Positions 1-64,000 of a stretch of 64,000 nt of DNA are shown one piece after another. Made by a program: the position numbers and the translations under genes. The number at the start of each line of letters is the position of its first letter. Position 1 is the stretch's first letter. Below the pieces are notes generated by a model that was given only the letters and a program-made list of their open reading frames with translations, did not search any database and was not told the DNA's origin. The DNA lies in assembly GCA_009746045.1 (NCBI GenBank), contig RPFO01000213.1:11073593-11137592 (forward strand). Direction: 5' to 3'. This stretch comes from Mesostigma viride (Eukaryota > Streptophyta > Mesostigmatophyceae > Mesostigmatales > Mesostigmataceae).

Positions 1-637
1 AAGAATTTGATGCACAGATGGTACGAATTAGGGATTTGTCGGGCGCAGAAGTACGTGCTCGTTTCCTTCAAGGTCTCAGTAGACCCTTATTACGTGAGGT
101 CAAGCGCCAGTTCTCTGCCTACCGTTTTACTGATCTACCGGCCCCTCAAGCATGTGCGACAGCATCTCTTACGAGTAGCAGATTTCTTCACCACCCCTTG
201 ACTCTTCCTACCCGTTCCCGTATTAATAACATTAGCCTTACCCCTGAGGAGGAGAACTCCTATGTAGAAGAATTAGATATTTGTGTTACCGACCTTTCGG
301 CTCTGGATGTCTCTCATATCACATGTTATCATTGTAAGGAAGTAGGTCATCTTAAACGTGAGTGCCCCAAGTTCCTTTCGGGTGCTCCCCCTCATCCCGA
401 TGCTCGCCCTCCTCGTACCCCTCAGCGTGCTCCTATTCGTCCCACTCCAGGACGCATTCCCTCAGCTACCCCTAGTAGGCTGAATGCTGTGCAGACAGGA
501 CCCACAGGGTTCCCCTATGATAATCAGGCTCCTGCACCCTCTTCGCTCCCTCGTGACCCTCCAGCAGTGGCTTTTTTGCCAGGGTCTTCTTCGGGGTTAG
601 TCCCAATGGATGTGGGGGGGGAGGGGGAACAGTAGGC
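1..637 (+). pseudogene. Ty3/gypsy gag, 3' part (element runs off left edge)
   Basis: The frame is open from the window edge to a stop at 633-635. It carries one CCHC zinc knuckle (C-x2-C-x4-H-x4-C, about 324-364) typical of the nucleocapsid part of Gag, which packages element RNA, followed by a Pro/Ser/Thr-rich tail. The protease and the rest of pol of what looks like the same element resume at 12793, after a 12-kb block of inserted repeats. The 5' LTR and most of gag lie outside the window. The assignment to the same element rests on orientation, the natural gag-then-protease order and the similar codon style; it is an inference. Confidence 0.75.
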
Positions 638-691
638 CTGTCAGCCGGGGGTAACCTGGACAGGTCCTTAGTGTTGGTTTTCCCAGAAAAA

Positions 692-2942
692 GTCCTAAAT
701 TTAGGACCAAGTGGAATTAAAATATATACATGCAAACATTAAAATTTGACCCTGGCATTCGTGCCCATGACAGATAACACACTTTTTTAGTTTCTATCAA
801 AAACCTGGGGTCAAATTAATAATTACATTTAGTGCATGAATGGGCCCTGCCACCTGCCAGACCTCAAAGCGCGAATTTGGCCAAAATGTGGGTTTTAGGA
901 CCATTAGGACCAATTAGTGTCAACGCATTACCATGCTATCCACACGGTCCCTTGAGCATCTTACAAGCGCTAGGGGACCCTACGAGGCCTTGGGATGGCG
1001 GGGCAGCGTATAACAAGGCCATACCCTGCTGTGGCTGCCTCTATATATACGCGTGCTTAACGGTGTCACAGATGGTGCAGGTAATGCAATATAGGGTTGC
1101 ATGGTTGCTGAGGTTGCCCGGCTTGAACATGGCCCACCCCTTGCGGTAAACTTTCTCTAAGCATATGCCAAACCTTCTTTGACATCATGGACATGCTGGC
1201 CACCACCCAGCGATGAAAAAACAATTCATTTGCATTGCAACTAGCACATGAATGCAGCCAAATCAAGTTACAAAACAACGTTGTGCTAACATGCAACGCT
1301 TTGTGAGCGAATTCAGGGTGCATGTAACAGTTATTATAAATAGTGACGGAACCTTTTTGCCACTTGGGCAATTAGGTCCGTCACTATTTATCCGGCGAAA
1401 ACCACTCGCCGGTATCTATTCCGCGTTAAGTTCACGTGAACGTGGCGCGGAATTGATACCGGCGAGTGGTTTTCGCCGGATAAATAGTGACGGACCTAAT
1501 TGCCCAAGTGGCAAAAAGGTTCCGTCACTATTTATAATAACTAAAACGTCGTAGTGTGGGGGCCGATATCTAGCGTACCGCTGATGCCTACTGCAGTACC
1601 GAATCTCGCCTTAACGATATTCCAACCGGGCATTTTTCCCTTCTGGCACTTTCGTTTGGCCTTCTGGTATCAATTCCTTCCGGTATTCGGAAATACCCGT
1701 GTCACCACAGGGATTCGGACCCCCGACTTACGAGGTCTTAGTTATTATAAATAGTGACAGAACCTTTTTGCCACTTGGGCAATTAGGTCCGTCACTATTT
1801 ATCCGGCGAAAACCACTCGCCGGTATCTATTCCGCGTTAAGTTCACGTGAACGTGGCGCGGAATTGATACCGGCGAGTGGTTTTCGCCGGATAAATAGTG
1901 ACGGACCTAATTGCCCAAGTGGCAAAAAGGTTCCGTCACTATTTATAATAACTAAGACCTCGTAAGTCGGGGGTCCGAATCCCTGTGGTGACACGGGTAT
2001 TTCCGAATACCGGAAGGAATTGATACCAGAAGGCCAAACGAAAGTGCCAGAAGGGAAAAATGCCCGGTTGGAATATCGTTAAGGCGAGATTCGGTACTGC
2101 AGTAGGCATCAGCGGTACGCTAGATATCGGCCCCCACACTACGACGTTTTAGTTATTATAAATAGTGACGGAACCTTTTTGCCACTTGGGCAATTAGGTC
2201 CGTCACTATTTATCCGGCGAAAACCACTCGCCGGTATCAATTCCGCGCCACGTTCACGTGAACTTAACGCGGAATAGATACCGGCGAGTGGTTTTCGCCG
2301 GATAAATAGTGACGGACCTAATTGCCCAAGTGGCAAAAAGGTTCCGTCACTATTTATAATAACTGTAACACGTAAACCATACTGTATATACTGTCTGAGA
2401 ACACCCTGAACGACTGCAGGCCATAGGACCATGGTTTATAACTAACACATGAGTAAAACTGCTCTTACGCATGTGTGTTTTAGCTGCAGCGGACGACGAA
2501 GATAGAGACGTAAAAAATTGTATGACGTAAACCAACTATGTGTGACAGTTATGTGCACAGAGAGCGTCCCCTCTTTTTAGGCATAGCTGGCTGACTCAAA
2601 ACACCACGACAGCGTTGCCAGTTACACTCATGATCTAGGACACCCCGGCACGTACCTGCTACTTACGTCGCCTCATTCCAGATGGTTGCAAAAAAGTCGC
2701 TGAAATCCGCAGCGAGGTCAGCTTTCAGTGAGCTGAGCGCACCAAAGCTGGCCAACCGGTTCGAACATGATATAAACCACGCTTGTGCTGCGTTCTAGGT
2801 CCAAGAAATACCGAAAGTGAAGACCTATAAGGTGCGCTCGCTGCCGGCCAGCCTGAACGTACGTCCCTAAAACATGGTCGACAATGGAAATCGGGCAAGA
2901 ATATCACGGCCCAGGCGCTCCCATGTCAAATACTCCGTTTCT
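692..2942. repeat. Repeat unit A (interrupted by triple-hairpin element)
   Basis: The unit starts with the 16-bp palindrome and continues through sequence that is matched almost base for base by unit B. The 1034-bp palindromic element at 1330-2363 interrupts it; unit B shows the empty site at about 3596. Small AT-rich length differences after the palindrome separate A from B. Confidence 0.8.
1330..2363. mobile_element. Composite palindromic element of three hairpins
   Basis: The 1034 bp break down exactly as hairpin (212 bp, 1330-1541), spacer (199 bp, 1542-1740), hairpin (212 bp, 1741-1952), inverted copy of the spacer (199 bp, 1953-2151) and inverted hairpin (212 bp, 2152-2363). Each hairpin has arms of about 100 bp beginning GTTATTATAAATAGTGAC around a short centre. 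The empty site in unit B shows a duplicated TGTAACA at 1323-1329 and 2364-2370. The same junction also fits a 3-bp TAA duplication with longer CAG...CTG termini, as in PIF/Harbinger elements. No protein is encoded, so this is a foldback or MITE-like element. Confidence 0.85.
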
Positions 2943-4054
2943 AATGTCCATCTTCCCTGAGTAAAAGTCCTAAATTTAGGACCAAGTGGAATTTAAAAAA
3001 ATATATGCAAACATTAAAGTTTGACCCTGGCATTCGTGCCCATGACAGATAACACACTTTTTTAGTTTCTATCAAAAACCTGGGGTCAAATAATTACATT
3101 TAGTGCATGAATGGGCCCTGCCACCTGCCAGACCTCAAAGCGCGAATTTGGCCAAAATGTGGGTTTTAGGACCATTAGGACCAATTAGTGTCAACGCATT
3201 ACCATGCTATCCACACGGTCCCTTGAGCATCTTACAAGCGCTAGGGGACCCTACGAGGCCTTGGGATGGCGGGGCAGCGTATAACAAGGCCATACCCTGC
3301 TGTGGCTGCCTCTATATATACGCGTGCTTAACGGTGTCACAGATGGTGCAGGTAATGCAATATAGGGTTGCATGGTTGCTGAGGTTGCCCGGCTTGAACA
3401 TGGCCCACCCCTTGCGGTAAACTTTCTCTAAGCATATGCCAAACCTTCTTTGACATCACGGACATGCTGGCCACCACCCAGCGATGAAAAAACATTGCAT
3501 TTGCATTGCAACTAACACATGAATGCAGCCAAATCAAGTTACAAAACAACGTTGTGCTAACATGCAACACTTTGTGAGCGAATTCAGGGTGCATGTAACA
3601 CGTAAACCATACTGTATATACTGTCTGAGAACACCCTGAACGACTGCAGGCCATAGGACCATGGTTTATAACTAACACATGAGTAAAACTGCTCTTACGC
3701 ATGTGTGTTTTAGCTGCAGCGGACGACGAAGATAGAGACGTAAAAAATTGTATGACGTAAACCAACTATGTGTGACAGTTATGTGCACAGAGAGCGTCCC
3801 CTCTTTTTAGGCATAGCTGGCTGACTCAAAACACCACGACAGCGTTGCCAGTTACACTCATGATCTAGGACACCCCGGCACGTACCTGCTACTTACGTCG
3901 CCTCATTCCAGATGGTTGCAAAAAAGTCGCTGAAATCCGCAGCGAGGTCAGCTTTCAGTGAGCTGAGCGCACCAAAGCTGGCCAACCGGTTCGAACATGA
4001 TATAAACCACGCTTGTGCTGCGTTCTAGGTCCAAGAAATACCGAAAGTGAAGAC

Positions 4055-4433
4055 AGTTAGTCTAAGTCTCCCGCCTGTAGCCTAAGTGGACACGTGCCAG
4101 CACCGCCGGCGCCCAATTGGGTACTGGGACGGTGCTGGACTAGAACAGTCGTGGCATGGACACGTGGCTGTACTCAGTATGTGATGAGCCGGTACCTCAG
4201 TACCGGGACTGTAGTTGTCATGTTAGGACTGACTAGATCAGGTTGTAACTGATAGGTTAGTCCGTCCAGGATCAGTAAGTTAGTTTAACTTACGCAAAGT
4301 CTGGCCAGCCATCGTTGACGGCTGGCCAGCAGTATATGTGCCACATTATCCTAATGCCAAGGTGTCTCGTCGTTCACGCACACACACGCCATTTGGCAGT
4401 GCCCAAGCATTCCAAGCTTTGTGTTGCATAACT
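4055..4433 (+). repeat. 5' LTR of copia-like element
   Basis: The LTR begins AGTTAG and ends ATAACT, so its termini are the inverted repeat AGTTA/TAACT rather than the usual TG...CA. It contains a hairpin with 10-bp arms (4301-4310 and 4320-4329). Boundaries are fixed by the target duplication and by the purine tract at the other end. Confidence 0.92.
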
Positions 4434-4534
4434 TGCATTAAAAACTCCAAAAACATACACGACAAAAACGACGAGCGTGCGAAACGTACAGTTCGCAAAC
4501 ACCCATTCCATTTTTTTACCCATTTTTTGAACCA

Positions 4535-6961
4535 ATGGCTCCCAAGAACAACAAGGGCAAGGCTCCAATGCGACCAAGGAGCCGGTCCAGCTCTCCGACG
4601 TCTTCATCGTCGGGGACGTCCGACTCGGAGCTTGCCGCCCAGGCAGAGATTGAGCGGGCGGCGAGGAGCTTCAATCAGTCTATGGAGGCTGACCCGACGA
4701 CGTCGGAAACGTCTTCATCGGGCCACTTGTCCGATGGCTCGTACAGCAGCGTGGTGCTGCGAGTGCCCCTGTATCCGCAGGGGAGGGGATCCACGCCTGT
4801 GGTCAACAGGCCGAGGGGTCCTCCTTACGCCCCGACAGCTGCAGCGGCGGGGGCGGGACCGTCAGCACCTCCTGCAGAGGAGGAGTCCATGGAGCTGTAT
4901 GGGCTTCAGCCTGGTTCCTCAGCCGAGGAGCAGGACGACGATCGTTCGCGACAGGTGGCCGCAGACGAAGGCTTAGCCAGGGCGATGGCTGAGCGCGAGG
5001 AGAGGGAGTTTCGGCGCGCGGACACGCACGCTCGTGCTCGCGCCCAGCAGAGGGCGGATGCTGAGAACGTGCGCCGGGCGTTGTTTCGCAGCGATGTGGC
5101 TTCTGGCGAGGAGCAGTTTGAGGTGATGCGTCGGGGGGACCTCGCATGTTTTAAAAGTCTGCGTCGGTCTCGTGAGCCGAAGGTACACCTAGGTGTGCAT
5201 CAGGAGTCGGAGTTCTCTTTGACAGGTCCGTCGGGGGCATCTGCTGAGGACGAGATCCTCATGACCCCGGCAATGGTGGCGCGGGAGCGTGAAGCGCAGA
5301 AGCGCATGGAGACATTCAGCCGACAAGCAGCGTCGGCAGGCGCGGAGGGCCGCGGCAGAGGCCAAGAAGGAGCGCGAGCAGGCGGAGCGGGAGAGGCAAA
5401 TTGCGCTGGCGGAGCGCATCAAGCTCAAAATGTCGATCACCCAGGTGCGCCGGGACCGGATGGTCCGCGAACTCAGGGTATGGAAAAAGGCGCAGGCGAT
5501 GAAGCTGCAGCGCATGGCTGAGATGGAGGCGCCTGGCAGGCCGGAGGCGCAGGAGCGTTACAGACGCTCGCTGGCACGGTGGGAAGCCAATGTGGGCAGG
5601 ATGGAGGGCGTATCCTGAAGCAGCGACGACGCATGCTCAAGCATGCACGTAAGACAGCGGTGAGGGGACCGCTTGGTGAAGCGGTGAGAGTCGAGTTTGG
5701 CCTTGGGCCGGATGAGGATGTTTCTGCAAGCCAAATGTTTTATTATTTGTCGCAGCCTAAGAAGACCATCACCAACCGTGATGGCACTGCCGCACGCACG
5801 CGTGTTTACAGGCAGCCTGGTGAAGCCGGACCGTCTAACCTGTCCAACAGGGAGGACCTCATTGATCAGCTTCAGCTGGCGCAAGCCATGCTGGAAGCAG
5901 ATACCCCGCTGTCTCCAGGCGAGCAGGCGACGTTGGCCGACACGGTGGCCAGGCTAGTGGCATCGCTGAAGCCGGCCAAGCGAAGGGCGCAGGCAGAGGC
6001 ATGCGCACCCCAGCCAAAGCGGAGGAGGGACGAGGGGGCGGATGACGGGGAGGGGGGGAACCAGGGCGGGGCAGGACACGGCACGCAGGAGTCTGCACCA
6101 ACACGGCACGAGGGCGGGGAGCGGCAGCAGCAGCAGCAGCGACAGCAACAGCAGCAGCAGCAGCAACCGCCAACTGCAGGAACGACAACAACCTCCAACA
6201 TGGCCTTGACTAGGCCCAGGTTTGATCCAAAAAAGAAAGAGGACAAGCTAGTGTTTCCGGGTTTGCCAGAGGGCCATACCCAGGACGAAGCTAGGGAGTG
6301 GTTGTTTAAGTTGTCACATGCATATGCTAGCGACAATGTCCGTGATTGGTTTGCCTCTCTACGTGCGTCCACACCCATCCATCAATCTGCCAAGCCTATC
6401 CAGCAGTTGGTACAATTGTACCAAAAGCGTGCCAGCAGCGGGGTAGACGTGGCAGAAAATGTGTTGTGGGCGCAGTTCATGGTTGATCTTAGGGCACTTG
6501 TTACCACGGGGGAGCACTTAGAAGTGCTTAAGGGCTTCCAGTGGATAGAGGCCTATAAGGTCAATAAGCGTGACTATGTGAGTGACAACAAAAAATATGT
6601 CATGTACATAGAGGGAGATGAGGAGCTGAAGAAGCTCAATGCCAAGTACCTAGTACACCTATGGCTACAAAAGGCAGAACTGGACCCCACCACCCTGTCA
6701 GTAATCCTGGCAGGTCTGAAGGATAAGTGGGAGGACTTCAGGAAGGCAATGGCCTATGTGCAGCAATGCCTAGAGCCGTTTGCTGCTGCAGCCAAGGAGG
6801 GAAAGGTGAAGCAGGTAAAGGGGGAGGAAGCCTCAGGTACGGGGCTCTCCAAGAAGCAGATGCAGTCGCTGGTAGCCCAGGTAAAGGCGGTAATGGGGGG
6901 GATAAAAACAAAAACAACAAAAGTGGGGGAGGTGGAAACAAGGGGGGGGAAAGAACAATAA
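4535..6961 (+). pseudogene. Gag of copia-like element, frame-broken
   Basis: The likely start is the ATG at 4535, about 100 bp after the 5' LTR. The first part is Ser/Pro/Arg-rich, then comes a charged region whose best coiled-coil reading changes frame near 5330 and returns to the first frame near 5603. The downstream frame (to 6961) contains a poly-Gln tract and a helical capsid-like region (about 6230-6800). Two G-runs at 6895-6901 and 6942-6949 separate three frames in the Gly/Lys/Asn-rich linker leading to the zinc knuckle at 7059. The frame changes may be real mutations, base-calling errors in homopolymers or programmed shifts. Confidence 0.75.
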
Positions 6962-7034
6962 CAATAAAAACAGAAAACAAAGTGGGGGAGCTAGCAAGCC
7001 AGGGGGTGCTAAGCCAGCAGGGGGGGACAAGAGG

Positions 7035-9365
7035 TTGCCTCATGACCCCACCAAGCATTGCACTAGGTGCCTTTGTAAGGGGCACCTAAAAGATGACTGC
7101 TGGAAAGGCAAACCCGACTATGGTTCTGACGTTGATGTTTGTCCTGGATGCTGGAAAACACGTCACCCCATTGCAGCAGGAGCGCGCTGCACGGCACCCA
7201 GGCACAACAAGACCACGCCAGGGCGCTACAACCGCGCGGGGGCGGCAGACCAGGGTGACACCTGTAAGCTACCCTCACCATTTTTCACAAATGGTTTCCT
7301 GTTACCTTCTGTCTGCCAAGTGTTGCCTGAGTGTGATGATGTGGATTGGGAAGTGGCATATGACATGACACTGTCACACATGATGCGTGACCCCACCATA
7401 GCTTCCCTTAGTGCAGCAGCAGAAAAGGTAATCACGTATGGTGCTCTAGCAGAGCAACTGCACAAGGTTATGGGCCATGAGGCTGTGGCTGAAAGGCTAG
7501 CCAATAAAATACAAGGCCATGATCTGGAACAGATGTGCAGGCACGTACGTAAGCACTGTGAGCAATGTCAGCTATATGCTCCTAAGCCCAGAAAATGGCA
7601 TGTGGCCACACCACCACTGGCTAGAGGCAAACTGGTTGGGGATGTTATACACGTGGTGAAGGACACGGTATACTACCTAGTCATAAAGGATGCCTGGTCA
7701 AGGTTTGTGGTAGTGGAGCCCCTGCCTGGGATGGATAAAGAGCAGCTGCACAGAGCTTTACAGATAGCCTTGGCACGTTTTCACCCCATTGAAAAAGTAA
7801 TGCTGGATCAGCAGTTTCTCTGCATCCAGGACAGGAATGACCTGCCCAAGATAGAAGTGTCTGGGGCTCAAGATCATGAACGTCAGGGGTTGGTAGAACG
7901 TACCATGAGAGCCATCAGGGATGTGATAAGAAAAATGCCATCCAGGTTGGCTGACTCTGGTAGCTATGCTGACAGGGCATCTTGGGCAGCAGGGGTGACT
8001 ACCCAGCTAAACGCCAAACCAATAATGTCCTCACCTTTTGGGGAAATCACCCCAACTGGCCTTCAGTCAGGCAGCTATGCTTCAGAGGTACACACTCACT
8101 ACAACACACAAAGGCAGCACTTAGCCAAGTTGCTGGCAAAGAAAGACAAAAATAATGCCAGGCCTGTGTTTGAAGTGGGGGACCATGTGTTGTTTTTCAG
8201 AGAGGGTGACAGAGGAAGAGCACACTCTGCCAGATGGCACGGTCCAGCTGTAGTCACCAAAATTCATGAAGAAGGGACTGCAGTCACTATACAACATGAC
8301 AGAGAGCGTGTGGTCAGCAAGCATAGACTCAAGCTTTATTACCCACCACTGGCAGACGTGTCAGGGGTAGAATTCTTGGACATGGATTCAGAGCAGGAGT
8401 CTGGTGGATTGATCTCACCCAATGAATTGGCTAAGGACGTCATTGATGCAAGCACTAGCACCACAGTAGAAGCTCCTGTGTTCCTCAGTAGTGCAGCCCC
8501 ACTACAACCCAATAGTCCACCTGGGCAGGAGGACGGTGCACAGGGTGAGCAGCAGGTAGCACCTCCCTCACACCTGGAGGAGTCACAAAATAGAGCAGAT
8601 CCTGTCGTTCCCAGGAAGTCATTTGCTGAGATTCTTAAGGCCTTGCACAAGGCACACAACACTAAAGCAGTTGTGGCAACAGGTACAGCACAGGTCAATG
8701 CTGTAGGGGATGCAGGTCAAGATCCTAGTATTTTGGCTGTAGACACCCAAGCACAGGTGAGTATCATCAGTGCAGAAGCTGTATCTGGTCTGAAAATGAA
8801 GGCCTCACCATGGGCTAGAGTGTCAGATTTTTCAGGCAAAACCAAAATGCAGGTCAAAGGTCAGGTGAGCATTCAAATCTTGGGTATGCCCACTCCATTT
8901 CAGGTGGTTGAGGGTTACTCAGGGAATGCCCTGTTAGGGGAACCTTTTGTATCTTACCCTGGTGTTGTCATCTCAGCTGGGAGGTTGAGTGTGGCAGGGG
9001 TAGGACAGGTGCCTCTAGATCATTTTAAAATCCCTTTGAGCCAGATTAGCACTGGGTTGGATGCTGCCATCAATGCAGTTAAGCCCAAGTACCTCCCAGG
9101 TCAGGAACCGTGTGTGGAGGACCTCATACACTCTCAAAAGCTACACCCTTCAGCGTTTGGGCTTGGTAGATGGGATGTTGCATCCATGTCTCCCCTGTCC
9201 TATGATGATATTGTACGGGACTGCCAGACGCAGATTGGGTTTCTTAAGTGGCTTGAGGCTTTTACCAAAGCCAGGGAGGAGTGGGTTGTTCCAGATGCAC
9301 GTAGTCCCACACACACACCACCTGTGACTCCTCTTGATGCTATGCCAGCTGGGCCAAGAAGCTAA
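7035..9365 (+). CDS. Zinc knuckle, integrase and protease-like polyprotein segment
   Basis: The frame is open upstream of 7035 (first in-frame start-like codon TTG), so it probably continues Gag. Residues 9-22 are a CCHC zinc knuckle. An integrase follows: an H-x4-H...C-x2-C zinc site (about 142-176), catalytic Asp near 202, Asp near 257 and Glu in GLVERTM near 287, then a C-terminal GPY/F-like module (about 385-430). Downstream, about 565-640, lies a retropepsin-like stretch with DTQ where DTG is expected and a later ALLGEPF strand. Protease therefore follows integrase, whereas copia elements have protease before integrase. The frame ends at 9365, and the RT frame overlaps it from about 9350. 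Confidence 0.85.
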   Translation: MPHDPTKHCTRCLCKGHLKDDCWKGKPDYGSDVDVCPGCWKTRHPIAAGARCTAPRHNKTTPGRYNRAGAADQGDTCKLPSPFFTNGFLLPSVCQVLPECDDVDWEVAYDMTLSHMMRDPTIASLSAAAEKVITYGALAEQLHKVMGHEAVAERLANKIQGHDLEQMCRHVRKHCEQCQLYAPKPRKWHVATPPLARGKLVGDVIHVVKDTVYYLVIKDAWSRFVVVEPLPGMDKEQLHRALQIALARFHPIEKVMLDQQFLCIQDRNDLPKIEVSGAQDHERQGLVERTMRAIRDVIRKMPSRLADSGSYADRASWAAGVTTQLNAKPIMSSPFGEITPTGLQSGSYASEVHTHYNTQRQHLAKLLAKKDKNNARPVFEVGDHVLFFREGDRGRAHSARWHGPAVVTKIHEEGTAVTIQHDRERVVSKHRLKLYYPPLADVSGVEFLDMDSEQESGGLISPNELAKDVIDASTSTTVEAPVFLSSAAPLQPNSPPGQEDGAQGEQQVAPPSHLEESQNRADPVVPRKSFAEILKALHKAHNTKAVVATGTAQVNAVGDAGQDPSILAVDTQAQVSIISAEAVSGLKMKASPWARVSDFSGKTKMQVKGQVSIQILGMPTPFQVVEGYSGNALLGEPFVSYPGVVISAGRLSVAGVGQVPLDHFKIPLSQISTGLDAAINAVKPKYLPGQEPCVEDLIHSQKLHPSAFGLGRWDVASMSPLSYDDIVRDCQTQIGFLKWLEAFTKAREEWVVPDARSPTHTPPVTPLDAMPAGPRS

Positions 9366-9376
9366 GGTTAAAGTTT

Positions 9377-10768
9377 GTGTGCAAGCATAAACCTCAGGCT
9401 GATGGGGGACCACCCATTTTCCATGCTAGGCCATGTGTTACTGAGTTCAGGGGCTCTACAGAGCTGACAGAGGCTGAGCTTTATACTCCTGGTATTCAGC
9501 AAACGTCTCTCAAGGTGTTGCTTTCCTTGTTTTTGCATCAGCTTAATACAGGGAAGGATTATGTGTGTAAAGCCACAGATATCAAAAGAGCCTTTCTAAA
9601 GGGGGACCCTGCCATAGCACAGCAGGTCTGGAGAGGTCAGGTATACGTGGTGAATACTCCTAAGGTGTGGCACAGGGATATTGTTCAACCCTTGTTGAGG
9701 CCAAACCTGGGGGTTGAAGGGTTGCAGTCAGCTCCAAAAATTTTTAGGCTGTCTGCACAGGAGGTATTCATGAAGCTAGGGGCCACCTATGATGACATTG
9801 ACCCTTGCCTGTTTGTCATCCCACACCCTGATGGAATGATGATGTTTGTCTGGCATGGGGATGATCAGTTAATCTCAGGTCCTAGAGCTGCAGTGGATGC
9901 TTTCATAGCTCAGGTGTCTGCCAGTTTTGAGATTGGCAAGCAGCTAGAGCTGGGCAAGGAGCCAGTCAAGTTCTGTGGCATGATGCTTGAGTTGCTGCAG
10001 CAGCAGGGCAGCTGGGTTTGTTCCATGCAGGCCTCTGCTGAATACATTAAGTCTTGTCTGGATGTCCTGCCTGTTCACATCACCCCTGACATGTGCCCTA
10101 CCATTAGAGGCAAGCTTGGTTGGCTATGTGCTACATGTGCACCCCACCTGGCTTTTGTGAGCAGGGTAGATGATGAGGTACTACAGGAGGTAGGAGCACG
10201 GGCAATCAAGCAGTTGTTGCATGATGGTCCACCTTTGATGCTTCACTCACTGGACCTGTTTACTCCCATTCACATCACGTGCATGATGGATAGTTCAATG
10301 GAGTCCAGGGTAGTTACCAAGGTTCAAGCCAGAGAGGCTGGATTGTTTTTCCTGCATAACCAAGGTGGGAAGAAGTCACTAGTCTCCTGGTTCAGTAGAT
10401 TGCACAAGAGGAAAGCTGTGAGTAGCAATGTAGCTGAATGCAGGGCTGTGGTATCTTCTGTCTTGCATGCAAGGTATCTCAATCACTTGCTGGTCTGGCT
10501 TCAACACCAGGCTGGTAGCTCTGCAGGAGTGAAAGCACATTTGCTGACTGACTCTCAATCTATCATCTCTTTCCTTGCCAATCCTTTGGCTGTACACTCG
10601 GACCTGGATTGGATTGTGCTAAAACAGGAATGCAAGTACCTGGAGTCTAAAGCCCACGTCAGGGACAAAGACAATGCTGCAGATGCACTGACCAAGGTGC
10701 CACAAGCAGCAGGACCACAATACCAGGTCTTGTATGGGTTGATGAACCCTGGTTACAGTCTGAAGTGA
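9377..10768 (+). CDS. Copia-like reverse transcriptase and RNase H
   Basis: The frame is open from about 9350, overlapping the previous frame, with GTG at 9377. RT motif A is DIKRAFLKGD (about residues 68-77), the AP-containing motif is a divergent form of the copia YGLKQAPR, and the catalytic motif is HGDDQ (about 160-164) instead of YVDD. RNase H acidic residues are visible in MMDSS, VAECRAV, LTDSQS and the copia-type KDNAADALTK near the C-terminus. RT and RNase H copy element RNA into DNA. Length (about 463 residues) suits RT plus RNase H. An AATAAA lies at 10907-10912, and the 3' purine tract and LTR follow. Confidence 0.88.
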   Translation: MCKHKPQADGGPPIFHARPCVTEFRGSTELTEAELYTPGIQQTSLKVLLSLFLHQLNTGKDYVCKATDIKRAFLKGDPAIAQQVWRGQVYVVNTPKVWHRDIVQPLLRPNLGVEGLQSAPKIFRLSAQEVFMKLGATYDDIDPCLFVIPHPDGMMMFVWHGDDQLISGPRAAVDAFIAQVSASFEIGKQLELGKEPVKFCGMMLELLQQQGSWVCSMQASAEYIKSCLDVLPVHITPDMCPTIRGKLGWLCATCAPHLAFVSRVDDEVLQEVGARAIKQLLHDGPPLMLHSLDLFTPIHITCMMDSSMESRVVTKVQAREAGLFFLHNQGGKKSLVSWFSRLHKRKAVSSNVAECRAVVSSVLHARYLNHLLVWLQHQAGSSAGVKAHLLTDSQSIISFLANPLAVHSDLDWIVLKQECKYLESKAHVRDKDNAADALTKVPQAAGPQYQVLYGLMNPGYSLK

Positions 10769-11151
10769 CTGGCACATTGTACATGTTAGCCCATGACCCC
10801 CTGCCTAATACTGCAGCTGAAAGGCTGCAGTGGCAGCTGGGTAGTTTTCTGACAGTGAGAAGCACTGGTCTAGAAAGTTGGGACATGATGAATGTGTTAT
10901 TTATTGAATAAAATTTTGTGAGACACTTGTTTGGATGACCATGACATGCTGGGGCCTGGAGCACCCATCTCACTCAGTTAAGAAACCATGCTTGAGACAT
11001 GGGGCCTTTTTAATGCATCTCTTGTACATGTGTGAGGTGACCTTTGGGTCCTAGTAGGTTATCTGACAGTTTTTTAAGGCATTGGGAATGGCTGCGTCCA
11101 TTTGATGGCTATGTGTGTTTCTGTTGAAACCCAAAGAAAACTTAAAGTGGG

Positions 11152-11530
11152 AGTTAGTCTAAGTCTCCCGCCTGTAGCCTAAGTGGACACGTGCCAGCAC
11201 CGCCGGCGCCCAATTGGGTACTGGGACGGTGCTGGACTAGAACAGTCGTGGCATGGACACGTGGCTGTACTCAGTATGTGATGAGCCGGTACCTCAGTAC
11301 CGGGACTGTAGTTGTCATGTTAGGACTGACTAGATCAGGTTGTAACTGATAGGTTAGTCCGTCCAGGATCAGTAAGTTAGTTTAACTTACGCAAAGTCTG
11401 GCCAGCCATCGTTGACGGCTGGCCAGCAGTATATGTGCCACATTATCCTAATGCCAAGGTGTCTCGTCGTTCACGCACACACACGCCATTTGGCAGTGCC
11501 CAAGCATTCCAAGCTTTGTGTTGCATAACT
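11152..11530 (+). repeat. 3' LTR of copia-like element
   Basis: This copy matches the 5' LTR over all 379 bp by eye. It is preceded by the purine tract and followed by the AAGAC duplication, after which repeat unit B resumes. Confidence 0.92.
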
Positions 11531-11655
11531 AAGACCTATAAGGTGCGCTCGCTGCCGGCCAGCCTGAACGTACGTCCCTAAAACATGGTCGACAATGGAA
11601 ATCGGGCAAGAATATCACGGCCCAGGCGCTCCCATGTCAAATACTCCGTTTCTAA

Positions 11656-12193
11656 ACTCCAGACTATAATCAAAATCGTCCACAAAAACTTCCTGGCTTG
11701 ATTCGCACCACCATTGCTAATACACTAACATGTTTGTGCCAAAATCGACCCTCCGCGAGCAGGCGTTCTGCGACCCATTTGTGTTGTGCCGCTGTGATAC
11801 AGCGCTACACATAAAAACTTGCGCAGAAAATATTCACAGCCTTTAAGCATAACTAACAACCTTTCGTTTTTGCTACTGGGCGCCCGAAATGATAAACGCA
11901 CGTGAAAACGCCGGCCACGATTGTCAGGTCGCCATATCCACCTCACTTCATTCCCGCACCCACTTTTTCGCTCCAAAATCGGTTATATTTTTGGTCGAGG
12001 TACCTACTTTCCCGCCATTATACCCGGTACCCGGGTACGGAATCCGGGTACCATGTGCCGGTACCACGGGTCGGGTACATCATGCCGGGTACGGTCCACA
12101 TGGGGTACGGTCCATATAGTGACCCCCCCCCCCGGTACCTCGGTTATAGTGACCACTAGGACGATTTAGGACAAAGTCCTAAATTTAGGACCG
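11656..12193. repeat. Repeat unit C
   Basis: This is a direct copy of unit D with a few substitutions. It ends in a series of GGTACC/GGGTACGG motifs (about 12000-12120), a C-run at 12123-12133 and the 16-bp palindrome followed by CGTGGG. Small reading frames inside it are duplicated with the unit and have no recognisable product. Confidence 0.8.
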
Positions 12194-12209
12194 TGGGATG
12201 ATTAACACT

Positions 12210-12749
12210 AAACTCCAGACTTTAATCAAAATCGTCCACAAAAATTTCCTGGCTTGATTCGCACCACCATTGCTAATACACTAACATGTTTGTGCCAAAA
12301 TCGACCCTCCGCGAGCAGGCGTTCTGCGACCCATTTGTGTTGTGCTGCTGTGCTACAGCGCTACACATAAAAACTTGAGCAGAAAATATTCACAGCCTTT
12401 AAGCATAACTAACAACCTTTCGTTTTTGCTACTGGGCGCCCGAAATGATAAACGCACGTGAAAACGCCGGCCACGATTGTCAGGTCGCCATATCCACCTC
12501 ACTTCATTCCCGCACCCACTTTTTTGCTCCAAAATCGGTTATATTTTTGGTCGAGGTACCTACTTTCCCGCCATTATACCCGGTACCCGGGTACGGAATC
12601 CGGGTACCATGTGCCGGTACCACGGGTCGGGTACATCATGCCGGGTACGGTCCACATGGGGTACGGTCCATATAGTGCCCCCCCCCCCCGGTACCTCGGT
12701 TATAGTGACCACTAGGACGATTTAGGACAAAGTCCTAAATTTAGGACCG
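12210..12749. repeat. Repeat unit D
   Basis: This is the second copy of unit C, again ending in the 16-bp palindrome (12732-12747). The Ty3 element resumes shortly after, between about 12750 and 12793. Confidence 0.8.
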
Positions 12750-12792
12750 TGGGAGCGCTAACAGATAGATAGTACCCCAGATGATAGTTTTT

Positions 12793-13978
12793 GCCTGCCT
12801 GTTTTTATAACTTCTGTATAGGAGCTGAATCATCCCTACCACTACGTGTCCGTCCTCTTATGTTTTTGAATGGTGGCTTAACAGTTCCCCATACTGTTGT
12901 AGACCCCTTCTTGCATGCTGATGAACTTTTGAATGTCTCTGTGTTAGTGGATAGCGGTGCGGCTAGCTCCTTTGTGAGCGAGGCCCTAGTTAGGCGTTTA
13001 GGACTAGTCCCTATCCCTCACACCAAACCTGTCACTGTCCATTATGCTGACGGTCGCACCAGTCATTCCCCGGGTACTGTATCCCTTCCCCTGGTCATAC
13101 AAGGACGTACTGTCAACCTTACGGCCACTATAGCTGTCCTATCACTACCGCGGATGTATTACTAGGATTAGATTGGCACCAGGATAATAAGATTACTATT
13201 AATTATGATACAATGGTCATCTGGTTTCCAGATAGCTCTTACTGGGTACCGGAACGTCATTATAGAGTAGAAAATTTATCCTTAGTAGATATCACTCCTC
13301 CTACACCTGTTGATCCCCCTGTAAGACCTATACCTGAAGTATTAATGTCCAATGATGAGTTGCGATCTGAACTAAAGGAAAATGGATATTTATTATGTAT
13401 GTTCCTTCAGTTAGAAGTACAGGAGATACCTATCCCTAATAATAGTGTGGATATAGATGTGAACACTGTAGATACCATAGGGGTGGGATTTACTGAAAAC
13501 GAAATAGTACTGAGATACATGGCTGTGATAGATTCCTCCAAAGTTTTTGAAGAAAAGACTCCTTCCTATCCTCCTCCTCGTTCTGTTTTACACCGTGTAG
13601 TTATTAAGGACGGTGCAGTTCCTACGCACTCTCCGATGTACCGAATGGGCCCTACCGGAACTAAAACAGATTTTAGTGTCACTATTAGAAGCAGGATTGA
13701 TAGAGCCTAGTAACTCCCCCTACTCAGCTGGTGTCCGGTTAGTCCCTAAGCCAAATGGCAAGTTTCGTTTAGTTACTGATTATAGGAAGTTAATGATATC
13801 ACTGTGAAGTCTAAATACCCTCTACCTCGTATTGATGATATATTTAATAAGGTTAAAGGTTCTACCTGTTTCACTGTACTAGATTGTGCAGATGGTTTTT
13901 GGCAACTGCGAATAGCGCCCGAGGATTGCCATAAAACCGCCTTTGCTACCCCTTTTGGTCATTATCAGTTTAGAGTAG
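12793..13978 (+). pseudogene. Ty3/gypsy protease and first half of reverse transcriptase
   Basis: A retropepsin domain with the active-site triad DSG in LVDSGAASSF (about 12943-12970) is followed, after a frame change near 13140, by its ILG-like DVLLGLDW strand. The RT follows with PKPNGKFRLVTDYR and the motif A stretch TVLDCADGFWQL (about 13880-13910). Further frame changes lie near 13648 and 13795. The RT is cut at 13978 by a LINE fragment. The protein would process the polyprotein and copy element RNA, but this copy cannot encode it intact. Confidence 0.85.
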
Positions 13979-14239
13979 CGGCTATTAAAAATTAAATTAA
14001 ATTAAATTAGAACATGCCTCCGTGGGGAGGTCGTGTAGCACATATTTCATGATGGATGGGGTGGAGGAAGCCGCGTGATCGAACTATCCTAACTCTATCT
14101 AGAAAATCCTAACTACACTACTCATCAAAACGCCTCCTCCGCTTGGGGGGAGGTGGCTTGCCCACAGGGTCGGGCGTGTGCGCCTTGACAATCTTCTTCC
14201 ACCGCTTCTTGTCCTGCATGGCAGTCCAAAGACGGCTAT
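13979..14239 (-). mobile_element. 5'-truncated LINE 3' fragment inserted in Ty3 RT
   Basis: The 247-bp insert (13986-14232) is flanked by a 7-bp duplication CGGCTAT (13979-13985, 14233-14239). On the minus strand it reads the last codons of a LINE ORF2, ending in an Arg-rich tail before the stop, then a 3' UTR and a tail of AATTT-type repeats. It is closely similar to the insert at 38378-38740 and to the 3' end of the LINE at 37222. Short length, TSD and terminal tail identify a dead-on-arrival target-primed insertion. Confidence 0.88.
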
Positions 14240-17116
14240 GGGACTCTGTAATTCTCCTGCCTCTTTTCAAATGTTGATGAATGAAGTGCTTAGACCTGTT
14301 ATGGGTAATTCTCACCTTCCCCAAGTGTCCTCTGATTTAAAGGATCCTTCCTTCTCCTCTGTTTCTTTAGCCGAGCACGATCGCTCTTGTGCCCAGGCTT
14401 ACTTAGATGACATCCTTATTTACTCCCCAGATTTTGAAACACACCTACGTGATCAAGAAGGTCTTAGAAATATTAATGTCTGAAAATTCTTTGTGGGCTC
14501 GCCGTGCTAAAGTTCGTTCTGGTAGGAGTGTACCATTTTTAGGACATGTTTTGTCAGATGCCGGTGTCGCTACCGACCCGGATAAAACCAAGTCAATTCA
14601 GGATTGGCCTACCCCTACCGACGTTAAAAGTGTACGTAGTTTCTTAGGGATTGCCTCTTACTATAGGCGTTTTATCCCTCGTTTTGCAACTATAGCAGCC
14701 CCTATCAATCATTTGTTAAAGAAAGATATCCCCTTTCTCTGGAGTAGTGAGTGTCAATCTGCTTTTCAGTGTTTAATATCCCTACTTCTCTCTCCTCCCG
14801 TTCTCATCCTACCCGATACTACCAAACCCTTTGTGGTAGCTACAGACGCTAGTAAGGTAGCTATAGGGGGGGTCCTTCTCCAGGATCAGGGTCAGGGCTT
14901 ACAGCCAATTGAGTATATCTCTAGGACAATGCTCCCCGCGGAGCGTAACTATCCTGTACACCAGCAGGAACTATTAGCTGTGGTGTATTGTTGCCACGCG
15001 TGGCAGCACTTTCCCAATTTGATGTTTGCCTGAATGAACCCTGTGAGATAGATCCTTATAGATTAGTTATATACAAACGGACCATCGTCCCCTTACCCAT
15101 CTTCTCTCCCAACCCAACCTTACCCCTCGTCAAGCGCGCTGGATGGAGTTTTTAGCACAGTTTTCCCCTTTTAAACTTCAATATGTTAAAGGTGTAGATA
15201 ACATAGTGCCTGATGCCCTCTCCCGCCGCGCAGATTACTCCTTTTTCGAGGACTTAGATGTTCTCAATACTACTCTAGTTCCTACCACTCTTGGTGTAAC
15301 CCCTTATGGTGAACTACCGGATGATGAACATTATGCCTACCTCTTTCATACTGCTGTTCGTATGCCTGACCTCCTTTCTCACGTAGGACTCTCTCTCCCG
15401 TGTGAGGCCCTTCCTGTGGTCTCTGTGGGGGGGGAGGGGAAAAATAAAATTTCTATACCGCTTAGCCATATAGCGACTAGGTCAGGAAAGTCCTATGATA
15501 ACATAGTCCCTCTAGGACCTCCCCTTCTCTTTGGCAAGGCGGTAGGAGACCTCTTTAAACCTGATATAGATACTTCTGTAGCGATGCCTACCTCTGATCT
15601 CGAACGCCTTATCAGTAGATTTACGGCCACTGAGCCGGAAGCTTTAGCTGCTATTGCCTCCCATCCCCAACAGTTAGGCAAATACCCCTGTAAATTTGTA
15701 GGTGGGTTTTTATATGTGCAGTTGACAGATTCTCCCCCTCAATGGCGCCTGTATGTCCCTCCTATCTGTCGCTCCTCCTTGCTTTTTGAGTTGCATGATT
15801 TAGCTGCTCACCAGGGCGGTAAACGGGTACGGGATCTAGTAACCCGTTCCTACTACTGGCCTTCCCTCAGGATGTAGATGAGTATGTTAGGACCTGCCAA
15901 TCTTGTCAGGAAATGAAACCTAACAACGTAGGGCAGATAGCCGAGCCTAGGACCCTTCCTGACCCCATCATGCCATGGGATTCCCTTATGATGGATTTTG
16001 TAGGACCTTTTAGAAAGAATGGTAAGGGTAATGCTCAGATCCTTGTGTTTGTAGATCGCTTTACGCGTATGTGCCATCTCGTGCCTTGTCCCTTGGAACT
16101 CACCGCACGCGATTGTGCCCGCCTATACCTCAATAATGTTTATAGATACCATGGTTTGAGTAGGCAGTTTATTTCTGACAAAGATAAGTTATTTACTTCT
16201 GAGTTTTGGCTGCCAGCAGTTCTTCGCTGCTATCGGTACCAAGGTCACCTTCGGTACTGCCTACCACTCCTCCTCTTCTCATTTAGTAGAACGTTTGAAT
16301 AGAGTAGTGGAAGAAGCTCTGCGGCACTATGTGAATGGTTCTGGGAGTGATTGGGAGGATTATCTATGTCTGGTAGAGTTTTCCCTTAACAATTGCCCTC
16401 AAGCCGCGCATGGTTATACGCCCTTCTTCCTAGATACAGGTAGACAACCTCTTACCCCTACCTCTCTCTTAGCCAGTCCTTTAAGGGACAAGGATGATGT
16501 GTCCCGAGATACTGTAGAAGGTGTGCAGGCGTTATTAGATAAGATGAAGAATGCCCACGACAATGCTATTGCAGGGTACCATAGGGCGCAGGCCAAGTAC
16601 CTTGCTAGGTTGCGTGCCTCATTAGATAGAAGAGCACCTGAGATAGAAATAGGAGATTTAGTCTTAGTAGAAGGCCCTCGTGTTGGCCGATTCGCTCACA
16701 AGTTCGAGGCTGAACTTAAAGTGAAACTCAGGCCCGCCTTCTTAGGACCCTTCCGTGTGTTGTCTAGAGTAGGTAATTTCTTGTATGAGATAGATATCCC
16801 TACCTCTTGGCAAACCCATTCGCACACCTTTCATAGAAGCCAGCTAAAGCTTTACCACCAAAGCACGTTTGCTGGTAGAGAGTTAGCCCCTGCCCCTTTA
16901 GAGCGTAATCCTGATACTGGTGAGGTAGAGGACGAGGTAGAGAGTATCGTGGCCCATAGAGACATTAAAAGAGGCCGTGGTACTCAACGCCAGTATAAGG
17001 TTAAATGGATGTATGCTCGTAGCGAGGTAGTAGATAAAGTCTGGTATACGGAGAGTGAGTTAGTAGATGGGTGTAGTCGCCTTTTGCAGGACTATAAAAC
17101 CCTGCACAAGCTCTAG
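14240..17116 (+). pseudogene. Ty3/gypsy RT, RNase H, integrase and chromodomain
   Basis: RT resumes with MGLCNSPASFQ and the catalytic YLDDILIY (about 14398-14421), then the FLGHVLS and FLGIASYYRRF stretches. RNase H follows (VVATDASKVAIGGVL near 14840). After frame changes between 15030 and 15140, integrase shows its HHCC zinc site (about 15800-15910), a catalytic core with Asp near 15985 and Asp in FISDKDK near 16175, Glu in LVERLNR near 16290, and a GPF module near 16745. The C-terminus (about 16935-17105) is a chromodomain, which targets chromovirus integration to modified chromatin. Stops at 15033, 15875 and 16302 break this copy. Confidence 0.9.
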
Positions 17117-17141
17117 TTGTAGACCTTCTCCTCTCTTATAT

Positions 17142-18031
17142 TACAGTCATTCCCGCGTTAAGTTGCGATCGCCCCCTAAAATTTGGCGCCGCAACTTAAC
17201 GCGGGAACGCAACTTAACGGTAGAATTAGGCTAGCAGCCCACCACCTCCTCCTCTGACGGACTTCTATACGGCATTCGACAGCTCTCGTCAAGCCCGATC
17301 CATCTGCAGCGTCAAAGCCGGCCAAAGTCCATTTTCCAGGCCAGATAGTATTTTGGACAAAGGCGGGCTGCAAAACACGCCGTGGGCAGCCACGCAGTGC
17401 CTGCATTTTGTAACACAAATGTGTGTTTTAACCCTCTGACTTCGGCTCTCTTTTTGGCGGGTTACTTAGTTGCCAGCCGGCTTCACGTTTGACTGTGACA
17501 AAACATGGGAACAGTCGTGAGGGAAGCTTCATTTACTGTCAATGGCCTGCATGTAAAGAATAATAACAACATGGAGGCCACATGCAGCGAGACTGCCTGT
17601 GGCCTCAACGACCTTGTCTTTGCCCTTATGTGGTGCCGTGCATTCGGCATGATGATGGTAATTTCCGGCAAGATGTCTCAATTACATACCCTGCATGGTT
17701 GTGGATTCTTATGTACCGCAGCCCGCAGGCTGCAAAACTGAGTTTGTAAGGTTGCATTCGCGCTTTACACCTAAGCCAGCAGGCGGGGAAATTTGCGCGC
17801 CAGTGGGGCTTGCGTATTTTGCCGCCTAAAATCACGTAGCGGGTCCGGACTTGGCAAAAAATGGCCTCCTGTGCGGCCAAAAATTGCCTGACACCTACAA
17901 ATCGAGTCATTACCGCGTTAAGTTGCGATGGCCTCCATGCTTAAGTTGTGGTCGCCCCCCAAACTTCGACGCCGCAACTTAACGCGGGAACGCAACCTTA
18001 AGAAACGCAACTTAACGCGGGAATGACTGTA
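17142..18031. mobile_element. TA-flanked inverted-repeat element (pogo/Tigger-like, non-autonomous)
   Basis: The 886-bp element 17144-18029 begins CAGTCATTCCCGCGTTAAGT and ends with the exact reverse complement; the inverted repeats match for at least 23 bp. It is flanked by TA on both sides. TA target sites with CAGT termini are the signature of Tc1/mariner elements, and this terminal sequence style is typical of the pogo/Tigger branch. The core CGCGTTAAGTTGCG recurs internally near both ends (about 17190-17220, 17910-17930, 17970-18010). No transposase frame was found. It lies between Ty3 pol and the extra reading frame. Confidence 0.8.
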
Positions 18032-18080
18032 TGTCTGCTGTCGACGGGTGGTTGGTTGTCCCCTCCCCTCCGCAGCCGTC

Positions 18081-19035
18081 ATGTCAGAGCCTACCCCTCC
18101 GTTGGAGTCACTGCCGCCTACCCCTGATCCGGAGCAATATTATGAGGTCCTTCCGGGCCGGTGGGTCTCCAGGTCCAGCTTCCCTGGTGGCCCAATCCAT
18201 TCTGCCCTGCAGGCGAGTCATGCTGCTCTGGTTCGGGCCGCCCTCTTCGGGGTCTCCTGGTTTGGACCGGACCCACAGGAACCGCAGCAGTTGGTTGTCC
18301 ATGGGTTCGACGACGCTGGACACTGTCTCCTTGAGTGTGGGTCCCGCTGCCCTGCCCTTGGGCAGATAGATGCCATCCTCCAGTGTCCCAGGATTTTCTC
18401 CTACCTTTCTACCCCTGTGGGCCGCTCTTGCCTCAGGGATGTTTTCCCATGGCTTCCGGCAGAGGGCGACGCTGAGTTAGATGACCATCCCTGTGACCTC
18501 CTGCGGGCGGTCGAGTTCATGGAGATTGCGGACCAGTCGGCGGGGGTGTTAGCACATGGCGATCCTTCCCCTGTGGATGCACCGGTAGAGTCGCAGTACA
18601 CGCCGGAGTATTCGGCCTCAGTCGCAGCTTCCTAGCTCCTCCTCCGTGTCGGCGCCTTCTCCTGTTCCGTCATCACCGCGGTCGACCAGGCGCGTGTCGG
18701 TGGAGCCGACGCCTACCCCTCCGGGCGTGGATCCAGAGCCTGACCACCTTGCGGCTACCGTGTCTGCAATGCAGGCCCAGATCCAGTCCTTAGCCTCGGC
18801 ATTCGGGGCCTTCATGGCGTCTCAGTCGCCTGCTTTAGTTGCGCCAGGTGTGGCGTCTGTTGCTGCTGTGCCACCTACCCCTCCTGTTGCCTCGGTGACT
18901 ACGGCTTCGCCTGCGCCCCAGTGCGAGCCCGCGGTCGCTGTGGTTTTGTCTGCTGCTGCGACTCCTACTCCTCCTGCTGCCTCCGCGCCTGTGACCGCCG
19001 TACCTGCGCCTTCGCGCGAGTCTCCTGCCCCCAGT
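18081..19035 (+). CDS. Ty3 post-pol ORF3, 5' part (unknown product)
   Basis: Removing the TA-flanked element leaves about 78 bp between the pol stop (17116) and this ATG. The encoded protein starts MSEPTPPLESLPP, has a compact region rich in Trp, Phe and Cys (about 18140-18480), then after a stop at 18633-18635 shifts one frame into a Pro/Ala/Val-rich linker with a short helical segment (about 18740-18840). It is cut at 19035 by an insertion and resumes at 21090. I recognise no family. Position after pol is where some Ty3 elements carry an env-like or antisense-derived gene, but no signal peptide or clear membrane span is seen here. Confidence 0.55.
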
Positions 19036-21089
19036 GTGAGATCATACGCCGTATAATACGGTATAATACGGTATAATACGTTATGCGCTGGTTTTTAGCG
19101 TATAATTTTTCATACGTAATACGTTTTAGCGCATAATGACGCATAATGACGTATAATACCGTATAATGCCGTATTTTCCGCGGTTTTTTTACGTTTTGCG
19201 CGGCTAGGATGCCAGAACGACAGGGCAACGATTTGAAGCCACAGATTTCGTATCTCTACTAAGTACTGACCCGTCTGAACTTTCACAATTCGACGCGATC
19301 TTATTTTGAAATTGTGGTGCACAGTGCGCGCACCGTGCGGAGGTGGCCATGGCGACGTGCGTTCCGTTAAAATATGGCTAATCCGGCGGGCGACATGCGA
19401 AAAAATTAAGCCGATGGTTAAAAGTGATGTTCTATTATGATGTTTCATAGCAAGATCTGCACTATTTGCAAATTCGCTGCCTTTGTTGGTACAGATTTGC
19501 ACGGGGGTCTCATCAAACAATTTGGCCGCGATGAATAATCTAGCATGTGTGCCTGCGACGGTAGAACTCGATATTCGTGGGTTATTATTTTGATGCAGCA
19601 AGAGCCGTTTAGTAACGGACACCATGAAAATAACCTAAGCATCTTCGATCTGCGGCCATTTCCTGTCATTTCTAAAATGATTTCGTTCAGGCCTGCGCGA
19701 TCCGCGGTTAATCCATCCATGGCTGGCTGGCTTTTCTTGCGCGCCTGGGTAGGAAATAATGCCGGCCGTGGTACGTTGATTTGCCGCATGTCACCGCCCA
19801 GTCTGTTTGCGCTCTTAATGAACCTGGCATGAAACTTTTTGCGCCGTTTCTGGGTTTTTCTTGCTATTTTGTTCTCCACTTGTTGCAGTTGTGCTATCAG
19901 TCAGATTTTCCGCAGCTTTCAATGGTTTTCCTTACGCTGCGTATGCCATGCTTCCTAAAGCTACCCAGAATTGATCGGGCAGTTATCTGGCTTTGCTACG
20001 CTTCCTGTATGGAGGTTTTCACACGGTAGACATTCTATATTGCGTAGTCAAGGACCCTAGCTGCCTGGGAGCGGCATCACCGTTGCAAGGAGCTGGCGAG
20101 CTCATAGACGCCTGTCATGCTCTTCAGCCTGCTGGAAAACAAGGTTGTTGTATGGAAGGTGAGAATATGTGAGTTACTTATCACATCCCCACCTGTTTAG
20201 CCTCCGTGGTCCCCCAACGGGGACACGAGATTAATTAATATTAATTAATTAATTCAGTTAATTAATTAATTAATGCACACCACGAGTCACACACCTGTAG
20301 TCACATGCAGCTCAGTATATTCACATAGCATCGCACCATGCAAACATACTGCATGCATTAATTGTATACTACTGTAGTATTTGCGTGCATGCACAGCCAC
20401 ATATATATATTAAAATATGTAATTACTTGCATCAAAGTGAAGGCACCCAAGTAAACATAACCAATATAAAGCCACATATATATATTAAAAATATAATTAC
20501 TTACAGCAGAGTGAAATCACTCTTAAACCAAAGCAAACGCCCAGCTATAAACCTATATACAGAGCCATGTCAAAGCTCTATACTACGATATAAGACCAAT
20601 GGAAACGCCTAACGGGAGGAACCTAATAGCCCTGCTGCACCGCAAAATCAGCCCGCGTACGGCGGAGCATGATGTCAGCCATGGCCCGAGTCAGCGCCAC
20701 CGACAAGCGCTGACGCCAATATGACGTCCAGGTCCGCGCCGACCATGGGGCCCGCTGGCCCTCCAGGCCCTCCAGGCCAGCCACATATATACACACATAC
20801 ACACAATTATGCATGCGCACGTTTACATTCTCAGTATTACATGCAATACATCGATCGTGTCCACAATGTCCACCGTATAGAGTATAGCCGAGGGTAGGGC
20901 AACCTTGGATTATGTCCAAAACAGTGTTAAAAACATGTGGATTGATGGTGGGTGTCTTAAAATGTGTAAAATCAGAGTATTCTGAGTGTGTCCGTACGAT
21001 AACGTATAATATCGTATTATACCGTATCATACCGTATTATTCATTATACTCCACCGTGACCGTATAACGCGTATAACGTACGATCTCAC
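19036..21089. mobile_element. 2.05-kb inverted-repeat element interrupting ORF3
   Basis: The insert begins GTGAGATCATACG and ends CGTACGATCTCAC. Its subterminal regions are packed with variants of GTATAATAC (about 19045-19175 and 20990-21080). The interior is AT-rich in places, with TTAATTAA clusters at 20231-20272. Removing it joins two halves of an otherwise continuous frame. Clustered subterminal motifs are usual for hAT- or Mutator-type elements, where transposase binds, but I see no convincing target duplication or transposase frame. Superfamily is left open. Confidence 0.65.
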
Positions 21090-22493
21090 TCTGCCTGCCC
21101 CTGCGATCGCGCCCGCCGTCGCTGCTTCCGAGCCTCCACAAGCTCAGTCGCAGCCGTCGCGGGGCTTCTTTGGCGATGCGAGCGGGCTTCCCAGGCTCTG
21201 GGAGGGGGGTCCCCCGCAGCGGATTCCAGTGCCAGACTGGAGCCTGGATGGTAGCCAGTTTTATGGTAAGGTGCCTGTCCCCACGGGCCCCATTTTCAAC
21301 ATGTGGCCTGAGGGTGCGCCTCCAACGGAGATCGGGGCGTCAGCTGTGGTGGCGGGTCCGTCGCGGTCTCCTGCGGTAGCGGGTCCGTCGCGGCCTCCTG
21401 TGGCGCCGGCGCCTCCTGCGCCCGTGCAGGATCCTACCCCTGTTTCGGTTCCTGCCCCTTCAGCTCCGCGCTCGCTGGCTGCGGTTGTTAGGGCCAGCGG
21501 CATTGATCATCGCTCCCTCCGCGCTACCGACTCCTTAAGGGAGTTGTCCCAGGGCGACCGGGAACGTGCCCCCTCTGTGGCGCATGCTATGCCGGAGTCG
21601 CGAGATTCGCCAGTTCCTGGGTACGGTATGTCTGCGCTCGCCTGCCGACAGTGTGACCTTAGACCGCGCGTCGCTGCTGAGCTGGCCATTTCGCCCATGT
21701 CCTATGGGTTCCCAGGTGTGTCGGGCGCCGCGGGACCGTAACCTACCCATTGATACTGATCGGCCTCCGTTTGACATGGTTATTGTATCAGATCCTGTGT
21801 TCCAGGGTGAGATCCTGGTTCGTCGCGTCCTCTATCGCTGGGCGAGGCGTCACAACGACTTGGACACCTACGGTGGTTACCAGTGGGCTTATCCTCCGCC
21901 TCTGGGCATTATGGCCTCGGATGCCCTTACGGTCGAGTACCCTGCCGCGCCTGGTGCTACGTATGGTGCGGTGCACCTGCAGCCCATCCTGGAGTGGGAT
22001 GCCCGCCGCCCAGTGCCTCTCCCGGGCCAGGGCCTGGATTCCCGTGGTCATCCTCCCCCTCGTGCTAGCGAGTATCTAGAGACGTTTGGGTCGCGACAGT
22101 GCGCTCGGCGGTGGCGTTCACGTGAGATTCGGCACATCAGGTTGTGGCCGGCTAATGTGGAGCCTCTGCTAGATCTGTTCTTCCCGACGGGTCTGCGTCA
22201 TCGGATCCGGTATCATCGCCTACTCCTTCGGGCTCTCTGTCTGATCGCGGTAGAGCCTTTCCTTCGGCTCTTTGCCTGTGGCTTCTTAGTAGACTGGGCT
22301 CGGGGCCAGGTGGTCCTAACGCAGCCGGCATAGGTATTACTGGGCCTTTCTGGGCCTTTTTCCTGATGGCGTGTGGGCCGATGTTCTTCTCACTGTAGAT
22401 AGGCATGATAACGCGGACGACGTGGCCCACTACCATGCGTATCTGGATGTTCTGCTGGCCTCGCGTGGTACCTACCAGACTGATGGCAACTAG
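21090..22493 (+). CDS. Ty3 post-pol ORF3, 3' part (unknown product)
   Basis: This continues the frame cut at 19035. It passes through a Pro/Ala/Val-rich linker, then a well-folded-looking domain (about 21600-22490) rich in Arg, Trp, Tyr and Leu. The readable path uses three frames: one to about 21650, a second to about 22325, and a third ending in a natural stop at 22491-22493. One hydrophobic stretch near 22220-22290 could be a membrane segment or a buried helix. Together with the 5' part it would be nearly 790 residues. No known domain is recognised. Confidence 0.5.
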
Positions 22494-22868
22494 ATAGAGG
22501 AGGGCCTTATTAGGCCCGACCTGAGGGTGTTGTCCATCCGGTATATAGAGTCGCCCTCATATTCTGGCCAGTTGATTGGTCGTTCTTGGTCCTTGGTGCT
22601 GACTTTGTTCACTCTGTGTGTCCTGCCCAGTGCCGTCCCTCGATCCGGCAAGGCCTCTGTGCCAGGCAGTTAGGGGATCCTCCCACCAGGCTTGGTGCTG
22701 GTTAACCCTACACCACTCGGGGTGGAACCGAGTTAACTTGTTGGTGCTTTGTATCTGGGATGGCCTGTCGATTGTGTTGGTGTGTGCTGGGTGCGTTAGG
22801 TTCTTCCTACCCCTTGGTTTCCTCCCTGTGCGTAGGGCGAGGGCTCCCTACCTTTGTGGGGGGGGAGG

Positions 22869-23428
22869 TGTTACATCGCGTAACAATTCGTTGTAGTTAC
22901 GGACGTAAATTAGGTCTTTTGTCTCGGTCGTTCCTAGGTTTACGTGTAGTTTGTACTGGGACACTGTTGTCCTCGTAACAGTACCGTGGTGCATTGGATG
23001 CTTTTGGGCGTCGCGCCGCGTACTTTATTAGTGGTCCTTATCCTTCGGGTAGAATGTAGTGGACCAGCGTGCATCTGTGCATCTGTAGGCGAGGGCCATG
23101 TCGGCCCGAGCATGCTGCATGGACCGTTGGTGATCATTTATGCACGTTCTACCCATCGTGTTGGCACTCGGCGTGTGTTAAATGAATTAACACATATTAG
23201 CTTGGGTCATGGCAGTGTAGTTGTGTTTCCTTCCTCTATTCCTGGAGTAAACGGGTTTGTGTAAATGGCTTATGGCGTATTATAGTAGTAGCACATACGT
23301 AAATGCATTGAGATCTGGGTCGTCTCGTTCGTCTTTCGCTAGGGGTTTAACTAGAGGTGGCCTTACTAGTTTAGGTAGAGTTAGGCCGGGTAGAGGTAGA
23401 GGTGGCGGTAGAGGTTTAGGACGTAACA
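22869..23428 (+). repeat. Putative 3' LTR of the Ty3 element
   Basis: A purine tract (GGGGGGGGAGG) ends at 22868 and is followed at once by TGTTACATCGCG, a standard Ty3 LTR start. GTAACA at 23423-23428 is a plausible matching end, giving 560 bp; an earlier GTAACA near 22975 would give a much shorter LTR. The 5' LTR is outside the window, so the right end cannot be verified here. Confidence 0.5.
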
Positions 23429-24299
23429 GCGGCCTAGCTGAAGCTTAGCAGCAGGGAAGTTTACCTTGGTGTCATCTAAGAGGCGGAGCTCAGGCGCGCG
23501 GGGGGGCGGCCGGGCCAAGGGCCAGGTGAGGGCCTCTGTTGTGGGGCTAATTCAGTCTACATAGACCAACAACGCGAGCCTCAACCGCGCCAGGCAGTCC
23601 AGCCAGAGTTGGGCAGTGATGCAGACTCCGGCTTCTCAATGAGCGTGATATCGTCGGCATTAATTAATCAATTAGCACGTGACTGCATCATGGGTGCCGA
23701 TATACAGAGTATTAAAAGGGACCTTCAAGCCCTATACACAATGAGAAGGGGGGGGGCGCCCGAGCTTCGATCTCTCACTGCCATAATTATAAGTGGCGGG
23801 CAGGCCACAGAGCGCGCTCTCTCCACATGCACCAGGGTGCCGGGGCGCAACACTCTGGGTGCAAGACAACCATGCAGGACCATATATAATACTGAGCAGC
23901 ATAGGCTGACGAGAGTAACTCCCTGCATGGGCGCAGCTCCAAATAGCCCTTCAAAAAGCCACGAGCCACGAGGTAGCCATGGCTGACGGCGGAGCTCATA
24001 ACTTTCACGCTTGGGCACCAAATTCGGCTGTGATTATCACAATCGCTTTGTCTTTCTAAGACGCACACGCTGATAAAATTTTCCGAAGCTATTGCACAAT
24101 ATATGACGTACGAGCAAACGCTCCTCGACGCAACGCAGCCTGGCGGCTGCGCTAGGCCATGAAAATACGTCTGCAGCTCCAGCTGCAGCTTCGCCCTCAA
24201 GTCCGGCAGGCAGCGGTGACACTAGTCGCGCACTGGTGGTCGCCCCGCACCCTCCCGGGCTTCATGCCTCGCCTTCAGCCTCCGGCCTGAGCCCAAACG
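23429..24299. other. No gene recognised
   Basis: Mixed GC-rich and AT-rich sequence with a G-run at 23750-23756 and a TTAATTAATCAATTA stretch near 23660. No reading frame here resembles a protein family. Confidence 0.5.
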
Positions 24300-25549
24300 C
24301 AGCCGCCCAACCGAACCTAGCTGGTCTGAGTACGACTTTGACGTCGACTGGTTATTTTCCACCTTCGACGTCAACAGACCCGGCTTTTTCGACTGGCCAC
24401 ACATCCGGATCCTGGAGCTTTTGTTGTATATGGGTCGTACGCCTCCCTTCTTGACCTGTGCCAGCACCTCCAACGCCATAAATGCATGCTTCCGCAGCCA
24501 GTCTGACGGCCAATTTCAGCCCCGGCACGCACCTGACCTGTCTGGCTGGTCACGACCGCGCCTTCAGCTTGCTGCCCTCTTTTCCATCCTTCAGCGCTGT
24601 TCCGCGGACCTCTGGAAACCCATCCCCTTGACCGAATCCACCCCCCTCCTCCACCTCCACGAAGCCATCTCACAGCACGTCACGCCCCTAGCTGCAGATG
24701 TGGCAGCTGTGGGTCGCACGCCGGCTGCTGAGCTCCCTACCATGATCCCCACCGCCACCGCCACCCTCCTCGCCTCCCCTCCCCCCCACCTCCGCCTCCA
24801 CCGACTCCATCACCGCCCACTGCCCAGCTCCGCGACATCGACCAGCACCTTAAGGACAATGCCATCGCCCTCGAGGTCCTGCAAAACACCGCAGGCCTTA
24901 CCGCCCAGGCGGTGAAGGACCTTGCCGCCAAGCCCGCCTCAGCTGGCCTGGCTGGCGACGCTCCTCCCATCCCGACCTGGGCGGACATGCTTAAGCAGCA
25001 CACCACCACCACCTCCGCCGTCGCAGCACTGTCAGCTCCAGCAGCAGACGCTCGCTGACCTCCGCGAGGAGGCAGAGCTCGCCAAGCGCAGCCTCAACGT
25101 CATCGTCAAGAACTTCGCCCTCAGTTGTGGAAGGTGAGAATTAATTCCGAGAAGCTTGCAGTGACGTGCGTTTGAGTCTTTGAGAGAGAAATTCTTGGTC
25201 GCATGGGCCTTACTACTGGTGAGATCGAGCTGGTCGCCCACCGCCTTCCCCGCGCGCGGGGTAAGGCAGGGGCGCCCCCGCTCCTTCTCACCCGGCCGGC
25301 GGACAAGATTTCTTTTCTCAGACGCCGCAAGCGGCTCGAGAAGACTCACTTCACCCTTCAACGACGACTTGACCCTGCCTGGCGCAGCAACAACGGCGAC
25401 GGGAGCTATGGCCGACCTACCTCCACTCTCCAGCTCCGGCAGACCAAGGCGGGGAAGCCGGTGTACTGGAAGGGGGCGGCCATCTACGTCGGCCACAAGC
25501 CCTGGCATGCGACCCCCGCGGCCCCAGCGACTCCAGACGCCCCAGCTTA
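24300..25549 (+). pseudogene. LINE ORF1-like remnant
   Basis: The region reads as a degraded ORF1 of a non-LTR element. One frame (about 24310-24780) gives a folded-looking, Trp-containing segment. The next gives a helical segment rich in Ala, Leu and Gln (about 24800-25050). A further frame gives a charged helix ending VIVKNFALS (to about 25130). After about 65 bp of foreign-looking sequence, 25204-25549 encodes a basic RNA-binding-like tail with LLLTRPADKISFLRRRKRL and GKPVYWKGAAIYVG, which resembles the C-terminal domain of plant LINE ORF1 proteins. Assignment rests on these motifs and the neighbouring LINE debris. Confidence 0.5.
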
Positions 25550-26209
25550 GGGGAATACAGCAGTAGTAGTGTAGAATAGATAGACCGTGGCCAGGTACAT
25601 GTACGCCTACTACATGCACTATCCCATCTGATTCACGAGCATTAAATTTAGCCATGTACATGTGTGCCTATGATGTGCCACACTTCAGATGATGCCTAGC
25701 TTTATTTAGTTCTGCTGTGCCCATGCAGAGAGCTGCTCTCTGCTGAGATGCCACGCTCTAGCTCTTGTATAGCCATGATGATCTTTCCCCCCCATGACAG
25801 GCTCCCCTTAGCAGGGTTGAGCTTGAGACTTTGGGGGGCCGGTGCAGGTGCCGGCTTGGTGCACCTAGAGCAAGTGTCGTTTACATTCCCACCCTCGCAG
25901 GAAAGTAGCTTAGAATGTATGATAGTAGGCCATATGCCCCTTCTCTGGGATATGTGCTACATATACTCCCAACGGAGTTATGTTCCTACTAGTAAATTAA
26001 TAGGCTGACGCATAGCTTTATATCTTATATGTCGTGGGCATAGATGAGGCCGCAAGTAAATTCTGCTGCATGGTTCATCGGCCCCCCCTCCCCATGCCCT
26101 AAGGCTCATTCTTAATCACTAAGCCGGCCAGGTTCGCGGCCAGCCAGCTCAGAGGAGCAAAGCGGGCGCATATATGCCTGGCGCATAACATAATCCTGCA
26201 CTACAGTTA
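25550..26209. other. No gene recognised
   Basis: Non-coding sequence between the ORF1-like remnant and a LINE RT remnant on the other strand. I see no structural RNA or repeat of note. Confidence 0.5.
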
Positions 26210-26830
26210 AGAATAAACAGGTACGGTGACAGGACGCAACCTTGCCAGACGCCGGCCTGCCTGCAGTGGACATGGCGGGGTAATGCCGTGTTGAGTGCGC
26301 ACCGAGGTGGTTGACCCCGGCATACAGCGGGCGGATGACAGCAATATTCAGTCAGGCCGGGGGTGGGTACGCGAGCGCGAGCGAGGACAGCCCAGAGAGC
26401 GGCCCAGCGGACAGAATCGAACGCCTTGAAGAAGTTGAAGATCAGGATGGCGGGGTTAACTCACCAGGCTGCAGGAGCGCGATCTCCTCCGAAACTCATC
26501 TGCCATTACAGTAGAGGACAGCTCGGATGAGGATTACATCCCCATCTAGTGCTTAACGGTTGGGGGATGATGCAGACGATATTTGTTTAAACTTTTGTGT
26601 AATTATTTTTCTAATGAGATTAGCATAGTACTCCGTGGCATGCCTCTGCGCATGACACGCAAGTACTTACTTACTTACTTACTTGGAGGCGCTGCGCGAC
26701 AAAGATGGCCATGACTGTGTTGCAAGCGCCCAGGCCGAAAGCCCATTTGGCTCTCCCCAAGGTGATGGCCGAGAGCAGAGCGCAAAGGCGGTTGAGGATC
26801 ATGCACAACTGAAGCACTGTTGTCTGCTGG
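26210..26830 (-). pseudogene. Degenerate LINE reverse transcriptase remnant
   Basis: Two blocks, 26212-26345 and 26690-26810, match by eye the minus-strand LINE RT at 38755-38890 and 39030-39140, including the stretch encoding GCVLSPYLF and the region upstream of motif A. They are separated by rearranged sequence containing TACT repeats (about 26663-26684). No frame is open. Confidence 0.6.
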
Positions 26831-28539
26831 GCTTTACCTCATCTAGGTCGTAGTTCCTTTTCTATTAGTTGTGTTGTTCGTTTGCCTTGGGGGATTTTGT
26901 AAAGGTAACTTTCTCTGGGGGTACTACCCCCAACCGCGTTGGTGGTGCATTAGCTATAAAACTTTGAAAGTCGTGCTAATTATATGACAAGTTGACAACG
27001 CGTGTAGAACGATGGGCCGGCCAACCGACTATACGTCCAAACCATATTATATTGCCATTTGCCACCGTTGTGAAATTTATCATATGGGAATGGCTGCCCC
27101 TGGCACTTTTAAGTCGTATATGAGACCTAAGATGTCTCAACTTTCAACACCCACCCACGGTGTTGCGCGTACAATGCTTGTACCACACGATCATCTGCAT
27201 GCAACATATAGAGCTTGAGCACATATTCATGGTCTTGCTCGATGGCCAGGCAACCACGTTACTCGACTGCTAAACTCTATTGTGATAATCAAGGATGTCT
27301 GCTCAATCAAGCTTTGTTTCAACAGTCGTCTCTTTAACGGTCATCAAGGGTCTCTCATCACTGACGATGTAAGATCTCTGGCCTGCTGCATGACTCCTGT
27401 CTCCACGCGACTCAGTCATGTGCTTGTTTACGTCTCCACGCGACATGCGGCGCTCTCCATTCAGGAGACCAAAGGCAGCACCTGCCGCAGGTGAATTCGT
27501 AGATATATGGCAAGTGTACGGAAATATTATTATCGTTTCAAATAATTGAATATATATGGCACCAGGCATGCAGCCCAACGCTACCCCCGACAAACAATGG
27601 ACCCAAACCACAATTGCCTCTCCATTCCAATAAAAATACCCATGTGCATCCCGAGTTCCCCAAACCCGACACACACCCAGCCCCACCCCCTCAATTAACG
27701 GGCCCCCCCCCCCCCCCCCCCCCCTGGCCCCTGACCACCCCTCCCCCTCCCCGATCCATTTTCTCCGTCTCCATCGGTCCCTCCCCGCTTTCTACCAAGC
27801 ACCACACATCGAACGATCCATAGCCCACCCAGTAAGTCACAGTCAACCCTCCTCCCTTCTTCCACAAGCACGGGCAAAAGGCACAACGTCAACATGACAA
27901 CGTACACAAAAGCAAAAACATGATGTCCATAGCATTCAAGCCAGCATAGAATGCAAGCAGCGAGCACAGAATGCAAGCAGCGAGCCTAGCACGCTACTAA
28001 AGTAGTGAGCAGTACCAATTATTATGCCCCGTTAGCAGTGTGACCAAAACGACTCCCGGGCGTAGTAATGACTATATACGTGGAATGGTGGGCAGCGTCT
28101 AATGTATAGTAGCCCCCAGTGTCACCTCAGAAGTCCACAGTGTCTAACTACTCGAATAGATTATTACTACCATTAGTCTAGTTGATAGTCCCAAGTGGCA
28201 GTCCACAGCATTCAGTTGAATCAGTTCCCATTCAAAGACATTACTGCATTACCTGATGCCTGCAGCAGCGTTGCTATCGCGTCTTGCATCTGCGAGCCGT
28301 GCAGCGTCATCAAATCAACCCGTCATCAAACCTCATCCTGGGGTTTGCATATTCACCTCAAGCTTATAGCAAACTTACAGCATACTAACCTCAAGGTCTG
28401 CATATTCACCTCAAGCTTACGTACCACGGCTAGTTTGTAACCCAAACGATGTGCATGCCTGATGGATAGGTACCATCTTCGCCCCAGGCATCACCCATTC
28501 GCCCACAGCCTGGCTGACGGGAGCTTATAGCCCAGATCT
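26831..28539. other. No gene recognised; contains a C-run
   Basis: No convincing coding region. A 22-bp C-run lies at 27703-27724, inside a pyrimidine-rich stretch. The rest is unremarkable intergenic sequence. Confidence 0.5.
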
Positions 28540-28945
28540 TACCTAGCTAGGAGGATATCTGATCTTACTGAGGAGGATAGCGGATGTTACTTAGTAAGAG
28601 GCTGGCGGGTCTTACTTAGGAGGATAACGGATCTTGTTTAGGAGGTAAGTGGAATGGCGCGGTACGGTCAGCTTACCTAGGAGGCTAGTGGCATAGCTTG
28701 GTAAGATCATGTTACCTCGGAGGCTTGTGGAGTCGCTAGGGACAGTCATCTTACCGAGGAGGCTTAGTAGTGGGATACATAGGTACGATGATCTCACCTC
28801 GGAGGCTAGTGGAGTCGCTAGCTAGCTAGGTACGGTCATCTTACCGAGGAGGCTTAGTAGTGGGATACATAGGTACGATGATCTCACCTCGGAGGCTAGT
28901 GGAGTCGCTAGCTAGCTAGGTACGGTCATCTTACCGAGGAGGCTA
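28540..28945. repeat. Tandem repeats built on a GAGGAGGCTTA-type motif
   Basis: Short degenerate copies of TTACC(T/G)AGGAGGCT recur from about 28540. They are followed by an exact 90-bp unit present twice (28751-28840, 28841-28930) and the start of a third copy at 28931. Confidence 0.85.
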
Positions 28946-29030
28946 AACGTCCCGAGCGCGACGAATCTCTGGAGCACGTGCCGGTCGTGCCCCGGCTTCC
29001 TCTGCATGGCAGCAAGATGGGCCGCACGCG

Positions 29031-29112
29031 AGGTAGCAAGGGAGGCAGAGAGGGAGGCAGCCAGGGAGGCAGCGAGGGAGGCAGCAAGGGAGGCAGCGAG
29101 GGGGGAGTCGTT
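29031..29112. repeat. 12-bp GGAGGCAGC-type minisatellite
   Basis: About seven copies of a unit reading GCAAGGGAGGCA or GCGAGGGAGGCA lie in tandem. No gene is associated. Confidence 0.8.
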
Positions 29113-29263
29113 CATGTCATATCGCAAGGGAAACGACTCAGAGAGACCTGCACGTATGCGCACGCGAATTTCGAGTATAAAGGACGTACAACCGCACAAG
29201 CCGCGCAAGAAGAACATACAGCATAAATAGATAACACTCGCACCTAAGCATGCACGAGCACCC

Positions 29264-30112
29264 CACCATCACCATCACCATCACCATCACCATCACCATC
29301 ACCATCACCATCACCATCACCATCACCATCACCATCACCATCACCATCACCATCACCATCACCATCACCATCACCATCACCATCACCATCACCATCACCA
29401 TCACCATCACCATCACCATCACCATCACCATCACCATCACCATCACCATCACCATCACCATCACCATCACCATCACCATCACCATCACCATCACCATCAC
29501 CATCACCATCACCATCACCATCACCATCACCATCACCATCACCATCACCATCACCATCACCATCACCATCACCATCACCATCACCATCACCATCACCATC
29601 ACCATCACCATCACCATCACCATCACCATCACCATCACCATCACCATCACCATCACCATCACCATCACCATCACCATCACCATCACCATCACCATCACCA
29701 TCACCATCACCATCACCATCACCATCACCATCACCATCACCATCACCATCACCATCACCATCACCATCACCATCACCATCACCATCACCATCACCATCAC
29801 CATCACCATCACCATCACCATCACCATCACCATCACCATCACCATCACCATCACCATCACCATCACCATCACCATCACCATCACCATCACCATCACCATC
29901 ACCATCACCATCACCATCACCATCACCATCACCATCACCATCACCATCACCATCACCATCACCATCACCATCACCATCACCATCACCATCACCATCACCA
30001 TCACCATCACCATCACCATCACCATCACCATCACCATCACCATCACCATCACTATCACCATCACCATCACCATGACCATGACCATGACCATGACCATGAC
30101 CATCACCATCAC
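29264..30112. repeat. (CACCAT)n hexanucleotide tract, about 141 copies
   Basis: The tract is 849 bp of CACCAT with almost no interruptions until a CACTAT near 30050 and a short run of GACCAT variants at about 30070-30100. Because the unit is six bases with no stop in several frames, long artificial reading frames appear on both strands (Thr-Ile, Asp-Gly and Met-Val dipeptides). These are not genes. Confidence 0.97.
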
Positions 30113-31600
30113 GCCCGCGTAGCGCAAGCACACGGCAAGCGCATCAAGATGGGATACATACACCGCCAGGAGCCATAATTAGCGTGAGCATTGGTCAACG
30201 CCACCAGCTGCAGGAGTACCGGCGCCCGAGCCCCCCCCAGGCATGGCTGAACACACACACACACACTAATAAGCAGACGTATGTGGCTGACACATACATG
30301 GCAAGCATATCTGGCGGTTGCCTTGACTCTTGAGACGCTTCCAATGCTTGTCACGCAGCGTGCTCGGATAAGAGCAAGCCGAGGCACACGGTGACGGTGC
30401 TAGATTCATAAGCCAGGATAAAGTTATCGGGCGCACGAGCGGCACCTGCAAGGGATTAAAATGTAAAGCCAGACTGCATGCTAGGTAGCTCAATTCCAGT
30501 TTGTGAGCCATTTTGCCGGGCCATTGCACTTTGCCAAAGATGTCTGTGCCTATGTGTGGCAGACCTGTGCGCGCAGGGAAGTGACTACAAATTCCCTTTA
30601 GAAAAGAACAACAGTGCCTTGGAGGCTTGTGTGGCACGGATGAGGGCCATTGTGAACCTGTGACCTACCCCAGCTACCCAACCAACCATACTGCCATAGC
30701 CCTTGGCTCAGCCACCGCATGGCAAGCGATGAGGGTACCTAAGGCCTGCCCGCCATCCCCTTTCGGTGCACCCATCCAACCCAGCCACGCAGCAAGAAAC
30801 ATCACCCTATCCATTGAAAAACGTTTTGAAAAAGAAAAGCTAAAATGGAATAAAGCGTTTTTAGTCCTCTTAAGCAATCTGCTACCCAGTCCGCAGGCAT
30901 TGGACCTCGCGCGAGGTTACTATCCGCGTTGCGGGAACCACTACGGGTTTGTCTCTCTCACTCACAAACATGCACCCGCGCGCTAACCACGCGGTCGCGT
31001 AGTCCACTCACCACATTACTTCTGAGGAGTCCTCTACACAAGCCTCGCTGAGAAGGGCTTGGCCACGGTTGAAGAAGCCGACTCGAAATATCAGTTATCA
31101 TGTTCGATGTGTGTGCCTGACTCAGCCCATATGAAATAGACGCCCACTGTGGCCCGCCATGTCTTATGGTACGTTATCTAGTGGCCCTGAGGATCTTGGA
31201 ATACCCTGCATGATCTTATGGTCCCAGGCTGCACAATTCAAGGAACCAACACTGCTTGATGGCACTAATCGACGTTCCGATTTCTCATCGGGACAGCCGG
31301 GTGCCAGTAAGTAGAGTGCCAAGAAACACATCAGCAGTGGCAGGTACTGGTAGATTAAATTGCACGTGATGGACAAAGTGAGCGTTATCCTGGCAGCAAG
31401 TGGCCCCATGTGGTTGTGTGTTTCAGTACGAACTACTTAGTTTTTTTGGGGGTCTCCTTGAGATTAAGCCCTAAACCGTCCGCAGTTAGGTGCGAAAGTT
31501 CTACTTAGGTGCGAAATGCCGGGCGCCTCGCCCGCTGGTTGCTTTATATGTATATATATATATAGAGAGAGAGAGAGCAGCCACTTGGGCCAAGTGGCGT
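30113..31600. other. No gene recognised
   Basis: No supported coding region was found on either strand. A TA/GA microsatellite lies at about 31550-31577. Confidence 0.5.
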
Positions 31601-31610
31601 AGGACGAGGG

Positions 31611-31730
31611 GCGTGCCGGATGCCAGTAATGAAATATGGCGTAACATGGAGCGTGCCGGATGCCAGTAATGAAATATGGCGTAACATGGAGCGTGCCGGA
31701 TGCCAGTAATGAAATATTGCATGGCATGGA
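31611..31730. repeat. 40-bp tandem repeat, three copies
   Basis: Units begin GCGTGCCGGATGCCAGTAAT at 31611, 31651 and 31691. The first two are identical and the third diverges in its last 12 bases. Confidence 0.9.
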
Positions 31731-31997
31731 GTGTGAAAATAATGAAATATGTATTATGAAATGGAAGTTACCATCAGACTGTACCAGGAGAGATTCAGAC
31801 ACCAAAAACAAAGTACTTCAGCTAGTAGTACATAGAAAAACAAGTGTTGGATGCCAAAATTAAGATGCTTCTCAAAGTAAATCAAGTGTGTCGGATGCCA
31901 ATAATAAGATACTATGCCTCACGATTCTGTTCATGAACGTATAATTTCGAGTTAAAGATACAATCTGTAAAATACTAGTCGGACGCCAGCGCCTCAC

Positions 31998-35789
<3,792 letters not shown>

Positions 35790-37221
35790 TCTGCACCTTG
35801 CGCCTCACTGCTTTGCGCAGTGTTCCGTAATCCTCTCGACTCCATGACAACATCATGAATTTCTTTAACAGACTGGACGCCAGCGTTGCGCCCAACATGC
35901 AGCACAAGCCCTACGAAGTACAGGACAAGACCCGTGGCTAGAGCTTCGCGGAAATCGCCTACTAACCGGCATCGCAGGATCGATGCTGTTTTGAGGAAGG
36001 GTTAGCACAATCACAGAGAACCTCGCAGCCTTGCCTCGTCGAGCTCAGGTTGCACACCTTAGCCCAGGCTCCTACAGTGTAGCTCGGGACACCGCCACCA
36101 GGAAATACAGTACTGGGTGAATACTGAATGCCAAGTGGCACTGGCCGGAAAGACAAGTGAGAAAGGACGGTCCCGCGTCCAAGAAGAACGACAAGTGTAG
36201 CCTTGAGTCTGAACACAACTGGCCAACGCCAGAATCACGCAAGAATGCAACTTCGTCTTGCAAGCTCGACAAGACCGTCGCCTTTGACAAAAGTTGCTTT
36301 GTCACAAAACAAGCGCTTCCAAATGCTCATGTGCTCAGTGCTCACTTATTACAGAGGAAAAACTAAAAGAAACAGCGACTGGGGTGGTCTGCAATGCCTC
36401 GCACCATGCAAAGCCGTGCATGGCTGCTCAGATCGTCGGTTTGGGACACTACCCACTCCAGATCTGTCTATGAGATACTCAGCTTAGGCCATCGCGGGCA
36501 ACCTAGCCAAGTAAAGGTCGTGCCTTTTTTCCGACGAAGCTTCAGTACGGGGCACCCAGCGTAAGCGAATAAATAGCACACACAGCGGGGATTCTTTCGG
36601 TTGTAAACGACAAGTACAGAATGCAGCAATTCTCTCTGTGGCCCAGGAAACGAGCAATAGAGCCAGCCATCCAGCCATAGAATGGCACAACTCTGGAGTA
36701 AGGGGCAGCCGCTCTCTTAGCAACATTCTGTATATTAGATCCCGCAGCGACTTTGGACCGACGTCGGATGTCCCTGTGCCTAGTAGTTATCACTCCGGAC
36801 AGTCAACCAGACAACCCGCTTTACGTTTATAAGATGCTGCACAAGATCGTAGGCTAGCTTTTGTAGCATCTTGCTCGCACGAATCATGTTGGTACCAGTG
36901 TGGCCTGCCGCTGGCCACCTGCGCAGCCAGGTAGGCAACTTCTCTCACCGAAAGCCGGGCCACGCTCACTTTTGGCATCGCAGGCATGGCAGGTACACGT
37001 GACGTCCAGGTTCTCTGGCATCCAGGCTGATGGGATAGAAAGACGCAGCAGTATCACAGGCTGGCCATTTATGATACAAGACGGGCAAGATTCACGGCCT
37101 CGCTGTCAAGAGTACCATGCATAGCACTCATAAAGCCTTTCCAGCTGGCAATGGACCATGTACCAGTGCTGACACAACGGGAATCAGTAGCCATAGGGCC
37201 ATATGTACCCGATCAACCTTG
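35790..37221. other. Upstream region of the ankyrin gene; no gene recognised
   Basis: Presumed 5' UTR and promoter of the minus-strand ankyrin gene near 35790, then sequence with no supported coding frame on either strand. Confidence 0.4.
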
Positions 37222-39230
37222 CCTTCGTAACACTATTAAATTAAATTAACTTAAATAAATTATAACATGCCTCCGTTGGGAGATCATGTGGCACATATTC
37301 CTTGATGGGTGTGGAGGTGGAGGAAGCCGCGTAATCGAGCTAACCTAACTCTAAGCTATCTAGTCTATAAAATCCTAACTACCCTACTCAGCAAAACGCC
37401 CCTTCCTCTGGGGGGGGGGTGGCTTGCCCACAGGGGCTGGCGTGTGAGCCTGGACAATCTTCTGCCACCGCTTCTTGTTCTGCATGGCAGTCCAAAGAAG
37501 GGAGAGGGAGTGGATGCGGTGTTCAAACTGAGCTGGGACCACTAGGTCGGCCAGCAACATCTGGGTGTAGTTCATGGCAGGTTTACCTAGCTTCCTGAGA
37601 ATGTCCTTGGGGCCAGGCCAGGTCAAAATATGCCGCCCTGGCTGGCCAAGCCGCTGGGGGCCGGCCAGACCAAGGGCGGTGTCAACCTGGCTGGTGTGAG
37701 CAAGATGTCCTACAAATGCTATCCTACGCTGCCTAATCTCGTCCGAAATACGAGGCATACCATGATACAAAGACTCTAATGACCTACGCTGGGAAAACCC
37801 TACATTCAGGACCTGTCGGAGCATCCTGTAAACCGTGCCGTCTAGCTTAGCTGCCAGTGTGTCCGTGAGTGTCCACGCTTCGGCGCCATACGTGAGCACC
37901 GTGAGGACGAGGACCTTGAAGAGCATGCGCTTGCGGTGCTCGCCCAGGCCCTTCGAGCGCCAGTAGGTGTTGAGCGAGCGGAGCCTGGCCCAGGCCAGGC
38001 CGATGCGGATGTCCACATCGTCGGCGGTGTCAGGGGGCATGCTCCCCAACAGTTTGAAGCGGTCACGGAACGGGACCTCCGTCCCGTCGAGCAGGAGCGG
38101 CAGCGGTGGGCGTCTGGAGGCCCCGGCCAATCACCATCGCCTCAGTTTTGACACTAATCTCCAACCCCACCGCCCTCGCCTCCAAGCCCAGACAGTCCAG
38201 CCAGGTCTGAATGTGCTCGGGGCGCGCGATGAGGGTGGTGTCGTCCGCATAAATTAGGTCGGCCAGGCGGTAGCCAGTGCCAACCCCGCCGTGCTCGCGC
38301 TTGTTAAGGATGTCCAAGCCTGGCTCGAACCCCTTAAGAGCAGTAAAGCGCGCATGCACGTGCCCGGCGCATGGCGTGATTAAATTAAATTAAATTAATT
38401 TAATTTTAATTATGACAGGCCTCCGTTGGGAGATCATGTAGCACATATTCCTCAAGTGATGGGTGGTGGAGTGGGGAGAGCCGTGTAATCGGACTAACCT
38501 AAAGCTAATCTAGCTAGTCTAGAAAAATCCTAACTACCCTACTCATCAAAACGCCTCCTCCTCTTGGGGGGAGGTGGCTTGCCCACAGGGTCGGGCGTGT
38601 GAGCCTTGACAATCTTCTTCCACCGCCTCTTGTTCTGCATGGCAGACCAAAGAAGGGAGAGAGAGTGGATGCGGTATTCAAACTGGGCTGGGACCAGTAG
38701 GTCATCCAGCAACATCTGTACGTAGTTCGTGACATGTCATCATGGCGTAATCCACAACAATAATGAACAGGTATGGTGACAGGACACAACCTTGCCACAC
38801 CCCGTGGTGAAGGGGGAATGGTGGGGTGGTGCCTTCCGCAGTCCGCACTACTGCCTGTGAGCCCTCATACAGTCGACGAATGGCAGCAATAAACGCTGGT
38901 GGTACCCGATCCAGAGCTAGAATGGCCCAAAGAGCCTCCCAGAGGACCGTGTCAAAGGCCTTGATATAGTCGACAAAAATGAAGACCAGCGGCAGACCAT
39001 CAGGGCAAAGGCGACGCACCTCCTCCATCAACCGGCGCGCGACAAATACAGCCATGACAGTGTTACGACCACGGCGAAAACCCATCTGAGACTCACCCAG
39101 GTGTGGATCCAGCGCGGCACGGAGCCTGTGCAGCATCATGCCCATGAAGACCTTCAGCGCGGCTCTCTGGAGGCAGACACCCTGATAGTTACCGGGGTCA
39201 GCAGCAGATCCCTTCTTGAGCAGAGCCCTT
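37222..39230 (-). mobile_element. 5'-truncated LINE with RT domain, nested insertion inside
   Basis: On the minus strand, from about 39230: an RT with motif A FVDYIKAFD (about 38960-38990), motif B GVWQGCVLSPYLF (about 38770-38810), then a 363-bp insertion, then the catalytic YADD (about 38250) and a long C-terminal region ending at the stop 37384-37386. A 3' UTR and an AATTTAATTT-type tail reach 37222. RT enables target-primed reverse transcription. The 5' end is truncated near 39230, so endonuclease and ORF1 are absent. The C-terminal frame is open for 248 codons, so decay is modest. The LINE clade was not determined. Confidence 0.85.
38370..38748 (-). mobile_element. LINE 3' fragment inserted in the RT of another LINE
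   Basis: The 363-bp insert (38378-38740) is flanked by the 8-bp duplication CATGGCGT (38370-38377, 38741-38748). On the minus strand it carries the end of ORF2, 3' UTR and AATTT-type tail, very like the fragment at 13986-14232 and related to the 3' end of its own host. It splits the host RT between motif B and the YADD motif. Confidence 0.85.
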
Positions 39231-42138
39231 CATATTAGCTGCATGTACATTGCATAAATTGTGCTACTAAATCTAATTCAGTTAGGTTGACGAGACTGTG
39301 AGATGGATATGGACAGGGGTGATGCAATGAGTTTGAGTCATCATATCAACTAGATGTCTCATTGGCATCAACGAGAGACGTTGCAGGCCTGACCGCAGTG
39401 CTAGCTGTCCACTCGAGATTGTGTCATGTGGCTAGCTAGCATGCTTGAAGGATTGGACAAGCCGCTGCGCACCTTGCGTGGCATAGAGAAGCGCCCATGT
39501 GGGCCACTGGTGCAAAAATAGAGGCAAATTAAATTCTACCCTTTGTTTATTCAATATCAGCCACACTGCTGTCAGCCACAGTGCTGACACACTCAGCCAA
39601 GTTGATGTAAAATAAAGCTCTTATCCAACTTTTAAGAACAGGGGATCAGGCAGCATGTCCAGCTATGCTGTACATGCCTGCTCGATCTTCCAAGAAAATG
39701 ACATGCGCAGCACCCATGATCAAAACTGAGTTGACCAGCGGCTGCAAGGGAGCTAAAGTAACTAAATATATTACTCCCCGCACAGTAGGAGCATATAATT
39801 ATGCTCGAAAAAGATTGCCACGTAATCTCACCCTACCCTGGGCCATTCTGTCCGAATACATTCCAATTAAGAGCAGAAATCCTTTCCGTTTGAAAGCAAA
39901 ACCAGAGTGCCACCTCGATCCGCTGCCCGTGCTGCTATGTCGACCAGCTCGAGGAGCGTGCACAGTGATTTATAAGCCCAAGTAACAATGTTACCGCAAC
40001 TACTATCTTAATGAGACAACCACTATTGAAAAGTATATCAATGAGACAACCAGCGCAGTCCACAGGCACGCGCCTTCAATTAATTAATTAAGTACGTCCG
40101 CGTGTTGGTCGACTATAAGTACCCCTTCTGGGGCGACCCCCTTGCCTGGCGATGACTGGGCGAGGAGTTGCGGTGGCCTCGACCAGGTAGCACCTCCCAC
40201 GGTGCCAATCCCACTATGTCACTCGGTGAAAGACGCTGCCATGTCCCCATGGATGATGGTGACCGGGCAAGGCCCATGGTGGCCTACTCCGCTGCCCACA
40301 CGTCTCCAGGTCCATCGTGCTGCTGCCACATGTCCCTGATCCAGGTCAATGCCCACACTTCGGTACGGCAAACGTGTGTGGCCTTTCTTACTAGTTAACG
40401 CGGTTTGGCGTAGTCTCCATGCCTTTCATGTCCCTCCATTCCCTTCCTGCGGCCAAGCGTTTCCCCATCCGAGTTAGAGCGGGTCAACCGACCCCATCTG
40501 CGATTGTATGGGCCGGGGTTGCGGATTTGTACACTTTACCATGGCGCCCTTGCCCCCCCCCTGAGAAAAGGCCAAGGCCAGGATGACAAGGCACTTGATA
40601 CAGAGGTCGTGCGCCCAGTGTGGTGCCCTGTGCTAGCAGGGCAATTTCGCTGCACTGTTGAGGGTTACGTGCTGCACTTGGGACGCGGAGGGCAATAGCT
40701 GCGCCCGCAGGGAACGCTGGAGGGGCTGCAAACGGTTACAGCGCTGGAGGGGGTGAAACCAGGAGTGCATTGGCATTTGCGGCTGCGGAAAAGGCAGTTT
40801 GGAAGCCCAGGTGGCTTTTCCCCCCCCTTCCCCCTTCCCCCCTTTTCCCTGAGCCGCCCCAGGTGGCAGGGCGACGCAGCAACAGGATGGATGCAAAGTA
40901 GCCATGATGGACGCATGGCGTACCCTGGTGCAGCATGGCTTGAAGGGATGATTTAGATGAAGTGTGTAACCTGTCATTTGCTTTACAGGGCCAGCACCGG
41001 CAGGGCTGTGAAGTCACCATTCTTTGCGCCCTGGCCAGGTTGTGTATCCCCGCCAGTACCCATCGTCAAGGTCATCAAGTGCCGCGCTGTTTGAGCGCAA
41101 CCATTGCCAGAAGGGCCCAGGCCTCGCTGAGTCCCATCCGTACCTTTGCAAGGCAACCACCCAGTTATAGTGACCAGTGGGTTGCATGCTATCCCTTTCC
41201 AAGGCAACCACCCAACAGTTATAGTGACCAGTATAGTGACCAGTGGGTTGCATGCTATCCCTTTCCAAGGCACCCCCCGTGAGACAGCAACAAGGGCCAA
41301 CCTTCCCGTAAGCCAAACCCGTTTGGGTTTTCTCGCAAAGTCGGGGACTTCTCTGAGGGGCATGGCCCTGATCTATTCCCAGGAAGGGCAACTGGTCCAG
41401 CAGACGCCCCAACATATTTCAACACCGAAAAGAACACGGGGGGGCCAGGCCAGTCATGGAAAGATTTTACGCCAAACGTGCCAGGCCGTCGCGTGCACAC
41501 AGACCGGAACAAGGAATCTTCGCAGCCTTTCTTGTTGGCAGTTCCGTGTGGACTAGTGGCGCAACAGACTTCCCGCCAGGAAAACCCGAGGAACCGGTGG
41601 AGAAAAAAAAGGGGAAGTCCTTGGGGAAACCTAAGAGCCGCGACTGCGGTCGTGTGGGCGAATACGGGGCATGATTGCCGTGGGGTTGGCAAGAGCTTAC
41701 GGGGTGGTTGGCACACTTGAAGCGCTGGTTTGCACGTCGCAGGGACGATGCTTGCTATTCCACGTTTGGCAGCATCAGCTACTGCCTAGCTGCCCCCGAG
41801 AGGGTGGTGACGAGTGCCCCCCTCTCTCTGGATGACGGGGGGTGCAAGCAACAGCTGGCACCGCCAGCTGCGATACGATAGGCCGGCACGTGTCGTTGAG
41901 CCGCCGCCGACTATAGTGCTATGTGCAGTCGCACACAATCACCAATCATGGCCAGGTTCCATCACCGTAAGCTGGGGTGTGTGTGATCAGCGCGCTCTGC
42001 GCCCCCCCCCCCCCCCCCCCGCGCGCCCCCCCCCGGCATCGCCCATGTCCCATGGCCGTCTTGTCCTTCCCTTCTTCCCGGGGTTGGTTTCCGAACTAAT
42101 TCTTTCCTTCGCGCGTTCCTTCGTATCCCTGATGCCCC
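39231..42138. other. No gene recognised; short tandem duplication and C-run
   Basis: No supported coding region. A segment containing TTATAGTGACCAGTGGGTTG is duplicated in tandem at about 41150-41272, and a 19-bp C-run lies at 42002-42020 with a second shorter run just after. Confidence 0.5.
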
Positions 42139-42567
42139 ATGTCCGATTCCGCCAACGCCACAATCGTCATCGAAAACAATCATCATCATCATCATCATCA
42201 TCATCCCCATCCCCATCCCCATCATCATCCCGCCTCCGACCCCGCGGGCAGCCCCCTGCTGGCCGACGCGTCGCGCCCACCCCGCTCGCTCACCTCACCG
42301 CCCTCTCTGCTAATGCTGCCACCCATGCTCATGAGATCTCTGCCACCGCCACCACCCACACGGGACCTGACCGCGGTGGAGGCAAGGGAAGCCCTGCCAC
42401 TGGCGGCCTCTGAGGGGAGCGCCCCCGCCCCCGCCCCCGCCCCCACGCCAGCCCCAGGGACCCTGCGCGCCGCGTCGCCTAGACAGGCCTCCCTCGGCGT
42501 GATGCCCGCGACCAGCGTCATGAGGGTGGCCACGTCTGCGGCCGTGCGGCGGGGGCCAAAGTTCTGA
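42139..42567 (+). other. Low-complexity open region, coding status unclear
   Basis: A 142-codon frame starts ATG at 42139 and contains poly-His from a CAT tract (42180-42230), then Pro/Ala-rich sequence. Other frames on both strands are also open because the DNA is GC-rich and repetitive. I do not recognise a product and cannot choose a strand. Confidence 0.25.
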
Positions 42568-42768
42568 TGGGATGAAAACACAGACGGCGTTGGGTGGAAG
42601 AGTGTGGAATGTGGACGTGACAGCATGTGTTGATGGGTGAGTGAGTGGCGGGGGCCAACGTTCTGATGAGGTGGCGGGAGGCGGCGGTGGGGAACGAAAA
42701 AGATAGGACGGAGACATGCAACAACAAGGTGAGGTTGGGCAGAAAAGATGGAAGAGAAAGGAAGGAGC

Positions 42769-43908
42769 AGGGGATGGGAAATAAAGGTGGGAAACAATAT
42801 GATGATCAAAGTAGACATGTTAACTAGGGGATGGGAAATAAAGGTGGGAAACAATATGAGGATCAAAGTAGACATGTTAACTAGGGGATGGGAAATAAAG
42901 GTGGGAAACAATATGAGGATCAAAGTAGACATGTTAACTAGGGGATGGGAAATAAAGGTGGGAAACAATATGAGGATCAAAGTAGACATGTTAACTAGGG
43001 GATGGGAAATAAAGGTGGGAAACAATATGAGGATCAAAGTAGACATGTTAACTAGGGGATGGGAAATAAAGGTGGGAAACAATATGAGGATCAAAGTAGA
43101 CATGTTAACTAGGGGATGGGAAATAAAGGTGGGAAACAATATGAGGATCAAGGTAGACATGTTAACTAGGGGATGGGAAATAAAGGTGGGAAACAATATG
43201 ATGATCAAAGTAGACATGTTAACTAGGGGATGGGAAATAAAGGTGGGAAACAATATGAGGATCAAAGTAGACATGTTAACTAGGGGATGGGAAATAAAGG
43301 TGGGAAACAATATGAGGATCAAAGTAGACATGTTAACTAGGGGATGGGAAATAAAGGTGGGAAACAATATGAGGATCAAAGCAGACATGTTAACTAGGGG
43401 ATGGGAAATAAAGGTGGGAAACAATATGAGGATCAAAGTAGACATGTTAACTAGGGGATGGGAAATAAAGGTGGGAAACAATATGAGGATCAAAGTAGAC
43501 ATGTTAACTAGGGGATGGGAAATAAAGGTGGGAAACAATATGAGGATCAAAGTAGACATGTTAACTAGGGGATGGGAAATAAAGGTGGGAAACAATATGA
43601 GGATCAAAGCAGACATGTTAACTAGGGGATGGGAAATAAAGGTGGGAAACAATATGAGGATCAAAGTAGACATGTTAACTAGGGGATGGGAAATAAAGGT
43701 GGGAAACAATATGAGGATCAAAGTAGACATGTTAACTAGGGGATGGGAAATAAAGGTGGGAAACAATATGAGGATCAAAGTAGACATGTTAACTAGGGGA
43801 TGGGAAATAAAGGTGGGAAACAATATGAGGATCAAAGTAGACATGTTAACTAGGGGATGGGAAATAAAGGTGGGAAACAATATGAGGATCAAAGCAGACA
43901 TGTTAACT
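42769..43908. repeat. 57-bp minisatellite, 20 copies
   Basis: Twenty head-to-tail copies of a 57-bp unit (GGGGATGGGAAATAAAGGTG and so on) differ at only a few fixed positions, such as GAGGATC/GATGATC and AAAGTAG/AAAGCAG. Since 57 is a multiple of three and one frame on each strand lacks stops, 403-codon and 558-codon frames result, with a 19-residue repeat on each strand. No independent evidence of translation is visible. Confidence 0.95.
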
Positions 43909-44755
43909 CGTCGTCTGTCCCAACTCAGTCCTCACAGGTGGGTTAAAAAACAGGGGTAAAAAAGTAAAGGTAGAAAGCATAACAAGACAAAATTAGAGAC
44001 AAGAATGGGGAACAAGGTGGGTATCAATTATCAAGGTTGAAAAGCAAAGGTAGAAGCTAAAAATAGAGAAAAGAATGGGAAGTAAAGATGGGAAACAAAA
44101 ATGAGACTCGGAAGCAACGATGGAAGATAAAGATAGGAGACAAGAATGGGGAAAACCGATGCAGACCACAAGCACCACCTTGTCGCCTTGTAGGGCTTGA
44201 CACCATAACTCACTCCCCCCTTTCCTACCCACACACTCTGTCCATCTGAGAGGAGACATCATCAGCACGCTTTACTTTTCTGTACTTTCCACTTAAAATA
44301 CCTATTATTGGCCCTGAGTCCCCATTCGCGGTCTCTACCTGCTAGTGGCATTATCTATCAAGTATCGGTGCTATGTAGCGATTATATAGTCCCTATCCAT
44401 AATCGGCACGTTCTTTCTATCTATTCTTGGTACTTTAGAGGCTTTCTAGGCTCAGACACCTCCCCTCCAATCGCCTTGACGATGGATGGGTGCACGAACT
44501 CTACCTATTTACTGCTCTCTACCTATTCTAGGCACCACTTTATCTGCCCATGTACCCCCCAACTGACATTCATAATCGACCACGCCCTCCCCTTAACACT
44601 GGATTCGTGCGCAATCACACTCGGTAGTCGACACATGCACTTTGTGTAACTTGCCAGTACATAGTACATAATGTTCAAGTTGACCTTACCTTGATAACTA
44701 ATTGATTGATTATATGATTAATATTGGTTGATAATTATTTGACGAGTGGCCTCAC
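43909..44755. other. Purine-rich flank and probable 3' region of the glycosyltransferase gene
   Basis: Degenerate purine-rich sequence resembling decayed minisatellite runs to about 44160. The donor at the end of the glycosyltransferase exon implies that at least one further exon lies to the left, but I could not identify it. Confidence 0.4.
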
Positions 44756-47700
44756 CTTGATGATCGACAGGTGTGCCGCCCGCGACGTCATCTCCCACAC
44801 GTCTCGTCGCCGGTACAGCGCGGCGACCGCCCGCGCAAACTCCACCGGGTCGTCTGTGGCAAATCCAGGGGCCACATCCAGACCTCCAGGCAACAACACG
44901 CCGCCCGCATTCACGCCCCCCGCGGCGCCCACCGAGGCCACCGCACCATCGGCGGACATGGACGCCACGGATGATGCAGCGAGGGCACCGATCAGCTTGG
45001 CAGAGACCCGATGGCTGCCATCTCCGTGTACCGTTGCTGATGATGACGATGACGATGACGAATCCCCTGCTCCGTCCGGCCCTCCTCCCAGGACCCCATT
45101 GCCTCCCCCGGCACTTGCACTTCCACCAAGCAAGCCGCTCCCTCCCCCTCCCCCCTCCCCCACGAGCCCAGGGCAGATCTCGCTCCCCCCCAGCAGCGCG
45201 TCCAATTGCTGCGCGACACCTGGCGTGCCCCGCGCCGGCCGCCCCTTTCCTGTCGGCTCCTGCGTGAGGAGGAGCGACGCGCCAGCGCGCCCCGTCGCGA
45301 CAGGTGGCAGCCCCGCGGCCATCGCCCGCAGCGCGCCCTCGTCCACGCCCGACCCACCCTGCAGGGGGGCCACGTACACGCGGAACCGATCGAACAGCCC
45401 GCCATCCCTCTCCTCGGCCACTGCGGACTTGGGCAGGAAGACGACCGCGCCGGACTTGGCATTGGGCATCGCCTCGCGCGTCTCCTTGGGCCAATCGGAG
45501 CCCGCCACGTGGAGCGTCGCGCCGCGCCCGAGGCAAGCGTGCAGCCGCGGCCACACCTCGGAGAGGTACCAGGCGACCGAGGCCTCGGAGACCGGGTCGT
45601 TGCCATTTGCCAGAAATAGCAACCCTGACCGGGCGGCCCACCGGCTCGGCGATCGGTCTTGGGGATCCACGGCATCTCCCGGCGATGCTATTAATAGACC
45701 GCTATCCTTGTCGCCGTCGCTATTAATAGACCGCCAGTCGGGCACGCCAAAGCTCCTCGCGTCCTCGGGCAGCAGCGACGCGGCGTGGGTACCACCGACC
45801 GTCACCGCCTCCGCAGCCGCCGCTGCTGCTGCGGCGGCAGAGAGCATGGCCGATGATGACAAGGTGGATGGGTTCTCGCCGCTGCCATGGCCTCCGGGGC
45901 CCCCGCCGGAAGATCCATCATCTGCGTGGTCGGACCCTGGACCATGCCCTGTAACCCCCCCGTTACTGCTCCCACTTTTACCATCCCCCCCGCTAACGCC
46001 GGGACCGCCGCTTCTGCCTCCTCCTCCCATGAGATTACCGTTACCATACCCTTTCCTGCCGCCGCTGCCACCGTTCCCCCAGAAGTTTGCGGATGCCAGC
46101 AGCGAGTGCCGCAGGACGAGCATCGCGGGCCTCTCGGCTGCCTTGATGTGCCGCCGCAGAGTGGCCAGGTCGCCCTTGGCCGCCACCAAGGCCACGTCGG
46201 CCGCGCGGTAGATCGCCAGCTCGCGCTGCATGAGCGCCTCGTCGGCCGCGTCGTCCTGGGGGGAGGAGGACCCAGTGGGGGAGTGGCTGCTGGCCTCCCG
46301 TTTACTGGCGATCGGCACCGACTCGCCGGCCGCATCACCCTTGCTGCCACCGCCACTCCTGCCACTGCTGCCACCGCCACGGCTGCCATGGGAAGTGCTG
46401 GCGTCCGTCACTGTGGGATCAGCCGAGCGCGAGGCCGCGGCGCCTCTGCGCACGGCGGATGCTTGCCGAGAGGACATGGAAGGATCTGCGGCTGTTGCTG
46501 CTGAGGACGCGGTGGATGATGCGGGCTGGGGCAGTGATGATGATGACAGCTGGGCGCCTCGCGTCGCGCTGGCCGCACGAGCCCCCCCCGTGGATAAGGA
46601 CAGGGAGGCGGCGAGCAGTGCCCTGCGCGCATGCCCGGCTGTGCCAGCACTATTGCCAGCAACCCTGCCAGCAATATTGCCAGCATTACTGCCAGCATTA
46701 GCGGCGCGACCGGCGGCCCCGTTCATGGTCGCAGAGGTGTCCGTTCCCATGCCGCCAGAGGCTGCCTGCTGCATGTTATTATTATTGTTGCTGTTGCCGG
46801 CTCTAGCGGACCCGCGTGCGTGCGTGCGTGCCCCTTCAAAAGGCAGTGGCCCGCGCGGCTCGACTCTTGACTCTCGCGGGTCTCCTCGTCGCGTGTGCAA
46901 GAAATGGATGCGGTCGGACATGACCACCACGCGCGTGGAGGGAGAGGAGCTGCGGATGGTGCAGAGGAACTCTTCCACTGCGCTGTTGCTGCCAATCACA
47001 TCAGTGCCGTGGTGGCTGGCTTGCGAGGCCATCGGGGAGGAAGAGGGAGGGAAAGTTGAAGAAGCTAAGAGAGAGGAAGACGAAGATGATGAGGATGACG
47101 ACGATGATGATGATGACGAGGATGATGAGGAGGATAAGGAGAAGGCATCACCTGGATTTTTGTTGATGCCGGCGCCAGTGCTACTTCCCAAGCTGGCACT
47201 GGCGGCCCCCACGCCCATGCCATGGGAGTCACCGCTAGCAATCGCTGCTTCGCCACTGCCGGCCGTAACGAGGCCATCCCTGTCCGGCGGCCCCAGCCGG
47301 TCTACCCCCATCGCAGCCGCAGGGCTGTGCCACGGGAACACGAGCGGCAGCAGCGCGACCTCAAAGGGCATGAAGTGGAGGAGGAGCCGTAGCTGGGAGA
47401 TGGCGTGGCCATGGTCATGCTCCGAGGACGGAGACGAGTAGGAAAAGGAGGAAGAGGAGGAGGAGAAGGACGAGTTGGATGCTGCGGCGGATTTCCCATG
47501 GGGTGGGTCGGACTGGGTCACGAGGCAGCCGGGACCCTTGCAGGGGATCCCGATTCGCGACAGCTGGCGCAGGTGCGCTGGGGTCACGTAGGGCCTGGCC
47601 TTCCACGCGTACAGGACGACGCCATGGTGCTGCTCCCGCAGGATCTGCATCAACTGGAGCACCCTGGCGTCTAGGGAGTTTGCTTCGGGGCAGGGGACGC

Positions 47701-48451
47701 TCGTGTGGATGACGAGGATGGAGGCGGCGCCGCCCTCTCCGCGGTGCATGTGGACCAGGGCCAGGCACATGGTCAGGAAGAAGAGGAAGAGGGAGAGCGC
47801 GTGGAGGGGCTTCCTCCGGGCGGCCAGGACTGCAAGGGTCGCGGTGCGCTTGGCCTGCCGCCACTTGGCGTCCAGCCGCGGGTGGGCCTCGAGCGTGTGC
47901 GCCCACCATTCAGAGGAGGAGGCGGAGGAGAGGGCATGGCGCGCAAGGGCGGGGTATTCGCCGATGGGAGTCGCCGCGAGCGTACGCGCGGCGTCCCCGG
48001 CGGCGGACGCGGCGACCCCCGCGGCGGACGCGGCGACGCCCGCGGCGGACGCGAGGCAGGCGGAGGCTTTGGTGACGCCATCCCTCACGTCGTTGAGGGT
48101 CACGGACCTCGCGGAGGTGGATGCCTTGATGACGCCGTCCCGCGCTTTGCGTGCATAATTGTAAAGCTGAGGCGAGGCTTTTTCCAAAGCATCTACTACC
48201 TTTTGGAAATGGGGAGTCGCTTGCTCCCAAACGTCGGCTACCTTGCCACAGCCGGGAAGCTTCGATGTCCTCAGCGCGAGCGGCACGGACCAGACAGGAG
48301 GGGGTTGTGAGGGCCGTTCCTCGGCCACAACTTGCGGCACGGACCAAGCAAGATCACTGTCCAACTCTTCCACATCGGTAACAACCTGTGCAGGCTCGCT
48401 CCTGCATATTGCTTCCGCCGAATCCGCTGGGCGGTCGTCGGCATGCTCCAT
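44756..48451 (-). CDS. GT4-like glycosyltransferase, type II membrane protein, 3' exon(s) missing
   Basis: The ATG at 48449-48451 opens 1232 codons, ending exactly at an AAG/GTGAGG donor (GT at 44754-44755). An Ala-rich amphipathic N-terminal region precedes one membrane span, LSLFLFFLTMCLALVHM (about 217-233). A GT-B N-terminal start follows (ILVIHTSVPCPEANSLDARV, about 246-265). Long Ser, Gly and Ala tracts, including a run of over 20 Ser, separate this from the C-terminal GT-B half (about 940-1232), with LLFLANGNDPVSEASVAWYL, APLQGGSGVDEGALRAMAAG and a DDPVEFARAV stretch. GT4 enzymes transfer sugar from a nucleotide donor; the single span suggests Golgi or ER. The classical E-x7-E pair is not evident. 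Donor and acceptor are unknown. Confidence 0.75.
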
Positions 48452-49085
48452 CAGCCGAGAATGCCGGCAAAGGCTTTAAGACGAGCACGCCGCCCTCTAG
48501 GGCGGGCCAAAGCCGGCAAGGAAGCGAAATGCATAAACAATATTTACGTGCAACGTTCGCAACATTCCAAAAACTGCCATGCCAATCGTTCGGTTCTCAC
48601 CAATTTTCTACGTCGTTGCGAAATGCAAATTGCCAATATACCTAAAAGCAAACACGAAATTATGGCGGCAAACGGATGCGGCAGCAAAAGCATGCGGAAT
48701 ACTCCCAGCTAAGTTCAGCATACGGAGATCGTAGTTGCGCGTAGCTTCTGGGCCAGGATCTATACGTTTCTGCGGGCTCAAGCCACGCGGTTCAACCACA
48801 CTGGGACCACCGCGGTGCCTCGCCAACGGTGGGCACCGCATGGCGTGCCATGAATGACCTGTCACCTTCGTGGTGGGGACGAAATCGCTTTTCCCGAACG
48901 TTTCCCTCACAAAACCACGAAGGCAGGCTGCCGGATATAGAGCGCGGGGGTCAAAAGAAAAAGCAACGTTCCAGCGAGCGCGTGAAAATGTTTGTGAGAC
49001 GCCACTGCTGCTAGCCTCGTTAGGCGGAACTGCACACCGCAGGCGGCATTGTTTGGTGGATCAGGCAGCATTCAGGCCGAAGGAA
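48452..49085. promoter_or_regulatory. Divergent intergenic region between glycosyltransferase and Rac-like genes
   Basis: 634 bp separate two start codons that point away from each other, so both promoters must lie here or within 5' introns. I could not identify a TATA box or other defined site with confidence. Confidence 0.4.
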
Positions 49086-49679
49086 ATGGACGGGGAGCAG
49101 CTGAAATGCGTGGTGGTCGGGGACGGTGGCACGGGGAAGACGTGCATCTTGATGTCCTACACCACTAATATGTTCCCTAGAGATTATGTCCCTACTGTTT
49201 TTGACAACTTTAGTTCGAACGTGCCTTATGGAGACACGATCGTCAATCTAGGGTTATGGGATACAGCCGGCCAGGCTGGTTATGGCCGTTTGCGGCCCCT
49301 GAGCTATGCCAACGCGCACGTCTTCCTAGTAGTCTTTGATCTCACGAACCAGCAGAGTTTTGAGAACGTTTCGAAAGAATGGATCCCGGAGCTGAAGCGG
49401 TATTCCCCAGACGTGCCTATTGTTCTCGTGGGCAACAAGACGGATTTGCGGGACGATCCCGACAATGCCTTTTTCAAGGAAAATCCGGACGCCGTCAGAA
49501 TCACGGCCGAACAAGGGAAGGCTCGTGCCGACCAAATTGGTGCCTTGTACGTAGAATGCAGCGCGAAGACGACGCAGGGATTGAAAAATGTCTTCGAGAG
49601 CGCCATCCGGGTTGTGCGTGATCCCACAACAAATGGCAAGAAGAAGCAGAAAGAAAAGGCGTGCTGCTCTCTCATGTGA
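49086..49679 (+). CDS. Rac/Rho-family small GTPase, intronless
   Basis: A 197-residue Rho-family GTPase, close to the usual size. Visible motifs are the P-loop GDGGTGKT (about 11-18), switch I with [14 protein letters not shown] at the start of switch II, NKTD for guanine specificity, the Rho insert helix (about 125-137), ECSAK, a Lys-rich stretch and the C-terminal CAAX box CSLM preceded by another Cys, suited to prenylation and membrane attachment. Rac proteins switch between GDP and GTP to control actin, vesicle traffic and oxidase activity. Switch II reads GQAGYGRL where Rac/ROP have GQEDYDRL. The frame is open upstream, but this ATG gives the normal N-terminus. There are no introns, unlike its neighbours. 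Confidence 0.93.
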
Positions 49680-51938
49680 GAGCCTTCGATCTGTTCGTGC
49701 TCTCGGGAGGCATTGCACGTCGGCTGAGTGGTCAGCGTCGTGGAAGCACAACCTGCTTTGGGCTTGCCTGCTGTGCTAGAGTGGGCTAGCGTGCCTGCTT
49801 TGCCCAACCACACACATTTGCCGGAAGGGCTTTGATGTTAATTGCCGGGTCACGTTTGCAGCGGGCTCCCTGCATTATCGCCATGGCGTTTACAATGTCA
49901 TAATGCGGTATGCTCTCAGTAGCCTGATGGCAGCATACGTCACGCTGCGGTCCAACCCTGGCTCTATCTGTCAGGAATGGTCACATTCAGCAGCGAAGTC
50001 GGTCGGAGCTTGGCACTTTGAACCGCTTCATGCACCTGATCGACAGCTTTCACGAGGCGTCACTCCTCTTGTTTCAGGAGTGCCGTCTCATTACACGCCT
50101 TTTCTTTGATGAAGAATGGAAGCCACCATGGGCAAGGACGGAGCGCTCTGTCAGTTGCCTGCCAGATGCAGCCATCGTCTTCTCAGCAGCAGGGAGGTTT
50201 CTTAATGCCAATGCTGCCCGTTGCGGCGGTGAATTCTTGCCCATGGCTGATGGCTTTTTGGATCGCCTGTCAGTCAGTCATCTCTCCCTGAGCCGGTCTT
50301 GCTGCCTTGTGCTGACCGGCGGCGACTCGCGAGCGTCTCCAGGATCAGCAGCAGAGAGCAGCAGAGTCCACTGGGTGCACATTGCCAAGGTGGCGGCGTC
50401 CCTACCTCGCACAGCTCATGCTCCTTGACAGTTCCTTACCAACTGTCTTGGCAGATGGTTGCCATCAGTTGCACAGCGGGGAGAGAGCATCTGCTGGATC
50501 ATGTGCCACATGGCAGCATGATCCAAGCATGCATGATGTGCACGGTGCTCATGCGAGGCTGCAGTATGCAGGTACAGGCTGGGTAGGATGGCGCTGTGGA
50601 TAACACGGTTAATAGCGCTATGACGCGGGGGTTGCTGCGTGGGTGAAGGGGTTACAGACAACGGGACGGTCTTATGGATGTTGCCTTGCTGCATCTCTTG
50701 AGCCTTTGGTCCATGAGGGTCACACAATGACTTGAACTGTGCTCACATGTAACATGACCACCAGTGGAGCCTCAAGGCTGGCAGGGGGGTTCCAGGGCAG
50801 GCCTCCTGCAGGACATGCAACTGCGCTGTGGACCGTGCTCGAGGACGGGAGCCATGTGCGCAATGACACGGTTTCAAACCTGTCACCTGCTGCTTAGAAG
50901 GGAGCAATTCGTGCAACTGGAGGGAAGCACTGTGCGCTGCCTTTGCCTGCCGGTGGCGTTCTGCTCGCGTCTTGTCGCGTGACCTGGCGGCCTTATGTCG
51001 TGTGACCTGGCATCCGTGGCGCTGGCTGGCCCAGTTGTAGAGGGTATTAGAGTGCTCGCGGGTACCCAGGGCGCAAGAGATGGAGCGGTTCCCTCTACTG
51101 TGTTGGTCCTGGGGGCTTGCGCTCGGTGGTGCCGCTGCCTGCCTTTTCGGGATGATGGTTAATGGCATGACTGGTAGGGTTTCCACAGTATCAACCGGTG
51201 GCTTTATTTGCCTTGCCGCCCATTGTTCACGCTTTGAGCTTTGGGTCTAGACGTACTTTTAAATGCTTGCCAGGGGGTGGCAGGAACTTTTCTTATCTTT
51301 ACAATAATTATTAAGCTAAAAGCATGGATATTTCCTTGTGCAGTTGTGCTGGCGGATTAGAAGCATTCGGATGTCATTGTCATGCATAGTGTGCATATTG
51401 TGCAGGTACGTGCACCTAGCATGGAAGGTAGTGGCACCAGCTAAATGATATCTGCGCCAGGTCTGCGCTGAAAACGATTTGCTTGTTTCTTGTAGGGAAA
51501 AAAAGGCAATTGTTGGTTCCAAAATTTTGAAGTTACTATATTAAAACATCGATATGCGTCCACATTTTGACACCATTTAGCTCTGCAGAACGATTTTGTT
51601 ACTGCATGTATCGTTGTGGCAAGCAGCAAACAGGAAACGGCAAACAGCAAACATCACATATCAAAGGGAAAGCAGCACAGTAAAACCGATCAATAATCGG
51701 TTACATATATACTAATACTACTGTACTTTATCTTAATTATATCTTGTTCGTTGAAACTGAATCAAGCGCAGACTACCTATGAAATCTATATTGCCTCATC
51801 AAACTGTCACCAAGCTTGATACGTCAAAGCAGATATAGTACCGGAAGATGCAATTAATTGCAGCCATCTGCACCCCGGACAGCTCCATCTAAATTGTTTT
51901 AGTAGTACAAACTGAGCTCTTAGCTTTCCTGTTACTGC
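49680..51938. other. No gene recognised
   Basis: 3' flanks of the convergent Rac-like and MUS81-like genes. No reading frame on either strand resembles a protein, and I saw no notable repeat. Confidence 0.5.
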
Positions 51939-54900
51939 CTAGACGGCATCAAGCAGGAGCTCATGGTGCCGAAACACGTTCAGTGCGACCTTGCAAAAGC
52001 CCCTGGTCTCCTTGTCATTGCCCGCCTGGTAGATGAACCACCTCTCGCGCAGCAGCAGCAGGCACACGGCCATGTCCGCAATGTCTCGCAGCGAGGGCAC
52101 GATCATCGCCCGCTGCTCCGCTCTCAGCGCCTCAAACACGCTGCCACGGCTCTTTTGGACCTGCTGGCACGCGCTCGATAGCCCTTCCAGGACACATGTC
52201 ACCTCGGGGGGGGGGCGCTGCCCAACTCTCTGCTGCCACTTGCTACAATCACTCTCACTTGAGTAGTACTTGTCGACCGTGCGCTGGAGGGACTTGCGAT
52301 CCAGGCTCATCGTCCGCAGCAACCGGGCCACCGCCTTGGACGCCAGCAAGAAAATCCTGCGCTGTGAGCTGGCGCCCCGCAGCTCCCCCATTGTCAGATC
52401 TCCCGTGGCCTCCCCCATGCACCGCAGGAGTCGCTCGGCGGGCAGGCGTATCAGCACCCTGGCAGGGGACGAGCAACCCAGGGTCTCGTTCTGCACCGAA
52501 AAGATCACCATGTGTGCAGGGATCTCTTTGTCAATACTTACAACCAGCCACGGCCGGCCAGCCCCAGCTCCCTCCTCTCCTCCCTCCCCACCAGCATTTT
52601 CGGCAAGCCTCCCTTCCATGCCCAGAAAATCCTCGTACTCTGGGCGAGCAACCACCACGACTTCACGGTTCGTAACGCCAGCGCCGCAACTCTGCCCATG
52701 CCCAGATGCACCTGGCAAAACAGCCTCCGCCCCGGTGCCAACATTACCCGCCCCGCCACTGCCCCCGCCATTTGCACCCACCCCAGCGCCTGGGGAGGCA
52801 ACAGCACCCCGCCCCCCCCCACCGGGAGCATCCCCGCCAGCTGGCGGGTCCACGGCATGCCACACGGCGCGGCTGCAGGCCCTCGCGCTGACCCCCATCG
52901 GCAGCGACACGCCCTCCAAGAGATGCGCCAGCATCAGCTCTCGTTGCAGGTCGCCCTCGCACGCCCGGTAGGCTGCGCACAACGCGGACTCGCCCCCTGG
53001 GAACCGCGCTCCGACCGCCTTGGCTGCGGACAAGGACACGCGCGCGTGCTGGCTGAGCCACTCGGCCAGCGCGTCCCCTTTGTTGGTGGCCGCGGGCGTG
53101 CACTGCGGCGAAACGAGCTCAAGAGGGCCGAGTGTGGCCACGAGGGTGGGCCGAGTCAGACCTCCGTCCGCATCCGCCCCACTGGGAGCTGCATCAGGCA
53201 ACGACAGCATCGCCAGCGCGTATGAGAGGTGTGCTAGCATCCGGCACGTGCCCTGCTCGTCCAGCGTCTGTAGCGCCTGGAACCCCGTGCCGGCGCCCTG
53301 CAGGTAGGCCAGCAGGGCATCGATGTCGGCGGCGCACTGGATGGTGCCCGTGCCAAGGGGCATGCTGGCCCAAAATGACGATGATGATGACGAGGATGGC
53401 CCTGCCCCCAGGTTGAGGTAATTACCGGCTGCCCCGGCACCCCCCGCATACGCACCCCGCGGGTAGGTATCGTCTGGATCGGCGCCGCGGTAGCGGCCAT
53501 CGGGGCCGTAACCGCCGGGCACGTACGCGACTTGGTTCTTGGAGGTCTCGTTCTTGCCCTCGAGGAGGAGGAACCGGCGGGAGAAGGGGCTGCCCATGGT
53601 GCGGTGGATCTGCTTTAGGTGGTCCCTGGTCCGTGACCGCTCCACCAGGTCCTTGATGGTCTTGCGCTCGATGTTGCAGTCGAGCACCGTGCCACCGCGG
53701 CACCACTGTGTGTGTGGGGACGTGTGTGTGCGCGTGTGCGTGTGTGAAGGGGTGGGATGGGTGGGTGGGTGGGTGGGTGGGTGGGTGGGTGGGTGGGTGG
53801 GTGGGTGGGTGGGTGGGTGGGTGGGTGGGTGGGTGGGTGGGTGTTTGTGCGTGAGGGTGGGTGGGTTGACGGGGAGGCCAAGGGTGACAGGTGACAGCGT
53901 AAGGGGCATTGCGAAGAGGTGTGGTGAGCGAGGAACTTTGCGCCAGGAGGCTAGGACTTGACACATAGGGGTGGGCCGGAATAGATCCACGTAGGGGTAG
54001 GGGTAGCGATAAACACAAAAAGAATGCGCATGGGGTTGGCAATAGAAGGTTGGCAGTAGAAAGCATCGACCCAAAGTAACATATCAAGAGAGCCCCTACA
54101 GCAGTGCATCCCGACACGCGCAGATAATGACAACCCCCTTTGGTCGTGCTATTGGAAAACGACCCGTCAACCATGCTAGAGCAATATTCCCCCATCTATC
54201 TACCATGCGCCAGCAACACACCCCTACTACCATGCTATCGCACTAGACCCAACGATCACGCCGCCAGCCCGTTTGTACAACAACCGCAACCTTGCTGTCA
54301 AACTGACGGTGACCGCAACAGACCCAAATACCACGCTGCCAAACGTACCATGTAGTCTCCTACGGGTGGACAAGAATAGGGGCTATGGTAATGCACGCCT
54401 CACGCCTACTACCATGCCGCCAAACGTACCATGTAGTCCCCGAGAGGTAAACTGCTTCGTTCGGGTATCGGGTCCAACATCATGTCCCTGGTTGCCGCCC
54501 CATCCCTCACATCCCCACCGCCAGCGTTGCCCATAGTCCTGGCACCGCCCCTACTACTGCCAATCGGCACGGGCGGGCTGACCAGTCGGCGCATCTCCGC
54601 GCCTATGGCGTCCCGCAGCCGCCGGGGGGCCTTGTTGGTCTTTCGCTCATGCAGGCACACAAGTATGCGGACCTCCTCTACGTCGGTAGGGACCTCTCCA
54701 CCTTCCTCCTCCTCCTCCCATGGCTCTTCCTCCCCATCCTCCCCATCTTCTTCAACAACATGATCTCCCTCTTCCTCTTCCTCCTCCTCCTCCTCCGCAG
54801 CAGCCACGTGGGCCCTATGACTTCCTCCGACTGCCTCCGCCTCTCCTCGGCCACCCTTCCCCCGGCCTTCTCCTGCAGCCTTCTTCCCTGACAGGGGAGT

Positions 54901-57900
54901 AGTCCTCGCGGCTGGGGCACGACGGCCAGCCGCACGAGTACCTCCATCCCTGCCATCGGATCGAGCCTCCCTTCCAAGACCCGCCTGACCTTGAGCCGGA
55001 TGGGTTGTGACGATGTTGGCGCCATCCACCGGATCATCTCCACCAACACCATGGCCGTTGATGCCGTTAGGATGAGCACCATCTCCATCAGTATTGACTC
55101 CATTCCCTGGCTTTCCTCCTCCCCCCACAACTCCCTGCCGTGTCCTATAACGACGTCCCCTCCCGCCTGCAACACCATATCCCTCGTCCTCGCCCTCCCC
55201 AACGCCGCCACTGCCAGCGTCCTCACCGTCGTCACTATCCTCTTCCTCCCCAGCACCGTAACGGCTGTCACTCAGCGCCAGGCCCGACCTTGAATCGTAA
55301 TCCTCGTCATCCGGATCATCATCTTCCTCCTCCTCCTCGGTTTCCGTCATTGTATCCGTGCCACCATCGTCCGCCCCAGAATCCACCCTCTCGGGGTCAT
55401 CCTCCTCCACGTCCTCCCTTTCCTCCACTCCTGCCCCTTCCCCCTTCCCAACCTCCTTCCCCTTCCCTTTTCCCTTGGCTACCGCCACCTCCTCTCCTCG
55501 CTGCAGTCGCGGTGACGAGTGTGGCGATGCCATCTGTGCTGCGCCGGCCTGTGGAATCACCTCCTCCTCCTCCTCGCCCCCATCTAAAAGAATGACATCA
55601 TAAGTGCCCGATTCTGCCAGCCGCCGCCGGGCAGCGGGAGGTGTCCTATCAGCATCGGGGGACGCGCGTTTCCCAGAAGATGCCCCCCCTGCCCTGGACG
55701 CCAGGGGGTCTCCAGATTGATTCCCACGGGCGGCGGGAGGTGGGGTTTGCGCACCCCTATTCCCCCGCGGCTGGGGAGAACGCCTGGCTGGACAGCCCCT
55801 GCTAGTTGTAGCGGCATTCACATCACCCCCCCTCCCCTTGTCGGCATCGCAATCATGTCCGTCGTCATAGCCACCAGCCGTCATATCCTCCACTTCCCAA
55901 CCACCTCCATCTATCCCCCATTCCAAGTTCCCATCGTGTGGGACCCTGGTGTCCTCACGGGTGTCCGCCCGGTCCCTGCCAGATGGCAGCGAGCCGGCAC
56001 CAACGCCTCGCCCCTCCTTGCACATGGTTGGTCCAGCAGTAGCTATGGCACCCGCGACGTTGCCCGTGGTGGTGACGGCCGCCTTATCCAACACGAATGC
56101 GAGGCTACGCTTGGCTCCCACCACCACCGGGGCCGGTGGCACGATCGGGGGATCGTCCTCGGATAGATCAATGACATCCATGGGCGGCACCACCGGGGTT
56201 CGACCGGACCGGCTACCTGCCCCACTGTTACGGTTGCCAGCTACATTATCCGCGGCACCCGATGGAGCGACCGAGCGGTTACCCTGCCTCCCGGCAGCCG
56301 GAGGGGTCGACATACGCGGCTGGGCCGCGGCCACATCAGGGGTGAGCACCCGGTAACCATCTGCCCCCCGGCCATTTCTTCCTCGTTCTTCTTCTTTTTC
56401 GTCATCATCGTCGCTGTCCACAAGGTCAATGACTTTCGCAGGCGCCGCCGATGCCGGTGGAGGTTTGGTTGGAACACGCTGGGCGGGTGGCCTCAGCACC
56501 GACTGGGATCCCCCCAGGGCCGTGCTGCCGCCTTCGGGACAGATCACCTCCACATCCCCCCGCATGCGACGCGAGTTCTCATCCTCTTTACGGCTCAACT
56601 CCAACGCCGTCTGCATGTCGCGATCAAGTTCGTCCAAATGTCCCTGGCCACCTCCGACCAGTTGCTCCCACTCACCCCCTGGGAACCTGGCCGAGTTCCT
56701 CGCGAACGAGTCCCTGAGGCTCTCCTCCACCGCCCTCTCGAAGGCGAGCTGCTCGTCAAGGTACTCTCCGGATGACGAGTCCAGAAACAGATTGTTGTTT
56801 TGGACAAAGTCGTCGTTGTCATCATTGCCCAAAGAGGGCATGCCGCCAAAGCCAAGGCCCTGGTCCGAACGGGACCGCCCTCTTCCTTCATCTCCGCCCC
56901 TTGGAGGCCGCGACCCCTGGGCCACCCTGCTCCCACCAGTGGCCACCTCCCTGCCCCCCGGTACCACCGTGAGTGCACGCTGCCTGTCCGCGGGTTGCAA
57001 GTCCGCACGGCCCCCCAGTGACGAGGGTGGGTACACAGCTGGCCCTTTCACCGTGCCCCCTGCGGCCATGACTCGCTCCATCATGGCAAGGTCGTCCTGG
57101 GGCGTCCTCGTTCCCACACCGCCCCCTGTCCCTCCTCCTCCTGCCCCCTGCCCTGCCCTCACTCCTCCTTGGTCCCTCCTTTCGGCTGTGTTCCCATTGG
57201 CCGCTGCCCCCCTCCATCTGTCCCCTGTCGCCGGTGGAGTGGCTACTGGCACACGCGCCTGCGCAGGCGGTGGAGTGGCTATTGGCACACCCGCGTGCGC
57301 AGGCGGTGGGGTGGCTATTGGCACACCCGCGTGCGCAGGCGGTGGAGTGGCTACTGGCACACGCGCCTGCATACGTGGCGGTGGAGTGGCCACATCAATC
57401 CGTGGCGACGACCCGCCAGCCACCGCGGACCCACCGACACCGCTGCCGTTCACTCTACCAGGCCGGTCACTGTACCCCTGGCCCGACTGGGGTTCTTGAT
57501 GGCCACCCGGAGGCGTGGCGGTCCCCTGCCCGTCCCCACCAGGGGGGTACGCCAGCTGCTTCCCCTTGTCCTTTGCGGCAGCTGCAGCGGCTCTGGCCTT
57601 GGCTTCTGCCTCCCTCGCCAACGCCGCATTCCCCGCGGCCTCTTGAGGGTTCCGGGGCTTGTTGGCGCTGCTGCCCACACATGGCCTCCCCCCTAGTTGG
57701 GTATGACTCCCTCCTCCTCCCCTCCTCTCACCATTCCCGGGTGTGTTGGATCCTTTGCCCAAGTCTGGCGTACGGGGCTCCACGCCACTGCCACCTGGGT
57801 GGTTGCCCTGCAACGCTATGAACGTGCTGACGCTGCTGCCACCCGTACGAGCCCGCTTCCAGGGACGCGTGTTGCTGCGCTCTCCATTCGCACCCAACCC

Positions 57901-58985
57901 ATCCTCATCGTCAGATGATCGGCCTTCGCCCGTTTGCAGAATATGAATGTTGGAAGACCCCCCTACCTGCGCTACCCGGCGGGCAGCCCCCCTTGCATTT
58001 GGCGGCCCTGCAGCAACCCTAGTTGAGGGCCCCGCACCACCCCTAACGGCAGACCCCGCACCGCCAGCATACGACGGCCCCGCACCACCCACATTCGACG
58101 GCCCTGAACCACCCACATTCGACGGCCCCGCAACGCCCCCATCGGCAGGCCCTGCAACACCCCGATGTGATGGCCCCCCACCGCCCCCAGTGGCAGGCCC
58201 CAGCCCCGCGTCCCCCACCGGTGGCCGCAGCAGCTGCACGCGCAGCTTGCGCTGGCGCCCGGTGCCCACGCTCTGGTGGTCCACCACGGCACAAAGGCCA
58301 TCGCGCCTCTGCGCGTCGTTGATCTTCTCACACAGCTTGTGCAGGCCCTGGCGCACTTTCTTTGCCCCCTGGAACTCGCGGGTTTCGCCGACCGGTGCCG
58401 ACCGCACAAACTCGATCAATGTAGCTCGAATCGCAGGGTCAAGGTTGCGTAAGGATGCAGGCTCCATGCGGCCCCTGACGATGCCTAGGTTGCCCTCCTG
58501 CCCGTCCTCTTCGGCTGACCCCGGGCCTGGCCCTGCGTCGGCGGGCCGGCGCTCCGTCTGGTCCCAGTCGGGTCGGACCTCGTACATGAGGTAGGCAAAG
58601 TCCCACCCTTTTTGTGTGAGTATGTACTGGTCGCGCGGGCCCTGGTTGGCAAAGTTGTGTGCGGCGCGCCCGGCGATGTTGTTGATGTGCTCCACAAGCC
58701 CGTGCCTGTTGAGCGTCCTGATGCTGGCGTACGTGGCCGGGAGGGTCCATGAGGGGGTGGTTACATTTAAGGGTTATAAGACCACTATAATTGAGAGCTT
58801 CATGCCGAGATGCGTGCGTAAAAGTTGTGGGTGGATGCAGAGGGGTGGGTGCATGAGGGTGTGAGTAATACAAAAAGAATCGAGCCGGTGTTTGCTGTTC
58901 GGAGTTGCACATGTAAGGGAATGCGCGGGGGTTGGCAGGGCGATGCAATAGCAGCGTACTCCTGGAGCAAAAAGGAGGATCATTT

Positions 58986-59039
<54 letters not shown>

Positions 59040-61160
59040 GATGCTGGAGGGGTTGATGGGGGGATTCACGAAGAAGAGTTGGAGTGTTCCCGGGACGGCA
59101 AGTAAGTGTTAATTGCGGTAGCTAGTAACTAGCAAGCCAAGATTTCAAGAAAGATGAGGGTTTTGTTTGGGATTGAAGGTAAGGGCGTCCTTATGGGCCA
59201 GGTCTTTCAAAACGAAAGGTGGTCAATCTAGGCGCATAGACAGCATGGAATTGAGGTGAATGTGGCATTGGCAAGTACTGGCGCTCTGACACAGAAATGA
59301 AGGAAATAGATAGGAAAAAGGTCGCCCTATTCCCCTCTTTCCCGACCAGCCCTCCACCCCCAGCTATCCAAACTCCAAATTCCACAGGAAATGATAAGCG
59401 ATGCCTCAACGCGGGTGAATAAGAGCATTTACATCCACAACTTAAACACAGCCACAGTACTGATAGTGGGACTAGGACACACAGAATGCCTGCATTACGC
59501 TCTGCAAAGGGGAAAAAACAGTGACAGCGATGCGTGCACACACGGATCAGGTAGATATCCGCATTGGGGCAGATCTCTATATATACTACCCATAGGGGCC
59601 AATACTATATATCGCCGCAGCCTGCCCAAGCGCACTCTGCCAGCAGCTACCAAACCCAACCACCTCAACAGGATATGTCTCTATTGGACACGATCTAGAC
59701 TTGTCTTTCCTAAGGCACTGCGTGAGTGTGCTCGCCCTTCAAAGGCCAAGATTGCATGGCACTCGTCTCTTTTGCTGTGCTTCAGACGGTGTACTTATCC
59801 TTGGTCTGAATAGGGGCATCTGGTCCTTCATACGAGGACAAGCCCCTTTCTCCCCACGACATGCAGCCCCACCCCCCTGCGAGGACAACCCTACGACTGT
59901 TACAAGTCCATAAATGGTCAACGGATGGCATGGCACATGTTTCCCCCTTACCCGGACCATGCGCCGAAATCCCGCCCCGCCCAGTGGTCCGGGCTCATCT
60001 CCGCATCGCAGAACCGCTGCGCCTCACGGATCAACTCGGCTCGAAAGAAGACGGTCCGCCCCCCGCTCGCGATGTGGAGATGCTCGCATGCCTTTAGGAT
60101 GGCATAGGCCCCCCCACGGTGCTTGATCTCTCGTATGTAAGGGTGCCTCTTCAATTCCCCGATACGTGGATCACCCCCCTCCTCCTCGTCCCCTTGATCC
60201 TCCTCCTCGCTTCCCGGAGCATCCCCTCGGCGATTGTCAGTGGGAATGATGGGCATCTGGCAGGGTGTTTGCAAACCGTGATGACAAACAAACGCATTTG
60301 GCACGGCCAGTTGCTTTATGAAAAGAATGAGTGCTCAGGGTTTCGCCGGGAATATAATGAAGAAAGGGCAGTGATACTAATTCTTATATATTGCAAGTTG
60401 CAGACAGGTGTGGGAGCCGTGCTAGAGCAGAAGCTTCTGCAGCTGTGGAAACATTATATGTTAGGGCATCGCAGTCCTAGTCTAGCCGCAGGCACCGCCG
60501 TCCACGTTAGTAGGGAAGCTGCCGAAAGGCAGACAATGTCTGGCATGGAAGTTGCTGAGATGTGGTGACATGCTGGAAGGCCGTGAGGAGTGTTGGAACT
60601 CCATGTCCCACACTTGCAGAGATATACCAACATGAATGAATGCTTCTATGCAAGGCCTCGAGAAAGACAACAAGAAACACCACGCGTATTAACAGAGCGA
60701 TTCCCCAAGGGGCGAAGTTCCAGAGGTGGAGTGATGAGATGTGCGTTCAGGAGTCCCAGTAGGCCCTTTAGGAGAAATATGACCATCATCACATCCTGTC
60801 AAACTTTTTTAAAGCAAGGTTTGCAATCAATACGTACCCTCTTCTAGGGCATTGTGGCGAATTGCTTATATGCGTTGGTGCGCGCAGGAGCCTCTCTCGA
60901 CTTACCCTTCCGTTGATAATGGCATACGCGGCATTCCTCGCGGTTGTATGCGTGAAGTTCGGCAGGTTGAGAATATTTCCGCTGCTGGCAACCATATAGA
61001 TGTCTCTGTTGACCGCTTCGACCTCTTTTCGGGCTACTTCCCACATATATTGCTGCCTGGATCTCCTGTGGATGCATACTTGTAAGCGCGCATCGAAAGC
61101 CGTGATTAAGTCTTGGTTCCAAACACGCCGGCGTTCGGGCGCCTCGCGTCTCGGAGGCAT
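51939..61160 (-). CDS. MUS81: MUS81-type structure-specific endonuclease with giant linker
   Basis: Four exons: 60906-61160, 59952-60256, 54430-58723, 51939-53705, joined in phases 0, 2 and 0 with GTAAGT, GTAAGG and GTACGT donors and CAG acceptors; 6621 nt, about 2206 residues (MUS81 is usually 550-660). N-terminal helical HhH-like region (about 10-85). Winged helix: AYAILKACEHLH, FRAELIREAQRFCD, then GAWSGIRTLNRHGLV across a splice and YILTQKG. Linker about 240-1530 with an R3H-like domain (about 285-355), UIMs near 843-860 and 885-901, and SIM-like VIDLVDSDDDD (about 948), VIDLSEDD (about 1037) and VILLDGGEEEE (about 1229). ERCC4 nuclease: RILVCLHERKT (about 1535), LPLGDYM/W across a splice (1612-1619), IERKTIKDL (1630-1638). 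HhH2 follows (about 1833-1870), then a 300-residue C-terminal extension. MUS81 with an EME1 partner cuts branched DNA in recombination and fork repair. Confidence 0.88.
53757..53842. repeat. (TGGG)n tract in MUS81-like intron 3
   Basis: About 21 copies of GTGG/GGGT in a row lie roughly 50 bp from the intron's 3' splice site. On the transcribed RNA it is a C-rich (ACCC) tract; the DNA plus strand is strongly G-quadruplex prone. Confidence 0.95.
58987..59038. repeat. (GT)n microsatellite in MUS81-like intron 2
   Basis: About 26 GT dinucleotides without interruption. Confidence 0.97.
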
Positions 61161-63551
61161 TCCCGGACAGAAATATACTGCGGCCTGTTGCAATGAAAGA
61201 TTTGGCAACAGCCGAAAACTCAAAAAGGGTTGTTGCAGTTCTCAATTTCCAGAATGTTTCCTGGAAAAATAATTCGTTTGCAGACGTGGTCTCGCTCGAT
61301 CCAATGCGCATGCAGATAAAGTAATACGCAAGCGTGGCTCGAGGCAATGGCCGATGCGGGATTGCGTGTGCTTCTCGTGGGTTTCCGTTCGACTTCTCTC
61401 ACTTTCTTTGCCCCCGTTTTTCAACAGCAAATCCCCTTGCCAGGGGGCGTGCCCGCGTGCCCGGCCTTCGTGAAACAGGCGGCCAGCCAAGAAAGGCCCG
61501 GGGCAGCGTCCCTGAAACCGCGTGGCCAACGGTCACAGCCTGTGACCGCGTCCGGCTTTCAACTACCAGCCTCTCATTGCACCGGCTTATCCCGCGCACG
61601 CGGCAGACAAGATATCTCACCGCGAGATATCGCGCAACCTTATCTGGGCAGACGTTATGTCCGCGCGGGCCCCCCAAACCTTGACCCCCGTTTCACACCG
61701 GTTACCCCCTTTTTTCGTCCTGTTGGCATGGGGCGGCGCGCATGAGACGCCGCGCCATTTTGCCCGCCCAAATGCCCGGGAGTTGTTTGTATATCTTACT
61801 CTACTGTAGTTCAGTCCCGTCCGGTCCCGCCCCGTTGGGCTCATCGCGCCCGTCCCCGTTCCGTGGCTCCCGTCCCAGTTTCTTGCCCGGCTGTTGTGGC
61901 CCCGCCCTGCTGCAGCCCTGCCCGGCCGTATCCCAGTTTCGCGCGCCCGCCTCCCGTCCCACTGCAGTCCCTTTTTGTGGCATGGGTGCCCTCCGTCGGG
62001 CCGGACGCCGGCCGTGGCTCATTCATTTTTTGATTGTCAATTGCCCTCCCGACAGCGGTGATGATCCCCAGGGTCTGGCCCGGCCGGCCCTCCGCTCCCG
62101 GCCCGCCCGCCCCTGGCCGGCGGTAGTAGCCGTATCGGCCACCGCCATTCAGTTTCAGTACTTCTTTCAGTTTTCGGCCTCAGTACCCACCATCCCGCCC
62201 ACCCGCCGAACTTCAGCGCTTTTTCAAATACATGCCGATACAAATTGACTAGGGCGGCCGGTACGGCAGCTTAGCACGCCATGCCAGGTCCCCCGGCCCC
62301 ACTAGATGATCCGCCCCTCATTTTAGTTTTCTCCACTAGTCCTCCGCGGCTCCGTCCTCCCGGAGCCGGGCGGGGACGGCCTTTGTTCCATTTCATGCTT
62401 GCAGTCATGTGTGTTAAAGTTTCATCGTTTCGCATCCGATCCTTTTCCGACCATGATGTCCCTTCAGTCTTGAGACGTGACACTGGGGCTCCCCATTGAG
62501 TTCTATTCCTCCCCTGTCCATCCCATTCAGTTCCCATTTTCTCAAGCTAGCCGGCAAACTTCAGTACGCCGTGGCCTTCGATCGATATGATTCTGTGTTC
62601 CGCGGCCTGTCGGTCACTTTCCCCCCTCCCCACACAACTGCGTGCCCTTTACTAGCCAACTTCCCGTCGCCACGTGTAGAATTAAGGTGAAAGTGACAAG
62701 AAATGGCAAGACATTAGGCTTTGACCATTGACACAACCATAGAGCTGGTTGTCTCTTTGATAGTGTGACCAAGTGTCGTGCATGCAGCGGAGGACGACGC
62801 TTTCCCGGCGTAGGCACACTAACACACTAGCCGTCTATAGATCTGGTTGTCACAACATCAGGAACAATGCAGCGCGCACCAATAGTCGACTCATTGCTAA
62901 GGAATGCAGCTATCGAACACATCATCTCTTTGACATCATATGCAGTGTGGCAATGTGCAAGGTTGGGCGCACATGCATCTGCGCAGCACTATCGATGTCA
63001 TCATCAATGTCATCAGTACTTAGTCAAGCTAGTGTTACTTATCCATTGACCCCAACAAACATGCTCTGATTGGCGCCGGAATAGTACAGCAGTGTCAACA
63101 AATCAGCATATTATTATATGACAACGCCTTTAGCCAGGCTCACGTTACGCAGTTACGTGTAAATTAATTAAGTAAAAATTAATTAAGTAATTATTTATAG
63201 CCAGGCCTGCCATTGCTGACGGCAAGGGGCATGCTTTCTACTGCGCTAGCGGTCCACTAACAGAGCTAAAAGCACTAAAAGCTAATATCCTTTGTGTCCA
63301 AACACCCCATCCCATTGCTAATTTCCCCTGCATAAGTTAATTGATCTAGGCTGAGTGAGTACCCTGTGGCACATAGGAGCCAGTAAAGGCACACGATTTA
63401 AGGAAGATGCCTGGCTTGGCGACCTGGCACTAGCATTAGCGGTCCCAAGGGCCGCATTTCCGCCCGGGATCGATCAACCCAGTACCAATGAGACAACCAG
63501 TGCAGGCCAGAAAGTTCTGTACGTCCCGATACGCTGCTGGCTGCCCCGTCC
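61161..63551. other. MUS81-like upstream region; no gene recognised
   Basis: This contains the presumed promoter of the MUS81-like gene. From about 61600 to 62400 the DNA is rich in CCCG/GTCCCG motifs with no supported coding frame. Short TTAATTAAGTAA repeats lie at about 63163-63193. Confidence 0.4.
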
Positions 63552-63655
63552 TCACTCCGCAGCATCCATCCTCTTGGGGAAGACACGCTTGTACAGGCTC
63601 ATGCAGATGGCGTCGCGCTGCTGGACCACGCCATCGAAAAGGCACTTCATGGAGC
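63552..63655 (-). CDS. Possible terminal exon of an unidentified gene
   Basis: On the minus strand an acceptor-like CTTACCACAG (63656-63665) is followed by 104 nt encoding about 33 residues ending RVFPKRMDAAE and a TGA (63552-63554). The peptide looks natural (mixed composition, SMKCLFDGVVQQRD), and the DNA just upstream has a strong pyrimidine-rich acceptor at about 63762-63775 that could begin a preceding exon. I do not recognise the family. The rest of the gene would lie further right, partly outside the window. Confidence 0.35.
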
Positions 63656-64000
63656 CTGTGGTAAGGCGTGGCAGGGGGCAGCATCGTGGAGTGGAAACAC
63701 AGAGGATGCAGTCCAAAGGTTGTAGCCAAGCCGGGAAGCCGGGTTCGTCAGGTGAGGCCATACTAAAAGAGAGAGCAATCTTGCGCAGATTGATCCCTGC
63801 GGAGGGATGGATGGACATAAGATTGAGCAGGGAAGTGGCGAGTTGACACTCGACAGTATGGAAACCAAAAAAAGGAAAGTAGGAAGGGGCCTGCCCTGCG
63901 AAAGCCGTAGCTGCAAAAAAAAAGTGTGCATGCACGAGTCCATCTGTGAAGGGGAAAAAAATGTTGTAGGAGCAACAATACGTTCCGCTTCTTAACTGCA

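What the first reader, a model, noticed from the sequence alone, without database searches (positions are those of the whole stretch)
54430..60256. MUS81-like nuclease with R3H-like, ubiquitin-binding and SUMO-binding motifs in a ~1300-residue linker
In known MUS81 proteins the winged helix and nuclease domain are separated by a short linker. Here exon 3 inserts about 1300 residues carrying an R3H-like fold (R-x3-H in VRQGLH with the following GTGRQRKLRV strand), two UIMs that fit the acidic-F/M-x2-A-x3-S-x2-acidic pattern (ERAVEESLRD, MQTALELSRKE) and three hydrophobic-acidic SIMs. In animals, modifier-reading for MUS81 complexes comes from SLX4 (UBZ and SIM motifs). This gene would place ubiquitin and SUMO reading, plus a possible single-stranded nucleic acid module, inside the nuclease itself. 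The exon phases and the domain order across three splices make a misjoined model unlikely.
Basis: partly seen in the sequence, partly recalled or inferred. Interest (0 to 1): 0.87.

Follow-up and report, generated by a model that had tools for sequence, protein, structure and literature searches.

The report
MUS81 relative with ubiquitin/SUMO-reader motifs
This is a very long eukaryotic relative of the DNA-repair nuclease MUS81 whose extra linker appears to carry its own docking motifs for the marker proteins ubiquitin and SUMO, while part of its cutting site looks altered, so it may be steered to damaged DNA in an unusual way or may not cut at all.

Summary
On the minus strand a four-exon, 2206-residue model with GT-AG introns in matching phases has MUS81 order. 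Pfam finds the winged helix (27.4 bits, cut-off 27) and ERCC4 domain (33.6, cut-off 24). Between them lies a linker of about 1300 residues with an R3H-like segment, two UIM-like and three SIM-like motifs. Each of the UIM and VIDL-type SIM counts is reached by at most 6 of 5000 shuffled linkers. R3H matches Pfam only after a 10-residue loop is taken out (E 0.0004-0.004), below cut-off. Repeat periods and the missing stops suggest that the linker is translated.

Two things change the reading. The first catalytic motif (Asp, Glu) reads His and Lys, so nuclease activity is doubtful. SUMO reading inside a MUS81 complex is already known from fission-yeast Eme1. A C-terminal domain of about 240 residues matches no family.

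No relative was found, but the collections appear to hold no eukaryotic MUS81, so conservation is untested. New variant of a known kind.

The parts
60906..61160 (-). Exon 1: start codon and N-terminal region (residues 1-85), resembling the MUS81 N-terminal HhH by position and by eye only
   Evidence: no Pfam match
59952..60256 (-). Exon 2: acidic stretch and first half of the winged helix
   Evidence: PF21136 27.4 bits, cut-off 27, together with the start of exon 3
54430..58723 (-). Exon 3: end of winged helix, R3H-like segment, long linker, start of ERCC4 domain
   Evidence: no Pfam match when scanned on its own
58219..58440 (-). R3H-like segment (residues 282-355), R-x3-H at 311-315, about 10 extra residues in the helix-strand loop
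   Evidence: Pfam R3H E 0.0017, 0.0004 and 0.0037 with ten loop residues taken out, cut-off not reached; none unedited; 0 of 10 shuffles
56707..56757 (-). UIM-like motif 1, DEQLAFERAVEESLRDS (843-859)
   Evidence: pattern; no Pfam match alone
56578..56634 (-). UIM-like motif 2, DELDRDMQTALELSRKEDE (884-902)
   Evidence: Pfam UIM_2 E 0.014, UIM E 0.067, both below cut-off
56386..56436 (-). SIM-like motif 1, KVIDLVDSDDDDEKEEE (950-966)
56152..56178 (-). SIM-like motif 2, DVIDLSEDD (1036-1044)
55561..55599 (-). SIM-like motif 3, DVILLDGGEEEEE (1229-1241)
54640..54672 (-). ERCC4 strand 1, VRILVCLHERK (1538-1548); in the gapless alignment the catalytic Asp and Glu columns hold H1545 and K1548
51939..53705 (-). 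Exon 4: rest of ERCC4 domain, (HhH)2 region and C-terminal extension; stop codon at the low end
53646..53669 (-). ERK-x3-D motif, ERKTIKDL (1631-1638)
52851..53081 (-). (HhH)2 region (about 1827-1903)
   Evidence: PF21292 22.5 bits, E 1.3e-4, cut-off 27.4
51942..52670 (-). C-terminal domain of unknown family (1964-2206)
   Evidence: no Pfam, NCBIfam or credible PDB match; GC by codon position like the winged-helix and ERCC4 segments

Best explanation
A diverged MUS81-family protein of an unidentified eukaryote whose long linker (probably disordered, by composition) works as a built-in recruitment arm. The tandem UIM-like helices and the SIM cluster would bind ubiquitin- and SUMO-marked repair or replication proteins together, as SIM plus tandem UIMs do in RAP80 and as tandem UBZ plus SIMs do in SLX4. 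The winged helix and R3H-like segment would add DNA (possibly single-strand) contacts, and the ERCC4-(HhH)2 part would pair with an EME1-like subunit at branched DNA. Shown by sequence: the domain order, the motif strings, and the intact GD and ERK-x3-D motifs. Inferred: binding of ubiquitin, SUMO and single strands, pairing with EME1, and residual cutting activity, which the changed first motif makes uncertain.
For: Winged helix 27.4 bits and ERCC4 33.6 bits, both over the Pfam cut-off, and EME1-MUS81_C at E 1.3e-4. GDxxW and ERK-x3-D invariant in an alignment with yeast and zebrafish Mus81. UIM and VIDL-type SIM patterns beyond shuffles and decoys. R3H match confined to deletions in one loop: 3 of 10 deletions (E 0.0004, 0.0037, 0.16), the 7 others none; 0 of 10 shuffles. 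Tandem arrays: in exons 3-4 all 11 rows, 5 separate places, have periods divisible by 3; the 4 rows in introns have periods 4, 14, 14 and 2. R3H, UIM and C-terminal segments share low GC2 and high GC3 with the winged-helix and ERCC4 segments. Precedents in print: RAP80 (PMC12751080), SLX4 (PMC8599992), Eme1 (PMC9032445).
Against: No relative was available, so conservation of any motif is untested. Both UIMs are below Pfam cut-off and UIM1 matches nothing alone. R3H is not found unedited, nor in the PDB; a deletion at the edge of the same loop (LCEKINDAQR) gave no match, and other edited or shuffled segments hit unrelated families at E 0.1-0.3, so the 0.16 hit is at noise level. With a four-sequence profile the unedited segment scores only 5.2 bits, reached by 39 of 20,000 shuffles, and the aligned part is the strand alone, without R-x3-H. 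The high-GC3 signature is not shared by exon 1 (0.61) or the Rac-like gene (0.65). The nuclease stretch and the N-terminal stretch found no MUS81 in the PDB by single-sequence search. UIM1 and UIM2 are 31 residues apart, so RAP80-type linkage choice by a rigid helix is not expected. The linker could be ordinary low-complexity expansion: the neighbouring glycosyltransferase frame (44738-48475) has a 114-residue Pfam match in 1246 residues. Strand 1 lacks the catalytic Asp and Glu.
Confidence: 0.5

Rival explanations
1. An ordinary MUS81 orthologue with a long low-complexity linker typical of this genome. The UIM- and SIM-like strings are chance or have no function, and only the winged helix, ERCC4 and (HhH)2 parts matter.
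For: Linker is 17.9% G, 11.9% A, 9.1% R, 8.3% P with 24- and 36-nt tandem arrays; the neighbouring glycosyltransferase frame is also stretched by low-complexity sequence; UIMs below cut-off; loosest SIM pattern not enriched.
Against: Two UIM and two VIDL-type SIM patterns are each reached by at most 6 of 5000 shuffles; R3H and UIM stretches have GC3 of 0.76-0.77 against 0.54-0.63 in the three other linker segments measured.
Confidence: 0.3
2. A catalytically weak or dead MUS81 relative that acts as a junction-binding scaffold, comparable in logic to FANCM-FAAP24, whose nuclease folds lack catalytic residues.
For: D-x-R-E of strand 1 reads H-E-R-K in the gapless alignment; in a second alignment the Asp column holds P and the Glu column S; DGR of the following helix reads T-R-D. 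A third alignment leaves strand 1 unpaired with the yeast motif. The ERCC4 match starts after strand 1 even with the insert taken out. FANCM-FAAP24 as non-catalytic pair: PMC6320978, passages.
Against: GD and ERK-x3-D are intact; in ERCC1 the ERK is lost (PMC6320978), as in EME1 (recalled). An assembly error or a divergent way of binding metal is possible.
Confidence: 0.35
3. Exon 3 is not one exon: an unrecognised intron removes some or most of the linker, and the first strand of the nuclease comes from a different exon.
For: Five GTRAGK-type donors occur inside exon 3, one a GTGAGT between the two UIMs; strand 1 fits the family poorly.
Against: 1301 linker codons without a stop, against 32 expected after dinucleotide shuffling, 0 of 300 shuffles stop-free; 28 and 52 stops in the other sense frames. 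Array periods divisible by 3 in the linker and not in introns.
Confidence: 0.1

Closest known systems
MUS81 (yeast, human, zebrafish; solved chains 2zix, 2ziu, 2mc3 listed)
   Same: Winged helix, ERCC4 domain with GD and ERK-x3-D, (HhH)2 region, in the same order
   Different: About 1300-residue linker with R3H-like, UIM-like and SIM-like elements; strand-1 Asp and Glu not found; C-terminal domain after (HhH)2
S. pombe Eme1 (PMC9032445, passages read)
   Same: SUMO-interacting motifs inside the MUS81 complex
   Different: There in the non-catalytic partner's N-terminus; no UIM or R3H mentioned in the passages seen
S. cerevisiae Yen1 (PMC8986097, passages read)
   Same: A junction-resolving nuclease that reads SUMO with its own SIMs
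   Different: Different nuclease family (Rad2/XPG, recalled)
SLX4 (PMC8599992, passages read)
   Same: Two ubiquitin-binding and three SUMO-binding elements linked to MUS81
   Different: Scaffold protein with UBZ4 zinc fingers rather than UIM helices
RAP80 (PMC12751080, passages read)
   Same: SIM plus tandem UIMs in one protein
   Different: Not a nuclease; UIMs closely spaced (recalled), here 31 residues apart
SMUBP-2 R3H domain (PDB 1msz, 2lrr)
   Same: R-x3-H and the H-x-S-x-G-x-G-x2-R-x-[IL]-x-V pattern
   Different: About 10 extra residues in the helix-strand loop here; host protein is a helicase there (recalled)

Membership tests
MUS81 family (homology) | MUS81-like winged helix | tested here: met
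   PF21136 27.4 bits, cut-off 27, a narrow pass
MUS81 family (homology) | ERCC4 nuclease domain | tested here: met
   PF02732 33.6 bits, cut-off 24; exon 4 alone 21.3
MUS81 family (homology) | C-terminal EME1/MUS81 (HhH)2 region | tested here: inconclusive
   PF21292 22.5 bits, E 1.3e-4, cut-off 27.4
MUS81 family (homology) | N-terminal HhH domain | tested here: inconclusive
   No Pfam match in exon 1; fits by position and by eye only
Active XPF/MUS81 nuclease | GD...ERK-x3-D | tested here: met
   GDYMW and ERKTIKD
Active XPF/MUS81 nuclease | Acidic Asp and Glu of strand 1 (DxRE; DIGE in human) | tested here: not met
   H1545 and K1548 in the gapless alignment, P and S in a second alignment. 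So not filed as an active nuclease
Active XPF/MUS81 nuclease | Cleavage of flaps or junctions with an EME1 partner | not testable with these tools
   needs biochemistry; host genome could not be searched (nine unanswered calls, last)
R3H domain (PF01424) | R-x3-H and following G-rich strand | tested here: met
   residues 311-315 and 336-349; pattern, written after seeing it, absent from 85,815 decoy residues
R3H domain (PF01424) | Pfam cut-off 26.8 bits | tested here: not met
   no hit unedited; best 20.8 bits with a 10-residue loop deletion. Called R3H-like only
UIM (PF02809/PF23625) | Pfam cut-off 21 bits | tested here: not met
   UIM2 13.5 and 15.9 bits; UIM1 none. Called UIM-like only
UIM (PF02809/PF23625) | phi-x2-A-x3-S-x2-acidic pattern (recalled) | tested here: met
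   2 matches, both with an acidic residue in the five positions before
SIM | Hydrophobic core flanked by acidic residues | tested here: met
   3 matches
SIM | Measured SUMO binding | not testable with these tools
   needs biochemistry

The most novel reading that the evidence does not exclude
A MUS81-family protein that has taken SLX4/RAP80-type combined ubiquitin and SUMO reading and an R3H DNA contact into its own chain and has changed its metal site, so that in this lineage MUS81 serves chiefly as a modification-directed junction binder, or cuts only when its readers are engaged.
Probability: 0.2. Interest if true: 0.8.

Novelty: new variant of a known kind. Interest (0 to 1): 0.5.

Why it matters
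In the animal and yeast work seen here, modifier reading by MUS81 complexes is ascribed to other proteins (SLX4; Eme1). A MUS81 with its own tandem ubiquitin and SUMO readers would give a one-protein system for asking what modification signal brings a junction nuclease to DNA. The altered strand-1 motif, if real, gives a direct test of which acidic residues MUS81 needs.

Tried and rejected
Relatives: three protein searches returned none (3162 candidates, none at E <= 10; the 8000 candidates sharing most words scored, none at E <= 10; likewise 8000 scored, with a profile including yeast and zebrafish Mus81, none at E <= 0.001). Since even that profile found nothing, the collection seems to lack eukaryotic MUS81 proteins and the absence says nothing about novelty. 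IMG/VR scans with exon 4 and with the winged-helix/R3H stretch gave 9 and 5 pattern matches and no relative. A GTDB scan with exon 4 gave 53 pattern matches and no relative. Single-sequence PDB searches: the nuclease stretch none at E <= 10, the N-terminal stretch one unrelated GTPase at E 0.67, the R3H stretch none.

Considered and rejected: EME1 instead of MUS81 (a winged helix and an intact ERK motif are present). A frameshift hiding the catalytic Asp (by eye, neither other frame of the DNA restores D-x-R-E; not computed). The C-terminal domain as a known fold: PDB hits at E 0.33-1.6 only, none in Pfam or NCBIfam. DVEVICPE at 910-917 as a further SIM: not among the acidic-flanked matches. 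tRNA scan (bacterial code) and Rfam scan at gathering cut-off were empty. A phage-record search with the Rac-like gene found nothing.

Literature: the listings of searches showed no title or abstract start about a MUS81 with UIM or R3H. Some were partial: 35 showed 20 of 98, 51 showed 12 of 22,916, 66 showed 6 of 32, 70 showed 10 of 17. In one of the two papers of one search the R3H protein is a DNA2 candidate (PMC4853372, passages); the other was not opened. The library lacks most subscription journals. PMC125967, on the XPF active site, is not held.
Full report
Gene. Reading the minus strand of 61300-51900 gives a four-exon model: 61160-60906, 60256-59952, 58723-54430, 53705-51939. Introns are GT-AG, 649, 1228 and 724 nt long; the phases at the three junctions agree and the 2206-residue product has no internal stop. 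The winged helix is split by intron 2, which reads cleanly as GAWSG-IRTLNRHGLV, and the nuclease motif GDYM-W is split by intron 3.

Family. Pfam gives MUS81-like winged helix (27.4 bits, cut-off 27, a narrow pass), ERCC4 (33.6, cut-off 24) and EME1-MUS81_C (22.5, cut-off 27.4, E 1.3e-4). Exon 4 alone gives ERCC4 at 21.3 and EME1-MUS81_C at 21.7 bits, and exon 3 alone gives no Pfam match. Single-sequence PDB searches with the nuclease and N-terminal stretches found no MUS81, so the protein is far diverged. In an alignment with yeast (recalled) and zebrafish (print-out) Mus81 the G-D-x-x-W and E-R-K-x3-D columns are invariant and the (HhH)2 stretch is in register. The N-terminal HhH of exon 1 is placed by eye (no Pfam match). 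I take the gene to be of the MUS81 family by homology.

Active site. The first metal-binding motif is not conserved. In the gapless local alignment, human VLLCVDIGET pairs with ILVCLHERKT: the Asp column holds His1545 and the Glu column Lys1548. The generalised-gap alignment places the motif elsewhere, and there the Asp and Glu columns hold P and S. The DGR of the following helix reads T-R-D (yeast, XPF and Hef rows recalled, human row from the PDB print-out). The alignment leaves the yeast motif unpaired. With the nuclease insert taken out, ERCC4 scores 43.1 bits but its match starts after strand 1. GD and ERK-x3-D are intact. I take this as real doubt about catalysis, not proof of loss.

Linker. 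Residues 236-1537, 1302 aa, rich in G, A, R, P and acidic residues. It is very probably translated: 0 stops in 1301 codons against 32 expected after dinucleotide shuffling (0 of 300 shuffles stop-free), 28 and 52 stops in the other sense frames. Tandem arrays (15 rows): the 11 rows in exons 3-4, at 5 separate places, have periods 12; 9, 6, 3 and 24; 18; 36; and 24, 48, 24 and 72; the 4 rows in introns have 4, 14, 14 and 2. Five consensus-like donors lie in exon 3, one GTGAGT between the UIMs, so alternative splicing is not excluded.

R3H-like segment. Residues 282-355 follow the winged helix. Unedited, no Pfam match and no PDB match. Taking out ten residues of the loop between the R-x3-H helix and the G-rich strand gives PF01424 at E 0.0017. 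Of ten further deletions of that length, three gave R3H (E 0.0004, 0.0037, 0.16), all in that loop; seven gave none, one of them a deletion overlapping the near edge of the loop. Unrelated families turned up at E 0.13 and 0.3 and 0.1 among the ten shuffles, so the 0.16 is noise level; 0 of 10 shuffles hit R3H. A profile of four PDB-derived R3H rows gives the unedited segment 5.2 bits, reached by 39 of 20,000 shuffles, and aligns only the strand. The H-x-S-x-G-x-G-x2-R-x-[IL]-x-V pattern is shared with SMUBP-2. I call it R3H-like, with an insertion.

UIM- and SIM-like motifs. Two UIM patterns (848, 890), two VIDL-type SIMs (951, 1037) and VILL (1230). Shuffles: UIM 3 of 5000 global, 0 of 5000 local; VIDL 2 and 6 of 5000; acidic-flanked SIM P 0.016 and 0.012; loosest SIM P 0.076 and 0.13, not enriched. 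Six-frame decoys: 3 UIM and 2 VIDL-type in 85,815 residues, none of the latter with the acidic tail. Pfam: UIM_2 15.9 bits for the region of both motifs, at motif 2; UIM 13.5 bits for motif 2 alone; cut-off 21; nothing for motif 1. The UIM stretch (841-915) has GC1/2/3 of 0.67/0.39/0.77, near winged helix (0.60/0.45/0.79), R3H (0.73/0.45/0.76) and ERCC4 (0.60/0.49/0.81), while the other linker segments have GC3 of 0.54-0.63. Exon 1 (0.61) and the Rac-like gene (0.65) do not share the high GC3, so this is a supporting sign only.

C-terminal domain. Exon 4 continues past (HhH)2 through a G-rich spacer into about 240 residues (1964-2206) that match no family. The domain has GC1/2/3 of 0.66/0.45/0.75, and residues 1906-2206 hold no stop where about 8 are expected (0 of 300 shuffles stop-free).

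Relatives. None could be reached; the protein collection appears to lack eukaryotic MUS81, and the host genome could not be searched (nine unanswered calls, the last). The organism is not identified; an algal origin is not tested.

Comparison with print (passages seen, not whole papers). Fission-yeast Eme1 has two SIMs that bind SUMO and matter without Rqh1 (PMC9032445). Yen1 has SIMs needed for its foci (PMC8986097). SLX4 has tandem UBZ4 and three SIMs (PMC8599992). RAP80 reads SUMO-ubiquitin chains by SIM plus tandem UIMs (PMC12751080). So modifier reading inside a MUS81 complex is known; the combination of tandem UIM-like and SIM-like motifs and an R3H-like segment inside the MUS81 chain did not appear in the listings of searches, some of which were partial.

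Verdict. Best reading: a diverged MUS81 with a built-in recruitment arm (0.5), whose own cutting activity is in doubt. The rival of a weak or dead nuclease (0.35) can be true together with it. Interest 0.5, held back by one sequence and no conservation test.

Noticed in passing
51942-52670 (-): About 240-residue C-terminal domain after (HhH)2 in the same ORF, no Pfam, NCBIfam or credible PDB match.
   Followed up: partly
54640-54672 (-): First catalytic motif of the ERCC4 domain reads H-E-R-K in place of D-x-R-E.
   Followed up: partly
44738-48475 (-): 1246-codon stop-free frame with a glycosyltransferase match (Glyco_trans_1_4, 32.6 bits, 114 residues), heavily stretched by low-complexity sequence.
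   Followed up: partly
49098-49676 (+): Small GTPase in one uninterrupted frame (Ras family, 172 bits), Rac/Rho-like by eye.
   Followed up: partly
29264-30112: Array of about 141 copies of the hexamer CACCAT, 99% matching, open in several frames on both strands.
   Followed up: no
42769-43908: 57-nt tandem repeat, 20 copies, 99% matching, inside long open frames on both strands (568 and 408 codons).
   Followed up: no
6906-10765 and 14407-17113 (+): Remains of a copia-type element (rve and RVT_2, both below cut-off) and of a Ty3-type element (RNase H, integrase zinc domain and Tf2-1-like SH3 above cut-off, chromodomain just below).
   Followed up: partly
38705-39229 (-): Reverse transcriptase (RVT_1, 62.4 bits), perhaps of a non-LTR element.
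   Followed up: no
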